A stretch of 64,000 bases of DNA. It comes from Candidatus Thiodiazotropha sp. (ex Myrtea sp. 'scaly one' KF741663). GTDB lineage: Bacteria; Pseudomonadota; Gammaproteobacteria; Chromatiales; Chromatiaceae. Shown here piece after piece: positions 1 to 64,000 of this stretch. The position numbers and the translations under genes were made by a program. The notes under the pieces are model-generated. The model was not told the DNA's origin and did not search any database. It saw nothing but the letters and a program-made list of their open reading frames with translations. Every line of letters begins with the position of its first letter. Position 1 is the first letter of the stretch. Where the stretch lies: contig JAHXIQ010000004.1 in assembly GCA_025655555.1 (NCBI GenBank), positions 186,001 through 250,000 of the forward strand. Direction: 5' to 3'.

Positions 1-457
1 TGAGTAGCTGAGCGCTTTGCCATGCCAGATCACCACTACCGGGCATACCGGTCAGGGATTCATACTTCTCTGGGAGCGCCTTGATATCCAGACCCACCCA
101 ATCGAGCAAGGGTAAAATCGCCTGCAGGCGTTTGGGATAGATGCCCGCTGTGTGTAGACCGATCTTAAACCCCATGGCGCTGACCTCAGCGATCGCATCG
201 GGTAGCGCACGTTGCTGGGTAGGCTCGCCGCCGCTGAAAACCACAGCATCCAGTAAACCCTGGCGGCGCTTAAGAAAATCCAGTATCTCCTGCCATGGGA
301 TGATTGCTTCAGCCTCACGGGGCAGAAGATCGCTGTTGTGGCAGTAACGGCATCGCAGCGGACACCCCTGGCAGAAGATGACCGCTGACAGACAGCCGGG
401 ATAGTCGACGGTGGTGATGGGCACCAGTCCGCCGACTTTTAGGGATCTCTGTGTCAT
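1..457 (-). CDS. nrdG: Anaerobic ribonucleotide reductase activating protein, partial (C-terminus outside window)
   Basis: Radical-SAM activase that installs the glycyl radical on class III ribonucleotide reductase. The reading frame starts at the ATG at 457 and stays open to base 1, giving about 152 residues. The N-terminal part shows CQGCPLRCRYCH, whose CPLRCRYC is the CxxxCxxC that binds the 4Fe-4S cluster and SAM, and then the glycine-rich VVFSGGEPT. It lies 9 bp downstream of the small glycyl-radical protein and is clearly the last gene of a nrdD/nrdD-small/nrdG operon. The frame was read directly by translating the reverse strand. Family assignment is firm; completeness cannot be judged. 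Confidence 0.93.
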   Translation of the reverse strand, partial: MTQRSLKVGGLVPITTVDYPGCLSAVIFCQGCPLRCRYCHNSDLLPREAEAIIPWQEILDFLKRRQGLLDAVVFSGGEPTQQRALPDAIAEVSAMGFKIGLHTAGIYPKRLQAILPLLDWVGLDIKALPEKYESLTGMPGSGDLAWQSAQLL

Positions 458-466
458 AGGGCTGTA

Positions 467-649
467 TCAGGCGTTACCCATGTGTGCAGAATCCGATGAT
501 ATTACCGATTCCTGAAAGCAGACACGTTCGGCGTGCTCAGACTGTTTGCCGGGATTGAAGGCGGAAACGGGCCGGTGGTAGCCCATTACCCGGGTCCAGA
601 TCTCACAGCGGGTGCGTTCTTCGTCTCTCAGTTCAATCGCTTTATGCAT
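467..649 (-). CDS. Small glycyl-radical-loop protein of anaerobic ribonucleotide reductase
   Basis: A 60-residue protein whose core, RCEIWTRVMGYHRPVSAFNPG (read here as two parts, RCEIWTRVMGY and HRPVSAFNPG), matches the C-terminal glycyl-radical loop of class III ribonucleotide reductases. Gly23 in RVMGYHRP would carry the radical. The large nrdD product immediately upstream ends after its zinc site and lacks this loop, so the two polypeptides probably assemble into one enzyme. Its ATG overlaps the nrdD stop by 8 bp (ATGCATAA, 642-649), which suggests translational coupling. It has its own start and sensible length. That argues for a real split gene, not a sequencing frameshift, but the second reading is not excluded from sequence alone. 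Confidence 0.85.
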   Translation of the reverse strand: MHKAIELRDEERTRCEIWTRVMGYHRPVSAFNPGKQSEHAERVCFQESVISSDSAHMGNA

Positions 650-2681
650 GATTCAATACCTCTTTCTGTTTCTGTTGGATTAATTCGTCGTCACACTTGG
701 GGCAATACTCGTGCTCCCCATTGAGATAGCCGTGTACCGGGCAGATCGAGAAGGTTGGGGTGACCGTCAAATAGGGCACACGGAACTTCTCCAGGGAGCG
801 TTTCACCAATTGCTTGCAAGCCTCGGTGCTACCGAGCTGTTCATTCATATAGAGATGCAGCACGGTGCCGCCGGTGTAGCGGCGTTGCAGAGGCTCCTGG
901 TGGGTGAGCGCCTCGAAGGGATCGTCCGTGTAACCCACCGGCAGCTGTGAGGAGTTGGTGTAGTAGGGTTTCTCCGTGGTACCCGCCTGCAGAATATCGG
1001 GGTAGCGTTTGAGGTCCTCTTTGGCGAAACGGTAGGTGGTGCCTTCAGCCGGTGTTGCTTCCAGGTTGTAGAGGTTGCCGGTCTCTTCCTGGAACTCGAC
1101 CATGCGTTGACGTATGTGGTCGAGGAAACGGCCGGCAAAGCCTGCTCCCCAATCTGAGGTGATGTCGAGTTCACCGCCACTGTAGTTGCGGATCATCTCG
1201 TTGATGCCGTTGACGCCGATGGTGGAGAAGTGGTTGCGCAGAGTGCCAAGGTAACGTTTTGTATAGGGAAACAGGCCGGCATCCATATGGCGCTGGATCA
1301 CTTTGCGTTTGGTCTCCAGGCTGTTGCGTGCCAGCCGCAGCAGCTCATCGACCTTTGCCATTAGTGCAGCCTCATCCTCCCGGTAGAGATAACCGAGGCG
1401 TGCGCAGTTCAGTGTCACCACACCGAGGGAGCCGGTCTGCTCCGCCGAACCGAACAGGCCGTTGCCACGCTTGAGCAGCTCCCGCAGGTCGAGTTGCAGA
1501 CGGCAGCACATGGAGCGGACCATGTTGGGACTGAGTTCCGAGTTGAGGAAGTTCTGGAAATAGGGCAGGCCGTACTTTGCGGTCATGGCAAAGAGCAGCT
1601 CGGCATTCTCGCTCTCCCAGGGGAAATCGGGCGTGATGTTGTAGGTTGGAATGGGGAAGGTGAAGACCCGGTCTTTGTCATCCCCGGCGGTCATCACTTC
1701 GATATAGGCCCGGTTGATCAGGTCCATCTCCGTCTGCAGATCGCCATAGCTGAAGGGCATCTCCTCACCGCCGACTATCGGGATCTGCTCACGCAGGTCC
1801 TCCGGACAGACCCAATCGAAGGTGAGGTTGGTGAAGGGAGTCTGGGTGCCCCAACGGGAGGGTACATTGAGGTTGTAGATCAGCTCCTGAATGTACTGAC
1901 GGACCTGCTGGTAGTCGAGATTGTCCTTGCGTACAAAAGGGGCCATGTAAGTGTCGAAGGAGCTGAAGGCCTGGGCGCCGGCCCATTCGTTTTGCAGCGT
2001 GCCGAGAAAATTGACGATCTGCCCCACGGCGCTGGACATATGTTTCGGTGGTCCCGATTCGACCTTGCCGTGGACACCGTTGAGCCCTTCATGCAGCAGG
2101 GTGCGCAGTGACCAGCCGGCGCAATAACCGGCCAACATATCGAGGTCGTGGATATGGATGTCGCCCTGGCGATGGGCCTCGCCGATCTCCGGCGGGTAGA
2201 CGTGACTGAGCCAGTAGTTGGCGATCATCTTGCCTGAAGTATTGAGGATCAGCCCACCCAGTGAGTAGCCCTGGTTGGCATTGGCGCTGACACGCCAGTC
2301 GGAACGCTCCAGGTATTCGCTTACCGAGGCGGAAACATCCAGCAGGGTACGGCGATCTTCACGCAGTTTTTTGTGCTGTTCACGATAGACGATATAGGCG
2401 CGGGCGGTCTTGAGATGGTTGGCGCTGATCAGTGCCTGCTCGACGATATCCTGTATTCGCTCGATCTCAGGCGCTCTCTCATTGTGGCCGACATGGGTCA
2501 GCACCTTCGTCACTTGCGAGGTGAGGAGTTTTGCTTCACTCTCATCGAACTCGCCTGTGGCCTGGCCCGCTTTGAGGATAGCGTTGCGGATTTTCCCGGC
2601 ATCGAAATCGGCTTCGCTGCCGTCTCTTTTATGGACCTTGGTGGGTAGGCAAAAAGTCTGCTGCACGGCATGGGTTGGCAT
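642..2681 (-). CDS. nrdD: Anaerobic ribonucleoside-triphosphate reductase, large part (lacks glycyl loop)
   Basis: Class III ribonucleotide reductase, which makes deoxyribonucleotides without oxygen. The 679-residue product has an N-terminal ATP-cone (about residues 10-100, starting LPTKVHKRDGSEADF), a ten-strand barrel with MCCRLQLDL near residue 390 (candidate active-site cysteine), and a C-terminal metal site formed by C647, H650, C660 and C663 in CPVHGYLNGEHEYCPKC. The polypeptide stops 16 residues after that site and has no glycyl-radical motif; the motif is on the overlapping 60-residue product. Upstream lie NrdR-like and FNR-like sites. The operon continues into nrdG. Start chosen at the ATG preceded by GAGGA. 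Confidence 0.95.
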   Translation of the reverse strand: MPTHAVQQTFCLPTKVHKRDGSEADFDAGKIRNAILKAGQATGEFDESEAKLLTSQVTKVLTHVGHNERAPEIERIQDIVEQALISANHLKTARAYIVYREQHKKLREDRRTLLDVSASVSEYLERSDWRVSANANQGYSLGGLILNTSGKMIANYWLSHVYPPEIGEAHRQGDIHIHDLDMLAGYCAGWSLRTLLHEGLNGVHGKVESGPPKHMSSAVGQIVNFLGTLQNEWAGAQAFSSFDTYMAPFVRKDNLDYQQVRQYIQELIYNLNVPSRWGTQTPFTNLTFDWVCPEDLREQIPIVGGEEMPFSYGDLQTEMDLINRAYIEVMTAGDDKDRVFTFPIPTYNITPDFPWESENAELLFAMTAKYGLPYFQNFLNSELSPNMVRSMCCRLQLDLRELLKRGNGLFGSAEQTGSLGVVTLNCARLGYLYREDEAALMAKVDELLRLARNSLETKRKVIQRHMDAGLFPYTKRYLGTLRNHFSTIGVNGINEMIRNYSGGELDITSDWGAGFAGRFLDHIRQRMVEFQEETGNLYNLEATPAEGTTYRFAKEDLKRYPDILQAGTTEKPYYTNSSQLPVGYTDDPFEALTHQEPLQRRYTGGTVLHLYMNEQLGSTEACKQLVKRSLEKFRVPYLTVTPTFSICPVHGYLNGEHEYCPKCDDELIQQKQKEVLNHA

Positions 2682-2712
2682 GGCCGGTGATCCTCGTGGT
2701 TATTTTATTTGA

Positions 2713-2761
2713 ATCCACAAGATGTGGATGTGTCTATGAAGTAAAACACTATATATTGTGT
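2713..2761 (-). promoter_or_regulatory. Tandem NrdR-type boxes upstream of nrdD
   Basis: Positions 2746-2761 read ACACTATATATTGTGT, which fits the NrdR box consensus (acaCwAtATaTwGtgt). A second palindrome, ATCCACAAGATGTGGAT, sits at 2713-2729 with its centre about 32 bp (three helical turns) away, the spacing typical of paired NrdR boxes. The second box is closer to nrdD and more degenerate. Both lie within 80 bp of the nrdD start, so repression by NrdR is a reasonable inference. Confidence 0.8.
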
Positions 2762-2776
2762 TTTCAAGGTTAACTC

Positions 2777-2790
2777 TTGATCGAGATCAA
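2777..2790. promoter_or_regulatory. FNR/ANR-type box upstream of nrdD
   Basis: The 14 bases TTGATCGAGATCAA are a perfect match to the FNR half-sites TTGAT-N4-ATCAA. The box lies 96 bp upstream of the nrdD start and just beyond the NrdR boxes. This is consistent with activation under oxygen limitation; the same box type lies in the nifJ-hydB intergenic region. Confidence 0.75.
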
Positions 2791-2950
2791 GTGGTGGGCA
2801 AAACAATTTTTCTGAGGCTTCGAAAAACTTTCAATGGGTTACATTCGATAGTTAAGAAAAACGGTGATGGATGACTTGTAGAAAAGTGGAAATTTGGGGG
2901 AGGGAATCATTTCAGGGGTCGTGCTGGGTGTGGGAGTGCTGAAGGATGCT

Positions 2951-3033
2951 GTTGGGCCTCCTGCGTCGGCCCAACCTACTCGTTGAAAACACGCCAAGCC
3001 GTAGGTTGGCGCTGAGCCTTGCTAAGCCCAACA
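2951..3033. repeat. Two REP-like hairpins of a dispersed GGTTGGGC family
   Basis: Two hairpin units lie between nrdD and the metallo-hydrolase: 2951-2979 (GTTGGGC...GCCCAAC followed by CTAC) and 2998-3033 (GCCGTAGGTTGG...GCCCAAC). Related copies occur at 57628-57660 and 61021-61052. They are intergenic and palindromic and have no coding potential, which is typical of REP-type elements. Confidence 0.7.
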
Positions 3034-3052
3034 GTGTTGAGTGTGGAGGGTG

Positions 3053-3691
3053 TTAGCGGCCGTCGCCGACGAAGGGATTGCTGCGACGTTCCTCTCCGAA
3101 GGTGGATTCGGGGCCATGACCGGGGATGAAACGTACATCGTCTCCCAGCGGCCAGAGTTTCTGGCGAATAGAGCGGATCAGGGTATCGTGATCGCCGCGT
3201 GGGAAGTCGGTACGCCCGATGGAGCCTTTGAAGAGTACGTCTCCTACCTGGGCGAGGCGCTCACCGGGATGGAAGAAGATCAGATGCCCAGGTGTGTGTC
3301 CCGGACAGTGCAGCACTTCCAGAGATTCTTCTCCCACAGCGACGGTATCTCCCTCCTGCAACCAGCGGTCGGGTTGACAGATTCTTTCGTCACCAAAACC
3401 GAACATGGCTGCCTGTTGGGCCATACCGTCAAGCCAGAAGGCATCATCCGGGTGGGGTCCGTCGATGGGGATTTTCAAGTGTTCAGCCAGTTCAACAGCC
3501 CCGCCGGCATGATCCAGATGACCGTGGGTCAGCAGAATTCTTTCCGCTGTCAGGCCGATGGCATTCAGTTCAGCCATGATGATGGGATTGTCTCCACCGG
3601 GATCGATGATTGCCGCACGAAGGGTTTTTTCACACCAGAAAATGGTGCAGTTCTGTTCAAAAGGTGTGACGGGAACTATTTTGTATTTCAT
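3053..3691 (-). CDS. MBL-fold metallo-hydrolase (glyoxalase II-like)
   Basis: A 212-residue metallo-beta-lactamase-fold hydrolase. It carries the dimetal motif HGHLDHAGG (about residues 56-64), then HCPGHTPGH and a C-terminal PGHGP, the normal ligand set of the glyoxalase II/YcbL-like group. Substrate is likely a thioester such as S-lactoylglutathione, but that is family inference. The start codon overlaps the stop of the upstream thioredoxin-like gene by one base (TGATG), so the two are translated together; the pairing hints at thiol chemistry. Confidence 0.88.
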   Translation of the reverse strand: MKYKIVPVTPFEQNCTIFWCEKTLRAAIIDPGGDNPIIMAELNAIGLTAERILLTHGHLDHAGGAVELAEHLKIPIDGPHPDDAFWLDGMAQQAAMFGFGDERICQPDRWLQEGDTVAVGEESLEVLHCPGHTPGHLIFFHPGERLAQVGDVLFKGSIGRTDFPRGDHDTLIRSIRQKLWPLGDDVRFIPGHGPESTFGEERRSNPFVGDGR

Positions 3692-4074
3692 CAGGCGACT
3701 CGCTGTAACAGTGCTTCCAACTGCTTCTCAGTCTTTGCCCCCAGCGTTACATCGAGCACCCGATTGTCCTTCACCAGTATGGTGGTGGGTGTGGCGCGGA
3801 TTTTAAAGGCTCTCGCTGCCTCGGGTTCGTCTCTTACGTCGATCTTGGTCACTCTATCGCTCTCCTGAGCCAGTCGGTCGATGATGGGGGTCATGCTGCG
3901 GCAGGGACCACAATTGGTACTATAGAAGTAGATCATGCGGTCTCCCGGTGATTTGTCCAGTACCCCGCTTTCGATTTCAGTACCCACCATCCGCCGGGCG
4001 GAGAGGTAGGTCAGCATCGGCATCAGGATGAGGAAGGCGGAGGCCGCCAGCAGGACGATCATTACCCAGGACAT
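3691..4074 (-). CDS. Membrane-anchored thioredoxin-like protein
   Basis: A 127-residue protein with one N-terminal membrane segment (about residues 4-24) followed by a thioredoxin fold. The active site is STNCGPCRS and the cis-proline loop is RATPTTILV. The CGPC pair suggests a reductase or disulfide-exchange role at the membrane, probably cytoplasmic or periplasmic depending on orientation, which the sequence does not settle. It overlaps the following metallo-hydrolase start by one base and is the first gene of a two-gene operon. A 180-bp MITE lies just upstream. Confidence 0.85.
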   Translation of the reverse strand: MSWVMIVLLAASAFLILMPMLTYLSARRMVGTEIESGVLDKSPGDRMIYFYSTNCGPCRSMTPIIDRLAQESDRVTKIDVRDEPEAARAFKIRATPTTILVKDNRVLDVTLGAKTEKQLEALLQRVA

Positions 4075-4126
4075 ATCGAATTGTCTCCTGATGGTGTTTT
4101 GTGATGCGCCGGATACAACGGCTGCC

Positions 4127-4306
4127 TAGGGCCTGTTAACATTAATCCAATACGCCCCGAAGGAAGTGCCCTTGGGGTGAACCTGAAAAAGCGCCACTCG
4201 GCGTTGCTCGTCACTCATTTGGAATAACCAAACTTCTCTCCTCGTGCCTTGATTGGCGCTTTTTCAGGCTCAACAGGGCGCATTGGATTAATGTTAACAG
4301 GCCCTA
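4127..4306. mobile_element. MITE-like element, 180 bp, 31-bp terminal inverted repeats
   Basis: The ends 4127-4157 and 4276-4306 are inverted copies of each other over 31 bp with one mismatch, beginning TAGGGCCTGTTAACATTAAT. A second nested pair, CCTGAAAAAGCGCC (4182-4195) with its complement (4255-4268), lies inside. There is no coding capacity. The outermost TA on each side is compatible with a TA target duplication, as made by IS630/Tc1-mariner transposases, which is inference. It separates the divergent thioredoxin-like and downstream membrane-protein genes. Confidence 0.8.
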
Positions 4307-4334
4307 AAAGAGACAATAGCAAACAGGTTGGCAG

Positions 4335-5024
4335 ATGGAGCAGATGACGCTTTTCTTCGTGCTGGGTGGATTATTGATCCTTACCCTGATGCTGGCAAGC
4401 ATTGCCCAGCGCTACCACGCTTATCTCGAGGAACGTCGCCGGCGTATCGAGCGCATTCTCCATCGGGTTGGTGAGATGGAAGGGCTATTGCATCAAATGA
4501 GCGGGCTGCCTGTCCCGGTAGAAGTTGAGCAGATTCTATACAAGGATATTCTCGCGCGTTTGAATGTGGTGAAAAGCGTTCATTCCCGCTACGAAGGTAT
4601 CGACAGGATGATCGCTGATGCGGGGCGGGCGCTGTCTGCCTTAAAACCCCGTCCCCTCGACCGTAAACTGGATGAAAAGCAACTGGAGACGTTGATTCGT
4701 ACTTTGGGTGAGGTGCTCTGGATTGCACAGGAACGACGTTTTGTGTCACCTGTCTCGGATGAGGAGCGAATGCAGTTGATGCAGATCATCGCCCTGCGAC
4801 GAGCTGAATGTCTCAGCTATTTCCACCAACGTGAAGCCAATCGTATGAGAAGTGAAGGCCAGCTTCACCAGGCAGTATGGCACTGCAATCAGATTCGCAC
4901 TTTTCTCAAGGAGAACGGGCCCGACAATGACCGGGTCAGGTCATGGTATCGGGATGCGGAGCAGATGCACCGGGAGATATCGCAGGAGATCAGCGGTCAT
5001 TCTGATGAGTCATCCTCGGAGTAG
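4335..5024 (+). CDS. Conserved hypothetical single-pass membrane protein
   Basis: A 229-residue protein that I do not recognise. It has one N-terminal membrane helix (about residues 5-22), then a basic stretch ([11 protein letters not shown]) and a mostly helical, charged, probably cytoplasmic domain with heptad-like spacing. The C-terminus is acidic and serine-rich (DESSSE). It converges with yacG and the two overlap by 28 bp at their 3' ends. No catalytic motif is visible; a structural or envelope-associated role is possible but unproven. Confidence 0.75.
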
Positions 5025-5203
5025 CCATCCAGCGGTTCTGAGATCCGGTGGTTCTCATCCAACCAGTCTCCCAGGTCGATGAGTCGGCAGCGCTCGCTGC
5101 AGAAAGGGCGCCAGCGGGATGTGGGTAGCCAGGGGACCGGTTTGTTGCAGGTCGGGCAGGGGACAGAAGTGGCTTTGTTTTGAGTGGAATCTTTGGGGTT
5201 CAT
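4997..5203 (-). CDS. yacG: DNA gyrase inhibitor YacG
   Basis: A 68-residue zinc-ribbon protein. The four ligands are CPTC (residues 16-19) and CSERC, followed by the conserved [11 protein letters not shown]. In Escherichia coli YacG binds GyrB and blocks DNA binding. The gene lies downstream of zapD on the same strand, as is usual for the coaE-zapD-yacG cluster, though coaE is not here. Its 3' end overlaps the convergent membrane-protein gene and both proteins end in a similar acidic-serine tail because the overlap is read in opposite directions. Confidence 0.92.
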
Positions 5204-5215
5204 TTAACCAAAAGG

Positions 5216-5241
5216 AATTTTGAATTCTGAGTTATGAATTT
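5216..5241. repeat. AT-rich gene-end repeat (TTTTGAATT-type)
   Basis: Just upstream of yacG the sequence TTTTGAATTCTGAGTTATGA occurs, followed by TTCACTTCGCTCAC. Similar strings sit at 13741-13764, 15571-15605, 21408-21425 and 47131-47257, always close to gene ends. Function unknown; the rest of the 150-bp zapD-yacG gap holds nothing else that I recognise. Confidence 0.5.
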
Positions 5242-5353
5242 CGGTGTTCACTTCGCTCACATCTTTGAAAAAAATGCTCTTCCGCTGCTGTTGTCGAGCA
5301 AAGCCTTATTGAAACACGGAGACTGTACAATCTAAATGCTGAAGCAAAGCGTT

Positions 5354-6121
5354 TTAGAAAATACAGGCAGTTAACAGGAAATCAATATCCCGGCTGACCT
5401 GTATCGGTCTACCGGTGTCCACCGTTTCGAGAAAGCGGATGTTAAAGCGGTTCTTGTTGCCGCTGATCTCAGTGAAAACTGTGGCTGTCCTGGGCAGGCC
5501 GACCCGGATCATCTGCGCCGGCGCCGAGTTATCCAGGGTCCGTTGAAAAAGGCCCTGTGGGGCTCGCTCCTGGGTAGGCAGGTTACTGTTCCTGACCAGA
5601 TTGAGCAGCAGCACAACCGCCTCTCTGACGGGATGGAGCTCCTGCATCCACTCACTCATTTGGTCCTGGCGGACCTCATGTGGCTGGTTAAGCCAGTAGT
5701 GGTATTGCGGCAGGTCAAAGTTACAGCTGCCACCGGGAATGCTGTTGCGCTGCAAAATGGTGTTGAGAAATTCATTGCTGCGCAGGCGGCGGGCGATCTG
5801 GCCGTCCAGGCGATAGACCTGATGAATCGCCTGCTCCAGATCATCGAGCACCTGCCCCAGGGTCTGCATGTCCACGTCAGGTTGCTGACGGACACGCTCC
5901 AGATTGCTGGTGTGCCGTTCCAGCTCCTTGAGAATCTCGGTCTTGAGGTCAGAGCGGCCGAAAATGCTGATGATGCTTAACAGGCCTTCGATGGCTGAGC
6001 GGTTACTCCATGGGTCGGCTAACGGACGAAAGTGATCCACCTGCATGAACAGGTGTTCCAGTCGCAGAAAGGTGCGAATCCTTTCGTTCAAAGGATGTTC
6101 AAAATGAATAAGGTCAGCCAC
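5354..6121 (-). CDS. zapD: Cell division protein ZapD
   Basis: A 255-residue all-helical cytoplasmic protein that bundles FtsZ filaments at the division ring. The N-terminus FEHPLNERIRTFLRLEHLF matches the ZapD signature closely, and the C-terminal region has the family's beta-rich segment. The start is a GTG at 6121; the next in-frame options would cut into the conserved FEHPLNER block. No strong Shine-Dalgarno is visible. It precedes yacG by 150 bp on the same strand. Confidence 0.92.
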   Translation of the reverse strand: MADLIHFEHPLNERIRTFLRLEHLFMQVDHFRPLADPWSNRSAIEGLLSIISIFGRSDLKTEILKELERHTSNLERVRQQPDVDMQTLGQVLDDLEQAIHQVYRLDGQIARRLRSNEFLNTILQRNSIPGGSCNFDLPQYHYWLNQPHEVRQDQMSEWMQELHPVREAVVLLLNLVRNSNLPTQERAPQGLFQRTLDNSAPAQMIRVGLPRTATVFTEISGNKNRFNIRFLETVDTGRPIQVSRDIDFLLTACIF

Positions 6122-6253
6122 GGATGGTGTTTTCTGTACCGTTGAGATGCATGAGTTGCTCGGTATTATGTCAGGGCGTGGTCTTAACTGCTAACCATAG
6201 ATCTCTGAGAAAGACACTTTTGCAACACGGTTTGCAGCATAAGGAGAAAGCAT

Positions 6254-7264
6254 CTAATCACGCACACCAGGGTTGTGGCTGAAACTGTCCAGTATATGGA
6301 CATAATTGACCCGTTCGAACTCACTGGGATCGGCTACCGCAATCTGGCTGACGCGGCCACGGATATCTTCTATCGATTCAAAGCCCTTCTCCTCCATCCA
6401 GGCCTCAACACCGGCAAGCACCGTAGTAATGGCGCTCGGTCCCTGTTCGAGCAGCAAACTGCAAAGATGTACCACATCGGCCCCCGCCAGCAGCAGTTTG
6501 ATGGCATCCTCAGATGTGTGGATGCCGCCGGTAGCGCCCAGAGAGAGTGAGGTACGGCCGTGCAGGATGGCAATCCAGCGCATCGCCAGCAGCGCTTCTG
6601 CGGATGTGGAGGTGTGCAGACAGGCGCAGAGGCGCAGATTATCGATATTGATATCAGGCTGATAGAAGCGGTTGAACAGGGCGACACCGGCCGCACCGGC
6701 CATTTCCAACCGTTTCACCATGTTGGCCATGGAGCTAAAAGCGGGTGATAGCTTCATATTGATCGGTATCGATACCTGCTGTTTGAGTTGGGTGAGCAGT
6801 TCGATATAGCGCTGTTCGATTTCACTGCCGCTAATATCCGTATCTGCAGCAACCTGGTAGACATTCAGTTCCAGTGCATCGGCGCCCGCCTGCTCCATCT
6901 CTTCTGCATGGGAGATCCAACCGCCTGGCGTGGTGCCGTTGAGGCTGGCAATGACGGGTATGTCGAGGGATGCCTTCAGGTCGCGCAGATTCTCCAGATA
7001 GCGTTCCTGTCCGTTGGAAAAGTCGTAGTGATCGGGCAGGAAACTCTCGGCTTCGGCAAATCCGGTGTCCTGGTGGTGCAGAAAGCGCACCATGGTCTCT
7101 TCTTCTGCAGTGACCGCTTCTTCAAACAGGGAGTACATAATTATGGCGGCAGCACCGGCGTCTTCGAGACGCTTCGCATCTTCAATACTTCTCGACAAGG
7201 GTGATGCAGAGGGTACAAAGGGATTTTTCAGCTGCATACCTAGATACTGAGTGGTGAGGTCCAT
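6254..7264 (-). CDS. Dihydroorotate dehydrogenase-like flavoprotein
   Basis: A 336-residue TIM-barrel FMN protein of the dihydroorotate/dihydropyrimidine dehydrogenase family. Visible landmarks are the N-terminal NPFVPSASPLS, IPVIASLNG, the ALELNVY strand, the phosphate-binding LGATGGIHT and AGADVVHLCS. The normal catalytic Cys/Ser loop is replaced by a different segment, so true PyrD activity is doubtful. It is not next to pyrimidine genes. A good Shine-Dalgarno (AGAAGAG) precedes the ATG at 7264. Better called DHOD-like than pyrD. Confidence 0.82.
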   Translation of the reverse strand: MDLTTQYLGMQLKNPFVPSASPLSRSIEDAKRLEDAGAAAIIMYSLFEEAVTAEEETMVRFLHHQDTGFAEAESFLPDHYDFSNGQERYLENLRDLKASLDIPVIASLNGTTPGGWISHAEEMEQAGADALELNVYQVAADTDISGSEIEQRYIELLTQLKQQVSIPINMKLSPAFSSMANMVKRLEMAGAAGVALFNRFYQPDINIDNLRLCACLHTSTSAEALLAMRWIAILHGRTSLSLGATGGIHTSEDAIKLLLAGADVVHLCSLLLEQGPSAITTVLAGVEAWMEEKGFESIEDIRGRVSQIAVADPSEFERVNYVHILDSFSHNPGVRD

Positions 7265-7292
7265 ATCTCTTCTCTCTGATGTCTGAAGGAGC

Positions 7293-7336
7293 TAAGGCCT
7301 GTGCCGTAACGATCGAATTAGTGCAAACAGGCCCTA
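7293..7336. repeat. Small inverted repeat resembling MITE ends
   Basis: The ends TAAGGCCTGT (7293-7302) and ACAGGCCCTA (7327-7336) form an imperfect inverted repeat separated by 24 bp. They match the outer 10 bp of the 180-bp element at 4127-4306, so this may be an internally deleted relative. It lies upstream of the DHOD-like gene. Confidence 0.4.
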
Positions 7337-7414
7337 GTGCTAATTAAAGGGTATTTATCCCCAATCGCCAACCTGCATTCTGTCATATATAGGTTTCACC
7401 GTTAATCAGGGGGG

Positions 7415-7434
7415 GCTGTTACAAGCTGTTACAG
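7415..7434 (+). promoter_or_regulatory. RstA/OmpR-type 10-bp direct repeats before the response regulator
   Basis: GCTGTTACAA (7415-7424) is followed immediately by GCTGTTACAG (7425-7434). Tandem 10-bp repeats are typical of OmpR-family regulators, and TACAAGCTGTTACA is close to the RstA box TACATNTNGTTACA. A related cluster precedes the porin gene at 9839-9863. Autoregulation is inferred. Confidence 0.65.
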
Positions 7435-7505
7435 TCATATACTCAGTGTCACAGGCGGATGTCGTAGGGCGTGCTAATGTGTAGAGGGAATTGAGAAGAG
7501 CAGAC

Positions 7506-8240
7506 ATGAATAGAGATCTCAAACAGGCACCCGGACCCTCGCGGGTTCTACTGGTGGAAGATGATGTGGAACTCGCGGAATTGGTTCGCGAGTATCTGCA
7601 ACGCTACGAGTTCGAGGTGAGTCTGGAGCATCGTGGAGACACCGCATCAGATCGTGTGCGTGCCGAGGAGCCGGATATCCTGGTGCTCGATCTCAATCTG
7701 CCCGGTCGGGATGGACTGGATATCTGTAGAGACCTGCGTATGGACTATCACGGGCCGATAGTGATGTTTACTGCCAGAGATGAGGATGTCGATGAGATTG
7801 TCGGGCTTGAACTGGGGGCTGATGATTACCTGACCAAGCCGGTGGAACCCAGGGTGCTGCTGGCGAGGTTGAGATCTTTGTTGCGGCGTTATCATTCGGT
7901 TGAGCAGAATTCGTCAGAAGCCTCCAGTGATCTGCTTAGCTTTGGTCAGTTGAGTATCGATGCAAGTGCCCGTGCAGTGATCCTGAAGTCTCAGCTGATT
8001 GAACTCTCCACCGGTGAATTTGATCTGCTCTGGTTGTTGGCCAGCAGGGCTGGCAAGGTAGTGGATCGTGATAGCGCCCTGAAAACACTGCGTGGGTTTG
8101 GCTATGACGGTATGGATCGCTCGGTGGATATCGGTATATCCCGCTTGCGTCGTAAATTAGAGGATGACGCCAACCATCCCTATCGTATTAAAACCGTCCG
8201 GGGGCGAGGTTATCTGTTTGTCCCCGACGCCTGGGTCTGA
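7506..8240 (+). CDS. OmpR-family response regulator (RstA-like)
   Basis: A 244-residue two-component regulator. The receiver domain has the acidic pair in LLVEDD, phospho-acceptor Asp62 in LVLDLNLPG and Lys111 in LTKPVE. The C-terminal winged helix (about residues 140-240) ends with the usual KTVRGRGYLF. The ATG at 7506 is preferred over the upstream TTG at 7491 because AGAAGAG sits just before it. The histidine kinase follows 6 bp downstream. Direct repeats at 7415 and 9839 suggest that it controls its own operon and the porin/exporter genes. Confidence 0.9.
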   Translation: MNRDLKQAPGPSRVLLVEDDVELAELVREYLQRYEFEVSLEHRGDTASDRVRAEEPDILVLDLNLPGRDGLDICRDLRMDYHGPIVMFTARDEDVDEIVGLELGADDYLTKPVEPRVLLARLRSLLRRYHSVEQNSSEASSDLLSFGQLSIDASARAVILKSQLIELSTGEFDLLWLLASRAGKVVDRDSALKTLRGFGYDGMDRSVDIGISRLRRKLEDDANHPYRIKTVRGRGYLFVPDAWV

Positions 8241-8246
8241 TTAATC

Positions 8247-9842
8247 ATGGGTCGTCTATACATCACCTTGTACGGTGTTTTGTTCGTTACCTGCGGGCTG
8301 TTTATTGCTGGATTGGTCTGGCTGCCTGATGTGGCCTTGCGTGGTACGGTCCAGCGCTATTACGAAAGAGCATTGATCGGTGCTTACGATCTGGTGGAAG
8401 CACGCCTTGAGGAATACCCCCAGGCGCAGTGGGATGAGGTAATAGACAAACTCGCACCACATTTTCATTATGGGCTTGCACTCTATGGTCCAGAGGATCT
8501 GGACGGTCTGGCTATTGCCGCTTCAGAGCAGCTGCGGTTGAAACAGGATCGGTTGATATTTCAGGATGAGGGAGAACAGACCCGATTCTTCAAGCGGGTA
8601 CTGGATGCCGACCGTTACCTGATGATGGTGTTGGGACCCAATCCTGAGCAGGAGGAAATTGATCAGGTAAAAGGGATTATCTATCTGATTGAGTCACGTT
8701 TTCTTGACAGTGACAGAGCAGATTGGCCAGATGTGCTCACCGAGCTGGGGCAGATTTTCGATATGCCGCTGGCCTTATTGTCTTTGGATGATGCTGCACT
8801 GCCAACAGAAAGGTTGGCTGACATCAAAGCCGGAAAAGCGATTGTGCTCGGATTGGAGAATCAGGAAGAGACCTATTTCAAGCGGCTGGGTGAATCTGAT
8901 CAGGTGTTTCGTGCCGGTCCCTTCGAAGTGCCACCGATCCTACGCTATTTCAATATCTTTTTGCTGGTCTTACTGGCACTGTTGATTGCCTTGGCGGTGT
9001 ACGTCTGGGTTCGTCCTGTTTGGCGTGATCTGAATCAGTTCGACCGGGGAGTCCGGCATTTCGGTACGGGTGATTTGGATACCCGCTTACTGGTCAACAA
9101 GCGGTCTGCATTAAGACCGCTGGCAGATACCTTTAATGCGATGGCAGAGCGTATGCAACGGTTAATCCATTCGCACAAGGAGTTGACCGGTGCAGTCTCT
9201 CATGAACTGCGGACTCCCATTGCCCGATTGCGGTTCAGAGTGGATATGCTGGAGGAGCCACTATCCAGTAGCGACTATCAACGTCATATTACAGCAATGC
9301 GTAAGGATATCGTTGAGTTGGAAGAGCTGGTCAACGAATCGCTCAGCTACTCACGGTTTGATCGTGAACGTCCGGATCTGGTGTTGGAAGCCGTGACACT
9401 GGATGAATGGTTGAGCATTTTGCTGATCGAACTGAATGACGAAATGTTGGCAGTGGAAGTCCAGCTTATTTCTTCACCGGATAGTAAACATAAGCAGGTG
9501 ACACTGGATTCCAGACTAATGGGACGTGCGGTTAAAAACCTACTGCGCAATGCTCATCGACACGCCTCTAACCGAATTTTTTTGAGTGGCAGTTGTGTCG
9601 GTGGAGAGGTATTTATTGTTGTTGAGGATGATGGAACAGGTGTTCCTGAGGCGGACAGGGAGCGTATCTTCGAACCCTTTGCCAGGCTCGATGCCGCTCG
9701 GGATAGAGAGTCCGGTGGCGTTGGTTTGGGACTGGCTATCGTGAATCAGATCGTCCGGTGGCATCAGGGAAACGTGCGCGTGGAGACATCCCCGTTGGGT
9801 GGCGCCCGCTTTGTTATTACATGGCCGGTTACACAAAGCTGA
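8247..9842 (+). CDS. Sensor histidine kinase (RstB-like)
   Basis: A 531-residue membrane kinase. Order of parts: first membrane helix (about 5-27), periplasmic sensor (28-232), second helix (about 233-254), HAMP, HisKA with His319 in SHELRTPIARLRF, and HATPase_c with NLLRNAHRHA, DDGTGVP and GVGLGLAI. All motifs for kinase activity are present. The periplasmic domain shows repeated acidic segments; its ligand cannot be told from sequence. It pairs with the response regulator 6 bp upstream. Confidence 0.92.
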   Translation: MGRLYITLYGVLFVTCGLFIAGLVWLPDVALRGTVQRYYERALIGAYDLVEARLEEYPQAQWDEVIDKLAPHFHYGLALYGPEDLDGLAIAASEQLRLKQDRLIFQDEGEQTRFFKRVLDADRYLMMVLGPNPEQEEIDQVKGIIYLIESRFLDSDRADWPDVLTELGQIFDMPLALLSLDDAALPTERLADIKAGKAIVLGLENQEETYFKRLGESDQVFRAGPFEVPPILRYFNIFLLVLLALLIALAVYVWVRPVWRDLNQFDRGVRHFGTGDLDTRLLVNKRSALRPLADTFNAMAERMQRLIHSHKELTGAVSHELRTPIARLRFRVDMLEEPLSSSDYQRHITAMRKDIVELEELVNESLSYSRFDRERPDLVLEAVTLDEWLSILLIELNDEMLAVEVQLISSPDSKHKQVTLDSRLMGRAVKNLLRNAHRHASNRIFLSGSCVGGEVFIVVEDDGTGVPEADRERIFEPFARLDAARDRESGGVGLGLAIVNQIVRWHQGNVRVETSPLGGARFVITWPVTQS

Positions 9843-9863
9843 CAACTGTTACAGGCTGATACA
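9839..9863 (+). promoter_or_regulatory. RstA-like repeats before the porin operon
   Basis: Three related units, CTGACA (9839), CTGTTACA (9846) and CTGATACA (9856), recur every 7-10 bp, overlapping the kinase stop codon. They resemble the repeats at 7415-7434 in front of the regulator gene, so the porin and exporter genes are a likely target of this two-component system. Confidence 0.55.
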
Positions 9864-9944
9864 ATCCTATACAAGTGCACCACAGACGGGCGCTGTGTTC
9901 TCTCTTAATCTGGTGTCGTCATTTAACAAAATGGAGACGACACT

Positions 9945-10751
9945 ATGTTACTCAAGCTCAATACTCGTACCTTCAAGACCGCTATACCCGCGCTGACATT
10001 AATTGCTGTGTTATCAGGTGCCTCTGAAGATGCGTCGGCAGGTGAGTGGAGTGTAGGCGCTAACGTCTTGGGTGGACGCAGTCCAATCGTAGGTGAAGGT
10101 GGCGTTACTGCCCTGTTCCCAGTGGTGGCTTATAAAGGTGAACGGTTTTACGCCAATCTGGGTAATCCGGGGATCTCACACTTCAACGGCCTGACTGACT
10201 TTGGTGGACTGGGTTTCAGCGTCATCAAGGGCGATCACTACACCATCGATCTGGTGGGAAAAATCCGTGCAATAGGGATCGATCCTGATGACAACGATAA
10301 ATTAAACGGATTGCGTAAGCGCAAACCCGGTTTCGATGCCGGGATCAGTGCGCGCTGGGATATCGGTTACGGCGAGTTGAATGGACAGTTGCTGACCGAT
10401 GTCAGTAACCGATCCAAGGGTCAGGAAGCCATTGTCAGTTATGCATACCCGATGACGTCGGGTAAATGGACGTTGCGCCCGGAAGTGGGCCTCAGCTGGC
10501 AAAGCAGTGATTTGACCGACTACTACTTCGGTGTGCAAAGCGATGAAGTGAGGGTTGATCGAGCGCTCTACCAGGGTAAATCCACCGTTACACCTTTTGC
10601 CGGGATCCAGGCTGAGTATGCCATGAGTCAGCAGATTCATCTGATCGGCGGCGTCGGTGTGGGGCGCTTTGGTGATGGTATCAGTGACAGCCCCCTTGTT
10701 GATCAACGCAATGTTGTCGGTGGTTTTGCCGGTCTCATCTATCACTTTTAA
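9945..10751 (+). CDS. MipA/OmpV-family outer-membrane protein
   Basis: A 268-residue protein with a signal peptide (cleavage likely after DASA, about residue 28) and alternating beta-strand pattern ending in a terminal phenylalanine (GLIYHF), typical of an outer-membrane barrel. The internal SVGANVLGGRSPIVGEGG and LYQGKSTVTPFAGIQAEY match the MipA/OmpV family, a scaffold or porin-like group. It is the first gene downstream of the two-component system and 10 bp ahead of an adaptor/ABC exporter set, suggesting an envelope-stress or export function. GGAG precedes the ATG. Confidence 0.88.
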   Translation: MLLKLNTRTFKTAIPALTLIAVLSGASEDASAGEWSVGANVLGGRSPIVGEGGVTALFPVVAYKGERFYANLGNPGISHFNGLTDFGGLGFSVIKGDHYTIDLVGKIRAIGIDPDDNDKLNGLRKRKPGFDAGISARWDIGYGELNGQLLTDVSNRSKGQEAIVSYAYPMTSGKWTLRPEVGLSWQSSDLTDYYFGVQSDEVRVDRALYQGKSTVTPFAGIQAEYAMSQQIHLIGGVGVGRFGDGISDSPLVDQRNVVGGFAGLIYHF

Positions 10752-10761
10752 GTCATCCGAA

Positions 10762-11838
10762 ATGAACCTACGTCGCGGCATGGTTGTTCTGACTGTTATT
10801 GCGTTGATTCTGGCCGGCGGATTTGCAGGGTATGTGGATCAGGCGCAGGAGGTTGAGACAGTTCCTGTTGAGCGAGGGGATCTTAAACTTGTGATCAGGG
10901 TAACTGGTGAAGTCATCAATGATCGTACCGTAACCCTCACCGCATTGGTGGATGGTCAGGTAAGCCAGGTTGCCACAGCTTTGGGTGAACGGGTTCAGAC
11001 GGATCAGATACTGGCCTCTATGGATAACCGTGCCGCTGCCGCACGACAACAGCGTGCTCGAGCCTATTTACAGCAGGAGCAGGTACGTCGTCATGAAGAA
11101 GAGATGCGTTATCAGCGACTGGAGAAACTTTCAGTGAAAGCTGCGGTTTCCCAAGAACAATTGGAGCAAGCGAAGCTCAATTGGGAAGCTGCTACAGCTG
11201 CCTGGGAAGTGGCGAGAGCTGATCTGCGTCTTGCCGAAGTGGCCCAGGAGTGGCAACAGGTGCGCGCTCCGTTCGATGCGGTTGTGGTGGGAAAATCGAC
11301 GGAAGTGGGGCAATGGGTGGAGGCGGGGACTCAGCTGTTTTCCCTGGTCGCCCTGGATCAATGGGAGATCGAAGCTCATGTGGATGCGGTGGACAGCGGA
11401 CGCATAAAGCGGGGTCAACCCGTGGTCATTCGATGCGACGCTTTTCCCGAACGAACTTGGGAGTCGACCATCAACTGGATTGGTCCCAGTGTGGAGCGGG
11501 AGAAGGATAAGCGCCTCAACACCTTTCGGGTTCGGCTCGGCTTAGGTATTAATCCACCGTCACTGTTGCTTGGACAGCAAGTGGATTTAGAAATACTTGT
11601 CGATCGTCGCCAAGCGGTCTTAAAACTGCCGTTTGCAGCGCTAAAGGAGCAAGACGGTGATTTTCAAGTGGCGTTGATCGAGTCGGGACGACTGCGCTAT
11701 CGACAAGTTGAGACCGGATTGGAGAGCGACACCCATGTGGAACTGTTGGCTGGTGTCAAAGAGGGATTGAAGGTGGTCCGACTCGATGGAGAGCATTTTG
11801 AGACGGGGCTCCTTGTGAAAGAAGGAGCACTGCCATGA
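10762..11838 (+). CDS. Periplasmic adaptor (HlyD/MacA-type) of an ABC exporter
   Basis: A 358-residue membrane-fusion protein. An N-terminal anchor (about residues 7-24) is followed by a biotinyl-lipoyl half-motif, a coiled-coil hairpin (about 95-160, rich in Q and E), the second lipoyl half (VRAPFDAVVVGKSTEVGQWV) and a beta-barrel. The ATG at 10762, 10 bp after the porin stop, gives a sensible anchor. The next gene, an ABC ATPase, overlaps by 4 bp. It would link the inner-membrane MacB-type complex to an outer-membrane channel not encoded here. Confidence 0.9.
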   Translation: MNLRRGMVVLTVIALILAGGFAGYVDQAQEVETVPVERGDLKLVIRVTGEVINDRTVTLTALVDGQVSQVATALGERVQTDQILASMDNRAAAARQQRARAYLQQEQVRRHEEEMRYQRLEKLSVKAAVSQEQLEQAKLNWEAATAAWEVARADLRLAEVAQEWQQVRAPFDAVVVGKSTEVGQWVEAGTQLFSLVALDQWEIEAHVDAVDSGRIKRGQPVVIRCDAFPERTWESTINWIGPSVEREKDKRLNTFRVRLGLGINPPSLLLGQQVDLEILVDRRQAVLKLPFAALKEQDGDFQVALIESGRLRYRQVETGLESDTHVELLAGVKEGLKVVRLDGEHFETGLLVKEGALP

Positions 11839-12494
11839 TTCAAATTGAAGGATTGTACAAATCCTACTGGCGATCCGGTGTTGAGTTGGCGGTTATTCGG
11901 GGTGTCGATCTGTTTGTCGCGGCTGGTGAGTTTGTCGCCATCATGGGCCCTTCCGGATCCGGCAAAAGCACACTGCTGAATATTATCGGTTGCCTCGATA
12001 TTGCAGATCAGGGTCACTACCAATTGAGTGGGGAGAGAGTGGATCACAGCATCCCCCATAAGCTGGCCGAGCTACGTGCGCGTTATATCGGATTTATCTT
12101 CCAATCCTTCAATCTTATTCCAACCCGGACTTCACTCGATAATGTGGCGCTGCCGCTGCTCTATCAAGGGTTGTCACGATCAGCACGTAAAAGTCGTGCA
12201 TTGAGCACCTTGCAACGTGTGGGTGTTGCTGACCGCTCGACACACCTGCCCAGTCAACTCTCCGGTGGCCAACAGCAGCGTGTGGCCATTGCCCGGGCGT
12301 TGGTCAACCAACCTCAGCTGCTGATCGCGGATGAACCAACAGGCGCATTGGACAGCCGCAACGGTGAACAGGTCATGAAGCTCTTTAAGGAATTGCATGA
12401 AGAGGGACATACCATAGTGATGGTCACCCATGATCCTGTCATCGGTGAGTGGGCGGATCGAGTGGTATCACTGCGTGATGGTGTGGTTGTGTAA
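11835..12494 (+). CDS. ABC transporter ATP-binding protein (MacB/LolD type)
   Basis: A 219-residue nucleotide-binding subunit. It has Walker A GPSGSGKS (about residues 38-45), the Q-loop in FIFQSFNLIP, the signature LSGGQQQR and Walker B LLIADEPTGALD with the H-loop VTHDP. The family energises extrusion of lipoproteins, antibiotics or small molecules by mechanotransmission. The ATG overlaps the adaptor stop by 4 bp, and its own stop overlaps the permease start by one base, so the three are one translation unit. Confidence 0.95.
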   Translation: MIQIEGLYKSYWRSGVELAVIRGVDLFVAAGEFVAIMGPSGSGKSTLLNIIGCLDIADQGHYQLSGERVDHSIPHKLAELRARYIGFIFQSFNLIPTRTSLDNVALPLLYQGLSRSARKSRALSTLQRVGVADRSTHLPSQLSGGQQQRVAIARALVNQPQLLIADEPTGALDSRNGEQVMKLFKELHEEGHTIVMVTHDPVIGEWADRVVSLRDGVVV

Positions 12495-13738
12495 TGAACC
12501 GCTTCCGAATTTTTATTGAGTTATTAATAGAAGCGTTATTGGCACTCAAAGAAAACCGCTTGAGATCCCTGCTGAGCGTGATTGGGATCGCTATCGGTAT
12601 TGCTGCAGTGATGACGGTGAGTGCTGTGAGTAGTGGCGGCAAAGCCTTTGTGTTGAAAGAGTTGGAAACTTTCGGGCTACGTTCGGTGTGGGTGTTTCGT
12701 GACTATGAAGACAAGGATCCCAATCGACGGGTGCGCGAGGGATCGGGTCTGGTGGAGCAGGATCTGCCTGTGTTGAGTGGTAACTGTTGCCCGGCTGTGC
12801 ATCAACTCAGTCCGGTGACGTTGGCGGAAAACGATCCCATCATTCAATGGGGCAACCGTTACAGCAACGCTGCCATCAAAGGGGTAAATGCACGCTATTT
12901 GTCGATCAATAACGATCGATTGAAACTGGGACGTGGACTCAGGCAAGAGGATATCAGGGGACGTCGCCCCGTGGTCATTGTTGGTGAGACGGTCGGCAAG
13001 GATCTATTTCCGCAGATGGAAAATCCAGTAGGCAGTCATTTACGCATAGCGGGTCGTAAGTTCAGAGTGATCGGTGTCCTGCAATACAAAAGCAGGGATC
13101 TGCTTGCCAGCATCGGTTCAGAGGGAGGCGAGGATGCGAACAATCGCATCCTGCTGCCCTATACCCTGGTTCAGCAGATGAACGGGAACCGGGAGATCAG
13201 CTATCTGCAGGCGGAGGCGGTTTCCCTGAATCAGGCAGAGCGTGCCGTGGCACAACTGAAGCAGGTGTTGGAACGACGCCATCGTGGCGCCTATCAATAT
13301 ACTCAGGTGACGCTCGCCTCCTATCTCAAAACAGTGGATCGTATTCTCAGTGGCATTACAGCCATGGGTGTGGTGGCGGCTTCGACCTCGTTGCTAGTGG
13401 GCGGCATCGGTGTGGCGGGGATCATGAGTACTGCGGTTGTCGAACGCATCAGAGAGATCGGTGTGAGGATGGCCATTGGTGCCAACCGTCGACATATCCT
13501 GTTTCAGTTCCTGGCGGAAGCCGTACTGATCAGCGTGATGGGCGGTATTGCCGGTTTGGTGATCGGTCTCTTACTGGGTGGACTGCTGGATCTGGTAACC
13601 GGATTTCCACTGATACCCACAACCGGGGGTGTTCTCATCGGTTTGATCGTCTCTGTTTTGGTGGGATTGGCATCGGGGTATTACCCGGCACGTCGGGCGG
13701 CTGGTTTTTTACCGGTGGAGGCGTTAAGGCGTGATTAA
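12494..13738 (+). CDS. ABC transporter permease (FtsX/MacB type)
   Basis: A 414-residue permease of the MacB/FtsX family. The N-terminal helix contains the family block LRSLLSVIGIAIGIAAV, then a large periplasmic domain (about 50-265), and three C-terminal membrane helices with the conserved EIGVRMAIGANRRHI. It forms a tripartite exporter with the adaptor and ATPase upstream. Unlike E. coli MacB, ATPase and permease are separate proteins. Regulation by the adjacent two-component system is inferred from the binding-like repeats at 9839. Confidence 0.93.
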   Translation: MNRFRIFIELLIEALLALKENRLRSLLSVIGIAIGIAAVMTVSAVSSGGKAFVLKELETFGLRSVWVFRDYEDKDPNRRVREGSGLVEQDLPVLSGNCCPAVHQLSPVTLAENDPIIQWGNRYSNAAIKGVNARYLSINNDRLKLGRGLRQEDIRGRRPVVIVGETVGKDLFPQMENPVGSHLRIAGRKFRVIGVLQYKSRDLLASIGSEGGEDANNRILLPYTLVQQMNGNREISYLQAEAVSLNQAERAVAQLKQVLERRHRGAYQYTQVTLASYLKTVDRILSGITAMGVVAASTSLLVGGIGVAGIMSTAVVERIREIGVRMAIGANRRHILFQFLAEAVLISVMGGIAGLVIGLLLGGLLDLVTGFPLIPTTGGVLIGLIVSVLVGLASGYYPARRAAGFLPVEALRRD

Positions 13739-13812
13739 GATTTTGAGTTATGAGTTTTGAATTGAATGAGTGTGAAGGGCGCCGGATCCAATAATTTAAG
13801 GATGGGACGAAA

Positions 13813-14655
13813 ATGCGATTACTGAAAAGCATGATGATATTGCTGGTTTGCAGCTGTCTGGTGACGGCTTGTACCACACTACGTCACAGCCAGCGTATGG
13901 AGATCGATAATGGACAGATTGCGTATGCCACGCTTGGAGAGGGACCGTTGACGATTGTACTGGAAGCGGGTTTGGGTGACGGCATGGGGAGTTGGGACGG
14001 GATCTTTGAAGAGCTGTCATCGATTACAAAAGTCTTTGCCTACAGTCGGCCCGGTTATCTTCCCAGCAGCGCAACCAAGAAACCGCGTACACCGGAACAG
14101 ATTGTGGATGACCTTCGTCTGCTATTGATGCGTTCAGGCACTCATCCGCCTTACCTGCTGGTGGGACACTCACTGGGAGGGCTCTATATGCTTAATTTTA
14201 TCGAACGCTATCCTGATGAGGTGGCAGGTGCGGTACTCATAGATTCTCGTCATCCAATGATGACTCAAGCCTGTCATGAACAAGACCTTTCCAACTGTTC
14301 GCTTCCTACGGTGCTCTATGCTCTGCTGCCTTCCCATGTGCGTCGTGAATACGATGACGCGCAGCAATCATGGATGCCTGCTACCATCGGTGATACACCC
14401 CTGGTGGTAGTCAGCAGGGCGTCGGACGAGGGAATGGAATCAGACGCCCTTCAAGCACTGTGGATGGAAATGCAGACCGGACTATCTGAGCTGAGTGGCC
14501 GGAGTCAGCATCTGATTGCCGAGCATGCGGGGCATTATGTTCACAAACAGGAACCTGAGAGAGTGATCGAAGGTATCAACTGGGTAATCTCAGAATGGCA
14601 TTCAGGACAAGCGAAAGCAAAAGCAGATATTTCTGTGTTAAGTAATAAGGATTGA
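13813..14655 (+). CDS. Alpha/beta-hydrolase lipoprotein
   Basis: A 280-residue hydrolase with a lipoprotein signal, lipobox LVTAC at Cys20. The alpha/beta-hydrolase fold shows VLEAGLGDGMGSWDG (oxyanion region), nucleophile elbow GHSLGG, an Asp in LIDSRHP and a late His in AEHAGHYVH. The enzyme would be anchored in the outer or inner membrane and act on an ester or related bond; substrate unknown. It stands alone, 74 bp after the exporter operon. An AT-rich gene-end repeat lies at 13741-13764 in the gap. Confidence 0.87.
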   Translation: MRLLKSMMILLVCSCLVTACTTLRHSQRMEIDNGQIAYATLGEGPLTIVLEAGLGDGMGSWDGIFEELSSITKVFAYSRPGYLPSSATKKPRTPEQIVDDLRLLLMRSGTHPPYLLVGHSLGGLYMLNFIERYPDEVAGAVLIDSRHPMMTQACHEQDLSNCSLPTVLYALLPSHVRREYDDAQQSWMPATIGDTPLVVVSRASDEGMESDALQALWMEMQTGLSELSGRSQHLIAEHAGHYVHKQEPERVIEGINWVISEWHSGQAKAKADISVLSNKD

Positions 14656-14751
14656 GACCAGTAAAGTCACCCGGATTTAATGTATTCAATCTACTAAATA
14701 CAAAGTTATTCGGTTACAGTCAATGCCTCATTCCCATGCAATCGAGAGGCT

Positions 14752-15522
14752 ATGACATTTCAATTGCTGTTTCTATTTGGCGCAGGCTTTTTGGGTGGTG
14801 TTTTTAACTCAATTGCTGGTGGTGGTAGTTTTATCACCTTCCCGGCGCTGCTTTTTGTTGGTGTCACACCTATCAGTGCCAATGCGACCAACACCTTCGC
14901 CTCCTGTGCTGGGTACCTGAGTGGTGCTTATGCATTTCGAAAGGATTTATACGTTCACAAAGCAGCCTTGCCACGACTTGTATTTGTGAGTCTTATCGGT
15001 GGAGGTCTGGGTGCCTTGTTGTTACTGCAGACACCGGAATCTCTTTTTCGGGAAGCTATTCCCTGGTTGCTTCTATTTGCAACCGTTCTTTTTATCTTTG
15101 GTCGCGATATTAATCGCATACTAAGACAATTAGCATCCCATCACAGGCATGCTTCATCTGTTGGAAGTGTATTGTTGTTATTGATGTTGTTAGGGGTGTG
15201 TGTTTATGGTGGATTCTTCAATGCGGGTTTGGGGATCATTATTCTCAGCTATTTGGCGCTGGCGGGGTATTCCAATATCAATGAGATGAACGGCCTGAAA
15301 CTGCTCGTTTCTTCTATTGTTTCACTGACTGCCATTGTTCTGTTTATCTACGATGGTGCGATAGCCTGGTATGAGGGTGTGGTTGTCTTGCTTGGGACTT
15401 TAGCCGGTGGTTATGTGGCCGCTCACTATTCCCGCCAACTCCCTCAAGCCTATGTCAGCGCCTTCGTCATTGTCGTCAGTAGCGGCATTACGATTTACTT
15501 CTTCTTCGATATATATGCTTGA
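14752..15522 (+). CDS. TauE/SafE-family sulfite/anion exporter
   Basis: A 256-residue permease with about eight membrane helices. It carries the family's first repeat GGVFNSIAGGGSFITFPALL and a second repeat GGFFNAGLGIIILSYLAL. Members export sulfite, sulfoacetate or related anions; the specificity here is unknown. In a sulfur-oxidising organism a sulfite-related role would fit, but that is inference. GAGAGG precedes the ATG. It is monocistronic and convergent with nifJ. Confidence 0.9.
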   Translation: MTFQLLFLFGAGFLGGVFNSIAGGGSFITFPALLFVGVTPISANATNTFASCAGYLSGAYAFRKDLYVHKAALPRLVFVSLIGGGLGALLLLQTPESLFREAIPWLLLFATVLFIFGRDINRILRQLASHHRHASSVGSVLLLLMLLGVCVYGGFFNAGLGIIILSYLALAGYSNINEMNGLKLLVSSIVSLTAIVLFIYDGAIAWYEGVVVLLGTLAGGYVAAHYSRQLPQAYVSAFVIVVSSGITIYFFFDIYA

Positions 15523-15570
15523 TAGTGCTGGTCAACAACTGACACAACACAACGCATATACTTACGAAAA

Positions 15571-15605
15571 CTCAAAACTCAAAACTCAAAACTCAAAACT
15601 CAAAA
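15571..15605. repeat. Tandem repeat CTCAAAA x5
   Basis: Five exact copies of the 7-base unit CTCAAAA lie directly between the tauE-like and nifJ 3' ends, with the last copy 1 bp from the nifJ stop. Read on the other strand the unit is TTTTGAG, the same core as the gene-end repeats elsewhere in the window. Confidence 0.85.
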
Positions 15606-15606
15606 G

Positions 15607-18600
15607 CTACCCTTCGCTCTCCCCCGAAGCCAATTTGGCCAGCTGTTCATAGAGCTGATAGCGGGTCTTGATCTGCTGCTGTGCCTGACGCATGAAGTGC
15701 TCAGATGCCTCTGGGTGAGTTCGTTCCAGTACACTGAAGCGGGTCTCCGTAGTGGCAAAATCCCGGTAGGGTATGGAGGGTTCCTTCGAATCCATCTTCA
15801 AGGGGTTCTCTCCCTTTTCACTGCGACGCGGGTCGTAGCGGAACAAGGGCCAGTGACCCGAGTCGACTGCCAGTTCCTGTTGCCTGATGTTGTTCGACAG
15901 GTCGACGCCATGGGCGATACAGGGGGAGTAGCAGATGATCAGAGAGGGACCGTCGTAAGACTCGGCTTCGAGAAAGATACGCAGGGTTTGTACATCCTTT
16001 GCGCCAAAGGCGACCTGGGCCACATAGACATTGCCATAGGCCATGGCCATCAATGCGATATCTTTTTTGTTGGTGGGCTTGCCGCCGGCTGAGAACTTGG
16101 CTACCGCACCCAATGGGGTGGCCTTGGAGGTCTGGCCACCGGTGTTGGAGTAGGTTTCGGTGTCGAGCAGCAGGATGTTGACGTTACGACCGGAAGCAAG
16201 CACATGATCAACGCCGCCGTATCCGATGTCGTAGGCCCAGCCATCGCCACCTACCAGCCAGACACTTTTCTTAGCCAGGGTGTCGGCGACTGCCAGCAGA
16301 CTGCTGGCTTGGGGTGTCTCGATCTGACGCAGTTTCTCCTTCAGTGTTTTGATTCGCTCACGCTGTTCAAAGATGGCAGCCTCGCTGTGCTGACCGGCAT
16401 TGAGTAGCGCCTCAGTCAATTCGCCGCCCAGCTGATCAGTCATCGCAGTAACCAGCTCTCTGGCATGGTTTCTCTGCTGGTCGATGGCGATCCGCATACC
16501 CAGGCCGAATTCAGCGTTGTCTTCGAACAGGGAGTTGGACCAGGTTGGGCCACGTCCTTCCGGGTTTGTGGTGTAGGGTGTGGTGGGCAGATTGCCGCCA
16601 TAGATCGATGAGCAGCCGGTGGCATTGGCGATCAGCATACGGTCACCGAACAGTTGAGTGGCCAGTTTGATATAGGGGGTCTCACCACAGCCGACACAGG
16701 CACCGGAGAACTCAAACAGGGGCTGCATCACCATGGCGCCTTTGAGTGTCGTCTCCTTCAAGCGGGTGCGATCATACTCAGGCAGGCCGAGGAAATAGTC
16801 CCAATTGATGCGCTCCCGTTTGTGGTATTGCTCATCATCCACCATGTTGAGCGCTTTGCGTCGTGGATTCTTTTTATCCCTGATCGGACAGATTTCCACA
16901 CAGAGACCGCAACCTGTGCAGTCATCCGGTGCCACCTGATAGCTGATGTGGGTGCCGGGTTCGAAATCCTTACCCCCTTTGACTTGGATATGTAGGAAGC
17001 TGTCCGGGGCGTTCTCGGTCAGGGCCTCGGGGAAGAGCTTGGAACGAATGGCGGCATGGGGGCAGACCAGTGGACACTTACCGCAATGGGTGCAGAGATC
17101 CATCTCCCACTTAGGTAGCTGCAAAGCGATGTTGCGCTTCTCGTAGGCAGTGGTGCCCAGGGGCCAGGTACCATCTGACGGCATCAGACTGACGGGAATA
17201 TAGTCTCCCTTGCCGGCAATAATGAGTGAGGTGACCTGTTGAACAAAGGCGGGTGTGCTGTCAGGCACGACAGACTTATTCGGTTGTACTTCCCGTGTGA
17301 TTGTCTGGGGCAGCGGAACCTGATGCAGACCGGCCAATGCGGCATCGATAGCGGCATAGTTGCGCTCCAACAGGCGGGCGCCTTTCCTGCCGTAGCTCTT
17401 TTTCACCGCATCCTTGATGAGTTCGATAGCCTTGTTCTGCTCCAGCAGGCCGGAAATGGCGAAGAAGCAGGTCTGCATGATGGTATTGATACGCCGGCCC
17501 ATACCGGTTTCGTCTGCGATTTTATAGGCATCGATGATATAGAAACTCAATGCTTTCTCGATCATCTGCTGCTGCATCTCTCCCGGCAGGCTGTCCCAAA
17601 CCTGTTCCGGTTGGGCGCTGGTATTGAGTAGAAACACGCCGCCCGGTTTCGCCTTGTCGAGCATCTCATAGCGGCCGAGAAAGATGGGCTGGTGACAGGC
17701 AACGAAGCTCGCTTCATCATCGTCGATCAGGTAGGTGCTGTTGATCGGATCGGGACCGAATCGCAGGTGAGAGACGGTCACAGCCCCAGATTTTTTTGAG
17801 TCGTACTGGAAATAGCCCTGGGCATGGTTTTCCGTCTGTTCACCGATGATCTTGATGGAGTTCTTATTGGCGGAAACCGTACCGTCGGCACCCAGGCCGT
17901 AGAAGAGACAGGCGGTGACTCCCTGGGTGGCGGCAGGTCGAAAACTGCTGTCCCAGGGCAGACTGGTCTTACTGAGGTCGTCGATAATGCCAACGGTGAA
18001 AGGGTTTTTGGGTGCTTCTTTGTTCAGCTCGTCGAAGATACCCTTTACCATCGCCGGGGTGAACTCCTTGGAGGAGAGTCCATAACGTCCGCCAACGATG
18101 CGTGGCAGATGGGTACGTCGACCGTCGTTGTAGGCCTGAGCAAAAGCCCCGAGCACATCCTTGTAGAGCGGTTCACCGTCGGCGCCCGGCTCCTTGGTGC
18201 GATCGAGTACGGCGATCTTTTGTACAGAATCGGGTACGGCTGCCAGCAACCCTTCGCTATCAAAGGGACGGAACAGGCGTACCTTGACCATGCCCAGCTT
18301 TTCGCCTGAGGCGACCAGATGCTCAACTGCCTCCTGGGCGGCGCCTATACCGGAGCCCATCAGCATGATCAATCGCTCCGGCTGCTCCGCGCCGATAGTT
18401 TCAAACAGGCTATAGTGCCGCCCGGTGAGGCGGGCGAACCGGTCCATGGCTGACTGCAATATCGCCGGTGCTTTGGCATAGAACGGGTTGACCGTTTCAC
18501 GCCCCTGAAAATAGACATCCGGATTTTGTGAGGTGCCGCGGATCACCGGGTGGTCGGGAGAGAGCGCCCGCTCACGGTGGGCGGTGACCCTCTCCTCGTC

Positions 18601-19185
18601 GATCATCGCCCGGATGGCGTCATCCTCTGGCAGGTTGATCTTGTTGACCTCATGGGAGGTGCGAAAGCCATCGAAGAAATGGAGATAGGGTATGCGGCTC
18701 TCGAGCGTTGCTGCTTGTGAGATCAGGGCGAAGTCGGCCACCTCCTGCACGCTGGCGGAGCAGAGCATGGCGTAGCCGGTAGCGCGACAGGCCATCACGT
18801 CGCTGTGGTCGCCGAAAATAGAGAGGGCCTGAGCCGCCAGGGAGCGCGCCGAGACATGTAACACCGTCGGGGTCAGTTCACCGGCGATCTTGTACATATT
18901 GGGTATCATCAACAACAGGCCTTGAGAGGCAGTAAACGATGTGGAGAGCGAACCCGCCTGCAATGCCCCGTGCACGGCCCCGGCAGCACCTGCCTCACTT
19001 TGCATCTCGATTACATCAGGTACTGTGCCCCAGATATTCTTGATACCTTTGGCGGACCACTCATCGGACCACTCCCCCATGGGTGAGGCGGGAGTAATAG
19101 GATAGATGGCAATAACCTCGTTGGTAAGGTGTGCAATATGTGCGGCGGCTTCATTGCCGTCGATGGTGACCATTTTCTGAGACAT
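15607..19185 (-). CDS. nifJ: Pyruvate:ferredoxin (flavodoxin) oxidoreductase
   Basis: A 1192-residue single-chain enzyme that interconverts pyruvate plus CoA with acetyl-CoA, CO2 and reduced ferredoxin. Domain order is typical: pyrimidine-binding TPP domain with YPITPASPMGEW near residue 30; gamma-type domain; a two-cluster ferredoxin domain at about 695-765 (CTHCGKCPLVCP and CTGCGLCVEICP); and the C-terminal TPP domain with GCSSIYGGN and GDGWAYDIGYGG near 980. Full length for the family, no breaks. An FNR-type box lies 90 bp upstream of the start, and the hydrogenase operon diverges from the same region. Confidence 0.97.
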   Translation of the reverse strand: MSQKMVTIDGNEAAAHIAHLTNEVIAIYPITPASPMGEWSDEWSAKGIKNIWGTVPDVIEMQSEAGAAGAVHGALQAGSLSTSFTASQGLLLMIPNMYKIAGELTPTVLHVSARSLAAQALSIFGDHSDVMACRATGYAMLCSASVQEVADFALISQAATLESRIPYLHFFDGFRTSHEVNKINLPEDDAIRAMIDEERVTAHRERALSPDHPVIRGTSQNPDVYFQGRETVNPFYAKAPAILQSAMDRFARLTGRHYSLFETIGAEQPERLIMLMGSGIGAAQEAVEHLVASGEKLGMVKVRLFRPFDSEGLLAAVPDSVQKIAVLDRTKEPGADGEPLYKDVLGAFAQAYNDGRRTHLPRIVGGRYGLSSKEFTPAMVKGIFDELNKEAPKNPFTVGIIDDLSKTSLPWDSSFRPAATQGVTACLFYGLGADGTVSANKNSIKIIGEQTENHAQGYFQYDSKKSGAVTVSHLRFGPDPINSTYLIDDDEASFVACHQPIFLGRYEMLDKAKPGGVFLLNTSAQPEQVWDSLPGEMQQQMIEKALSFYIIDAYKIADETGMGRRINTIMQTCFFAISGLLEQNKAIELIKDAVKKSYGRKGARLLERNYAAIDAALAGLHQVPLPQTITREVQPNKSVVPDSTPAFVQQVTSLIIAGKGDYIPVSLMPSDGTWPLGTTAYEKRNIALQLPKWEMDLCTHCGKCPLVCPHAAIRSKLFPEALTENAPDSFLHIQVKGGKDFEPGTHISYQVAPDDCTGCGLCVEICPIRDKKNPRRKALNMVDDEQYHKRERINWDYFLGLPEYDRTRLKETTLKGAMVMQPLFEFSGACVGCGETPYIKLATQLFGDRMLIANATGCSSIYGGNLPTTPYTTNPEGRGPTWSNSLFEDNAEFGLGMRIAIDQQRNHARELVTAMTDQLGGELTEALLNAGQHSEAAIFEQRERIKTLKEKLRQIETPQASSLLAVADTLAKKSVWLVGGDGWAYDIGYGGVDHVLASGRNVNILLLDTETYSNTGGQTSKATPLGAVAKFSAGGKPTNKKDIALMAMAYGNVYVAQVAFGAKDVQTLRIFLEAESYDGPSLIICYSPCIAHGVDLSNNIRQQELAVDSGHWPLFRYDPRRSEKGENPLKMDSKEPSIPYRDFATTETRFSVLERTHPEASEHFMRQAQQQIKTRYQLYEQLAKLASGESEG

Positions 19186-19274
19186 ATACTGAATTCCCGG
19201 TCGGTATGTGTGATCGTGGTTCTATGTTGTGACAAGGTATAGCAGGTATTTCACTGTGAATCGGCAGCTGACTT

Positions 19275-19288
19275 TTGATGGGTATCAA
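19275..19288. promoter_or_regulatory. FNR/ANR-type box between nifJ and the hydrogenase operon
   Basis: TTGATGGGTATCAA matches TTGAT-N4-ATCAA exactly. It lies 90 bp from the nifJ start and 164 bp from hydB, in a divergent promoter region, so it could regulate either or both. The same box type precedes nrdD. Confidence 0.75.
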
Positions 19289-19451
19289 AATAGTTGCCGG
19301 TTTGTCTGTTTTGACACATAAATTTTTCTCTCCTTGGCTAGAATTAATCAGACGATGTCATTCAATGGGAGACATGGTCAATTCAGGTAACTGACGATTT
19401 ACTCTACGCTTTATCCCATCGATGACCAAGTGACAGGCTCAAGGAAATGGT

Positions 19452-20582
19452 GTGAACTCTCAAGATCCACAGGTAGTCAGCCGGCGTCCGGGGTTCCTGA
19501 CCAGGGATGCATTAGAAAAGCTTTTTATCGTTTTGTCACAACTGGGTTATCAGATACTCGGGCCTGTTGTCAGGGACGGCGCTATACAGTTCGATACGCT
19601 CAGTGCGGCGGATCAATTACCTCGTGGTGTCAGTAATGATCAGCAGCCTGGGCACTACCGGCTTGAACAGGGTGAGAATCAACGTCAGTTCGACTGGAAC
19701 CATGGGCCACAGGGACTCAAACCCGTATGTTTTTCTCCGCGGGAGGTGCTTTGGGCGGAGCAGTCCAATCCGCCTGTCTTCAACCCGGTACCACCGAACA
19801 TTGAACCGACTGCAGTCGTTGGAGTGAGGGCCTGCGATTTGGCTGCGCTTGCTATTCAGGATCGACACTTCCTGTCGGGGTCTGACCCGGATCCTCACTA
19901 CCGGCAGCGGCGGGAGAGTCTGTTACTGATCGGTGTCGACTGTGCTCGATCGGCGGCTACCTGTTTCTGTGCCTCCACCGGTGACGGACCGGCGCTGGAC
20001 GGAGGATACGATATCGGTATGGCGGAGTTGGATGAGGGGTTCCTCATCTGGCGGGAGAGTGACAAGGGCCGGACAGTCATCGATCAATTGGATCTGTTGC
20101 CTGCCAGCGATGCTCAGTTGGAGACCATGCTGCAATCAACAACACAAGCCTCGCTGGCCCAGCAACGCAACCTGCCCGATTGCGATGAGTTGTTGCTGCT
20201 CTACAAACGCCTTGAACACGCGCATTGGGATAACGTGGCGGAGCGCTGTCTCTCCTGCGGGAACTGCACTGCGGTCTGTCCGACTTGCTTCTGTTATGAG
20301 GCGTCACATGAGATGTCCCTGGATGGAGAGACAGCACAGATGGTTCGGCAGTGGGATTCCTGCTTCAGTGCCACTCATAGCAGTATGGGGCAATACCAGG
20401 TCAGGCCTACTGTCAAACAGCGCTACCGGCAGTGGCTGACTCATAAATTGGCAGGCTGGCAATCCCAGCAGGGACGTATCGGCTGTACCGGTTGTGGCAG
20501 GTGTATCGCCTGGTGTCCTGTCGGTATTGATCTGACTGCGGAGACAGTTGCTGTGCTGGAGGAGGGCAGTCTCGATGTTTGA
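19452..20582 (+). CDS. hydB: Group 3b [NiFe] hydrogenase, beta (4Fe-4S) subunit
   Basis: A 376-residue iron-sulfur subunit of a cytoplasmic NAD(P)-linked hydrogenase/sulfhydrogenase. Two 4Fe-4S sites are visible: C266, C269, C272 and C276 in CLSCGNCTAVCP, and C345, C348, C351 and C355 in CTGCGRCIAWCP. The central region includes VGVRACDLAAL and GVDCARSAATCFC. Translation starts at GTG 19452, six bases after AAGGA. First gene of hydBGDA-protease; overlaps hydG by 8 bp. It would carry electrons between the small subunit and the flavin subunit. Confidence 0.92.
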   Translation: MNSQDPQVVSRRPGFLTRDALEKLFIVLSQLGYQILGPVVRDGAIQFDTLSAADQLPRGVSNDQQPGHYRLEQGENQRQFDWNHGPQGLKPVCFSPREVLWAEQSNPPVFNPVPPNIEPTAVVGVRACDLAALAIQDRHFLSGSDPDPHYRQRRESLLLIGVDCARSAATCFCASTGDGPALDGGYDIGMAELDEGFLIWRESDKGRTVIDQLDLLPASDAQLETMLQSTTQASLAQQRNLPDCDELLLLYKRLEHAHWDNVAERCLSCGNCTAVCPTCFCYEASHEMSLDGETAQMVRQWDSCFSATHSSMGQYQVRPTVKQRYRQWLTHKLAGWQSQQGRIGCTGCGRCIAWCPVGIDLTAETVAVLEEGSLDV

Positions 20583-21408
20583 TCCCCATGTTCCGCATGT
20601 GGCGGTGATCGATCAGCGTGTGCAGGAATCACCCACCATTTTCACGTTGCGACTACAGTATGAAGATACCCGTGTGCAGGATGCCTTCGAGTTCGATCCG
20701 GGCCAGTTCAATATGGTGACCCTGTTCGGTATTGGCGAGATAGCTATTTCTATCGTCAATGATCCCCTCGATAGCCATTTCTTTGATCACACCATCCGCG
20801 TGGTCGGCCGGGTCTCTGAGGGGATGTCCAAACTGCAACCGGGAGATCACGTCGGTATTCGAGGTCCTTTCGGTCGCGGCTGGCCGATGGAGCAGATCAA
20901 AGGTCGGGATATCTTGTTAATTACCGGTGGGCTCGGTTGTGCACCGCTGGTGTCGGTCATCCGTTACCTGATGCGTCGGCGTGATGATTATGGCCGTATC
21001 TCCATCCTGCAGGGGGTAAAACATGCTGACGACCTGATCTGGAAGGAGCAATACAGTGTCTGGTCGGCTGAGAAGGATGTCCGGGTATTGTTGGCGGCGG
21101 ATGTGGCTACCCAATCCTGGCAGGGTCAACAGGGTATGGTGACCGAGCTGATTGCTCAATTGCCTTTGCGGCCACAGCGTACCGTGGCACTGCTCTGTGG
21201 TCCCGAACTGATGATGCTGGCGGCGGTCGCCAATCTCAGGGAGAAAGGCGTACAGGATGGGGACATCTGGTTCAGCATGGAGCGGAATATGCAATGTGGT
21301 ATCGGTCAATGCGGACACTGCCAGATCGGACCGAAAACCGTCTGTCAGGACGGCCCGGTTTTCTGCTATGACGAGCTGGCCGATTTTTTCGGTGCAAAGG
21401 GGTTCTGA
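20575..21408 (+). CDS. hydG: Group 3b [NiFe] hydrogenase, gamma (FAD/NAD(P)) subunit
   Basis: A 277-residue diaphorase-type subunit. It has a ferredoxin-reductase fold with FAD site (FDPGQFNMVTLFG), NAD(P) site LITGGLGCAPLVSV, and a C-terminal 2Fe-2S cysteine cluster (CGIGQCGHC...C). It exchanges electrons with NAD(P)H. The ATG at 20575 is chosen because it follows GGAGGG and starts right where family similarity begins; it lies inside the last codons of hydB. A 65-bp gap containing a gene-end repeat separates it from hydD. Confidence 0.92.
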   Translation: MFDPHVPHVAVIDQRVQESPTIFTLRLQYEDTRVQDAFEFDPGQFNMVTLFGIGEIAISIVNDPLDSHFFDHTIRVVGRVSEGMSKLQPGDHVGIRGPFGRGWPMEQIKGRDILLITGGLGCAPLVSVIRYLMRRRDDYGRISILQGVKHADDLIWKEQYSVWSAEKDVRVLLAADVATQSWQGQQGMVTELIAQLPLRPQRTVALLCGPELMMLAAVANLREKGVQDGDIWFSMERNMQCGIGQCGHCQIGPKTVCQDGPVFCYDELADFFGAKGF

Positions 21409-21473
21409 GTTGCTGAGTTTTGAGTGAATCCATGCACCAGGCAGCAGCGTAAGTTTGAAATGATTGGGACTAA

Positions 21474-22274
21474 ATGATGAGCAGGCAAAAACCAAAATTG
21501 GCTGTACATAAATTCAGCTCCTGCGATGGCTGCCAACTGGCACTACTGAATTTGGGAGAGCCTTTACTGCAATTGCCGACACTGGTGGATATTGTCCACT
21601 TTGCCGAGGCAGGGCCGAGTGATCCAACAGCCAAGGTCGATATTTCCCTGGTGGAGGGCAGTATCTCGACACCGGAGGATGTTCAGCGTATTCAACAAGT
21701 GAGAGAGAACAGTGAAATTCTGGTGACTGTCGGTGCCTGTGCGACAGCCGGTGGTGTCCAGGCGCTGGCAAATTTCGCGAATCGGAACGACTGGATGTCG
21801 GCTGTCTATACCGATCCTGATCAGATCGAGACGCTGCAGACATCAAACGCGATTGCTGAATACGTGAAGGTCGATTGGGAGCTGCAGGGCTGTCCGATCA
21901 ACTCCAGGCAAGTAATCGGTCTGTTGCGTGATCTGCTCAGTGGTGTGAGACCCCGGGAGGAGTTGCAACCGGTCTGCATGGAGTGCAAACGCAAGGGACT
22001 GATCTGCACATTGGTCAGCCTGGGCGAACCTTGCATGGGACCGGTGACCCGCGCGGGATGTGGCGCCCTGTGTCCTGCGGCGGGCAGGGGATGTTACGGC
22101 TGCTACGGTCCGGCGGAACAGGTTAACGATGCTTCTCTGCTGCAACGCTTCAGCCAACTGGGACTCGACCGGCAGGCATTAGCCAGACGTTTCCATTTTA
22201 TTGTCAACCAGGCGCCGGCTTTCAAGGCAGCAGGAGAGCGGTTAAAGAGTGGATCCCATGACCGCAACGCGTGA
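21474..22274 (+). CDS. hydD: Group 3b [NiFe] hydrogenase, delta (small) subunit
   Basis: A 266-residue small subunit homologous to the 20-kDa complex I subunit. Cysteine motifs for the proximal and further 4Fe-4S clusters are SSCDGCQLALL near the N-terminus, VGACATAGG, QGCPINS, and a C-terminal cysteine-rich block (CMECKRKGLIC, CGALCPAAGRGCYGCYGP). No Tat signal, which fits a cytoplasmic enzyme. The 3' end overlaps hydA by 17 bp. Confidence 0.92.
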   Translation: MMSRQKPKLAVHKFSSCDGCQLALLNLGEPLLQLPTLVDIVHFAEAGPSDPTAKVDISLVEGSISTPEDVQRIQQVRENSEILVTVGACATAGGVQALANFANRNDWMSAVYTDPDQIETLQTSNAIAEYVKVDWELQGCPINSRQVIGLLRDLLSGVRPREELQPVCMECKRKGLICTLVSLGEPCMGPVTRAGCGALCPAAGRGCYGCYGPAEQVNDASLLQRFSQLGLDRQALARRFHFIVNQAPAFKAAGERLKSGSHDRNA

Positions 22275-23556
22275 CATTCATATCCATGTTCCTGTGCTGA
22301 CCCGCGTCGAAGGTGAGGGTGCGCTGGAGCTGGATGTGGTCAATGGCGAGATCGAACGCCTGAATCTCCGTATCTTCGAACCGCCCCGGCTGTTTGAGAA
22401 ATTTGTCGAAGGCTACGAATGCGATCAGGTGATCGATATGGTGGCGCGGATTTGCGGCATCTGCCCGGTGGCTTACCAGATGAGTGCGGTGCAGGCCTTC
22501 GAGCGTCTGTTCGGCTTTGAGCCACCCGACTGGTTGGTGGCCATGCGCCGGGTGATGTATTGCGGCGAATGGCTGCAGAGCCATGCGTTGCATATCCATC
22601 TATTGGCCGCGCCCGACTTTCTTGGTTTCGAATCGGCCATCGCCATGGCCCGGGACTATCCGGATGCTGTGAGAAGAGGGCTTAACCTACAGACACTCGG
22701 CAACGACCTGATTGCGTTGTTTGGTGGGCGCTCGGTACATCCGGTGGGTGTACGGGTGGGCGGATTCTATCGAGCACCCCGGGAGGAAGACGTTGCACCG
22801 GTCCTGCAACGCCTGCGTGATGCCTTGCCGGCAACAGAGGCATTGGTCAACTGGACCGCCGGACTCGAGTTTCCGCAAGATGAACAGGCCTTCATCAGCG
22901 TGGCGCTGAGCCATCCTAAGGAGTATGCCATCGGTCAGGGCAACCTGATCTCAGGTCAGGGACTGGAGACCGATATCAGTTTCTTTGATAGTTTTTTTCA
23001 GGAACATCAGTCACCCCATTCGACGGCGTTGCATGCCACACTGGACGGCAGGCCCTACCTGACCGGGCCCTTGGCGAGACTCAATCTCAATTTTCACCAG
23101 TTGCCCAAACCGGTGCGCCAGGTGATGGAGGGGTGCGGTATCCATTTTCCCAGCCATAATATGTTCCACAGTATCGTCGCTCGTGCCATCGAGCTTCACT
23201 TCGCTGTCTTTGAGGCGATACGTCTGCTGGAGAATTACGAGGTGCCGCAGGCATCCTATACCGTAGTGACACCCCAGGAGGGGAATGCCTTCGGTTGTAC
23301 TGAGGCACCCAGGGGTTTTCTCTGGCATCGCTATGATGTGGATGAGAAAGGCATCGTACGTTATGCGCGCATCGTACCCCCGACCAGTCAGAATCAGGGG
23401 CGGATTGAGGAGGATATCCGCCAATCTCTGGAAAAGATGGGACTCGACTCGCCGGATGAAGCCATTCGCCTTCGGGCAGAGCAAGTGATTCGAAACTATG
23501 ATCCCTGCATCTCCTGTGCAACCCATTTTCTCAAACTCAAACTCAATCGCCGATGA
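22258..23556 (+). CDS. hydA: Group 3b [NiFe] hydrogenase, alpha (large) subunit
   Basis: A 432-residue catalytic subunit that holds the NiFe(CN)2CO site. The four nickel-ligand cysteines are visible: C66 and C69 in RICGICPVAYQ and C417 and C420 in DPCISCATH. A short tail of nine residues follows His423 and is likely removed by the protease encoded next. ATG 22258 is preferred over GTG 22249. All ligands are intact, so the enzyme should be active, either in H2 uptake or NADPH-dependent H2 formation; sulfur reduction is also known for the family. No Hyp maturation genes lie in the window. Confidence 0.95.
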   Translation: MTATRDIHIHVPVLTRVEGEGALELDVVNGEIERLNLRIFEPPRLFEKFVEGYECDQVIDMVARICGICPVAYQMSAVQAFERLFGFEPPDWLVAMRRVMYCGEWLQSHALHIHLLAAPDFLGFESAIAMARDYPDAVRRGLNLQTLGNDLIALFGGRSVHPVGVRVGGFYRAPREEDVAPVLQRLRDALPATEALVNWTAGLEFPQDEQAFISVALSHPKEYAIGQGNLISGQGLETDISFFDSFFQEHQSPHSTALHATLDGRPYLTGPLARLNLNFHQLPKPVRQVMEGCGIHFPSHNMFHSIVARAIELHFAVFEAIRLLENYEVPQASYTVVTPQEGNAFGCTEAPRGFLWHRYDVDEKGIVRYARIVPPTSQNQGRIEEDIRQSLEKMGLDSPDEAIRLRAEQVIRNYDPCISCATHFLKLKLNRR

Positions 23557-23969
23557 CACGGGTGATCGGTGTCGGATCCCCCTTCGGTGCCGACCGGTTG
23601 GCCTGGCTGGCGGTCGATCATCTATCAACTCTGCAGCTGGCCGATTGTGAGCTGATCAAGCTGGATCGTCCCGGCAGTCAGCTGTTGAATCATTTCCACG
23701 ATGGATCGAAAGTCATACTGATCGATGCCGTGGCGCTGGATGAGACACCGGGTGGGGTCAGTCTGCTGGCGCTTGCCGATCTGCAGCGGATTTCTACCTC
23801 CACTTCCAGTCACGGATTCGGTGTGGCACAGACTCTGGCTCTGGGAGCGGAGTTGGGCCAGATGCCACCAGATTTTTATCTTGTCGGCATCCACACCGGC
23901 ATGGCGCTATCTGAGCTGCCATCACTCGACGTGAACGCGCTTGAGCACCTGGTACTTCCCCTGATCTGA
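23553..23969 (+). CDS. Hydrogenase maturation protease
   Basis: A 138-residue protein of the HyaD/HycI family. It starts GVGSPFGADRLAW, the typical N-terminal motif with the nickel-sensing acidic residue, and has VILIDAVALDE in the middle. It would cut the C-terminal tail from the large subunit after nickel insertion. It overlaps hydA by 4 bp (ATGA), so production is tied to its substrate. Slightly shorter than many homologues but with no obvious loss. Confidence 0.87.
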   Translation: MTRVIGVGSPFGADRLAWLAVDHLSTLQLADCELIKLDRPGSQLLNHFHDGSKVILIDAVALDETPGGVSLLALADLQRISTSTSSHGFGVAQTLALGAELGQMPPDFYLVGIHTGMALSELPSLDVNALEHLVLPLI

Positions 23970-24027
23970 CCCATCAGATTTCACCCTGCTTGCCGATAAG
24001 GTCGGGAGAGGGGATGAATACCGGTTT

Positions 24028-26403
24028 ATGTCGATAAAGCAGATTGGAAGATTTCAAGTGGGGAAGGTGCTTGGTTCAGGTAACCAGGGTACGGTCTATC
24101 TGTGTCACGACACCCAACTGGAGCGCCGGGTCGCCATCAAATTACTCAGTAACTCATTGCCGGAGACCTCCTTCCGGGATGAAGCGCGTACCATGAGCCG
24201 GCTGCAGCACCCCAATATTGTCTCCATTTATGAAGCGGGTCAGCACAAAGACACGCCCTATCTGGTCTTTGAATATGTCGAGGGTGAGCTGCTGTCGGAG
24301 ATGATCGGCGGTAAACCGCTCGAATTACCTCAAGCGCTGACTATCTTCCAGGGCTTGCTGGAGGGGGTAGCCGAGGCGCATAAAACCGGCATTGTCCATC
24401 GGGACCTCAAGCCCGCGAATATCATTATCAATGCTGAACAGTTGCCGAAGATCATGGATTTCGGCATTGCCCGGTTACTGACAGAGGGGAGAGGTCCGGA
24501 CCGTCAGCTGATCGGTACGCCCCGCTATCTGGCGCCTGAGTACATCCAACAAGGTGAAGTGGGGCCGCAAGCCGATGTCTTCGCCCTGGGTTTGATCCTC
24601 GATGAGATGCTGACCGGTATGCCGGTGTTCAGCGGCAATCAGCAGCAGGTGGTTATCGACGCCATCCTTAAACTCGATCCCATGCCCCCATCTCAGTTCA
24701 ATAAAGTGGTGGATGAAAAGCTCGATCAGTTCATCCTCAAGGCACTGGAAAAGGACCCCGCCCTACGCTACAGCGACGCCGGGGAGATGCTGCAGGCTTT
24801 CAACACCATGCGCAATCCGGCTGCTGGAAAGATCAAACTGGAGGATGAGGCCAGCGGTACAGTGGAGTTCCTGCTGCGGCGAATGAAGCGCAAAAGTGAT
24901 TTCCCTGCGCTCTCCAACTCGGTACGTAGCATCAATGCCATGACCTATGCCAGTGACAAGGATGTGAACCAGATGGCGGGTGTCATCGTCAAGGATTTCG
25001 CCCTCACCAATAAGATTCTGAAAGTGGTCAATTCTGCTTTCTATGGCCGTTTTTCGGGCAGTATCGGTACCGTATCACGAGCGGTGGTGGTGCTGGGTAC
25101 GCAGGCAATCCGCTCACTGGCGGCTTCTTTGATATTTTTCGAGCATATCGAAAACAAGGAGCAGGCTGAAAAGCTGAGAGAGCTGGTGTCGACGGCCATG
25201 TTTCGCGCCACCCTGGCACATCGTGTTGCGGATGAGATCGATCAGTCGGAGTCTGAGGCCTACTTTCTGACAGGACTGTTGCAGGATCTGGGCCAGCTGC
25301 TGGTGGCCTTCTATCTCCCGGAAGAGTCGAAAGAGATCGAACGTTTGGCACAGGCAGAAGGCATGGAATCCGTTACGTCACAGCATAATGTGTTGGGAGT
25401 AAGTTACGAAAAAATCGGTATCGAGATCGCAAAACAATGGAACTTTCCCAAATCGTTGATCGATAGTCTGAAAGGGTGGCAGGGGGACCACAAACCGGTC
25501 AATCGGGTGGATAAGCGGCGTATGGTCACTGCCTTTGCCCATGAGGCAATGGAGACAATGGTGTCGGCGGGTCTCGATGATAAAGAGGCAATGGGTGTTC
25601 TGACAAAAAAATACGCAAAGGGCCTCAACCTCAGCCAGAAAAAAGTGACACATCTCACCCAACATGCGGTCAACGATTTTCAGGAGATGGCCAAGGTGCT
25701 CGCCACAGATATCTCACAGGATTTTGTGCAGAGCCTGACTTGCGCCACGGAAAAGCTGCAACCCAGAGAGCAGCAGGATGAGGCGAGAAAACAAGCAGTG
25801 GAAAAGGACGGCCTGGGTGAGACACAGATTCTCAATGGTGAAGGGACAGCTTCTCTTAAGCAGGAAACAGAAGTCATTCAGGCAAACGAGACACCGGCTG
25901 ATGCCGAGAGCCTGTTGATGGACGGTCTACAGGAAGTGACAGGTATGCTGGTTGGCGAACATAGTGTCTCCGAGATTTTTAATGTAGTGCTGGAGACCAT
26001 GTATCGTGCAGTGGGTTTCCATCGTGTAGTGCTTGCACTGCTCGATCGCAAGAGTGGCAGCATGGTAGGTCGACTCAGTTTCGGTGATGCGGACGAAGCC
26101 TTTGTCAAAAACTTTCGATTTGCTACCGCCTACAGTGTAGATGTCTTTCATGGTGCATTGAAAAATGCGGTGGATGTCTACATCGCCGATTCTACCGACA
26201 CAAAAATCCAGGCGGATATTCCCGATTGGTACAAACAGATATCCAGTGCCGGTTCGTTTTTACTCTTTCCTCTGGTAATCAATAAGCGGCCTGTGGGCTT
26301 GATTTATGCTGATCATATGCAGCCACATGGCTTGGAAATCGACAAGAAGCGTCTCAATTTGTTGAAGTCACTGAGAAATCAAATTGTTCTGGCGGTAAGA
26401 TAA
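24028..26403 (+). CDS. Ser/Thr protein kinase fused to HDOD and GAF domains
   Basis: A 791-residue cytoplasmic signalling protein. Residues 7-270 form a Hanks-type kinase: glycine loop GSGNQGTVY, Lys38 in VAIKLL, catalytic Asp126 in HRDLKPANI and MDFGIARLL. All catalytic residues are present. An HDOD domain follows (about 285-490), then a charged linker, then a GAF domain (about 630-790) that could bind a small ligand. No membrane helix. It lies 58 bp after the hydrogenase protease and 64 bp before a GGDEF/EAL protein, so it may share a transcript with either. Targets unknown. Confidence 0.9.
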   Translation: MSIKQIGRFQVGKVLGSGNQGTVYLCHDTQLERRVAIKLLSNSLPETSFRDEARTMSRLQHPNIVSIYEAGQHKDTPYLVFEYVEGELLSEMIGGKPLELPQALTIFQGLLEGVAEAHKTGIVHRDLKPANIIINAEQLPKIMDFGIARLLTEGRGPDRQLIGTPRYLAPEYIQQGEVGPQADVFALGLILDEMLTGMPVFSGNQQQVVIDAILKLDPMPPSQFNKVVDEKLDQFILKALEKDPALRYSDAGEMLQAFNTMRNPAAGKIKLEDEASGTVEFLLRRMKRKSDFPALSNSVRSINAMTYASDKDVNQMAGVIVKDFALTNKILKVVNSAFYGRFSGSIGTVSRAVVVLGTQAIRSLAASLIFFEHIENKEQAEKLRELVSTAMFRATLAHRVADEIDQSESEAYFLTGLLQDLGQLLVAFYLPEESKEIERLAQAEGMESVTSQHNVLGVSYEKIGIEIAKQWNFPKSLIDSLKGWQGDHKPVNRVDKRRMVTAFAHEAMETMVSAGLDDKEAMGVLTKKYAKGLNLSQKKVTHLTQHAVNDFQEMAKVLATDISQDFVQSLTCATEKLQPREQQDEARKQAVEKDGLGETQILNGEGTASLKQETEVIQANETPADAESLLMDGLQEVTGMLVGEHSVSEIFNVVLETMYRAVGFHRVVLALLDRKSGSMVGRLSFGDADEAFVKNFRFATAYSVDVFHGALKNAVDVYIADSTDTKIQADIPDWYKQISSAGSFLLFPLVINKRPVGLIYADHMQPHGLEIDKKRLNLLKSLRNQIVLAVR

Positions 26404-26467
26404 TGGGTGGCCAGGTTTTGAGTGACAGACAAGCAAATGATCGGGTGATGAGGGAAAACTGAAGATC

Positions 26468-28858
26468 ATGAAGATCACGCAGGAAGGCGTACAACGCAAG
26501 CAGGTGCAACTGCTCTTTACACAGGGCAATATCGCTGTCCTAACGGGCTTGGGTGTTGCCGTGCTGACCGGCCTCTATTACTGGCGGGTTACCGATAATT
26601 TGCTGCTGGTGGGGTGGCTGGCAGCAGTGATGGTTCTCAGCTTTGTGAGGCTGATACTGTTTCGGCAATTTAATAAGCAGAATCCCGAACTGTTTCTGCC
26701 AGGAAGGTGGTTGCGCCAACACATGCTACTGACTTTTGTGAGTGGTATTGTCTGGAGCCTGTTGAGTCTGTTTTACGATCCTGCCTGGTCGAATACTGAC
26801 CAAGTCGTGCTCTTCATGATTATTGCAGGACTGGCAGCCGGCAGTCTGTCTGCCTATGCGGTAGTACTGGAAGTTTATGTCTTGTTTCTGATTCCTCTGC
26901 TTTTGCCGCTGGAAGTCGGCCTGCTGTTGCGGGGAGACCATACCACTTCTTTTCTTGCCAGTTTCGTCTTGCTATTCGCCATCGGATTGCTAACCCTCGC
27001 CAGGAAGTTCAATCTACAGGTGGTCGATACCATACACGTCTCTCTGGCACAGCAGTTTCTGCAGGAAGAAGTGAGTGCGGGTTCACGTGAACTTAAGCTG
27101 GCACAGCATGCACTGCAAACCAGTGAGCATAAAATCGGCAAGATTTTGGAATCCTCGCTGGATGGGGTCTGGGAGTGGGATATTGCTAATGACCAGCTCT
27201 ATCTTTCACCAAGATGGAAAGCGCAGGTCGGGTTCAATGATGATGAATTGTCGAGTTCTTTTCGTAGTTGGGTATCGCGCCTGCACCCGGATGAGCGGGA
27301 CCGTGTCATCCAGAAAATTGAAGCCTATCGAGCGAAACCCTGGGGTAACTGGGAAGAAGAGTACAGACTGCGTCACAAAGACGGCAGTTATAAATGGATC
27401 CTGGCAAGGGCAACACCGACCTTTGATGTAAAGGACAGGCTGACAAAGCTGACGGGTGTGCATATTGATATCACTGAACGGATAACGGCAGAGGGTAGGG
27501 CTAAATTTCTTGCCTACCATGATTGGTTGACTGAATTACCGAACAGGCTGATGTTCAATGGTCGTGTTGATCATGCCATTATTCAGGCCAACCGATCGGG
27601 TCAGCGGTTGTGTATCCTGTTCTTCGATCTGGATCGATTCAAAAACATCAATGATAGTCTTGGGCATCCTGCCGGCGATCAGGTATTGAAAAAAGTATCC
27701 CAGCGTCTGATGAAGGCGGTGAGAGAGGGCGACACCCTGGCCCGGTTGGGTGGCGACGAGTTTGCTGTGTTGCTTGAGAATGTACCGCGCTCACACAGTA
27801 TCGCCGTAGTAGCGGAGAAACTACTGGCCTGCTTCGAAAATCCTTTTGAGGAAGAGGGACATGAGTTCTACCTCAACGCCAGTATTGGTATTGCAGTCTA
27901 TCCACGTGATGGGGAGTCGACGGCAGAGCTGTTGAAAAACGCCGATGCGGCTATGTACAAGGCAAAGAACAGTGGCCGTGGTGGATTTCAGTTTTACACC
28001 GAAGAACTGACTCACAATGCCTATCAGCACATCACTCTTGAGTCGGGTCTGCGGCAGGCGGTGGCGAAAAATCAGCTTCTGATCCACTACCAGCCCAAGA
28101 TCAGTTTACAGACAAACAGAATTGTCGGCGTGGAGGCGCTTTTGAGGTGGCGCCATCCTGAAGCCGGCCTTATTTCACCGGATGAGTTTATCCCGATGGC
28201 GGAAGAATCGGGTCTGATCCGGGAGATCGGTGAGTGGGTGCTGGAGAAGGCCTGTCTCGACATGAAAGAATGGATAGAGAAGAAAATCGATTTTGGTCAC
28301 ATCGCAGTGAATCTGTCGGGGGTGCAGATACAGCACGAGGAATTTGTCGATTCGGTCAAGCGGATATTGGAATCAAAACAGCTGGATGCCCGTTTCCTGG
28401 AATTGGAGATCACGGAAAATGTTCTGATGCGGGATGTTGAGGCCTCTGCGCATTATCTGCAAGCGCTTCGCAGGCTTGGTGTCTCCATATCCATTGATGA
28501 TTTCGGTACGGGTTACTCTTCGCTGGCGCATCTCTCACGCTTTCCGATCAATAAACTCAAGATAGACCGCAGCTTCATCAATAAGGTCTGTAAAGATTCT
28601 CAGAGTGCAGAGATCTCAAGAACCATCATAGGTCTGGGACACACGCTGGATATGCAAGTGGTGGCAGAGGGCATCGAGCAGCCTGAGCAACTGGTATTCC
28701 TTAAACAGGAAGGTTGTGATGAGGGGCAGGGCTTCTATATCTCCAAGCCACTGGCCCATGGCGACCTTGTTCGCTTTATTCAAAGCTACCAATCAGAAGA
28801 GCTGAATCAGACAATTTCTGAAGAGATCGTGTCAGAGTGTTCACCTCAGTTAGGATGA
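26468..28858 (+). CDS. Membrane PAS-GGDEF-EAL cyclic-di-GMP enzyme
   Basis: A 796-residue membrane protein. About six N-terminal helices (residues 20-185) precede a PAS/PAC sensor (about 220-345), a diguanylate cyclase domain with intact RLGGDEFAVLLE near 427, and a phosphodiesterase domain with VEALLRWRHPE near 554, EITENVLM, IDDFGTGYSSL and KIDRSFI. Both active sites look complete, so it may make and break cyclic-di-GMP. It follows the kinase-HDOD-GAF gene, and its 3' end overlaps the convergent phosphatase-like gene by 9 bp. Confidence 0.95.
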   Translation: MKITQEGVQRKQVQLLFTQGNIAVLTGLGVAVLTGLYYWRVTDNLLLVGWLAAVMVLSFVRLILFRQFNKQNPELFLPGRWLRQHMLLTFVSGIVWSLLSLFYDPAWSNTDQVVLFMIIAGLAAGSLSAYAVVLEVYVLFLIPLLLPLEVGLLLRGDHTTSFLASFVLLFAIGLLTLARKFNLQVVDTIHVSLAQQFLQEEVSAGSRELKLAQHALQTSEHKIGKILESSLDGVWEWDIANDQLYLSPRWKAQVGFNDDELSSSFRSWVSRLHPDERDRVIQKIEAYRAKPWGNWEEEYRLRHKDGSYKWILARATPTFDVKDRLTKLTGVHIDITERITAEGRAKFLAYHDWLTELPNRLMFNGRVDHAIIQANRSGQRLCILFFDLDRFKNINDSLGHPAGDQVLKKVSQRLMKAVREGDTLARLGGDEFAVLLENVPRSHSIAVVAEKLLACFENPFEEEGHEFYLNASIGIAVYPRDGESTAELLKNADAAMYKAKNSGRGGFQFYTEELTHNAYQHITLESGLRQAVAKNQLLIHYQPKISLQTNRIVGVEALLRWRHPEAGLISPDEFIPMAEESGLIREIGEWVLEKACLDMKEWIEKKIDFGHIAVNLSGVQIQHEEFVDSVKRILESKQLDARFLELEITENVLMRDVEASAHYLQALRRLGVSISIDDFGTGYSSLAHLSRFPINKLKIDRSFINKVCKDSQSAEISRTIIGLGHTLDMQVVAEGIEQPEQLVFLKQEGCDEGQGFYISKPLAHGDLVRFIQSYQSEELNQTISEEIVSECSPQLG

Positions 28859-29326
28859 TTCGCTTGAGGACTTACTCATCACGCTGTGAGTACTGAGTAC
28901 CTGTTGTATAAATACCTGCCAGATAGCATCAGGCTCCCATACTGAAAGGATAGTATTTCGTGCCTCGGTGAAAGCCCAATCCTTCTCGATCACATGGAAA
29001 AGAGCCATGAACACGGAGACCCGCTTATTGGCGGCACAATGAATGAATGCCCGGCGTTCCCTCTGTATGTTAAAGATCCGGCAAAAGGCGTGAAACTGAT
29101 CGATTTCAGGTGCCTCGAAGCTGACTGGCAGATGGATATAGTCGAGACCCCGGGATTCGATGATCGATTGTTCATCAGCAATGGCGTAGGGCGCATCCCC
29201 AAGCCCGAGATTGATCACCAGTTCGAAACCTGCCTGGCAGATGGCCTGCAACTCCCTCTCATCAGGTTGCCCACCAGTGGCAAGAGTGGGAGAGAGTTGT
29301 CTGAAATTGTAGATTGACTCAATCAT
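28850..29326 (-). CDS. Protein-tyrosine-phosphatase-fold protein with a shortened P-loop
   Basis: A 158-residue protein related to the DUF442/dual-specificity phosphatase group. The active-site-like loop is FIHCAANKRVSVF, which has Cys, four residues and then Arg (CX4R), one residue shorter than the classical CX5R loop. The preceding INLGLGD and LPVSFEAP also fit the fold. A phosphatase role is probable; substrate unknown. It converges with the GGDEF/EAL gene and lies 36 bp downstream of the haloacid dehalogenase-like gene. Confidence 0.78.
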   Translation of the reverse strand: MIESIYNFRQLSPTLATGGQPDERELQAICQAGFELVINLGLGDAPYAIADEQSIIESRGLDYIHLPVSFEAPEIDQFHAFCRIFNIQRERRAFIHCAANKRVSVFMALFHVIEKDWAFTEARNTILSVWEPDAIWQVFIQQVLSTHSVMSKSSSESS

Positions 29327-29362
29327 TTGACAGCAATCTTCCTTGGCATGAGCAGCCCCGCT

Positions 29363-30052
29363 TTATGTACCTCGCCTGAGATAGCGGGCAATCCGTTCTT
29401 CGAGTTCGATCAGACTACTGATCGTGATTGTGGGCTCAACGCCCCAAGGATCGAACAGGGCTTCAGGGCTGCGCTGCAGCCAGGCGGCTTTCATACCGGC
29501 AGAGACCGCACCAATGACATCGAAGGGATTGCTTGACACCAGCCACGCCTCGCCGGCCGATGCGCCTGAGACTCTCAGAAAGTGGCAATAGACGGCGGGG
29601 TTTGGTTTGAATGACTTCAGATCATCAACACTCACCACACCAAGGAAAGTGTCGAGAATGCCAGCCGAGGAGAGTAGTGTGGTGACCGCATCGGCACTGC
29701 CGTTGGAAAAGGCAAAAAGACGATTCCCGCCGCCGCTCAGCAATGCCAGTCCCTCGCTGACATCCTCAAAAGGTGGCAGTATCCGGTATTCCGCCAGTAA
29801 AAGGTGCTTTTGCGCCTCTGTCAGTGGTGTTCGGTAATACTCACAAGTGTAGTTAAGCGCATCCTTGGTACAGACGGAAAAGCTCTCGTAATGCTGCATC
29901 AAACCCCGCCGAAATGCATACTCCAACTGCTTATCACGCCAGGTCTGGGAGAATGCCTCCGCCTTGTCGCCGACATGGGTGTGTAGGGCCTCAACCACTC
30001 CGTGGGTATTGATTAAAGTTCCGTAGACATCGAAAGCAAGGGTAACCGGCAT
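29363..30052 (-). CDS. HAD-superfamily type II haloacid dehalogenase-like hydrolase
   Basis: A 229-residue HAD hydrolase. Motif I is FDVYGTL with nucleophile Asp8, motif II is AFSNGS, motif III is LKSFKPNPAVY and motif IV WLVSSNPFDVIGA. The set matches L-2-haloacid dehalogenases, but many relatives act on other substrates. A degenerate copy of its N-terminal coding region lies near 32066-32133, so the gene or its neighbourhood has been duplicated. Start is the ATG at 30052. Confidence 0.87.
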   Translation of the reverse strand: MPVTLAFDVYGTLINTHGVVEALHTHVGDKAEAFSQTWRDKQLEYAFRRGLMQHYESFSVCTKDALNYTCEYYRTPLTEAQKHLLLAEYRILPPFEDVSEGLALLSGGGNRLFAFSNGSADAVTTLLSSAGILDTFLGVVSVDDLKSFKPNPAVYCHFLRVSGASAGEAWLVSSNPFDVIGAVSAGMKAAWLQRSPEALFDPWGVEPTITISSLIELEERIARYLRRGT

Positions 30053-30252
30053 GTTGTCGTTCTTCTGGTTATTGAGTGCGCAAACGTTCGCGATGGAGTT
30101 GCCTCAACAGTAGCACCAAGGCAGTGGTGTTGAAAGTCGAACACACAAGTTGCCAAGTCAGGTGGAACTTGATCTGTTGTCGTTTTGTAGTGTGAGCAGG
30201 GCTGAAAACAGCATATAAAATGGCAAACGCTGTTGGTTGAGGTGGCTATGGA

Positions 30253-30642
30253 TTATTGTGCAGCTGTCTCTGCCGCACTTGACGTTGCACTGCCCCGGTT
30301 TTCTGCAGGAGGTTTTTTTCCTTGTCTGGAAAGCTTGCCTGCGCAGAGGGGAGGCCCCTTCATGGTAAACATGATCACATTCATTTTCTGCTGTGGTGCA
30401 AGGGCCTTATTGTATTTTTGTGTCGCAGCGGTGTCTTTCGCTGCGGTGGCGTAGAAGAAGTTGAATTCATCTTCATTGAACCGGATTAGTGCCTCTTTTC
30501 CCACGCATTCACAAAGCTCCGCTCCCATGTTGTTTCGTTGGTTATCTGAACAGGCTTTTTTGTACTGTTCCAGCGTGGCAGCTTCGATGGATCCGATGCA
30601 GCTCATTGCGAATAGAGTCATTTTGAGTGTAGAAAGTTTCAT
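30253..30642 (-). CDS. Small secreted hypothetical protein
   Basis: A 129-residue protein with an N-terminal signal peptide (about residues 1-21, ending SIEA), a single central domain with three cysteines (C32, C44, C46 by position in ACSD and LCECVGKEA) plus a later CAG, and a charged low-complexity tail. I do not recognise the family. It is probably periplasmic. It stands alone with 200 bp of non-coding DNA on each side. Confidence 0.65.
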   Translation of the reverse strand: MKLSTLKMTLFAMSCIGSIEAATLEQYKKACSDNQRNNMGAELCECVGKEALIRFNEDEFNFFYATAAKDTAATQKYNKALAPQQKMNVIMFTMKGPPLCAGKLSRQGKKPPAENRGSATSSAAETAAQ

Positions 30643-30894
30643 GATGTCTCCCCGGGAAAAATGATTGCTATCTCATAGATGTTTTTTATGTGCTGAATTC
30701 TGCGTGGTAACACTGAGAAATGTAGCACAGTATCAAGTGTGCTGAAGGGTGTTGTTGAATCGGGCAGGGTCGAGCTCTATATGTCTTTATGATGGGTTTC
30801 GGTATGTGGTGGCGTATCTATAAATGGGTAGAAGGAAAAGAGATCTCGAGACGCCTGTTCAATAGTAAGAATCCTCAACCGTCACCATATCTAA

Positions 30895-31278
30895 TCAATG
30901 ATGGCTAATGCCCTCACCCCGTTGATGATCGAGCAGAAAACTGATGCCGGTCAGTATTACACCGAATACAACTATGGCGAACAGCACGAGAAAAAAGGGA
31001 TCCTCAGTAAATAGATAAAAGGTCATGAGGCAGAAGAGAAAAAATAGTCGTGCCAGCAAGGTGGTGCCATAGAGCTCCATGATCCGTCGCCGGATCACCT
31101 GCACCACGATAATTCCCAGACCGATCATGAACATGCCCAGTGCGCGTAACATGATGGCGGAGTAGTCTCCATTGGAGAGCATCAGCTCAGCGGAGAGCTT
31201 TGGCGCGGAGATGAGGGCAAGACCGCCCAGCCAAAGATAAGTGGCGAGATAGTAGAGACTGAGCCGTGTTGTGTTCAT
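30895..31278 (-). CDS. Small four-helix membrane protein
   Basis: A 127-residue membrane protein with about four helices (around 7-24, 43-62, 72-92, 95-115) and a polar C-terminus rich in His. It resembles small DUF-type inner-membrane proteins but I cannot name a family. No conserved catalytic residues. It lies downstream of the SnoaL-like gene on the same strand with a 71-bp gap. Confidence 0.65.
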   Translation of the reverse strand: MNTTRLSLYYLATYLWLGGLALISAPKLSAELMLSNGDYSAIMLRALGMFMIGLGIIVVQVIRRRIMELYGTTLLARLFFLFCLMTFYLFTEDPFFLVLFAIVVFGVILTGISFLLDHQRGEGISHH

Positions 31279-31349
31279 GCTGATCCCCCTTTGATATCTT
31301 TACCAAATCGCTGCACGATAACTTGGAAGAGATGATTGTCGATGCAGGA

Positions 31350-31694
31350 TCAGGTGATACTTCTAGTATCAAAGATTAGCAGGATCTCTGAGATCTGTTG
31401 TCGGCGAAATCTGAAGCATTGAGCGATGCGTACACGCTGATGCGGTTTGATATAGTCGTAAAACAGTGCGACCTCGTCATCGCTATCGGTGATGCTCAGC
31501 AGTTTGTAGTTACTGGTTTCGGGGGGAGTGTTGCGTAAGCTTTGCAGATAATCCTCTGCCGAAGAGAACTGATGGAAGGGACCGTCGAGGATAAGATCAG
31601 CTGTGAATAGCCGGCTCAGCCCATCAATATCCCCAGCGCAGAAATAACGAAGATACTCCAGGGCTGTCTCTCTGTTGGTCATGGGCTTATTCAT
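31350..31694 (-). CDS. NTF2/SnoaL-like protein
   Basis: A 114-residue protein with the cone-shaped NTF2-like fold: an N-terminal helix (ETALEYLRYFCAGDIDGLSRLF), then DLILDGPFHQF and beta strands ending QISEILLIFDTRS. Members bind or convert small molecules; function here is unknown. Its first codons overlap the last codons of the truncated CopZ-like gene by 8 bp. Confidence 0.75.
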   Translation of the reverse strand: MNKPMTNRETALEYLRYFCAGDIDGLSRLFTADLILDGPFHQFSSAEDYLQSLRNTPPETSNYKLLSITDSDDEVALFYDYIKPHQRVRIAQCFRFRRQQISEILLIFDTRSIT

Positions 31695-32070
31695 AGAAGC
31701 AGGTGAATTTCATCATCGGGGGGAAATCTTTCAGACAAGAACGAGCCGATGGATTTTGTGAAGAACAGGCGCAGGTTTGTTTCTCCGTTTCAGCCATGAC
31801 GAAGGCTTTAGCTTCCGAATTGTCTCTGGCCTCTTTCCGCGTGATGCCAAAGCAGTAGCAGACGAGTGAATGGCCAGTCTTCTCTTTGACACCGACTATC
31901 GTGAGCAGTACCGATTTCTCTAACACGGATTCATCGAGTTCGAAGTAGATCACGACACCCCCGGGATCATCGCAGAAGTAGTAGGCCTGATCCTTCTCGT
32001 CCCAGCGCCAGGGTGATTTAATATGGTGCTTGATCGTTGATTGGGGCACTGAAGAATAATTATTTTCCAA
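31687..32070 (-). pseudogene. CopZ-like gene, 5'-truncated copy
   Basis: The 127-residue frame matches residues downstream of about 26 in the complete CopZ-like protein at 35637-36062 almost throughout (STIKHHIKSPWRWDEKDQAY versus STIKHHIKAPWRWEGKSQAY; later LVCYCFGIT and ETEKQTCACSS). It lacks the N-terminal CCSGSS...CPTNGK metal-binding part, and the only start is a TTG at 32070 in unrelated sequence. The last nine residues also differ. It is probably a broken duplicate, though a short protein retaining the C-terminal CxC and cysteine pairs could still be made. Confidence 0.7.
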
Positions 32071-32133
32071 CTGCTTATCACGAGGTCAGGGAGAGAGTCT
32101 CCACCTTGTCGCCTATGTGGGTGTGTGAGGCTT
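32066..32133 (-). pseudogene. Remnant of a haloacid-dehalogenase-like gene
   Basis: Bases 32066-32133 align with 29922-29993 in the intact HAD gene (both have TCCAACTGCTTATCACG, then AGGTC..GGGAGA, then CCTTGTCGCC and GGGTGTGT) with a 2-bp gap and scattered changes. In the intact gene this encodes the segment around HTHVGDKAEAFSQTWRDK. Here the frame is broken and joined to the truncated CopZ-like copy, marking a recombination junction. Confidence 0.6.
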
Positions 32134-32222
32134 TTCAGTTTGGTTTCATAAAACCCTGCTAGTTTAGCTGAAAACAGGGATAACTCCCCGCACCAACTCT
32201 TGAGTGATTGAAAAACTGTCAG

Positions 32223-33509
32223 ATGACCACAGGAATACTTGCTTTGATCATATTGGGTGCGATTCTCACGCAGGTGGGTTTGGTAGTGCTGATTGGTTTT
32301 GTTCGACAACGGCATCAATACCTTGAATTGGAGAAACGGCAAAATCGTTTACAGAGTATCGATGATATCAATGATTTCACTCGGCGGTTAGATACACATC
32401 CCAATCAGGTAGATTCCACTTGGCAGGGGTTCAAGGCGTTTAAGGTGAAGCGCCGGGTCTATGAGGATAAGAACCATTCCATCTGTTCTTTTTACCTGGT
32501 GCCTATGGATCAGGTGGCACTGCCACCCTTCAAGCCTGGTCAATTCCTGACCTTCAAGCTTTCCATGGAGGATGCGGGAACGGGTGAGTCCAAAAGCCTG
32601 ATCCGCTGTTACTCACTGTCGGATCGGCCCTATGCAGACCACTATCGGATATCCGTCAAGCGTGTGCCCGCGCCAGACGATCAACAGGATGCGCCGCCCG
32701 GACAAGCGTCGAATTTTTTGCACGATCAGGTGCAAGAGGGCGACCAGCTGATGGTCAAGGCCCCATCGGGACACTTCCACCTGGTCGAGGAGCCGCTGCT
32801 GCCTCTGGTGCTGATTGCAGGCGGTATAGGTATCACACCTATGCTGAGTATGCTCAACACTCTGTTGGAAAGTGGTGTTGAACGTGAGGTCTGGCTCTTC
32901 TATGGCGTTCGCAATAGCAGTGAACTGATTATGAAAGCGGATCTGAAAAAGCAGGCTGAGATGTATCAACATTTCCATCTCCATCTCTGCTACAGCCGTC
33001 CCGATGAGCAGGATGTGATGGGTATCGACTATCAACATGCCGGCAGAGTCGATGTGCCGTTGCTGCGGGAAACTCTCAAGCTGGGTCGATACCAGTTCTA
33101 TGTCTGCGGTCCCAAAGCGATGATGGAGAGTATTGTCCCCGGGCTTGAAACCCTGGGCGTGGATGCTGGTGATATTCACTATGAATCGTTCGGTCCTGCA
33201 TCGTTATTAAAAAATGAAAAGCCCAAGTCCGGGACGACGGATGCCCAGGTTGAAGCGATGAACGTCAATTTCACTGAGAGCGGCAAGCGGGTCGAGTGGG
33301 ACCCGAATGCGTCCTCACTGTTGACGTTTGCCGAGACACAGGGCATCGAAGTGGAGTCTGGCTGCCGGGCAGGCAGCTGTGGTTCCTGTCAGACAGCCAT
33401 CGAGTCGGGTGAGGTTGAATACAGTCAGGAACCGGATGCCGATATTGAGCCGGATCATTGTCTGTTATGTATCGCCATACCCAAGGGCGACCTGAAGCTG
33501 GCCCTGTAG
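32223..33509 (+). CDS. Membrane-anchored FAD/NAD(P)/2Fe-2S oxidoreductase
   Basis: A 428-residue reductase. One N-terminal membrane helix (about residues 5-23) is followed by a cytoplasmic ferredoxin-reductase module (FAD site around FKPGQFLTFKL and RCYSLSDRP; NAD(P) site LIAGGIGITPMLSM; CGPKAMM) and a C-terminal plant-type 2Fe-2S domain with CRAGSCGSC and a later C in CLLC. The ATG at 32223 is preferred to the TTG at 32208. It lies 9 bp before a four-helix haem protein that itself overlaps an eight-haem cytochrome gene, so it probably feeds electrons from NAD(P)H into the membrane. Confidence 0.88.
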   Translation: MTTGILALIILGAILTQVGLVVLIGFVRQRHQYLELEKRQNRLQSIDDINDFTRRLDTHPNQVDSTWQGFKAFKVKRRVYEDKNHSICSFYLVPMDQVALPPFKPGQFLTFKLSMEDAGTGESKSLIRCYSLSDRPYADHYRISVKRVPAPDDQQDAPPGQASNFLHDQVQEGDQLMVKAPSGHFHLVEEPLLPLVLIAGGIGITPMLSMLNTLLESGVEREVWLFYGVRNSSELIMKADLKKQAEMYQHFHLHLCYSRPDEQDVMGIDYQHAGRVDVPLLRETLKLGRYQFYVCGPKAMMESIVPGLETLGVDAGDIHYESFGPASLLKNEKPKSGTTDAQVEAMNVNFTESGKRVEWDPNASSLLTFAETQGIEVESGCRAGSCGSCQTAIESGEVEYSQEPDADIEPDHCLLCIAIPKGDLKLAL

Positions 33510-33518
33510 AGGTACACC

Positions 33519-34097
33519 ATGGAACGTTCACTCATCAGTAAAGAGATCCTGCCGTTTGTCTTCCTGTTCGGCTCATTGGTATTGACGACAGTTGTCGTTG
33601 ATGCTCTGTTGCATCAGTGGGATCTTGTCTGGATCGGACGTTGGCTGGGCATACCGGGGACGCTCCTGATTCTGTTGTCATTTCTCTATTCACTGCGCAA
33701 GCGAAAAAAGATCAGTTTTGGCAAACCGAAGAATCTGCTGGCTCTGCATGAAACCCTGACCTGGGTTGGTGCGCTGATGATTCTGGTACACGCGGGCATT
33801 CACATCTACGCGATCCTCCCCTGGCTGGCATTGCTGGCCATGCTGGTCAATGTCATCAGTGGTATGACCGGAAAATACCTACTCGACCGTTCACGCAGGT
33901 TTCTGGCCGACAAAAAGGCACACTACCAGACGCAGGGGCTGAGTGACGAAGAAGTCGAGAAGCGGGTCTTCTGGGATGCCACAACCTTCGATGTGATGAA
34001 GAAGTGGCGCGTTGTTCACTTGCCGATCACACTGGCGTTTGTCGTATTGGGGCTTGCGCATATCCTGAGTATCTTTTTGTTTTGGCAGTGGCGATGA
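33519..34097 (+). CDS. Four-helix di-haem b membrane protein
   Basis: A 192-residue integral membrane protein with about four helices (10-30, 44-58, 77-112, 165-188). Two helices carry histidine pairs exactly 14 residues apart: H77/H91 and H167/H181. This spacing is the hallmark of two b-haems stacked across a membrane, as in ferric-reductase and NOX-type proteins. H95 is an extra histidine. It sits between a cytoplasmic flavin/2Fe-2S reductase and a periplasmic eight-haem cytochrome, overlapping the latter by 4 bp. Haem content is inferred from spacing, not demonstrated. Confidence 0.8.
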   Translation: MERSLISKEILPFVFLFGSLVLTTVVVDALLHQWDLVWIGRWLGIPGTLLILLSFLYSLRKRKKISFGKPKNLLALHETLTWVGALMILVHAGIHIYAILPWLALLAMLVNVISGMTGKYLLDRSRRFLADKKAHYQTQGLSDEEVEKRVFWDATTFDVMKKWRVVHLPITLAFVVLGLAHILSIFLFWQWR

Positions 34098-34897
34098 AAA
34101 ACAACACTATCATGCTTATTGTGGCGGCCAACCTTGCCGTACTGATTTTGCTGGCAATAGCTGTGCCTCACCTGATGATCACGCCGGGTAAGCCGATCGA
34201 GGCCCATGCCGAGTTTGCAACGGACTGTTTTGCCTGCCATACATCATTCATAGGCAGCACGCCAGAGAAGTGTATCGCCTGCCACATGGTAGAAGAGATA
34301 GGTATCAAGACCACAAAGGGAGAGGTGATCGATAAGGAAAAAAAGAATGTCGCCTTTCACCAGAAACTTGTTGAGAACGATTGCGTAGCCTGTCACAGCG
34401 ATCACAAGGGTGTGATGGCATTTCGGCCCATCAGCCGGTTTTCTCACGATTTGCTCGAACAACCTTTGCAGGAGCAGTGCGACAGTTGTCATCTCAATCC
34501 GGGAGATGCGCTGCATATGAAGATCGAAGGCAATTGTGCGCAGTGCCACAACCTGGAGAGCTGGACACCCGCCACCTTCGACCACGATGACTATTTTCGT
34601 TTCGACCGGCACCACGATACAGAATGTGAGACCTGCCATATCAGCAATGATTACGGCAACTACACCTGTTATGGCTGTCATGAACACTCTCGCTCAAATA
34701 TCCGCGAAGAGCACTATGAGGAGGGTATCTATGAGTACGAAGTGTGTGTCGAGTGCCACCGCAGCGGAGATGAGGATGAGGCGGAACGAATCTGGCGATC
34801 AAAATATAGGGAAACAGGTCGCGCCGGACAATACAATCAGGAGCACTACAGGGAGAAAAGATACAAGCATCGTGACTATGACGATGATGATGACTGA
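34094..34897 (+). CDS. Eight-haem periplasmic cytochrome c (cytochrome c3/c7-like)
   Basis: A 267-residue protein anchored by one N-terminal helix (about 5-24). Eight CxxCH motifs start at C45, C60, C97, C129, C148, C178, C192 and C218, so eight c-haems are expected. Extra histidines between motifs (H38, H89, H104, H118, H141, H164, H173 and others) can serve as sixth ligands. After the last haem comes a charged tail ending in five aspartates. ATG at 34094 overlaps the previous stop (ATGA). Likely the electron outlet of the three-gene system; no outer-membrane partner is encoded nearby. Confidence 0.92.
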   Translation: MKNNTIMLIVAANLAVLILLAIAVPHLMITPGKPIEAHAEFATDCFACHTSFIGSTPEKCIACHMVEEIGIKTTKGEVIDKEKKNVAFHQKLVENDCVACHSDHKGVMAFRPISRFSHDLLEQPLQEQCDSCHLNPGDALHMKIEGNCAQCHNLESWTPATFDHDDYFRFDRHHDTECETCHISNDYGNYTCYGCHEHSRSNIREEHYEEGIYEYEVCVECHRSGDEDEAERIWRSKYRETGRAGQYNQEHYREKRYKHRDYDDDDD

Positions 34898-35120
34898 GCG
34901 GCTGAAAAATACAAAATACGTTGTAATATTCAGCTTGATTTCACCTCACACCCCTAAGCTGTATACAGACGCAATCAGTCTGAAACCCTCAATAGAGTAA
35001 GTCTTTAGCGGGCGTTTGGTTTGAAAGATGAATGTCACACTTCAGCCATACATCCTGCAAGATCGACATCTGTTGGGATTCATGATCGTAGGATAGATCC
35101 TGGACCTTAGGAGGTGCGCT

Positions 35121-35450
35121 ATGCACAAATACGATAACTTATTAAGAAACATCACAGTGATACTGTTCGTTATCATTATGGCGTCTCTTTTTGTGGGGGC
35201 GCTGGCGGGTGTGTTCGAATCACCCTTCCTGGCGATCTTTTGGTATCTCGCACTCATGGGTATCACGATGATGATACTGATGACAGCTGTGTTGGCTATT
35301 GTCTATGCAGTTGGATTTACGGTAAAGAGGTATCAGCGGATAATGAGTTTCAGGAGCGGAGAGGCTGCCGGACTGCCAACTGCTTGCAATGCGAGATATA
35401 CGAATAATGGAATTTCTTCAAATTATATATTCCAGGATACGGTGAAATAA
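35121..35450 (+). CDS. Small two-helix membrane protein
   Basis: A 109-residue protein with two membrane helices (about 10-35 and 38-68) and a polar C-terminal tail. No recognised family. A strong Shine-Dalgarno (AGGAGG) precedes the ATG, and a clear rho-independent terminator follows at 35495, so it is probably a real, separately transcribed gene. It may have some link to the redox cluster upstream (223 bp away), but this is not shown. Confidence 0.65.
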   Translation: MHKYDNLLRNITVILFVIIMASLFVGALAGVFESPFLAIFWYLALMGITMMILMTAVLAIVYAVGFTVKRYQRIMSFRSGEAAGLPTACNARYTNNGISSNYIFQDTVK

Positions 35451-35494
35451 TCGTGTTATTGGAAGGCATCGGCAAACAAAATTAACCAATCTCT

Positions 35495-35527
35495 AAACCC
35501 ACTCCAGTCAGAAGTGGGTTTTTTTAT
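35495..35527 (+). terminator. Rho-independent terminator
   Basis: AACCCACT (35496-35503) pairs with AGTGGGTT (35513-35520) and is followed by a run of T. It lies 45 bp after the small membrane protein gene. Confidence 0.85.
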
Positions 35528-35636
35528 GTAAGATATCAACACAACTCCTGGCGATTAAGTGATGCCTTTTCCATCGAAGATACACCAGGGCTATCTATTG
35601 GCTAGTCGTGGATTTGCTCGTAGAATCAGGTGAGTT

Positions 35637-36062
35637 TCATGAACGGGGAAAATCTTTCAGGCAGCAACGGCCGGAAGGGTTTCGTGAAGAACAGGCGCAG
35701 GTTTGTTTTTCCGTTTCATCCATGACGAAGTCCTTGGCTTCTAAATTATCTCTGGCTTCTTTCCATGTAATGCCAAAGCAGTAGCAGACGAGTGAATGAT
35801 CGGTCCTCTCTTTGATGCCCACTGTTGTCCGCAGGGCTGATCTCTCTATCACGGAGTTATCGAGTCCAAAGTAGACCACGTCGCACTCGGGATCATCGCA
35901 AAAATAGTAGGCCTGACTCTTCCCTTCCCAGCGCCAGGGTGCTTTGATGTGGTGCTTGATCGTTGATGAGGGCACCGAAGTGTATATCTTTCCGTTCGTT
36001 GGACAGCGATGCTTATTAGGGAAGGCTCTATCAGAGCTAGAGCCGGAACAGCACTTGGACAT
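35637..36062 (-). CDS. CopZ-like Fe-S/zinc metallochaperone-type protein
   Basis: A 141-residue soluble protein. The N-terminus has CCSGSS and CPTNGK (a zinc-type site), and later come FCDDPECDVVYF, the LVCYCFGIT block and CACSSRNPSGRCC, which resemble the N-terminal domain of the Archaeoglobus CopZ family with a 2Fe-2S and zinc site. The ATG at 36062 follows GGAGG and gives the native N-terminus. A shorter duplicate lies at 31687-32070; the two are about 80% alike at DNA level by eye and lie in the same orientation, bracketing the redox cluster. Confidence 0.8.
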   Translation of the reverse strand: MSKCCSGSSSDRAFPNKHRCPTNGKIYTSVPSSTIKHHIKAPWRWEGKSQAYYFCDDPECDVVYFGLDNSVIERSALRTTVGIKERTDHSLVCYCFGITWKEARDNLEAKDFVMDETEKQTCACSSRNPSGRCCLKDFPRS

Positions 36063-36100
36063 GGACTTTGACTCCTCCAGAGGAAGTCTGACTGATTTAC

Positions 36101-36136
36101 AGCTCGTCATTCCGGCGTATGCCTGAATGACGAGCT
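36101..36136. repeat. Short palindromic repeat
   Basis: AGCTCGTCATTC (36101-36112) pairs with GAATGACGAGCT (36125-36136), with GGCGTATGCC between. The CGTCATTCC/GGAATGACG core is like common dispersed bacterial palindromes. It lies upstream of the CopZ-like gene. Confidence 0.75.
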
Positions 36137-36276
36137 AAGCTGACCTCTCCTGGTTATTACGAATAGTGATGTGTATCTGTTACTTATTGGGTTAATGATA
36201 GTTCAAGAGATACCTAGAAGCCTGAAAGTTTCACCAGACTGATTCAGGCCCTTCTCACTGTTGGTTATGGAATGAG

Positions 36277-36819
36277 TCATCCAATATTAACACTCGTCTC
36301 CACAGGAACCCCCGTGCGTAAGGTCTGCAGATTCACGCAGCTGTGTTCCGCAGCAGCGATGAGCTTTTTCATAAGCTTGGGATCTGTCTGATCATCCGCT
36401 TGGATATCAATATGGCATTTCATTTGCTGGAAACCGACCTGTACTTTTCGGTCAACCATCAAAGTGCCACGCACATCAATCTTGGCTGCAACTACGACTT
36501 CAAGAGATTGAATCTTTACGCCCAGACGATCAGCAATGATTCGCAGTGTTGAGTCAAGACAGGCAGCAAGAGCCGCACAAAGCATATCACCTGGATTCGG
36601 TGCATCGTGGTAACCGCCTACGGCAGAGTGAATGCCGAAGTGTAACGGTACGCTGGTATCCGGCTTGCCGGGATGAACCGTGCCGTGGAATGGATCGGTA
36701 TCCACACCCCCCGAAGTTCTTGCCTGATCATTGATAAGTGCCTCTTCAGGGTTAACCAGATATCGCTTTTGTAAAGGCGCCTGTCGATCGCGAACATTGA
36801 GTTGAGTTTGCGTGTTCAT
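36277..36819 (-). CDS. OsmC/Ohr-family thiol peroxidase-like protein
   Basis: A 180-residue OsmC-fold protein. The two conserved cysteines are visible: one in DMLCAALAACLDS (about residue 81) and one in AAEHSCVNLQTL (about 161). Family members reduce organic hydroperoxides. It is somewhat longer than typical OsmC, with an N-terminal extension (NTQTQLNVRDRQ). Alone on the minus strand, 166 bp from the methyltransferase gene. Confidence 0.88.
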   Translation of the reverse strand: MNTQTQLNVRDRQAPLQKRYLVNPEEALINDQARTSGGVDTDPFHGTVHPGKPDTSVPLHFGIHSAVGGYHDAPNPGDMLCAALAACLDSTLRIIADRLGVKIQSLEVVVAAKIDVRGTLMVDRKVQVGFQQMKCHIDIQADDQTDPKLMKKLIAAAEHSCVNLQTLRTGVPVETSVNIG

Positions 36820-36985
36820 TATTCTAGCCTCAGTAATCTTGGTTTAGGTTTATTCAACCCGACTGTGAATTGGTACCACATCAGCCGAAATTGAATAGGC
36901 CTCAATTATTTGTGAATCAGGACCACTTGATCTCGACTTTGTGCTGAGTGAAGGCATCACGAGTGTGGTTCCTCAGGCGAATGAA

Positions 36986-37834
36986 TTATCCCACCAGTTT
37001 CTTCTTGGTCGCCACAACCTCCAGATATTCGGAGGGGACTACCATGGTGCCGTCTTTAGCCTTATTAAACTTCCCAATCAGACTCAGCAGGTCAGTACTT
37101 AATTTTTCGCCTGTAGTCTCATCAAGTGCCTCGTAGGCCTTCAATACCGGACCGTAGTAGGTGGAAAACAGATCGAGCCAGTGCTGAGGTGATTGGTAGC
37201 GAAAGACAAACTTGCGTGGTTCAATATGCAGACTTGATGTCTGCGGCCCCAGGTTTTGTTGCAGAAACTCCTGTGTTCCCCAGGCAGCAGGAGAGTTGAT
37301 GCCGGATGGTGGTGGTACGTACTGACCGACCGTCTTGAATAGCTGACCGATAAAGCCTGCCGGGGTCCAGTTTGCGAGACCGATTTTTCCACCCGGCTTG
37401 CAAACCCGAATCAACTCTGATGATGCTTGAGTCTGATTGGGTGTAAACATTACGCCAAATGTGGAAACCACATTATCGAAGCTGTTTTCAGGGAAAGGTA
37501 ATGCCTCGGCATCCGCCTGCTGGTATTCGATCGCCAGTCCGTCGATCTCAGCCCGTTGCTGGGAGTGGTTCAACAGTGCCGGTATATAATCAGTGGAAAC
37601 CACCTTGCAGAACCGCCGTGCGGCGGCCAAAGCCACGTTTCCATTGCCTCCAGCTACATCCAGGACGCTCTGACCGGCATGCAGATCCATGGCTTCGCAC
37701 AACTGCTCGCCTGAGATCTGTAGCGTTACCCCAACGCGGCTGTAGTCACCTGAACGCCAGGCAATGTTTTGCTTGGTCTTGATCGCATCATAGTCGGGTA
37801 TGGACTGCTGAGTCGTTTGAGCTGCACGAGTCAT
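36986..37834 (-). CDS. Class I SAM-dependent methyltransferase
   Basis: A 282-residue Rossmann-fold methyltransferase. SAM site motif I is VLDVAGGNGNVALAAA (about residue 62), followed by VVSTDYIP, QADAEALPFPENSFD and IRVCKPGGKIGLANW. The ATG at 37834 follows GGAGAAG. Substrate unknown. A wHTH-TPR regulator gene lies 146 bp upstream on the same strand, reading toward it, so it could be co-transcribed or controlled by it. Confidence 0.85.
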   Translation of the reverse strand: MTRAAQTTQQSIPDYDAIKTKQNIAWRSGDYSRVGVTLQISGEQLCEAMDLHAGQSVLDVAGGNGNVALAAARRFCKVVSTDYIPALLNHSQQRAEIDGLAIEYQQADAEALPFPENSFDNVVSTFGVMFTPNQTQASSELIRVCKPGGKIGLANWTPAGFIGQLFKTVGQYVPPPSGINSPAAWGTQEFLQQNLGPQTSSLHIEPRKFVFRYQSPQHWLDLFSTYYGPVLKAYEALDETTGEKLSTDLLSLIGKFNKAKDGTMVVPSEYLEVVATKKKLVG

Positions 37835-37980
37835 AATCTTCTCCAGGGTAATTAAATAAATGTACTGTTGTTGGTTTTGATCCAACTGGAGGTAATGCTA
37901 GAAAAGCCATGCGTACCCCGCTTGGGGAAGGGGTGGTGTTTTTATGGGGATTGTGTGTGGATCGTCAGGCGACCTTGTTG

Positions 37981-39513
37981 TTATGACTGAGTGGCTAGGG
38001 CTCGTAACTGCTTGCCCAGTTTGGTTGAAATCAGGGAATCGATCTCAAGTTCGGACAGGTCCGGTTTGATTCTGTAAGCGTCATTCAGTACCGTCAATGC
38101 GGTTTGGGTTTCTTTGCAGCACAGTAAAACAGCAGCATGCACGACCCGTGACAGATAGGTTCGATCATCCCGCTGGCAGGCAAGCTCGGCCTGGGCCCGT
38201 GCTGCATCCAGGTCATTGTTCTGCATCAGGGCCAGAGCCAACAGTGCTCCCCAGATCGAGAGTCGGCTGTCCAGTGGACTGATGTCGATGCCCCGAGCCA
38301 GGTGCTTGATGGCGAGCTTCAGTTGTCTGTCAATCAGATAGGCAGAGCCGAGAGCAGACCAGGCCTGGGCGTTCGCCGGGTTAAGCTCAATAGCGTGTTT
38401 GAGTATGGGTAGAGATCGATTGACCAGACCCAGATCCGCCAGTGCACAGCCGGCAAATCCAAGTACGGTTGAATCCATTTTTTCCAGTTGTAATGCACGC
38501 TCTGCAGCCTCGATGGCTTCTGCTTTTGTCTGCTCACGCTGGTTAAGCAGGCCTACCCGATGGCCCAACGCCAGAATCAGCGACAGATAAGCAGGGGCCA
38601 GTGCAAAAGCCGGATCCTGCTCCGAGCTTCTGCGCAACAGCGCAGCAGCTTCCTGGAAAGTATCCAGATGCCACCCTTTCAATGCTAAAATACCACTGGC
38701 CTCCAGATATAACTCCCGGGCACTGGATGATCCTTCATCGGTGCAGACGCTATGGTAAATAGCCCGGTTCAGCTGCGGTTCAAGCTTGGATAGGATATCG
38801 ATGACAATTCCATCGATACCACCACTGATATCATTCATGGAATGCCCGAATTGTCCCGCCCACAAACGAAAGCCGGATTTTGCATTGATGAGTTGTATGT
38901 TTATGCGGATCTGGTCGTCCATTAACTGAACATTGCCCTCAAGCAGATAATCTATACCGGTCTCCTCATGGATCTGCCGGGCAGTTGGCATGATGTCGAG
39001 ATGAGCATAATCGGATGCCTGTGCGCTTATTTGCAATAACGGGATGCGGGTGAGTATGGTCTCTAAATTGGTAACCACCCCCTCAGCAAAAATATTGATA
39101 TCAGTGGTACCGAAAATACATTTAAGTGGTAATACTATTAATGACGGTTCAGTCTGTTTTGCCTGTTTGTGTGTTGATGGGGGTTTTGCTGTGAAAGATT
39201 GTGGCGGGTCTTGGCTAACATCTCCAATGAAACTAAAGCCACGCCCACGTACGGTCTTGATATAGAGTTGCTTATCCCCACTATCACCTAGTGCCTTGCG
39301 AACGGATTTGATACAGCCTGACACGGTGGCATCGGAGACAATTCGACCGCCCCACACAGCAGCCATAAGGTCATCTCGGCTGAATAGAGTATTAGGATTT
39401 TTTAGAAAGTGAACCAGAAGGTCGAATACCAGGGGCTCAACTTCGACCTTTACGCCATTTCTGCGTAATTCGTAGCGATCATTGTCAATTTCAATATTTG
39501 CAAACCTGAACAT
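37981..39513 (-). CDS. Winged-helix transcriptional regulator with TPR-type C-terminus (CadC-like, soluble)
   Basis: A 510-residue protein. Residues 1-100 are an OmpR/ToxR-type winged helix (RFANIEIDNDRYELRRNG, then KTVRGRGFSF). A TolB-like beta/alpha segment (about 120-230, with FAEGVVTNLETIL and GIDYLLEGNVQ) and TPR-like helices (about 270-490; LELNPANAQAWSALGSAY type repeats) follow. No transmembrane helix is visible between them, unlike CadC. Start ATG 39513 begins at the conserved FRF segment. The target genes are unknown; the methyltransferase lies directly downstream. Confidence 0.82.
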   Translation of the reverse strand: MFRFANIEIDNDRYELRRNGVKVEVEPLVFDLLVHFLKNPNTLFSRDDLMAAVWGGRIVSDATVSGCIKSVRKALGDSGDKQLYIKTVRGRGFSFIGDVSQDPPQSFTAKPPSTHKQAKQTEPSLIVLPLKCIFGTTDINIFAEGVVTNLETILTRIPLLQISAQASDYAHLDIMPTARQIHEETGIDYLLEGNVQLMDDQIRINIQLINAKSGFRLWAGQFGHSMNDISGGIDGIVIDILSKLEPQLNRAIYHSVCTDEGSSSARELYLEASGILALKGWHLDTFQEAAALLRRSSEQDPAFALAPAYLSLILALGHRVGLLNQREQTKAEAIEAAERALQLEKMDSTVLGFAGCALADLGLVNRSLPILKHAIELNPANAQAWSALGSAYLIDRQLKLAIKHLARGIDISPLDSRLSIWGALLALALMQNNDLDAARAQAELACQRDDRTYLSRVVHAAVLLCCKETQTALTVLNDAYRIKPDLSELEIDSLISTKLGKQLRALATQS

Positions 39514-40208
39514 TACTGTAAGTACCTGTTTACTAGCGAACAATATTAGGTTTGGCCGCGGGATGGAGAGCCTTGTATGGTTTTTTCTTAATCTAAAGAT
39601 AAAGGGTTTTATATTCGATTAAAGTAGATTATTTCTATGGTGCCAGTAAATTTTACAGTGACAGCTACATGAAATTTATATGGGTAATCCTCTGTAATGA
39701 TGAGCTTTCATCGCAATTACGCTGTTTTTATGTCGATTTTTCAATGAAAGATTGATTACAAAAACATGAAAAGTGTCAGTAATATTTACACTTAATCTGA
39801 GTGGCTATATTTAAGTCGATCCTATCTCATTGAAGAATAAGTGCTTACAAATTATGGCATGAGCTTTGTATGATATTTGTTTGATGGCCGGAATTTTTTA
39901 TTTCCGGCAGTTTGGTGGGGTTTCGTGGGAGGTGAGATGGCTGACTTGCAGAGTCAGGGCGTGAAAAGGATGTCTGGTATCGCTGCCTCATTAAAGCAGT
40001 AAGTGGCATGCTAAGAACTATCCTACCCAATTCATGGCTCATTTTGCTCTGTAACAGCTAATGTAAATGACTATTCCAAGCGACCTCAGCTGCTGAGATC
40101 TTATCAGGTATTCTGATTGGAAAGGTAACAGCTACTTTACAGATGTTGGAAGATCCTTTTTATGAAGTAGGTATTTCGTCATAATTTACACTTATTCGGA
40201 GAGAAGCA
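39514..40208. other. 695-bp AT-rich intergenic region, no gene seen
   Basis: Between the wHTH-TPR regulator and a PEP-CTERM gene the base composition is clearly A+T-rich. No convincing open frame or hairpin is present. A related string, TTTACACTTA, occurs at about 39786 and 40184, close to the downstream gene, and might be part of a promoter or operator; this is weak. Confidence 0.5.
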
Positions 40209-40763
40209 ATGATCAAGATACCCAAAGGAATGGCGGCCATATTGCTTTTGGCAGGTTCTATGGCACTCATACCCGCCGCACAGGCTGTAGTCATTGATTT
40301 TGAATCGGCAATTATTGGAACAGATCAGACGGACAACTACTTTGAAGATGGATTCCGACTGTCATCTATTGTTGGTGACTATGATGTAAATCCTTCAGAT
40401 CCGTTTATTGGAGATGGTCAGTATCTGGCGTTAGAGAGAACTGATGATCTTGATCAGAGTAAAGTCAGAATAGATATGTTTGGTGCCTTATTTGATTTTG
40501 AGAGTCTCGTATCTTCGAGCTTTGGTGGGCGCATTACATTTTCTGATGGTACGTCAGAGCTTTTTGGTGACTTTCCTACGCAACCAGTGACTGTGGCATT
40601 TTCCGGACATACGAATCTTACATGGATTGAATTGAGTTCAAGGAGCAACGACTTCTTGCGTGTTGATAATATCACGTTTTCTGTACCTGAGCCGTCAGCA
40701 CTTGTTTTGATGGCGCTAGGCCTGACCTGTGTGGGCTTTGCTCGTCTTCGAAAGGCAGCTTAA
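40209..40763 (+). CDS. PEP-CTERM sorting-domain protein (short)
   Basis: A 184-residue secreted protein. A signal peptide (about 1-26, ending AQA) precedes a beta-rich domain (VVIDFESAIIGT...), and the C-terminus has VPEPSALVLMALGLTCVGFARLRKA, a textbook PEP-CTERM (PEP motif, hydrophobic helix, basic end; written here in parts VPEPSA and LVLMALGL). It would be cleaved and anchored by exosortase at the envelope. Function of the body is unknown. A strong terminator follows. Confidence 0.87.
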   Translation: MIKIPKGMAAILLLAGSMALIPAAQAVVIDFESAIIGTDQTDNYFEDGFRLSSIVGDYDVNPSDPFIGDGQYLALERTDDLDQSKVRIDMFGALFDFESLVSSSFGGRITFSDGTSELFGDFPTQPVTVAFSGHTNLTWIELSSRSNDFLRVDNITFSVPEPSALVLMALGLTCVGFARLRKAA

Positions 40764-40783
40764 TAAACTATCCTGATCGATAG

Positions 40784-40806
40784 GGAGGCTTCGGCCTCCT
40801 TTTTTG
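40784..40806 (+). terminator. Rho-independent terminator
   Basis: GGAGGC-TTCG-GCCTCC (40784-40799) is a perfect hairpin with a stable TTCG loop followed by seven T. It ends the PEP-CTERM gene. Confidence 0.92.
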
Positions 40807-40881
40807 ATTGTTGATGGCGGCTGAACAAAGTGTGTTTTCACTAACCTAATGGCTGTTATTGTTTTATATGTAATCCTGCAT

Positions 40882-41661
40882 TCATCGCATTAAATCAGTG
40901 CGAACCTTTTTTAGAAAAGTAATGTAGCGCTCATCGTCACTAACATCATCGAAAAAATCCCGCTTCAGCAAGTCGACTGTTTTGGGTTGAATAGGTCGGC
41001 TTCCGCTTACAATTTCACTGACTAAAGTGTTGGTCTCCGTCAGTAGTTGATTGTGATTTTGGTGGTGAGTTGAAAAGTCGGGATAGTTGTGCTGACACAT
41101 GAACTTTTCCTCGAAAGCAAAATGATGACTTGTGAATTCGAGAAATGCTTTGAGCTTTTGGTGGAACGCATTTTTTTCTGAGGCTTTGCTGGAGAGAGTG
41201 GAAAGCTCCTGGATTAAAGAGGCCAAATGAATGTGTTGACGGTTAACTTCTTGTATGTGCCTATCCAGGTGTTTGGATAGGCTGCCATAGATCTCTTCCA
41301 TGAAGCGTCGAGGATCGTAAGGCTTTAGGATTATTGCTTCAATTTGCGAGACGGGTAGCTGCTTGGGAATAGATGAGTTTTGAGAAGTGGTGAGAATGAT
41401 TTTTGGTACATCACACCAACCACTCTTTTTCCCCAGCAGCTGAAGAAGTTGATTGCCCCCAATCCGGATTTGTCCACTCACTGGAAGGTCAATATCAATC
41501 ACGACCAAATCGGGTGGCTCGCTCTCCTGGATTAAGTTCCATGCCTCAGTTCCGCACTCTGCAGCACTGACATGAAAGTTTTCAGGTGCAAGCATCAGGT
41601 TGATCAGTTGCGAGTCAATGCCCGGTGGTTCGATAAGGAGAATGGAAAAATGGACAGGCAT
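40882..41661 (-). CDS. Receiver-hemerythrin fusion protein
   Basis: A 259-residue protein. Residues 5-125 form a response-regulator receiver domain with Asp56 (VVIDIDLP) and Lys113 (ILKPYD), though the acidic pair is reduced to E11. Residues 135-255 have a bacteriohemerythrin pattern: H143, H180, E184, H199 and H203 (RQHIHL, HFAFEEK, THHQNH) and a C-terminal block DFFDDVSDDERYITFL. In canonical proteins the last block has WLxxHIxxxD; here the ligand His is replaced by Asp (about 238). Thus it may sense O2 or another ligand in a modified way. No kinase is adjacent. Confidence 0.78.
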   Translation of the reverse strand: MPVHFSILLIEPPGIDSQLINLMLAPENFHVSAAECGTEAWNLIQESEPPDLVVIDIDLPVSGQIRIGGNQLLQLLGKKSGWCDVPKIILTTSQNSSIPKQLPVSQIEAIILKPYDPRRFMEEIYGSLSKHLDRHIQEVNRQHIHLASLIQELSTLSSKASEKNAFHQKLKAFLEFTSHHFAFEEKFMCQHNYPDFSTHHQNHNQLLTETNTLVSEIVSGSRPIQPKTVDLLKRDFFDDVSDDERYITFLKKVRTDLMR

Positions 41662-41845
41662 TTCAAAACAACGTTGAGAGCAAAAAACAAAAAAGCGGAC
41701 AGGAAGAATTTTGATATCTGAATATTATGAATACATCCTGGTCGTTGTATTTGAGTATACAGCTTAAATAAACGCGATTCCAAGAAATCAATCTGAACGT
41801 AAGAATCCTATTTGGATATTAAGCCACTATGACCAAAAAAGATGT

Positions 41846-42469
41846 CTATATTCTTTCCTGATCTCTCAATACCTTCACTTGAAACAGTGCATTTCTTTCT
41901 TCTTCCTCCAAAGCATTTTCAATAAAGCGAATCGTATTGCGGTAGCGGGGAATGATGTTGTAGCGCAAAGCATTCACTCGTTTTTGTGCCTTGCGCTGTT
42001 CGGCGATAAGGCGGCTGAGGCTCATGGAGACCTCCCCCATTTTCGACAGCAACAGGGCGGCTTCGGCAAAGTGCTGACGGGTTTCATCGAAACTGGGATC
42101 GGTGCCGAGCAGACCGACGGGATTCAGGGGCATCAATTCGCCGGTGACGGAAGGGTATTCAACACCCAGATTACGGCGGGGGAGTATCTTGAGGTCAAGC
42201 ACCGGCTTGACGCCCAGTGCTGCCTGGTGCAGCGAGCGGCTGGTCATGCGTAGCTGCACCATGCTGAGCCAATGGTAGGCTTGCTTGATCGCATTGTGGG
42301 CTTTGTCTCGGATCTCCCGGTATTCACCGATGCGCTGGTAGACCAGCCGGGTCAGCAGTTCCCGCTTGCGTTCAAGCAGGCTATGTCCGTCCTCCAGGAA
42401 CTGCAGCTGCCGTTTGAGGTTGAGCAGCGTGTTCTTGGTTGGAGCTGCTTTTAGCCTGGTGCCTGTCAT
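41846..42469 (-). CDS. atpD: V-type ATPase subunit D (rotor shaft)
   Basis: A 207-residue coiled-coil subunit. The N-terminus (PTKNTLLNLKRQLQFLEDG) and the C-terminal helix (VNALRYNIIPRYRNTIRFIE) match the V/A-type subunit D, which forms the central shaft within A3B3. Last gene of a nine-gene operon on the minus strand; overlaps atpB by 4 bp. All nine V-type symbols here follow the A/V nomenclature, not the F-type. Confidence 0.93.
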   Translation of the reverse strand: MTGTRLKAAPTKNTLLNLKRQLQFLEDGHSLLERKRELLTRLVYQRIGEYREIRDKAHNAIKQAYHWLSMVQLRMTSRSLHQAALGVKPVLDLKILPRRNLGVEYPSVTGELMPLNPVGLLGTDPSFDETRQHFAEAALLLSKMGEVSMSLSRLIAEQRKAQKRVNALRYNIIPRYRNTIRFIENALEEEERNALFQVKVLRDQERI

Positions 42470-43848
42470 TCGCCGCTCTGCCGGTGGTACTTGGCCATCT
42501 CGGTTTCGGTGACACGGGTGAGAGCTTGTGGCGGGAAGGATGAGAGAAGATTCCAGGCTAGATTGAGAGTCTCCTCAATGCTGCGGTCTTCATCTTCACC
42601 CTGGCGCACGAAGCGCTCTTCAAAGGCGTCGGCGAATTCCAGGTAACGGCGGTCACGGGCTGAGAGTTCGTCAGCACCGATGATGGAGGCCAGGTTACGT
42701 GTCTCCAGCGCCCGGGCGTAGAGGGCATAGAGCTGGTTGGAGACGTGGGGATGGTCTTCCCGGGTGAAGTCCTTGCCGATGCCGTCCTTCATCAGTCGTG
42801 AGAGCGAGGGTGAGATATGCACCGGCGGATAGATACCTTGGTTGTGCAGCTCACGACTCAATACGATCTGACCCTCGGTGATGTAGCCGGTGAGGTCTGG
42901 GATCGGATGGGTGATGTCATCGCTGGGCATACTCAGCACCGGCACCAGGGTGATGGAGCCGTGCCGGTCTTTGATACGGCCGGAACGCTCGTAGATCTCC
43001 GCCAGATCGGAGTAGAGATAACCCGGATAGCCTTTACGCGCCGGTACGTCACCTTTGGCGGTGGCCACTTCGCGTAGGGCCTCGGCGTAGTGTGTCATGT
43101 CGGTCATGACTACCAGCACGTGGCGATCGAGATCGAAAGCGAGGTACTCGGCGGCGGTAAGCGCCATGCGCGGCAAGGTGAGCCGTTCCACCGGCGGATC
43201 GTCAGCCATGTTGACAAACATCACCACGTTACCCAGTACGCCGGAGGAGGCAAACTCCTCCTGGAAGAAACGGGCATCCGCATAGGAGACACCCATGGCG
43301 GCGAAAACCACAGAGAAACGACTGTCGTCATCAGGCAACTTGGCCTGGCGTACGATCTGTGCGGCGAGACGGTTATGGGGCAGGCCGGAGGCGGAGAAGA
43401 TCGGCAGCTTCTGACCGCGCACCAGGGAGTTGAGCCCGTCGATGGTGGAGACACCGGTTTGGATGAACTCTTTCGGATAGGTGCGGGCGGCGGGATTGAA
43501 AGGTGCTGCGTTGATGCTGCGCCGCAAGCTGGAGACGATGGGGGGACGGAAGTCCCGGGGCTCACCCAGGCCGCTGAAGACACGACCGAGGATCTCCGGC
43601 GAGAGGGCGATCTCCACCGGCTCGTCGAGAAAACGCACCCAAGTGTTTTCCATGTCGAGATCATCGGTCCCCTCGAAGACCTGGATCAGGACCTCTTCGT
43701 CGGAGCTGAGAATGACCTGGCCGTTGCGGGTATTTCCTTTCTGGTCACGGATGCGTACCCGGTCGCCAAAGGCGATGCTGGGTACATTGCTGACGGTTAG
43801 CAGACCACCGCGGGCGGCGGATGCGGTTCGGTACTCCTTGGCGCTCAT
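42466..43848 (-). CDS. atpB: V-type ATPase subunit B (non-catalytic)
   Basis: A 460-residue regulatory nucleotide-binding subunit. It has the P-loop-like segment KLPIFSASGLPHN, which is degenerate as in all B subunits, plus the conserved RGYPGYLYSDLAEIYERSG type block, and LVPVLSMPSDDITHP. It forms the hexameric head with subunit A. It overlaps atpA (upstream) and atpD (downstream) by 4 bp each. Confidence 0.95.
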   Translation of the reverse strand: MSAKEYRTASAARGGLLTVSNVPSIAFGDRVRIRDQKGNTRNGQVILSSDEEVLIQVFEGTDDLDMENTWVRFLDEPVEIALSPEILGRVFSGLGEPRDFRPPIVSSLRRSINAAPFNPAARTYPKEFIQTGVSTIDGLNSLVRGQKLPIFSASGLPHNRLAAQIVRQAKLPDDDSRFSVVFAAMGVSYADARFFQEEFASSGVLGNVVMFVNMADDPPVERLTLPRMALTAAEYLAFDLDRHVLVVMTDMTHYAEALREVATAKGDVPARKGYPGYLYSDLAEIYERSGRIKDRHGSITLVPVLSMPSDDITHPIPDLTGYITEGQIVLSRELHNQGIYPPVHISPSLSRLMKDGIGKDFTREDHPHVSNQLYALYARALETRNLASIIGADELSARDRRYLEFADAFEERFVRQGEDEDRSIEETLNLAWNLLSSFPPQALTRVTETEMAKYHRQSGE

Positions 43849-45647
43849 GCTGTCTGCTCTCCCCGTTGTGCATATTCGGAATGGATGGCCTTGAAGTCCT
43901 GCAGTGCTTCTTCACGAAAGGCCTTGAGCTGGTCGATCTGGGAGGAGTCGTAGAGTTCCTTGCAACGACGCAGCCTGGCCAGTACTGGCATCTCCGAGAG
44001 TTCTTGTACCGGCACGCCGAGTTCGATCAGGGCGGCGCCTTCGTCATACACCGTGAGGATCAGATCGAGCAACATGAATTGCTTTTCGGGTGAGGAGAAG
44101 GTGTCCACCGGATCGAGGGCACTTTGCTGTAGCACGCCCTCTTTGATCAGCGTGGCGCCCTCCAGCACCCAGCGCTGGGCGGAGGAGAGGGCCTCGGGAC
44201 CGACCAGGTTAACGATACGCGACAGCTCGGCATCCCGCGCCAGCATGGCCAGGGCCTGTCCACGGCGTTTTTCCCAGCCGCGGTCGATGTTCTCGTGCCA
44301 CCATTCGGCGGCGGTGCCCACATCAGCGGAGAAACTGTCGACCCAATCGATGGCCGGATAGTGTCGGGCGTCGGCTAGTTCCTTGGAGAGCGCCCAGAAG
44401 GTCTGGATGATCTCTTTAGTGTGGCTGGTGACCGGCTCCGAGAAGTCACCGCCAGGTGGTGAGACGGCGCCGATGAGGGTGACCGAGCCTTTACCGCAAT
44501 CCATGGTCTCGACCCTACCGGCACGCTCATAGAAGGCTGCCAGGCGGGAGGCAAGATATGCAGGATAGCCCTCTTCCACCGGCATCTGCCCCAGACGGCC
44601 GGAGACCTCGCGCAGGGCTTCGGCCCAACGGCTGGTGGAGTCGGCCAGCATCACCACGTCGAAGCCCTGGTCACGGTAGTATTCGGCGATGGTGATACCG
44701 ACATAGATCGATGCCTCGCGCGCTACCACCGGCATATTGGAGGTATTGGCGATGAGCAGGGTGCGGTCCATCAGGGGACGGCCGGTGTAGGGATCCTTCA
44801 GTTTGGGAAAGCTGTCGAGTACGTCGACCAGTTCATTGCCGCGCTCGCCGCAACCTACATAGATCACGATATCCGCATTGGCCCAGCGGGCCACCTGATG
44901 CTGCACCACTGTTTTACCTGCACCGAAGGGGCCGGGCACGGCACACTTGCTCCCCTTCAGAAGAGGAAAAAAAGTATCGAGGATACGCTGTCCCGTGATC
45001 AATGGATCGATACCGTTGTCGCGACTCTGGTAGGGGCGGGGTTTTCGTACCGGCCAGCGGTGGAAGAGCTTCAGGTGATGGACGTGGCCGTGGCGGTCGC
45101 GCACCTGACCGATGGTCTCCTCCAGATTGTAATCGCCCTCCGGCGCCAGCTCGATCAGTTCACCCTCGATATCGGGTGGCACCATAATGCGGTGCTCCAC
45201 GGTCTCGGTCTCCTGCACCGTGCCGATCCTGGCGCCGCCGATGATCGGCATGTTGGGTTCCAGGTTCTCGGTGGGGACGAAACGCCACAACTTCTCCCGG
45301 TCCAGAGGGTCCGGGCTGAGGCCGCGGGGAATCTGGTCGCCCGCTTTGAGAAACATCTCCTCCAGCGGACGTTGCACACCGTCGAAGATGCCGCCGATGA
45401 GTCCCGGGCCGAGCTCCACCGATAGGGGGTGCCCCAAACCTTCTACAGGTTCCCCCGGTCGGACCATCTCGGTCGACTCGTAGATCTGCACGATGGCTTT
45501 GTCCCCCTCCAGGGCGATCACCTCGCCATAGAGTCCAAGGCTGCCGATGCGTACCTGCTCGCCGTTGTGCACACCGGGCAGCCGGATGGTGACAATGGGG
45601 CCGTTAATCTCGAGGATGGTGCCTTTTCTGCTTTCTTTATTGATCAT
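43845..45647 (-). CDS. atpA: V-type ATPase subunit A (catalytic)
   Basis: A 600-residue catalytic subunit. Walker [12 protein letters not shown] lies near residue 238; [35 protein letters not shown] and [12 protein letters not shown] follow in the usual order. The A-specific non-homologous insert is present before the P-loop. Length is normal. Hydrolyses or makes ATP with rotary coupling to ion flow. Overlaps atpB by 4 bp. Confidence 0.97.
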
Positions 45648-45658
45648 TTGTATCCGCC

Positions 45659-46291
45659 TTAAAGCGTCTGTCCATCACCGATGGGAGGCAACAGCCGCTC
45701 GACCAATGCCTGATGAATATTTCGTTCCAGGCGGGAGAGCCTGCCTTCGAAGGTATGGTCTATCTGTACCCGGCTATCGGCGGTCGTCACCAGGCAGCCA
45801 CCGACGGTTTCGATGCTCTTGTCGAGTAGCTCAAACTGTTTTCCGGGAACCAGGTCTGCCGTCAGCGCTTCCCACTGAGGTTTTAGTCTGGACAGGTCGT
45901 TGGCGTTGACAGAGACCTGTAACTTATTCTCTTCGATGTGTGCGGCAGCTTGTTTCAGTAGTGCTTGCAGAAAATCAAAGTAGCCATTCTCATCCTCCAC
46001 CAGTACCTGCATGCGTCCCTGCAGACGGTCGATTACGATCTGGACCAGATTCCAGCGCATGTGGTCCATCTTGGCACGAAGCTTCAGTTCATCGGCCTGC
46101 ACTTTGCGCAGATAGGCGCGATCGGCCAGAGATTTGGCCAGCAGGGTCTCTTTTTCTTCTTTGAGGTGTAGCTTTTCGCTGGCTTCACGCAGGATGTTTT
46201 TGCGTCCTGCCTCTGCTCGGTTTTGGCACTCCTCGGCCATCATTTCGGCTCTTTCGAGGATTGCTTTCTCCAGTGCTTCAACCTGATTCAC
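45659..46291 (-). CDS. atpE: V-type ATPase subunit E (peripheral stalk)
   Basis: A 210-residue peripheral stalk protein. The N-terminal half is a charged coiled coil (ALEKAILERAEMMAEECQNR) and the C-terminal half holds a globular domain that contacts the head (GGCLVTTADSRVQIDHTFEG). Together with the G/H subunit it holds the head against rotation. 11 bp upstream of atpA. Confidence 0.87.
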   Translation of the reverse strand: MNQVEALEKAILERAEMMAEECQNRAEAGRKNILREASEKLHLKEEKETLLAKSLADRAYLRKVQADELKLRAKMDHMRWNLVQIVIDRLQGRMQVLVEDENGYFDFLQALLKQAAAHIEENKLQVSVNANDLSRLKPQWEALTADLVPGKQFELLDKSIETVGGCLVTTADSRVQIDHTFEGRLSRLERNIHQALVERLLPPIGDGQTL

Positions 46292-46339
46292 TGTCTGTCT
46301 CCTAGGTCGATGGGTATCCGCATAGCGTTCACAGGATAT

Positions 46340-46660
46340 TTATCCACCGGTCAATTTCTTAAGTTGTGCATCCAGCTCACATTGGAAGCTTTCGGGATCA
46401 TGCAGTGAAGGGACTTCCGATAACACGATACGTCCGCCCTCACTGCGTATCTGGTCCAGCATCTTAGAACCCACATGGTTGACGGATTGTTCGATGATCA
46501 GCAGGGCCCGTTGTTTCTCTTTTTGTAGTTCAGAGAGCAACCGGTCCAACTGGTAACCATCGGGATCAGTCAGTGTTTCAAAACCGATCAGCCGGAAACC
46601 ATCGGTCAACGCGGGACCGCCGATAAAGATATTTCTGACTGGATGGGCGGTGTCACTCAT
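46340..46660 (-). CDS. atpF: V-type ATPase subunit F
   Basis: A 106-residue subunit with a Rossmann-like alpha/beta fold (FIGGPALTDGFRLIGFETL; ALLIIEQSVNHVGSKMLDQI). In V-type enzymes it binds subunit D at the base of the shaft. Located 7 bp after atpK. Confidence 0.85.
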   Translation of the reverse strand: MSDTAHPVRNIFIGGPALTDGFRLIGFETLTDPDGYQLDRLLSELQKEKQRALLIIEQSVNHVGSKMLDQIRSEGGRIVLSEVPSLHDPESFQCELDAQLKKLTGG

Positions 46661-46667
46661 GGTGTTA

Positions 46668-47105
46668 TCAGATCCTGTCCAGCAACAGAATACTCATGAC
46701 CAGACCATAGATGGCGATACCTTCAGCCAGACCCAGGTAGATCAGTGTACGCCCGAAGATCTCCGGTTTTTCAGCCAGCACAGCCAGAGAGGCGGCGCCG
46801 ATGGGCCCCACGGCAATGCCTGCGCCAATGGTACTCAAGGCAGTAGGTATACCAACGCCGATGATGCCGAGACCCAGCCCGATGGAAATCTCACCACCGC
46901 CGGTAGCCGCTTCAGTGGCAGCCATCACCTCGCCCATACCCATGAAGATCAGAGCGGCCTGCGCAACGACGAAGACAACCAGGTTGACGCCGATAGTTGG
47001 CTTGAACCAGGGCCTGGAAATCTTGGCCGGTTGCATCTCCATGACGATGCCGGTAATGATGATGCCGGCAATCCCCAGGGTCATTACAGCGATAAGCCAA
47101 TACAT
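46668..47105 (-). CDS. atpK: V-type ATPase subunit K (proteolipid, c-ring)
   Basis: A 145-residue membrane protein made of two helical hairpins (four helices, about 5-21, 38-56, 80-110, 119-142). Only one ion-binding carboxylate is visible, Glu128 in LGLAEGIAIYG; the equivalent position of the first hairpin carries Gln49 (VVAQAAL). This is the V-type arrangement and predicts fewer ions per ATP than in F-type rings. Whether it moves H+ or Na+ cannot be decided from sequence. Preceded by a 150-bp gap with an inverted repeat. Confidence 0.9.
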   Translation of the reverse strand: MYWLIAVMTLGIAGIIITGIVMEMQPAKISRPWFKPTIGVNLVVFVVAQAALIFMGMGEVMAATEAATGGGEISIGLGLGIIGVGIPTALSTIGAGIAVGPIGAASLAVLAEKPEIFGRTLIYLGLAEGIAIYGLVMSILLLDRI

Positions 47106-47139
47106 AGCATGCTCCTCTTTTGATTAATTGTGAGTTTTG

Positions 47140-47257
47140 AATTATGAATTTTGAATTGTTGTGTGCGCTTCGCGCACTGTCTTTTAAACCTTGCTAAATC
47201 AGGTTGCGAGCATAGCGAGCACATCAATTCAAAATCCACAATTCAAAATTCATAATT
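47140..47257. repeat. 118-bp element with 20-bp perfect inverted repeat between atpI and atpK
   Basis: AATTATGAATTTTGAATTGT (47140-47159) is exactly complementary to 47238-47257, which also contains the start of the atpI stop codon. Between the arms are GCGCTTCGCGC and GCGAGCATAGCGAGC. Transcribed in the operon it would fold into a long hairpin. The same AT-rich words recur at gene ends elsewhere in the window. Confidence 0.75.
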
Positions 47258-49133
47258 ACAAAGTCAGTGGTTTAAAGGCTTTTCCATCCCCCGAATAGAA
47301 ACGCGAAAAGCCCTCATAAAATTCCAGACGCAAGACCTGGATGGCGACGATCAGTCCCTCCAGTACCAGAATAAAAACATTGCCCAATACGACGGTGATC
47401 CAGTGGCCGGTGTCACCCATCATGTTGGCGAGGGTGAAGACGGCAATCGCCAGTGCTACATGATTCAGACTGAAAGCCGCCACACGCAGAAATGAAAGTG
47501 TATTGGAGACATAGCCGGTAATGGCTTCGAAGGTCTCGATAAAGGCAACCAGGATACGCTCACCGATGGATGCCTCCTGCTCGATCAGTTTGTGGGCAAA
47601 GATGCCGATCAGTGTGAGAATCGTGAGGGTTGCCCAGAATCCACTGATACTACCCGTGCTGTAGAAGCTATAGCCGGTTCCCAGTAGACCCAGATAGAGC
47701 AGCAGCGACAACAAACCGTTATCTGCAAACAGAGCCCCCAGTCGATCGCCCTGAAGCAGGTGATTGATGATGTTCAGCAGGGTGACGATGGTGATGAATC
47801 CGATGCCCCATAACAGTGCCACCGTCAGCATATAGAGGGGATTGGTCAATGGGGCGATCCAGAGGGCGTGCAGCACATGTTCATAGCCAAAGATGCTGCC
47901 GTATAGAAAACCGAACAGGATGGATGAGAGCCCGGCGGCAATACCGAAAGCGGTGAATGTGCCCAGCTTGCGTCTCAGCAGCAGGGTGGCGCCGAGTATC
48001 ACCGCACCATGGCCCACGTCGCCGAACATCATGCCGAACATGAGGATGTAGGTCAGGGCGAAGAGATGGGTCGGATTGACCTCCCCGTAGCGTGGCACGC
48101 CATATTGGGTCACCAGTGCGGAGAAGGGACTCAGCAGACGGTTATGGCGCATGACCGAGGGAACCAGCGGTCGCTCATCCGGTGTCGGATCCCGTGTCTC
48201 AATGACAAATGGGTTGGACAGCTTTTCGTGCAGACTGCGTTCGACCAGTGCGATGTCTTCGTTCGGCACCCAGCCCTGTAATCGTGAGAGGTCTCCCCGG
48301 TGGCGGGCAGCCTCGCCCAGGGCAACGTAGGGTGTTGCCAAGTGCACCGTATGTGCAGCCTGTTCCAGTTCCTGCCGGGACACCTTACCCCAGGCATGAA
48401 TCGCTTCGGCAAGTTTTTGCGACTCCACTTCGACCGCGTCACGACGCTGATCCAATTGGGTTTTGGCTGCCTCGGGTTCTGCCTGCAGTTCCGGTGGTAT
48501 ATCGAGTGCGCGAAAACCGGCGGTATCGAGTACCGGTTTGAGTTTTGAAGTCTCTCTGTCTCCGGCACCGACAATCACCACATGGGTGTCGCTTTCGCTC
48601 TCCATGAAGGGAAACAGCAGGTAGCCGTCGAGTCCCAGGGCATCACTCAACTGATTCACCTGGGAGCGGGGCACCATACCGATGTGGGTTTCAAGAAAAC
48701 CAGCACTTCCCTGTAGCTGTCCCAAGTCGATATTCAGGTTGCGAAAGTTCGCCAGTGAGCTCTCCAACTGATCGATATTACGGCGTTCCTCCAGGTGAAT
48801 GCGGGAGGCCTCCTCGAATCCCGAGCAGGTCTCCCATGCAGTGCCTAGCCACTCATTCACCCTTTCAAGTTCTTCCTCATTGATGGGACCGGCTTCGTGG
48901 TTGTCCGATGTCAGCTCGAAATCCACTTGGGAGACAATCTTTTCAAGCCGGGTCCTGGCTTGGTTGTAGAGGTGTCTGAAGCTGTGTCCGGGCACCTCGG
49001 GCAATGCCTGCTCGGCATAGGGGCGGGGGTCGGGACTGAAGCAACTGAGTTCCGCCAGGATCAGAGAGGCACTGGGCAGGTCATCGGTCAGTACCTGAAG
49101 GCTGATATGTTTGATAGGCAAAGGACTAAACAT
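47256..49133 (-). CDS. atpI: V-type ATPase subunit I (a-subunit)
   Basis: A 625-residue protein with an N-terminal cytosolic half (about 1-310, coiled-coil and globular) and a C-terminal half with about seven or eight membrane helices. Conserved motifs include VTQYGVPRYGEVNPTHLFAL, FGMMFGDVGHGAV and the arginine-bearing LSFLRVAAFSLNHVALA, where the Arg faces the ring carboxylate. ATG 49133 is preferred over an upstream in-frame start at 49157 because it follows GGGGAG and begins the conserved region. It carries ions past the rotor. Confidence 0.93.
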   Translation of the reverse strand: MFSPLPIKHISLQVLTDDLPSASLILAELSCFSPDPRPYAEQALPEVPGHSFRHLYNQARTRLEKIVSQVDFELTSDNHEAGPINEEELERVNEWLGTAWETCSGFEEASRIHLEERRNIDQLESSLANFRNLNIDLGQLQGSAGFLETHIGMVPRSQVNQLSDALGLDGYLLFPFMESESDTHVVIVGAGDRETSKLKPVLDTAGFRALDIPPELQAEPEAAKTQLDQRRDAVEVESQKLAEAIHAWGKVSRQELEQAAHTVHLATPYVALGEAARHRGDLSRLQGWVPNEDIALVERSLHEKLSNPFVIETRDPTPDERPLVPSVMRHNRLLSPFSALVTQYGVPRYGEVNPTHLFALTYILMFGMMFGDVGHGAVILGATLLLRRKLGTFTAFGIAAGLSSILFGFLYGSIFGYEHVLHALWIAPLTNPLYMLTVALLWGIGFITIVTLLNIINHLLQGDRLGALFADNGLLSLLLYLGLLGTGYSFYSTGSISGFWATLTILTLIGIFAHKLIEQEASIGERILVAFIETFEAITGYVSNTLSFLRVAAFSLNHVALAIAVFTLANMMGDTGHWITVVLGNVFILVLEGLIVAIQVLRLEFYEGFSRFYSGDGKAFKPLTL

Positions 49134-49196
49134 GGAGACTCCCCATGTTTGATGCATGTGTTGTCACTGTCATTGCCGAGAGAGGATTTATGTGTT

Positions 49197-50252
49197 TCAC
49201 ACATTCACCCCGCTGCTGTCGGTAAGCGCATTGTCCGGTATCGCCTGATCGATTAATGCCGGGTCCATCTGCAGCAGCTTGCCCTGGATGATGGCATAGA
49301 GCCGCATCAGGTCCATGTCTCGCGCAATCATATAGGAGAGTGCTGAGACCACCGCGTCCTGGCTGTGTCGCATCAGTTTCTGAAGTTCATCCGAGACGTG
49401 GTGGTCGAGTCGTTGCCGCACCTGGGTGATATTGTTTGCCTCTCCCAGGATCTGACGTAAAGGAGCGGGCAGATGACCGATAATGGCTTGCAGGCCTTCC
49501 AGGTTCGCCAACTCCATCAGGGTGTCACGCTGAATACGCCCGCCAGCGGAGATCAGCAGATAGTAAGCCTCACTGGGTGAGAATCGGTAGACCAGCCGGT
49601 AGCGCAGCAGCCAGAGGATGTTCTGTCGGTCGATCATGATGCCGATCACTTTATGCAGACCGCGCTTATCGATGCTGTTGGCCATGTTGATGTGGCGTAG
49701 CATGCCGGTGTAATAGAGCCGGTCGATGGCCGCGTCGAGAGAAAAGCTTTCGTTCTGCTCCTCATAAACATGCCGGGCCTGTCTGGCAATCATGGCATAG
49801 GGCCCCTGGTCGAGCTGGCGCAGCATCTCCAGCACATTCTCGGCCTGCAGCAGGGACTCATGGGGCAGTCGGATGTTCTCCGGCAGGTCGTGCAGATTGT
49901 CCCGGATCTCCTCCATACCCAGATCATTGAGTTTGCCGCGGATTAACGTCTTGAGATTGTATAGTTCAAATTTTCTCGGCCAGTAGAGCATCAGACCCCG
50001 GGTGCGACCACTGAGGGGGCGTAGAAGAACGGAGAGCTCCGACATCATCCGATGCAACAGGGCCTGCTCTATCAGCCGACTCTTTTGGCGCGGTTCCAGG
50101 GTTTCTTCAATGATGGGTAACAGGTCGAATGCCTCAGCCAACTGATTGAGGGACATGGACTTGTAGCGTTCGACAGATTCAGGTGTGAGGAGCCGACCGG
50201 CGAAGATACCGACACGGGTTTTCAGATAGGCTTGGTCGCGGAGAGAACTCAT
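49197..50252 (-). CDS. atpC: V-type ATPase subunit C/d (AC39 type)
   Basis: A 351-residue all-helical subunit of the AC39/d family that links the rotor shaft to the proteolipid ring. Recognisable blocks include YLKTRVGIFAGRLL near the start, YWPRKFELYNLKTLIRGK, and the repeated helices around RQNILWLLRYRLVYRFSPSEAYY. The ATG at 50252 lies only 5 bp from the end of the MITE at 50257-50551, so the element separates this gene from the upstream G/H gene. Confidence 0.9.
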   Translation of the reverse strand: MSSLRDQAYLKTRVGIFAGRLLTPESVERYKSMSLNQLAEAFDLLPIIEETLEPRQKSRLIEQALLHRMMSELSVLLRPLSGRTRGLMLYWPRKFELYNLKTLIRGKLNDLGMEEIRDNLHDLPENIRLPHESLLQAENVLEMLRQLDQGPYAMIARQARHVYEEQNESFSLDAAIDRLYYTGMLRHINMANSIDKRGLHKVIGIMIDRQNILWLLRYRLVYRFSPSEAYYLLISAGGRIQRDTLMELANLEGLQAIIGHLPAPLRQILGEANNITQVRQRLDHHVSDELQKLMRHSQDAVVSALSYMIARDMDLMRLYAIIQGKLLQMDPALIDQAIPDNALTDSSGVNV

Positions 50253-50256
50253 CGCC

Positions 50257-50551
50257 TAGTGTGCCTCGCCATAGATTCTGTACCATTCAGCGGGCCTGGA
50301 AGGGGCTAGCCGGTAAGCATGCCTCGCAGGGAATGGCTCAGCCCTTTCCAAGAGGCATAACGCCGTACCCCAAGGGCACTTCCTTCGGGGCGTGGATGGC
50401 CCCTTCCTGGCCCGCCCGAAGGGAGCTACCCCAATACGCCAGTCCTGCGTTGCGGCGCTTGGAAAGGGCATGCCATTCCCTGCACGCCGCGCCTTGACCC
50501 GGCGTATTGGGGTGGCTCTGAATGGTACAGAATCTATGGCGAGGTACACTA
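50257..50551. mobile_element. MITE-like element, 295 bp, 34-bp terminal inverted repeats
   Basis: Ends 50257-50290 and 50518-50551 are inverted copies over 34 bp with one mismatch, beginning TAGTGTGCCTCGCCATAGAT. The interior has further palindromic stretches (for example GGGAATGGC.. with GCCATTCCC) and no coding frame. The outer TA on each side fits TA-duplication by an IS630-type transposase. The inserted end provides the TAG stop of the upstream ATPase G/H gene. Confidence 0.85.
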
Positions 50552-50875
50552 ATCTTCATCCGCCTTCGGATCGATCAGCACGGAGAAAGCCGCGTCGAGC
50601 GCGTCTTCCTCCCTGACTTCCGCATACTCACGCAGTTGTGCGTGACGCTCGTTAAATCGCTTTTTCAATTCGGCAATGGTCTGCTCGGCACGTGATTCAG
50701 ACTTCTCCATGAAACTTTGGTGCAGTTCCGGGATGCGTGCTTCGAAGTGCTCCTCTTTCGTCTTCGCTTCGTGCAACGCCTCCTGAATCATGCGCTCACG
50801 GGTTTCTTCAGCCTTGCCGTGTATCTGCTGCGCTTTGGTTTCGGCATCGAGCAGTCGTTGTAGTGATTCTTCCAT
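50549..50875 (-). CDS. V-type ATPase subunit G/H (coiled-coil stalk)
   Basis: A 108-residue, almost wholly charged coiled-coil protein (MEESLQRLLDAETKAQQIHG, then many E, K, R), matching the peripheral stalk partner of subunit E. First gene of the operon. Its stop codon TAG (549-551 in the last block) is formed by the terminal inverted repeat of the MITE, so insertion may have trimmed or extended the original C-terminus by a few residues. Confidence 0.82.
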   Translation of the reverse strand: MEESLQRLLDAETKAQQIHGKAEETRERMIQEALHEAKTKEEHFEARIPELHQSFMEKSESRAEQTIAELKKRFNERHAQLREYAEVREEDALDAAFSVLIDPKADED

Positions 50876-51032
50876 TTACCCCATTTCCCCCAGCCTATGC
50901 TTTGGTCGTTTGTTATCTCTGAGGACTCGCGCCTCAATCACAGTGGTTTTGTGATCAAAGCATCGACCTATAGTGTAGCCAATTTGGCCTGGCTGTGTAT
51001 TAAACGAATCGGAGCGCCGGTTGAGCCAGATC

Positions 51033-51066
51033 ATTGATCGTGAGGCTTGTTGATTGCCTCGATCAA
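51033..51066. repeat. Imperfect inverted repeat upstream of the V-ATPase operon
   Basis: ATTGATCG..GAGGC (51033-51046) pairs with GCCTCGATCAAT (51055-51066), apart from a two-base bulge. It lies between the HIT gene stop and the first ATPase gene, so it could be an operator or a transcript-end hairpin; there is no T run. The 222-bp region has no gene. Confidence 0.45.
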
Positions 51067-51098
51067 TATCAGCAGTATTGCTGCAGTAAACGGTTTGT

Positions 51099-51557
51099 TC
51101 AGACCTTACACTGTGGCTCAATGAAATCGGTATCTGCTGGGAGGAAGGATATCAATGCGTGTGAAATTTCGTTGAGTTGTGTCTGGTTGTAAGCCGTTTT
51201 CTGTTTAACACCCCAAACCACACCGGGCCAGCAAATATCATCTTCTCTACGGCCGACGATATGGACATGCATCTGGCGCACGATGTTGCCGATGGCTGCC
51301 ATATTCAGTTTGTCCGGTGAGAATGTCTGTTGTACGAAACGGGAGAGAAGATTGATCTCTTCCAGCAGTTTCTGCTGTTGTGATGGTAAGAGCTCATGAA
51401 TCTCAGTCACTTCAACCCTGGGCACCAGGATAAACCAGGGAAAGAGGGTGTTGTTCATCAACAGCAGACGACTGAAACTCAGTTCGGCCAAGATATGGCA
51501 GTCTTGTGATAAACGTTCATCCAGTACGAAGGTTTTGTCTTCATCAATTTGCACCAT
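51099..51557 (-). CDS. HIT-family protein
   Basis: A 152-residue histidine-triad protein. The motif QMHVHIVGRRED is the family's phosphate-binding loop, with the WPGVVWG that follows in a bacterial subgroup. HIT proteins hydrolyse or transfer nucleotides such as dinucleoside polyphosphates; substrate here is unknown. It lies 6 bp downstream of the DUF971 gene, so the two are likely co-transcribed. Confidence 0.88.
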   Translation of the reverse strand: MVQIDEDKTFVLDERLSQDCHILAELSFSRLLLMNNTLFPWFILVPRVEVTEIHELLPSQQQKLLEEINLLSRFVQQTFSPDKLNMAAIGNIVRQMHVHIVGRREDDICWPGVVWGVKQKTAYNQTQLNEISHALISFLPADTDFIEPQCKV

Positions 51558-51563
51558 GTTGTT

Positions 51564-51956
51564 CTACCCGCCGCCTTCTCTTGGAATCAACTTGGGCTCT
51601 TTCCGCTTGTGCCCGACAGCTTCGAGTTTATCCAGATAGTTCTGCCAGAGTTCATCGCGATGTTTGCCCAGATTATAGAGGTACTGCCAGTCGTAGAGTC
51701 CGGAGTTGTGTCCATCGTTGAAATAGATTTTTACCGCGTATTGGCCGACCTGCTCGATCTGGGTAATGGTGACTTCCTCTTTATCCTTTTCCAGCTTTGC
51801 GGTAGCCGGGCTGTGGCCGCGGGTTTCGGCAGATGGGGAGTAGACCCGCAGATATTCACAGGGTAGAGAGAAGTGGGCGCCATCATCGAAGGCGATGTCG
51901 AGGAGACGGGATTGTTGATGTACCTGGATATTTACCGGGTGGGGTTTGTCGGACAT
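51564..51956 (-). CDS. DUF971 (gamma-butyrobetaine hydroxylase-like N-terminal) protein
   Basis: A 130-residue protein of the DUF971 family (LLDIAFDDGAHFSLPCEYLR, ITQIEQVGQYAVKIYF, SGLYDWQYLYNLG). Such proteins are linked to iron-sulfur assembly or to the N-terminal part of BBOX-like oxygenases; the exact job is not known. It precedes the HIT gene. Confidence 0.9.
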   Translation of the reverse strand: MSDKPHPVNIQVHQQSRLLDIAFDDGAHFSLPCEYLRVYSPSAETRGHSPATAKLEKDKEEVTITQIEQVGQYAVKIYFNDGHNSGLYDWQYLYNLGKHRDELWQNYLDKLEAVGHKRKEPKLIPREGGG

Positions 51957-52440
51957 CGGTTATCCTCCAGGGATTTTCCTGAGTGGTTGGATAAATATAG
52001 TTCCAGTATGTCGGTTTCTTCGACTCAGATGAAGCAGGTATTCATCATGGGTATTGAGGTTGATGCATACCGTTTCCAGTAGGGTGCGGCTTTGCCACAC
52101 CAGTCGTTAGCTGGTTTGTGAAAGTGGCCACGTAATCTTTTTCTATCTCTTCATGCTCTGAAACCTTTTATTTCGCCCTTCTGGGCGAGTGGCTTTTCTT
52201 TTACGCCAAAAGAAAAGTCACCAAAAGAAAGGGCGCCCGATTGCCACGCCCCTGCGGGGACCGCTCCGATGCTCGATGAAACCGGCGGGCCTGAAACTCG
52301 CTACGCTCAAACAATCAGGCCCGCTTTTCCGGTTTCACCTGCGCTTCTCGCTCGTGGCAGAACGGGAGTCGGATGGTGCCGTCGTGTAGGGTGCGGCCCT
52401 GCTGTACTGATCGAAACAGAAAAGTTTGCATTCAATAGCG
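51957..52440. other. 484-bp intergenic region with a common bacterial repeat
   Basis: At about 52192-52236 the run GCTTTTCTTTTACGCCAAAA, followed by GAAAAGTCACCAAAAGAAAG, resembles a repeat found between genes in many proteobacteria (TTTCTTTTGG.. and its complement). It forms an imperfect inverted repeat TTTTCTTTT...AAAAGAAAA. The rest shows no convincing gene or RNA. Confidence 0.5.
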
Positions 52441-53490
52441 TTAATTTGCGGACTGTAATTTTCCAGCCTCCGGCCAACCGCCAGCATGTTTTACAACCAG
52501 ATCAGCGAGCATGGCGATGTGGTCGGGCCGATCATTGAGGGCGGGGATATATGCATAGCTTTGACCGCCGGCTTCGAGAAAGTAGTCACGGTTCTCCTGG
52601 GCGATCTCTTCCAGGGTTTCCAGGCAGTCGGCGGAGAAGGCAGGGCAGACTACCTGAACATTCTCTATCCCTTCGGCACCCCACTGTTTCAAGGTTTCAT
52701 CCGTGTAGGGTTTCATCCACTCCTGCGCGCCGAAACGGGATTGGAATGAGACCTGCCATTGGTCTTCGCTGAGGCCCAGGTTTTCGACAACGGCCTGGGC
52801 TGTGGCATGGCACTCGTCCGGGTAGGGATCGCCAGATTCATAGTAGTCCCGGGGGATGCCATGAAAAGAGAAAAGCAATTTGTTTGCTTCCCCCTGCTGT
52901 TGCCGGTACTCACGAATACTCTCACTGAGTGCAGCGATGTAGGCGGGCTCCTGATGGTAGCGATGGATGAAGCGAATCTCGGGTATCCAGCGCCAGCGCT
53001 GTAATTCATTGGTGATGGCGTCGAAGATGGAGGCGGTCGTGGTGGCGGAGTATTGCGGATAAAGGGGCAGTACCAGCAAGCGCTGCACATTCTGTTTACG
53101 CAGTTGCTCCAGTGCGTTGGGTATCGAAGGATTGCCGTAACGCATACCGAGGGCGAGGATGACATTGCCGCCCAGTCGCGATTTAACAGCCGCTTCCAGT
53201 GCAGCCCTCTGTTTCTGTGAGATGACCAGCAACGGAGAACCCTCGTCGGTCCAGACCGATCGATAGGCCTCGGCCGAACGCTTGGGCCTGACCCGCAAGA
53301 CAATCCCATGCAGGATAATCATCCAGAGGAATCTGGGGATGGCGACGATGCGGGGATCGCTGAGGAACTCGGCCAGGTAACGACGAACTGCCGGTGTGGT
53401 GGGTTCGTCAGGCGTGCCCAGGTTCACCAGCAGTATGCCCAGCCCGCCATCGGGTTGTTTCAGCTGATCCGATTGTTTGATGTATTGCAT
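52441..53490 (-). CDS. hemH: Ferrochelatase
   Basis: A 349-residue enzyme that inserts Fe2+ into protoporphyrin IX. Family landmarks are LLVNLGTPDEP at the N-terminus, the SPLL segment in DEGSPLLVISQKQ, LFSFHGIPRDYYESGDPY carrying the metal-site His, FQSRFGAQEWMKPYT and the final CPAFSADCLETLEEI with the acidic and cysteine residues. Length is normal. It supplies haem to the cytochromes of this organism. Four base pairs upstream of the hypothetical protein gene. Confidence 0.96.
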   Translation of the reverse strand: MQYIKQSDQLKQPDGGLGILLVNLGTPDEPTTPAVRRYLAEFLSDPRIVAIPRFLWMIILHGIVLRVRPKRSAEAYRSVWTDEGSPLLVISQKQRAALEAAVKSRLGGNVILALGMRYGNPSIPNALEQLRKQNVQRLLVLPLYPQYSATTTASIFDAITNELQRWRWIPEIRFIHRYHQEPAYIAALSESIREYRQQQGEANKLLFSFHGIPRDYYESGDPYPDECHATAQAVVENLGLSEDQWQVSFQSRFGAQEWMKPYTDETLKQWGAEGIENVQVVCPAFSADCLETLEEIAQENRDYFLEAGGQSYAYIPALNDRPDHIAMLADLVVKHAGGWPEAGKLQSAN

Positions 53491-53494
53491 AAAT

Positions 53495-54424
53495 TCAATT
53501 CCGGTTGGCTGTGCGGATTTTTGCCTCTACGCGGGCGCTTTTCAACAGGTCGTCATTGTGTATTTGCGGATAGAGGCGCCAGAGCCGGTCCACAACCTCA
53601 GCCTGATTGACGGCCAGTTTCTCCAGACGGTCACGCGTGGTCTTGCTGAGATAGGGCAGCATGAGGAGTTGTGGCGCCTTCCAGTTGAGATAGTCATTGA
53701 TCAGCGCAGACTCCTGATCGTCTTCCCATGACTCAGTCAGCGGGAGTTCAGGAAAAAAATCTGCATCCAATGGGAGATCATGGGTTTCGCAGGGGGTAGC
53801 ACTCCCGTCTGGATGGCGATGGAACCAGCTGGATGGATGATGCTGCCCGGCACGTTCCCGCACTACAGCTTCCAGGACAGAGGCATGTACTCTCGGATTG
53901 TAGCCGTCGTCACACGGAAGTCCCTGTTCTGATAGATGGGGTGAAACGAAGGAGAAGTCACCGGGCTCGGCAGCAATCCATTTGGCTATTTCCCGCTGTT
54001 GTCTCTCTTTCTCACTACAGCAGCTCATGAGCAAAGCAATGGGTTGTTGTGTCTGTTCGTCCAGTAACCAGGATTCGTATACATCGGTTAGCGGGAAGGG
54101 GAGTTTGTCTTGCGCCCCACACAGACCTGCGATGAGTGCCTCGGCGGAAGCGATCATATCGGGAATGTTGAACAGGGGGTTGATCGGCACCTGCTTGAGA
54201 CCGTGCTCCGGCGACCAGAGTCCGAAGGTGTAGAACTGCCGGCCACTGAACGGCATATTCGCCCAAAGCCCTTGGGGTTTATCGCTTAGCACCTGGATCT
54301 CCCAGACTGCCCCATTGCTGCTGAGTGCGCGTGCGGTGTCATTCTGGAATACCTGTAAAACACCGTTGAACGGATTCAGCCGTCGAATACTGAATGCGCT
54401 GTTCGAAACCTGTTCCATCATCAC
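53495..54424 (-). CDS. Conserved hypothetical protein upstream of hemH
   Basis: A 309-residue soluble protein that I do not recognise. It shows no signal peptide, and has scattered cysteines (AGLCGA, LMSCCSE), histidine-rich GQHHPSSWFHRHPDG and a Trp-rich N-terminal half (LWANMPFSGRQFYTFGLWS). It ends 4 bp before hemH, so the two are likely co-transcribed and it might be tied to haem or redox metabolism. Whether it binds metal is unknown. Confidence 0.7.
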   Translation of the reverse strand: MMMEQVSNSAFSIRRLNPFNGVLQVFQNDTARALSSNGAVWEIQVLSDKPQGLWANMPFSGRQFYTFGLWSPEHGLKQVPINPLFNIPDMIASAEALIAGLCGAQDKLPFPLTDVYESWLLDEQTQQPIALLMSCCSEKERQQREIAKWIAAEPGDFSFVSPHLSEQGLPCDDGYNPRVHASVLEAVVRERAGQHHPSSWFHRHPDGSATPCETHDLPLDADFFPELPLTESWEDDQESALINDYLNWKAPQLLMLPYLSKTTRDRLEKLAVNQAEVVDRLWRLYPQIHNDDLLKSARVEAKIRTANRN

Positions 54425-54536
54425 AGCTTACAGCAGCCCGCCCCCGAGGGGCAGAGTTGATCGGATGAGTCTTAATAGGCCCACTAATCCTACGTTCGTG
54501 CGCCTTGCTGCTGAGGCTTGTGAGTCCGGCTGATCG

Positions 54537-54567
54537 TTACCTTATTTACCGCATGGCCCACTAGTAT
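54537..54567. repeat. 31-bp direct repeat, downstream copy flanking pckG
   Basis: TTACCTTATTTACCGCATGG... (54537-54567) recurs at 56674-56704 with a single C/T difference. The two copies bracket pckG and its upstream region. Confidence 0.8.
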
Positions 54568-54570
54568 TGT

Positions 54571-56430
54571 TCAATCACAGGTCGCAGACAGATCCCAGTA
54601 TTTTGGGGAGTGGTATAACCGCGCCAGTTGAAGCTCCCGCTCAAGCTCCATCTCCCGTGGGAGGTGGTCACCAAAACGGGTGAACAACTCTTCCTGATCA
54701 ATGGTTTCGTGGCGGGCGACTTCACGATCGATGTTCATGATTTCAAAAAAGTCGGCTTTCTTGAAATCCAGTCCCTCCCAGTTGAGGGATTTATGGGAGG
54801 GAACCCAGCCCAAGGGGCTCTCAACAGCGTGACCACTGCCGCTGCAACGGTCGACCACCCACTTGAGCACCCGCATGTTCTCGCTGAATCCCGGCCAGAT
54901 GAAACGACCGTGTTCGTCTTTGCGAAACCAGTTCACACGGAATATCGCGGGTGGTGTGGCAACGTTTTTGCGTCCGATACGCAGCCAGTGCTTCAGATAC
55001 TCCGCCATGTTGTAACCACAGAATGGCAACATAGCCATGGGATCGCGTCGCATGGCGGCCTGACCGATGGAGGCTGCGGTCGCCTCCGAGCCCATGGTCG
55101 CTGCCATATAGACGCCATGCTCCCAGTTGTAGCTCTGAAAGACTAACGGGAAGTTGTGACTGACACGCCCGCCAAACAGAAAAGCGGTGATCGGTACGCC
55201 GGCAGGATTCTCCCATTCGGGATCAATCGAAGGACAGGCAGCAGCGGGTGCTGTAAAACGCGCATTGGGGTGGGCCGCAGGGCGGCCACAGCCAATCGCC
55301 CAATCATCTCCGCGCCAGTCGATCAGATGCTCAGGGGGATCTTCAGTCAGTCCTTCCCACCATATATCGCCGTCATCCGTCAGGGCACAGTTGGTGAAGA
55401 TGCTGTCTTTACCTACTGCAGCAAGGGCATTGGGATTGGATGACTCATTGGTGCCGGGGGCAACGCCGAACAGTCCGTACTCCGGGTTGATGGCGTAAAA
55501 CTTACCGTCCTCAGGATTGGGTTTTATCCAGGCAATATCATCGCCAATCGTGGTGACCTTCCAGCCCTCGAAGCCTTTTGGCGATTTGAGCATGGCAAAA
55601 TTGGTTTTTCCGCAGGCACTGGGGAAGGCCGCTGCGACAAAGATCTTCTTCTTCTCGGGGGATTCAACACCCATGATCAGCATGTGTTCGGCCAGCCAAC
55701 CCTCATCCCTTCCCATCACCGAGGCGATACGCAGTGCAAAGCACTTTTTACCTAACAGGGCGTTACCGCCGTAACCACTGCCGAAGGACCAGATCTCCCG
55801 GGTCTCGGGGAAATGGGTAATGTACTTGTCCTCAATGTTGCCGGCACAAGGCCAGGGAATGTCCTCTTCCCCCGGCACCAAAGGTGCACCCACTGAGTGC
55901 ACGCAGGGTACGAATTCACCCTCATCACCGAGCACATCGAGCGCCTCCTGCCCCATGCGGGTCATAATGCGCTGATTCACTGCCACATAGGGTGAGTCTG
56001 AGATTTCAATACCGATATGAGAGATATGAGAACCAAGGGGTCCCATGCTGAACGGGATCACATACATGGTCCTGCCCTGCATACAATCCTTGAACAATCC
56101 GTTAAGGATCGTTTTCATCTTTTTGGGATCCATCCAGTTGTTGGTTGGGCCGGCGTCTTCTTCTTTTTTTGAGCAGATATAGGTACGCTCCTCAACACGA
56201 GCCACATCACTCGGGTGGGAACGGGCGAGATAACTGTTGGGTCGTTTCTCCGGATTCAGGCGAATGAAGGTGCCGCTCTTTACCATCTCCTCACACAAGC
56301 GGTTGTACTCTTCCTGTGAACCATCGCACCAGTAGATCCGGTCCGGATTACACAGTTGGGCGATCTCATCAACCCAAGCCAAAAGTTTAGGATTGTTTGT
56401 CCGAACGGCGCCATCATGTTTTGTGGTCAT
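54571..56430 (-). CDS. pckG: Phosphoenolpyruvate carboxykinase (GTP)
   Basis: A 619-residue GTP-dependent enzyme converting oxaloacetate to PEP and CO2. It has the family's P-loop [15 protein letters not shown], the active-site [18 protein letters not shown] block, and MSMGPLGS-type phosphate loop ([12 protein letters not shown]). Length and motifs are normal. It links C4 acids with gluconeogenesis. Flanked by 31-bp direct repeats at 54537 and 56674, suggestive of insertion or duplication. No other metabolic gene is directly adjacent. Confidence 0.96.
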
Positions 56431-56948
56431 GGTGAATGTTCACCTCTAATTATTCCGTTACATACGTGCATTTAGGGTTGAATACTGACTAACTCTCATG
56501 TTGTCCAGACAATAGGGTAAATCTGAACGGATACTGCGAGAACTCGCTTAGAAGTATATGAAACTCGATTGTAATGCGCTATTACGATCTAAGCAGGTGT
56601 TCTGGCAAATCAGATATTTGTCACGCTCTTTACGCGATCAGGCTATAAATGTCTGGGATAAGAGCCAAGTGGATTACCTTATTTACCGCATGGCTCACTA
56701 GTATAGGACACTACGCTAGGGTATCTATTAATCGATCTTCTGTGCTTGGATGATCAAGCTGTCTGTGGAAAATGAGCCTGGGAACTACAGTACCATGGTA
56801 CGTTTTGGTATTGTTGAATTGTGCAGTTAAACAAAGCCACCACAATAGGTGCGGTTGATTGCCCTTTGGGATTTTTCGGCTGGGTTCGCCTCGCTGCCCC
56901 TTTTTGATCTAGAATGGCGCGGATCTTACCAGCCGACTAACCTGCTTC
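56431..56948. other. 518-bp intergenic region between pckG and nth
   Basis: It contains the second copy of the 31-bp direct repeat (56674-56704) and several A+T-rich blocks. The divergent promoters of pckG and nth should lie here. No gene, RNA or clear palindrome beyond the repeat is seen. Confidence 0.5.
56674..56704. repeat. 31-bp direct repeat, upstream copy flanking pckG
   Basis: Identical to 54537-54567 except one base; same orientation. See the pckG entry. Confidence 0.8.
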
Positions 56949-57581
56949 ATGAATAAAGAAAAACGCCAGGCGATTTTTGAACGCCTGCAGGCAGCCGATT
57001 CCAATCCCACCACTGAACTCAACTACAAGACACCTTTTGAACTGTTGGTGGCGGTGGTGCTCTCTGCTCAATCGACAGATAAGGGCGTCAACAAGGCGAC
57101 CGATCTGCTGTTTCCCGTGGCTAACACACCGGAAGCGATACTTGAGCTGGGTGTTGCCGGTTTGAAGACCTATATCAAGACTATCGGCCTGTTCAACAAT
57201 AAAGCGAAGAACATCATCGAGACCTGCCGCATTCTGATCGAACAACATGGCAGCGAAGTGCCGGAGGACCGGGAGGCCCTTGAGTCACTACCCGGTGTCG
57301 GACGCAAGACCGCCAATGTGGTGCTGAATACCGCCTTCGGCCATCCCACCATGGCGGTGGATACACATATCTTCCGGGTTTCCAACCGGACCCGGCTGGC
57401 ACCCGGCAAGACACCGCTGGAGGTGGAGAAGCGATTGTTGCGCTTCATCCCGTCGGAATATCTTCAGGATGCCCATCACTGGTTGATTCTGCATGGCCGC
57501 TATACCTGCATCGCCCGCAAGCCCAGATGCGGCAGTTGTGTGATTGAAGATCTCTGCGAATACAAGGAGAAGACGGAGTAG
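56949..57581 (+). CDS. nth: Endonuclease III
   Basis: A 210-residue DNA glycosylase/AP lyase for oxidised pyrimidines. The helix-hairpin-helix with catalytic Lys is LPGVGRKTANVVL, the catalytic Asp is in AVDTHIFRVSNR, and the 4Fe-4S cluster cysteines are C-X6-C-X2-C-X5-C in CIARKPRCGSCVIEDLC. Full length. Confidence 0.97.
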   Translation: MNKEKRQAIFERLQAADSNPTTELNYKTPFELLVAVVLSAQSTDKGVNKATDLLFPVANTPEAILELGVAGLKTYIKTIGLFNNKAKNIIETCRILIEQHGSEVPEDREALESLPGVGRKTANVVLNTAFGHPTMAVDTHIFRVSNRTRLAPGKTPLEVEKRLLRFIPSEYLQDAHHWLILHGRYTCIARKPRCGSCVIEDLCEYKEKTE

Positions 57582-57627
57582 GGCACTGTTCACGATGTTT
57601 GCTATCTAGGGAAGCCCTGAACAAGCC

Positions 57628-57660
57628 GTAGGTTGGGCCTCCTTTGTCGGCCCAACCTAC
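57628..57660. repeat. REP-like hairpin (GGTTGGGC family)
   Basis: GTAGGTTGGGC (57628-57638) is exactly complementary to GCCCAACCTAC (57650-57660). Same family as 2951-3033 and 61021-61052. Intergenic between nth and the DUF302 gene. Confidence 0.85.
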
Positions 57661-57891
57661 GAGTTGAATTCACCACGAATATGATAGACAACTACAAAGT
57701 TGTAGCCTTGTTTATCTCCCTTACACTAGTCCTCCCCCTGAGGGAGAGGGGATAAAAAAAGTAAATCTATTTTATTGCCAGGTTAATTGCAGGCCCTAAC
57801 ACGCTCACTCCAATCCCTTTGCCGGAGTAAGAAAGGCTACAATGTCATCGTGATGGAGAGAATAAACGACCGCTATCGGAGGAATATGGAG

Positions 57892-58350
57892 ATGAAAACA
57901 ATAATCTCGCTGTTGTCAGTATTTATCCTGTTTGCCGCCACCACGGCTGCGCAGGCGGATGGAGGACTGATCAATCTACACAGTCAATTCAATGTGCAAA
58001 AAACGGCCGACCGCTTTGTCGCAGCGGCAGAAAAGGCCGGGCTCAAGATTTTTGCCCGCATCGATCATGCTGCCGGTGCCGCCAAGGTGGAGAAATCTCT
58101 GCGCCCGACCCAGTTGATCATCTTCGGCAGCCCCAAGGTGGGAACCGCGCTGATGACCAGTGATCAGCGTGCCGGCATCGACCTGCCGCTCAAGGCGCTG
58201 GCCTGGCAGGATGCGGAAGGCAAGGTCTGGCTGAGCTATAACAGCCCCGACTACCTATTCAGCCGTTTCGGTATCGAAGATCGGGCGCCGGTGAAAAAGA
58301 AGGTCACCGGTGCATTGGGCAAGTTAGCCAAGGCCGCAACCCAACCCTGA
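57892..58350 (+). CDS. Periplasmic DUF302 protein
   Basis: A 152-residue secreted protein: signal peptide (about 1-20, ending AAQA), then a DUF302 domain (FNVQKTADRFVAAAEKAGLKIFARIDH, given as NVQKTADRF and KIFARIDHA; later LIIFGSPKVGTALM). DUF302 proteins are associated with redox or heavy-metal stress but without a proven role. ATG 57892 is chosen since GGAGG (57878-57882) lies 9 bp upstream, instead of the ATG at 57886. Confidence 0.85.
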   Translation: MKTIISLLSVFILFAATTAAQADGGLINLHSQFNVQKTADRFVAAAEKAGLKIFARIDHAAGAAKVEKSLRPTQLIIFGSPKVGTALMTSDQRAGIDLPLKALAWQDAEGKVWLSYNSPDYLFSRFGIEDRAPVKKKVTGALGKLAKAATQP

Positions 58351-58364
58351 GGATGTAATACGTC

Positions 58365-58793
58365 ATGTTTGGTGGTGAACGAGATCAGATGCGCCAGGTC
58401 TTCTTTGAGGCTTGGCGCAAAGCCCAAGCCGGAGAGGCGATGGAACCCCTGGAGCAGATGGTTTCCAGTGTGGTGAAAACCCACCCGGAATACCATCGGC
58501 TGCTGAATGATGCGGATAAGGGATTAGCCAAGGAGTTTCTGCCGGAAGGTGGTGAGACCAACCCCTTTCTGCACATGGCGATGCACATCAGTCTGCTGGA
58601 GCAGATCTCGACCGATCGCCCACCGGGGATAAGCGAACTCAACAGACGACTCACTCAGCGTCTGGGCGATGCCCACGAAGCGGAGCATCAACTGATGGAG
58701 TGCCTGGGTCGAATGTTGTGGGAGGCCCAGTCCGAAAACCGCATGCCGGACGAAGCGGCCTATCTCGACTGTATCCGGCGACTGGTCAACTGA
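58365..58793 (+). CDS. DUF1841 protein
   Basis: A 142-residue helical protein of the DUF1841 family (HPEYHRLLNDADKGL, NPFLHMAMHISLLEQ, ECLGRMLWEAQ). Function unknown; histidines H72 and H76 in the FLHMAMH segment might bind metal. Its TGA overlaps the ATG of the next gene (TGATG), showing coupling. Confidence 0.85.
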   Translation: MFGGERDQMRQVFFEAWRKAQAGEAMEPLEQMVSSVVKTHPEYHRLLNDADKGLAKEFLPEGGETNPFLHMAMHISLLEQISTDRPPGISELNRRLTQRLGDAHEAEHQLMECLGRMLWEAQSENRMPDEAAYLDCIRRLVN

Positions 58794-58993
58794 TGCCCAA
58801 GGTCGACGCCACTAACTGTACACTCTGCCGGGTCATGCGGGGACTCGCTTTCGGCGGTATGGGTGCAGCCATCGGCGGTTACGGTTCCATGTTGTTCGGG
58901 GCCGATAAGAGTGATGCGGTTTACTATGCCTTGTTTGGCGCTATTGCGTTGACCGCGATCGTGCAGCGTAAACGCGATAAAAAAGACTCTTGA
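58793..58993 (+). CDS. Small membrane protein with CxxC
   Basis: A 66-residue protein. A CTLC motif is followed by two hydrophobic helices (LAFGGMGAAIGGYGSMLFG and YALFGAIALTAIVQ) and a basic C-terminus. It starts inside the DUF1841 stop (58793). No family recognised. Confidence 0.7.
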   Translation: MPKVDATNCTLCRVMRGLAFGGMGAAIGGYGSMLFGADKSDAVYYALFGAIALTAIVQRKRDKKDS

Positions 58994-59017
58994 GCGATTA
59001 GCATCTATTCAAGCTGT

Positions 59018-59044
59018 GAATGGTACGGCCTTTCCGCACCATTC
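59018..59044. repeat. Hairpin upstream of the aldehyde dehydrogenase gene
   Basis: GAATGGTACGG (59018-59028) pairs with CCGCACCATTC (59034-59044) apart from one mismatch. No T run follows, so it is more likely a regulatory or attenuation hairpin than a terminator. Confidence 0.45.
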
Positions 59045-59077
59045 TTGATGCAGGATTGTGACTGTCAGAGGTAATAC

Positions 59078-60523
59078 ATGGCGCAGCTTAAACACTATCC
59101 CCCTATGATCGCCGGCGATGTGATCCCCAGTGGCACGATGGAGGTGTTGGCACCCTATGATCGTCAACCCATCGCCACGATCGATATGGTGGATGGGCAG
59201 GGTGTCGAGCAGGCACTGCATGTCGCCAGGGCATTGTTTGACGATCGGGACGGTTGGCTGCCGCAAGCCGAGCGTATCGAGATTCTCAAGCGGGCCGCTG
59301 CCATCATGGCGGAGCGGGCCGAGGAGATGGCGGTCGAGGCTGCGAGAGAAGGCGGCAAGCCACTGACAGATTCGCGGATCGAGGTGGCGCGCGCCATCGA
59401 CGGCATGCATATCTGTATCGAGACCCTGCGTACCGATGCGGGAGATGAGATCCCCATGGGGGCCAATCCCGCTTCGCAAGGACGCTTGGCCTTCACCCAT
59501 CGGGAGCCTATCGGCGTGGTGGTAGCGGTCAGTGCCTTCAACCATCCGCTCAATCTGACCGTACATCAGGTGGCGCCGGCGGTGGCCACCGGATGTACGG
59601 TTATCATCAAACCGGCGGAAGATACGCCGCTCTCCTGTATGCGCTTTATTGAGATCCTGCGGCAAGCCGGACTCCCGGCGGGCTGGGCGCAGGCCCTGAT
59701 GAGTGTCGATCATGAGGTGGCGGGTAAACTGGTGACCGATCCGCGGGTCGATTTCTTCAGCTTCATCGGTAGCGCCAGGGTGGGCTGGTGGCTCCGTTCA
59801 CAACTGGCGCCCGGCACCCGTTGCGCCCTGGAACATGGGGGCGTGGCGCCTGTTATCGTGGAGTCCGATGCCGATCTGACGGATGCACTGCCGCTTCTGG
59901 CCAAAGGGGCTTTCTATCATGCGGGCCAGGTCTGTGTGTCGGTCCAGCGGGTGTTTGTCCATAGCACCATTGCCCGGCAGGTGGCGGAAGGGCTCGCGGC
60001 CGAGGGTAGGAAGATGAGGGTCGGCGATCCCACGTCGGCCGAGACCGATATCGGTCCCTTGATCCGGCCGGGAGAGGTCGGACGAATACATGAGTGGGTG
60101 ACAGAGGCCGTGTCCCAGGGCGCTGAACTGATTTGTGGCGGTGAACCCGTCTCTGAAACCTGTTACCCGGCAACAGTACTCTTCAATCCTCCAGCCGATG
60201 CCAAAGTGAGCACACAGGAGGTGTTTGGTCCCGTGGTGTGTGTCTATGCCTGCGACGATATGGATCAGGCGATCGACCAAGCTAATGCCTTACTCTACGC
60301 CTTCCAGACGGCTGTCTTCACCAACAACTTGCAACGTGCCCTGCGCGGTTACAAACGGCTTAATGCCTCCGCCGTGATGATCAATGACTTCACCGCCTTC
60401 CGGGTCGACTGGATGCCGTTTGCCGGTCTGCTTCACTCGGGCATGGGCGTGGGTGGTATTCCCCACACCATGCGCGACATGCAGGTGGAGAAAATGATGG
60501 TGATTCGATCACCCGAGCTTTAA
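59078..60523 (+). CDS. Aldehyde dehydrogenase family protein
   Basis: A 481-residue NAD(P)-dependent dehydrogenase. Visible landmarks are VVAVSAFNHPLN (the catalytic Asn region), IIKPAEDTPLSC (NAD site), the general-base Glu in LEHGGVAP and the nucleophile Cys in HAGQVCVSVQRVF. Residue set is complete. Substrate not evident; relatives include glyceraldehyde-3-phosphate or succinate-semialdehyde enzymes. It is preceded by the small membrane-protein gene with an 84-bp gap and appears monocistronic. Confidence 0.92.
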   Translation: MAQLKHYPPMIAGDVIPSGTMEVLAPYDRQPIATIDMVDGQGVEQALHVARALFDDRDGWLPQAERIEILKRAAAIMAERAEEMAVEAAREGGKPLTDSRIEVARAIDGMHICIETLRTDAGDEIPMGANPASQGRLAFTHREPIGVVVAVSAFNHPLNLTVHQVAPAVATGCTVIIKPAEDTPLSCMRFIEILRQAGLPAGWAQALMSVDHEVAGKLVTDPRVDFFSFIGSARVGWWLRSQLAPGTRCALEHGGVAPVIVESDADLTDALPLLAKGAFYHAGQVCVSVQRVFVHSTIARQVAEGLAAEGRKMRVGDPTSAETDIGPLIRPGEVGRIHEWVTEAVSQGAELICGGEPVSETCYPATVLFNPPADAKVSTQEVFGPVVCVYACDDMDQAIDQANALLYAFQTAVFTNNLQRALRGYKRLNASAVMINDFTAFRVDWMPFAGLLHSGMGVGGIPHTMRDMQVEKMMVIRSPEL

Positions 60524-61258
60524 TCACTGAATAATGTGTAGGGAGCGGCCCTGCCGCACTGAGGCTTCCGGTATGCATAGGATAGGGGGAAGCAAGTGGG
60601 GTAAATAACCTGACCAACCCCTCAAATAATGAACTACACGGCTTATTGAATTGACCTGCCGGAAGAAATAGTTGAATTCTCGAAGCCTTTTTTGAACTTC
60701 GCTCAACTATTAGTTGGCCCGATGAAGCTCAGAATGGGAGTGTAAAAAACCCTGTGTAAATGGCAATCTGTAAACCTATAGGAAGGACAGAAGTCCATTA
60801 ATCAACCCGTGAGTTCAGCTATTCCTGTCGTGAGTTTCATTAAAACTGGAAACGGTTTCATTGTTCCGGTAATCAGTTCCCGAAATAGAATCAATCATTT
60901 CCGAATGATCTGTTCAAGGTCAACTATTTGACCCGCCATGTCTTCTTTTTGAATGGCTTGGTCAAGTTTAGTTATCAATCTAGGGTGACAGAATAAAATG
61001 CGTTAACTCAGGATTGTGCATAGGTTGGACCCCCTTTGTCGGCCAAACCTGAAAAGATAGATAAAGACACGGATTAGGTTGAATCAGTATTGGAAAGCCG
61101 TTTGATTTCTATAAAATAAGAGATACAAAACTCTAGAGGTCAGCAAAAAAGTCATTATAGATATTATTTAGAATCAGCGTTCGTGATTGCTCAATAAAAG
61201 TAATTGAATAAGAAAGTGATAGGGATTCGCTAATGGATACCCAATACCAAGAAAAGAA
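60524..61258. other. 735-bp intergenic region with REP-like repeat
   Basis: Composition is A+T-rich. Apart from the imperfect REP-like hairpin near 61021 no gene, RNA or operator is evident. Short frames here lack Shine-Dalgarno sequences and resemble no family. Confidence 0.5.
61021..61052. repeat. Degenerate REP-like hairpin
   Basis: CATAGGTTGGACCCCCTTTG is followed by TCGGCCAAACCTG, matching the GTAGGTTGGGC...GCCCAACCTAC family with several changes. It no longer forms a perfect hairpin. Confidence 0.55.
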
Positions 61259-61289
61259 AAAGGTCTTCGAGCCTAGGCTTGAAGACCTT
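61259..61289 (-). terminator. Rho-independent terminator of the PEP-CTERM gene (minus strand)
   Basis: AGGTCTTC (61261-61268) pairs with GAAGACCT (61281-61288), with an inner palindrome AGCCTAGGCT. Read on the minus strand it is followed by TTTTTCTTTTC. It lies 40 bp after the stop of the PEP-CTERM gene. Confidence 0.8.
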
Positions 61290-61328
61290 ATATATGAAGA
61301 CGGCGTTAACTATCAGCTTTAACTGGGA

Positions 61329-62081
61329 TTAAGACTTTTTACCAAAACGAAACATACCTAATCCTATTAAACCAGCCAGCATCAATGTTAGCGTGCCGGG
61401 TTCCGGTACGCCTGCCAGTACCAGACCATCCTCAAATCTAAAGCCAAAATTACTGGATGGATCACCAGATAGTGGTGTAAAGGCGTAGAGGGATCCTGTC
61501 AGGGAATAGATATGGTTATCATACAGTACAACACCATTGGCAGAATCCTGACTGAATGTGGTAGGCGCTAAATTCTCGACAGTCACACCCAGTGTTTCAT
61601 CATATAGGATGAGTTGGACGGGCGCGTTACCCTCATAAGCTGCAAAGAGGTCCATTAATGAATTTCCGTCAGTTACCTGAAATCTTAGGTTGAGATCGGT
61701 CTCTGCAGAGGCGCTGCCCGTTGCCCCGTACTGGCTGGGTGCGGAGGTGCCTAAGTTCACAACAAAACGGTAAAAGCCAAAGAAGATGCCAGCATTGTTG
61801 CGAGCTGAATAATCTGTTGTATCAGCAAACTCCGTGCCTGGAATTGGGATCGTGGCAGATCTGTCGCCACTTAGGTCGTATCCACCGAAAACTGCTGATG
61901 GGAATAGTGCCCCAGAAAATGTATCTAGTGTCGTACCCGGGTTTGAAACTACGCCAGGATCATAGGTAACCTGCGCGAACGCATCAGTGTGGTCATAGAG
62001 AATATTTATGAATGAGGCGTTCGCTGTTTGAGAAAAACCAAAACTAATAATGATAAGGAGGGTATATAGTGATTTAGACAT
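61329..62081 (-). CDS. PEP-CTERM sorting-domain protein (long)
   Basis: A 250-residue secreted protein: signal peptide (about 1-22, ending ANA), a beta-rich body with aromatic and Gly-rich segments, and a C-terminal VPEPGTLTLMLAGLIGL plus FGKKS, the PEP-CTERM signature. The ATG at 62081 follows GGAAGAG and gives a good signal peptide. No exosortase gene lies in the window. Role is probably in extracellular polymer or surface structure. Confidence 0.87.
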   Translation of the reverse strand: MSKSLYTLLIIISFGFSQTANASFINILYDHTDAFAQVTYDPGVVSNPGTTLDTFSGALFPSAVFGGYDLSGDRSATIPIPGTEFADTTDYSARNNAGIFFGFYRFVVNLGTSAPSQYGATGSASAETDLNLRFQVTDGNSLMDLFAAYEGNAPVQLILYDETLGVTVENLAPTTFSQDSANGVVLYDNHIYSLTGSLYAFTPLSGDPSSNFGFRFEDGLVLAGVPEPGTLTLMLAGLIGLGMFRFGKKS

Positions 62082-62652
62082 GATCAACTCTTCCCTATGT
62101 GATTGTCGGTGATGATATTTACGCAACATCTATTCCATAAATAAATTTTCCATAATAATCAAATCGTTCCCACAATCGCCATTTGATAACCAAATGGAGT
62201 TGTAATAAATACCGACAGTATTTAGGAGAGTTGGACATGTGACTATTACACGCTTATGGTTGGGATCGATTACAGGACGGATAATAGAATAAGGCGTTCC
62301 ATCTATATGGCAGATGCCAATAAATTACATATTATTCTTTATTGTGAGTGCACGCTCTGCATGTGCTTGTGTAATAATTTCCGACACTCCTAACGTAGTG
62401 GCCACTTCTGCCACTTGCCTCGTGGGTCAATTTGAGCGTAGGTTGCAGAAATTAACTATTTAATGGTGCATGGCAATTAGTCGGAATTACTAGAGTACGA
62501 CCATCGCCGGATGGGAGTTATAAGACGCTCTCTGACAAAGCTGATGGATGACACCTATTCATGGAATTTATAAGTTTCTGGATATCGCCTTTACTGCACT
62601 AGTGAGACAAATTCCACGCAATGTGTTGAGGTGCTCTAAAGAATAAGCGTTT
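62082..62652. other. 571-bp AT-rich intergenic region, no gene seen
   Basis: The segment upstream of the PEP-CTERM gene and downstream of the frameshifted cyclotransferase-like gene is A+T-rich. No operon, RNA or convincing hairpin is apparent. The promoter of the PEP-CTERM gene should lie close to 62082-62200. Confidence 0.45.
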
Positions 62653-64000
62653 CTACTTAACATATCTTCTATTTAGCTTCTGTGGTTTGATATTTCCATC
62701 TACTTCGAAATTCATTGTAACGGGATTGGTGTTGTGATCCTTTATCACTTCTGCGGCCGATTCAAAGTTATTGAAATAGTCTGTTGCTACGATACATTCG
62801 CCATTGTTACTTTGATGCCGCTTTGTGCGGCCGCTGAGGCGATATATGTCCATATGGTGTAAGGTCTCTGCGGGTGCATTGACTTACCCTGTTCTAAAAA
62901 AAATATTTGGTCAGTGATATCGACTCTCAGATAGTTTCGTTCGCGCCGGTCGAGATCGGCCAGCATCTTTAACGTATATTTTTTCACAACTCCCGTTACT
63001 ACGCTGTTTTTCTTTTTGCTTTTCTCGATATTAAGAAAAGAGACGGTTTTCGGTTTTTCTTCACCGTTTATGGGTTCATAGATCTTATATCCGGGTATCT
63101 CAGCTTCGTTATCCATGGCGGCATGCCAGTTTCTTTCATAACCTTCCAGATTGGCGATCCGGCAATCCTCGTCTTTTAGCCATTCATCCATTAGTGAACC
63201 ATAACCAAATACATAGTTCTCGGTAGCGCCGTCTTCAAAGTCCTCCCAGCCCTTCCATGACTGTGGTTTGCCTCCTGTGCTTAAAGGTATGTTACCTGGG
63301 GGGACGTTGATGGGTTTCTCCCGTCCCTGGCTGTACCAGCCGGATCTGTCGTCAATCGGCCACCAGAGAGATTCCATCAAATGCCCGTCAGAGTCATCTA
63401 TGGTGCCCTCGATATTGATAACCAAAAATGATTTTGCTTGGGTGTTATCCTCGTTGAATTCGTCAAGAAAGGGATGACTCTGAACCTGCTTGAGTATCAG
63501 CTTACTTTCTGAGCTCTTTTCCATATCGAGATCATCTTTATCCAACGGTATCCGAATAGACAGCGGGACAAAGGGCAGGGCGATGGCCCAGGTCTTTGTC
63601 GACAGGTCAACGGTACGGTTAATTAATGACCAATCCCCTTCCCGGATCTTCGGGCGGCGTAGCTTGGCGATGAAGTTGAGGTTTAGCAGGGTCAACCGTG
63701 TGCCGTTGTAAAGCCGGCAGCGCAGCTCCCAACCGCCGCTCTTTTCCCAGTACTGCTTTTCCGGTGGATTTTCCAGGTCGCTTTCATTGGCGGGCGCCAG
63801 ACAGAGGGTCGGCCTCATCACAAAGAGATCCTTGTGGGAAAGCAGTTTAACGACAATGACAGAGAGCAGCAGCGCGATGGCGATGGTTCGCAGGATATAG
63901 AGAATCAATAGTGCCCAGTCTCTCGATACATCCTGATAGAGGGCGTTACATGTGGGTGTGGACAGTGAGAAAAACTGATAGAGATTGCATTTTGTGAGTG
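62653..64000 (-). pseudogene. Membrane protein with gamma-glutamylcyclotransferase-like domain, frameshifted and partial
   Basis: Two overlapping frames make one gene. The first runs from at least base 64000 (no stop to the window edge) to 62787, with one membrane helix (ILYILRTIAIALLLSVIVV), a beta-rich cytosolic part, and a cyclotransferase-like domain (YVFGYGSLMDEW, later LDRRERNYLRV). At about 62815-62840 similarity continues in the +1 frame, which runs to 62653 and reads NNGECIVATDYFNNFE, the family's normal C-terminus. A one-base gain (or two-base loss) breaks the gene. The N-terminal region before the helix resembles part of a two-helix ion channel, but that is weak. Confidence 0.7.

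Follow-up and report, generated by a model that had tools for sequence, protein, structure and literature searches.

A conserved trio of genes for a flavin/2Fe-2S reductase, a predicted di-haem cytochrome b and an octahaem cytochrome c: a candidate inner-membrane electron conduit related to PCC3

Three adjoining genes of a Candidatus Thiodiazotropha genome, encoding a reductase (A), a predicted di-haem b membrane protein (B) and an octahaem cytochrome c (C), probably form an inner-membrane electron conduit, along which electrons would pass from NAD(P)H through A and the haems of B to C, and on to periplasmic c-type cytochromes; we put the probability of this reading at roughly 0.6. The domains present, the conservation of the candidate ligands, the order and co-occurrence of the genes and the homology of B to a PCC3-type protein were all computed; haem binding, topology, protein contacts, direction, donor and final acceptor we infer. 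The trio is conserved in many sulfur- and iron-cycling bacteria, and is tractable and testable, but its kind was already foreseen: its parts look like a type of system predicted before, and not like something wholly new.

The window, by which we mean the whole stretch of 64,000 nucleotides that was analysed (G000:C4:186001-250000), belongs to a genome of 3.98 Mb in 9 contigs. The three genes lie head to tail on the + strand. Gene A (32223..33509; 428 aa) runs from an ATG at 32223 to a stop ending at 33509; gene B (33519..34097; 192 aa) begins after 9 bases, with its ATG at 33519 and its stop ending at 34097; and gene C (34094..34897; 267 aa), whose ATG at 34094 gives an overlap of 4 bases with B, ends at 34897. 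ORFs and residue positions were re-derived, and the coordinates and residue numbers given for the trio in a sequence-only reading proved correct. No porin or second multihaem cytochrome was seen among the ORFs of 29000-38000, inspection of the same interval found no other CxxCH-rich ORF of at least 80 aa, and no barrel gene occurred among the trio neighbours scanned by Pfam. Promoter-like sites did not rise above shuffles (2 vs a mean of 3.5); terminator-like sites did (8 vs 2.7), but were positioned within ORFs.

For A, the proposal of a membrane-anchored FAD/NAD(P)H/2Fe-2S reductase is borne out in its domains by Pfam (NAD_binding_1, 6e-21; Fer2, 2e-12; FAD_binding_6, 4e-5) and in its anchor by the sequence, which has one N-terminal hydrophobic stretch at about residues 5-27 followed by positive residues; A is probably held on the cytoplasmic side by this transmembrane anchor. 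The best PDB match of the FAD/NAD(P) module (residues 64-326; phmmer 5e-49) is a flavohaemoprotein, and this resemblance suggests NADH as the donor. The C-terminal domain is of the plant type of 2Fe-2S; its ligands, which we take from comparison with ferredoxins to be C381, C386, C389 and C416, show no variation across 73 rows of the alignment, and C413 is conserved in 72/73.

B has histidines at 32, 77, 91, 95, 135, 167 and 181, and both of the pairs originally claimed, H77/H91 and H167/H181, are present at the 14-residue spacing. Since these candidate ligands never differ between the rows in which they are covered, nor do H32 and H95 (80 or 81/81 rows), a chance spacing is ruled out; H135 is variable, being conserved in only 7/80 rows. 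Models of B have long helices at 2-33, 44-64, 70-94, 99-138 (broken at 129 in a second model) and 158-188, whose membrane nature is read from the sequence. Helix 4 carries an invariant SGxxG (S114, G115, G118) and helix 5 the motif W163-x3-H167-x13-H181, while helix 3 has L73 where a Trp would be expected. B is predicted to be a di-haem cytochrome b with five membrane helices. The loop between helices 2 and 3 is basic and therefore, by the positive-inside rule, probably cytoplasmic, which would bring H77 and H167 close to the cytoplasmic face of the membrane, with H91 and H181 close to the periplasmic one. There was no Pfam match to B above cut-off, and its profile found no sequence relative in the PDB. 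Membership of the prokaryotic cytochromes b561 was considered and rejected, with no PF01292 match up to E 1 and an hhalign value of 0.8% when B was compared with four b561 proteins encoded at trio loci.

C was described as an anchored cytochrome with eight CxxCH that overlaps the preceding gene by 4 bp, and all of this holds: the motifs stand at 45, 60, 97, 129, 148, 178, 192 and 218, between an N-terminal hydrophobic stretch (one helix) and an Asp-rich C-terminal tail. Across 77 complete C ORFs there are 8 CxxCH in 70 and 10 in the other 7. Nine histidines outside the motifs are invariant (38, 89, 104, 118, 141, 164, 174, 198 and 207), a number that would allow every one of the eight haems to have bis-His ligation. 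The Pfam matches are Cytochrom_CIII, Cytochrom_c3_2 and Cytochrome_C7. A catalytic octahaem reductase is unlikely, because bis-His ligation can be accounted for by the invariant histidines and no family of that type was matched; nor did C match NapC/NirT (PF03264) up to E 1.

From these parts we propose that A, on the cytoplasmic face by virtue of its N-terminal helix, would take two electrons from NAD(P)H onto FAD, and that its 2Fe-2S domain would hand them on singly. A haem b held between H77 and H167 of B, on the cytoplasmic side, could then accept them from A, and from there they would cross to another haem b, held by H91 and H181 towards the periplasm. C would be anchored next to B, its haem domain projecting into the periplasm, and would collect the electrons on a chain of eight bis-His haems and deliver them to periplasmic c-type cytochromes. 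This outward direction would be favoured by the membrane potential, the inside being negative.

Gene order, which the sequence-only reading had proposed to check, is conserved. The named-record loci L063-L142 are the best 80 of 396 matches, a selection that favours close relatives, and among these best 80 of 396 C follows B in 79/80 (in L095 C was not found, and the contig ends shortly after B), with the exact 4-base overlap in 67/79. A, or part of A, precedes B in 72 of the same best 80 of 396; 63 of these 72 are complete and at least 380 aa long, and in 69/72 A ends at most 22 bases before B. Eight of the 80 loci are without A; one of these, L137, lies at a contig edge and is not judgeable for it, and a second look at the eight covered all but L125 and L137. 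In a further set, loci L151-L175, whose genomes are partly shared with the other sets, C comes after B in 25/25 and an A piece of any length lies beside B in 17/25. Gene starts in the alignments were chosen by alignment to the window's genes.

Co-occurrence was followed in the window's own genome and 92 relatives, 93 genomes in all. B occurs at full length in 20/93, the same 20 have C, and A is matched (E <= 1e-40) in 19 of these 20 and in 0/73 of the others. In G043, one of the 19, the matches are a broken piece of A next to B and, apart from it, a homologue of 692 aa; the lone genome of the 20 with no A match, G048, is one contig and 98% complete. Among the matches listed, the closest named-record B (L063; 98% identical) is that of the Candidatus Thiodiazotropha symbiont of the clam Monitilora ramsayi. 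Named hosts include, among others, Sedimenticola, Thiocapsa, Thiocystis, Allochromatium, Thiodictyon bins, Beggiatoaceae, Amphritea, a Gallionellaceae bin, Rhodospirillales, Terasakiella, Propionivibrio, Candidatus Magnetaquicoccus and SAR324. Sampled evenly, the class had B in 8/369 genomes and the phylum in 24/398; the two samples, the 93-genome set and the named-record scan overlap partly. The distribution is thus widespread but patchy.

The B query also matched a protein of about 300 aa in related genomes, including the source genome, at E 1e-6 to 1e-10. In the source genome (G000:C6) it adjoins a 21-haem cytochrome and a giant repeat cytochrome with 61 CxxCH in 1497 aa, and in some relatives a single ORF at the PCC3-like locus has 67 CxxCH. 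A large gene, taken from its position and appearance for an outer-membrane barrel, follows in 8/12 fetched PCC3-like loci; one such gene, when profiled, gave TPR matches and only weak barrel matches, and none was seen in the fetched stretch of the source genome's own locus (C6). In six of the 12 loci there is a gene from a 4Fe-4S/FAD pyridine-nucleotide oxidoreductase cluster, of which one member was profiled. Such loci can be matched to PCC3 as set out in the available part of He et al. 2017 (PMC5566968). That part describes an inner-membrane protein of PCC3/PCC4 with five helices, SGXXG and WX3HX13H, for which two haems b are proposed from its likeness to ferric reductases and cytochrome b, and draws the electron flow of PCC3 to the quinone pool. 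The profile of B matched the PCC3-type family with 98.6% and E 1e-15 over helices 2-4 (b561 control, 0.8%), and H77, H91, H167, H181, W163 and SGxxG are invariant across B and that family; C likewise resembles the cytochromes that adjoin the PCC3-type protein (27-30%).

The conduit first proposed is supported as the simplest model by the anatomy of the proteins, the haem pairs and the gene order, but NAD(P)H as the only donor is hypothetical, as is the suggested by-pass of quinone: several genomes keep B and C without A. No match to A at E <= 1e-20 was found in five B+C genomes (G048, G093, G094, G096 and G097); G098 has A elsewhere than beside B and C, and in G095 there is no more than a weak relative, in which the 2Fe-2S domain comes first. 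Only short remnants of A are left at L017 (in G048), L166 and L168. L127 retains the anchor and the 2Fe-2S domain with the FAD/NAD module missing, so that in at least this one case the 2Fe-2S part appears to have outlasted the NAD(P)H module. Because A is not universal, B and C would be the core, the quinone by-pass is hypothetical, and other donors, or quinol, must by this sequence evidence serve some lineages.

These losses bring in a rival that we regard as rather unlikely: that B and C are themselves the functional unit, with B exchanging electrons with the quinone pool and A serving as an optional second input or in some other task. Besides the A-less loci and genomes just listed, it would explain why C follows B almost throughout (79/80 among the best 80 of 396, and 25/25), and it accords with the quinone-reactive cytochromes b found among the structural look-alikes of B and with the quinone pool to which PMC5566968, in its available part, draws the PCC3 flow; but that same part reports no quinone-binding test of the PCC3 protein. 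Against it, A or part of it stands in 72 of these best 80 of 396, in most cases with a gap of a few bases to B, and A matches track B and C tightly (19/20 vs 0/73).

That the chain runs inward, with C, B and A conveying electrons from periplasmic sulfur, iron or extracellular donors to NAD(P)+ so that carbon can be fixed, we think improbable. Sulfur oxidisers and purple sulfur bacteria are indeed among the named hosts (Thiodiazotropha, Thiocapsa, Thiocystis, Beggiatoaceae), as is a Gallionellaceae bin, and the PCC3 relative has been discussed as an electron-uptake system; but, on general bioenergetic grounds, electrons moving inward would oppose the membrane potential, two transmembrane haems offer no evident use of the pmf to reach the potential of NAD, and among the ORFs of 29000-38000 there is, as stated, neither a porin nor a second multihaem cytochrome.

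As little credence attaches to the trio as a non-quinol source of electrons for the SHP/DHC pathway. In the available part of PMC2909971, DHC, SHP and cytochrome b561 form one operon that is probably fed by quinol through its own cytochrome b. In the fetched flanks of the best 80 of 396 loci DHC was found in 17, SHP (DUF1924) in 10 and b561 in 17, where about 0.2 loci with DHC would be expected by chance, as estimated from DHC density; these neighbour families were checked by Pfam on 10 proteins, including members of DHC, SHP and b561. But 63 of the same best 80 of 396 loci have no DHC in the fetched flanks, some of which are short, and genome-wide the link of DHC to the trio is weak (18/20 B+C genomes vs 33/73 others). 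DHC/SHP cannot be the general acceptor, because the window's own genome has no match to DHC or DUF1924 (the same is true of G031). A pyrite transcriptome of Allochromatium vinosum (PMC11267869) has Alvin_0020 to Alvin_0025 up, annotated as dihaem cytochromes, b561, DUF1924, a membrane protein and a two-component regulator; in the available part of that source no locus tag could be matched to the trio. The irc genes of Sideroxydans were also considered, and no link to the trio was made from the available parts of PMC12442390, PMC8788666 and PMC10734462.

Most electrons reaching the periplasmic cytochromes of bacteria are thought to arrive via quinol, and if NAD(P)H is linked directly to a periplasmic multihaem cytochrome by the trio, this would be a separate, pmf-dissipating route, by which sulfur-oxidising symbionts, purple sulfur bacteria and other hosts could balance their redox state or obtain reducing power beyond the membrane. 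A bolder statement, to which we give slightly less than even odds, is that the trio is a widespread NAD(P)H-driven electron exporter by-passing quinone: a split NOX-like reductase with an octahaem outlet, and a short sister of the inner-membrane half of PCC3. If so, a five-helix di-haem protein would be paired with a flavin/2Fe-2S reductase, and PCC3 conduits may also be wired to pyridine nucleotides (compare the 6/12 loci above). The homology of B would in either case offer a small and tractable model, of a 192-aa protein and an octahaem cytochrome, with which to probe whether the PCC3-type family binds two haems b and uses quinone.

The comparison with CymA-, Nox- and FRE-type proteins that had been suggested gave no match of C to PF03264 or of B to PF01794. 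The NOX/FRE family (PF01794) resembles it in having two HX13H pairs on two helices and a FAD/NAD module as electron source, but B is without a match to it up to E 1, the reductase of the trio is a separate protein with an extra 2Fe-2S domain, and a multihaem cytochrome, not O2 or Fe3+, probably takes up the electrons. NqrF, like A, unites an anchor, a 2Fe-2S domain and a FAD/NAD module in a single protein; its domain order is anchor-Fer2-FNR, unlike the anchor-FNR-Fer2 of A, which scored 94.6 bits with TIGR01941 vs a cut-off of 295. CymA/NapC share with C a multihaem cytochrome anchored at the inner membrane, as do the Ohc, Nhc and Tmc complexes of sulfate reducers, but C matches class III, c3 and c7 families and not NapC/NirT. 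In the SHP-DHC-cytochrome b561 operon, as is proposed for the trio, a membrane di-haem b protein feeds periplasmic c-type cytochromes; its b561 is a Ni_hydr_CYTB protein, unrelated to B by profile comparison (0.8%).

PCC3, as given in the available part of PMC5566968, comes closer: its membrane protein is homologous to B, with five helices, HX13H on helices 3 and 5 and SGxxG on helix 4, and adjoins a multihaem cytochrome of similar sort, as B adjoins C. It differs in that its membrane protein has about 300 aa, where B has 192 and is without the long cytoplasmic insert; that its periplasmic cytochromes have a median of 21 haems, and C has 8; that WX3 precedes each HX13H in PCC3/PCC4, whereas B has the Trp on helix 5 only; and that the complete cluster has genes for a porin and an extracellular multihaem cytochrome, none of which was seen beside the trio, while the trio is led by an NAD(P)H/2Fe-2S reductase gene. 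The same part of He et al. 2017 also describes shorter five-helix HX13H proteins adjoining multihaem cytochromes, in most cases with another redox protein and mostly with no porin, and the trio shares this make-up of a short membrane protein, a multihaem cytochrome and a redox gene with no porin seen. There the membrane-protein genes lie downstream of the cytochrome, whereas B lies upstream of C, and most of the short proteins are without significant homology to those of PCC3/PCC4, whereas for B such homology was detected. The trio had been put forward as not being a described system; the exact trio is indeed described in none of the titles and abstracts of the best literature matches listed, but its kind is in PMC5566968, and we regard the trio, as its sequence reads, as an unnamed version of the kind that He et al. 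2017 had already described.

Within the genus, the predicted di-haem membrane protein (B) and the anchored octahaem cytochrome c (C) are carried together by 8 of the 22 genomes searched, where they are held in at least three distinct gene neighbourhoods; this patchy occurrence, in differing surroundings, suggests that the pair has been repeatedly lost or transferred. In the window the trio, comprising these two genes and the upstream reductase gene A, lies between the copies of a direct repeat of 407 bases (31648-32054 and 35575-35980; 81% identity), both of which correspond to a CopZ-like (zf_CopZ) gene on the minus strand, truncated in the left copy. A duplication may have framed the trio.

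The C protein ends in an acidic tail (encoded at 34850-34894) which many of its relatives share: at least five of the final eight residues are Asp or Glu in 46 of 77 complete relatives, and the version at locus L004 has 19 consecutive Asp residues in its tail. This tail perhaps has a role in docking or metal binding. By sequence clustering, 10 of the 80 loci compared (the best 80 of 396 matches among named genome records), L142, L106 and L113 among them, have cation-efflux genes, CDF-like by appearance, in the vicinity of the trio. Elsewhere in the window (42466-49157, minus strand), this gammaproteobacterial symbiont carries V/A-type ATPase genes, encoding subunits of the catalytic/regulatory and 116 kDa-like families.

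The inner-membrane protein of porin-cytochrome cluster 3 (PCC3; He et al. 2017, PMC5566968) is homologous to B, and the window's own genome has a PCC3-like locus on contig C6, L051 (positions 2624-7117 and 7153-8748 of L051, both minus strand). It encodes a 1497-residue cytochrome with 61 CxxCH motifs and a 21-haem cytochrome; relatives reach 67 CxxCH in a single ORF. Six of 12 PCC3-like loci (L056, L057, L058, L059, L061 and L062) include a gene for a 4Fe-4S/FAD pyridine-nucleotide oxidoreductase of approximately 435 residues, seemingly membrane-anchored (one protein from the six loci was profiled). This shared location hints that PCC3 may also be coupled to NAD(P)H or ferredoxin.
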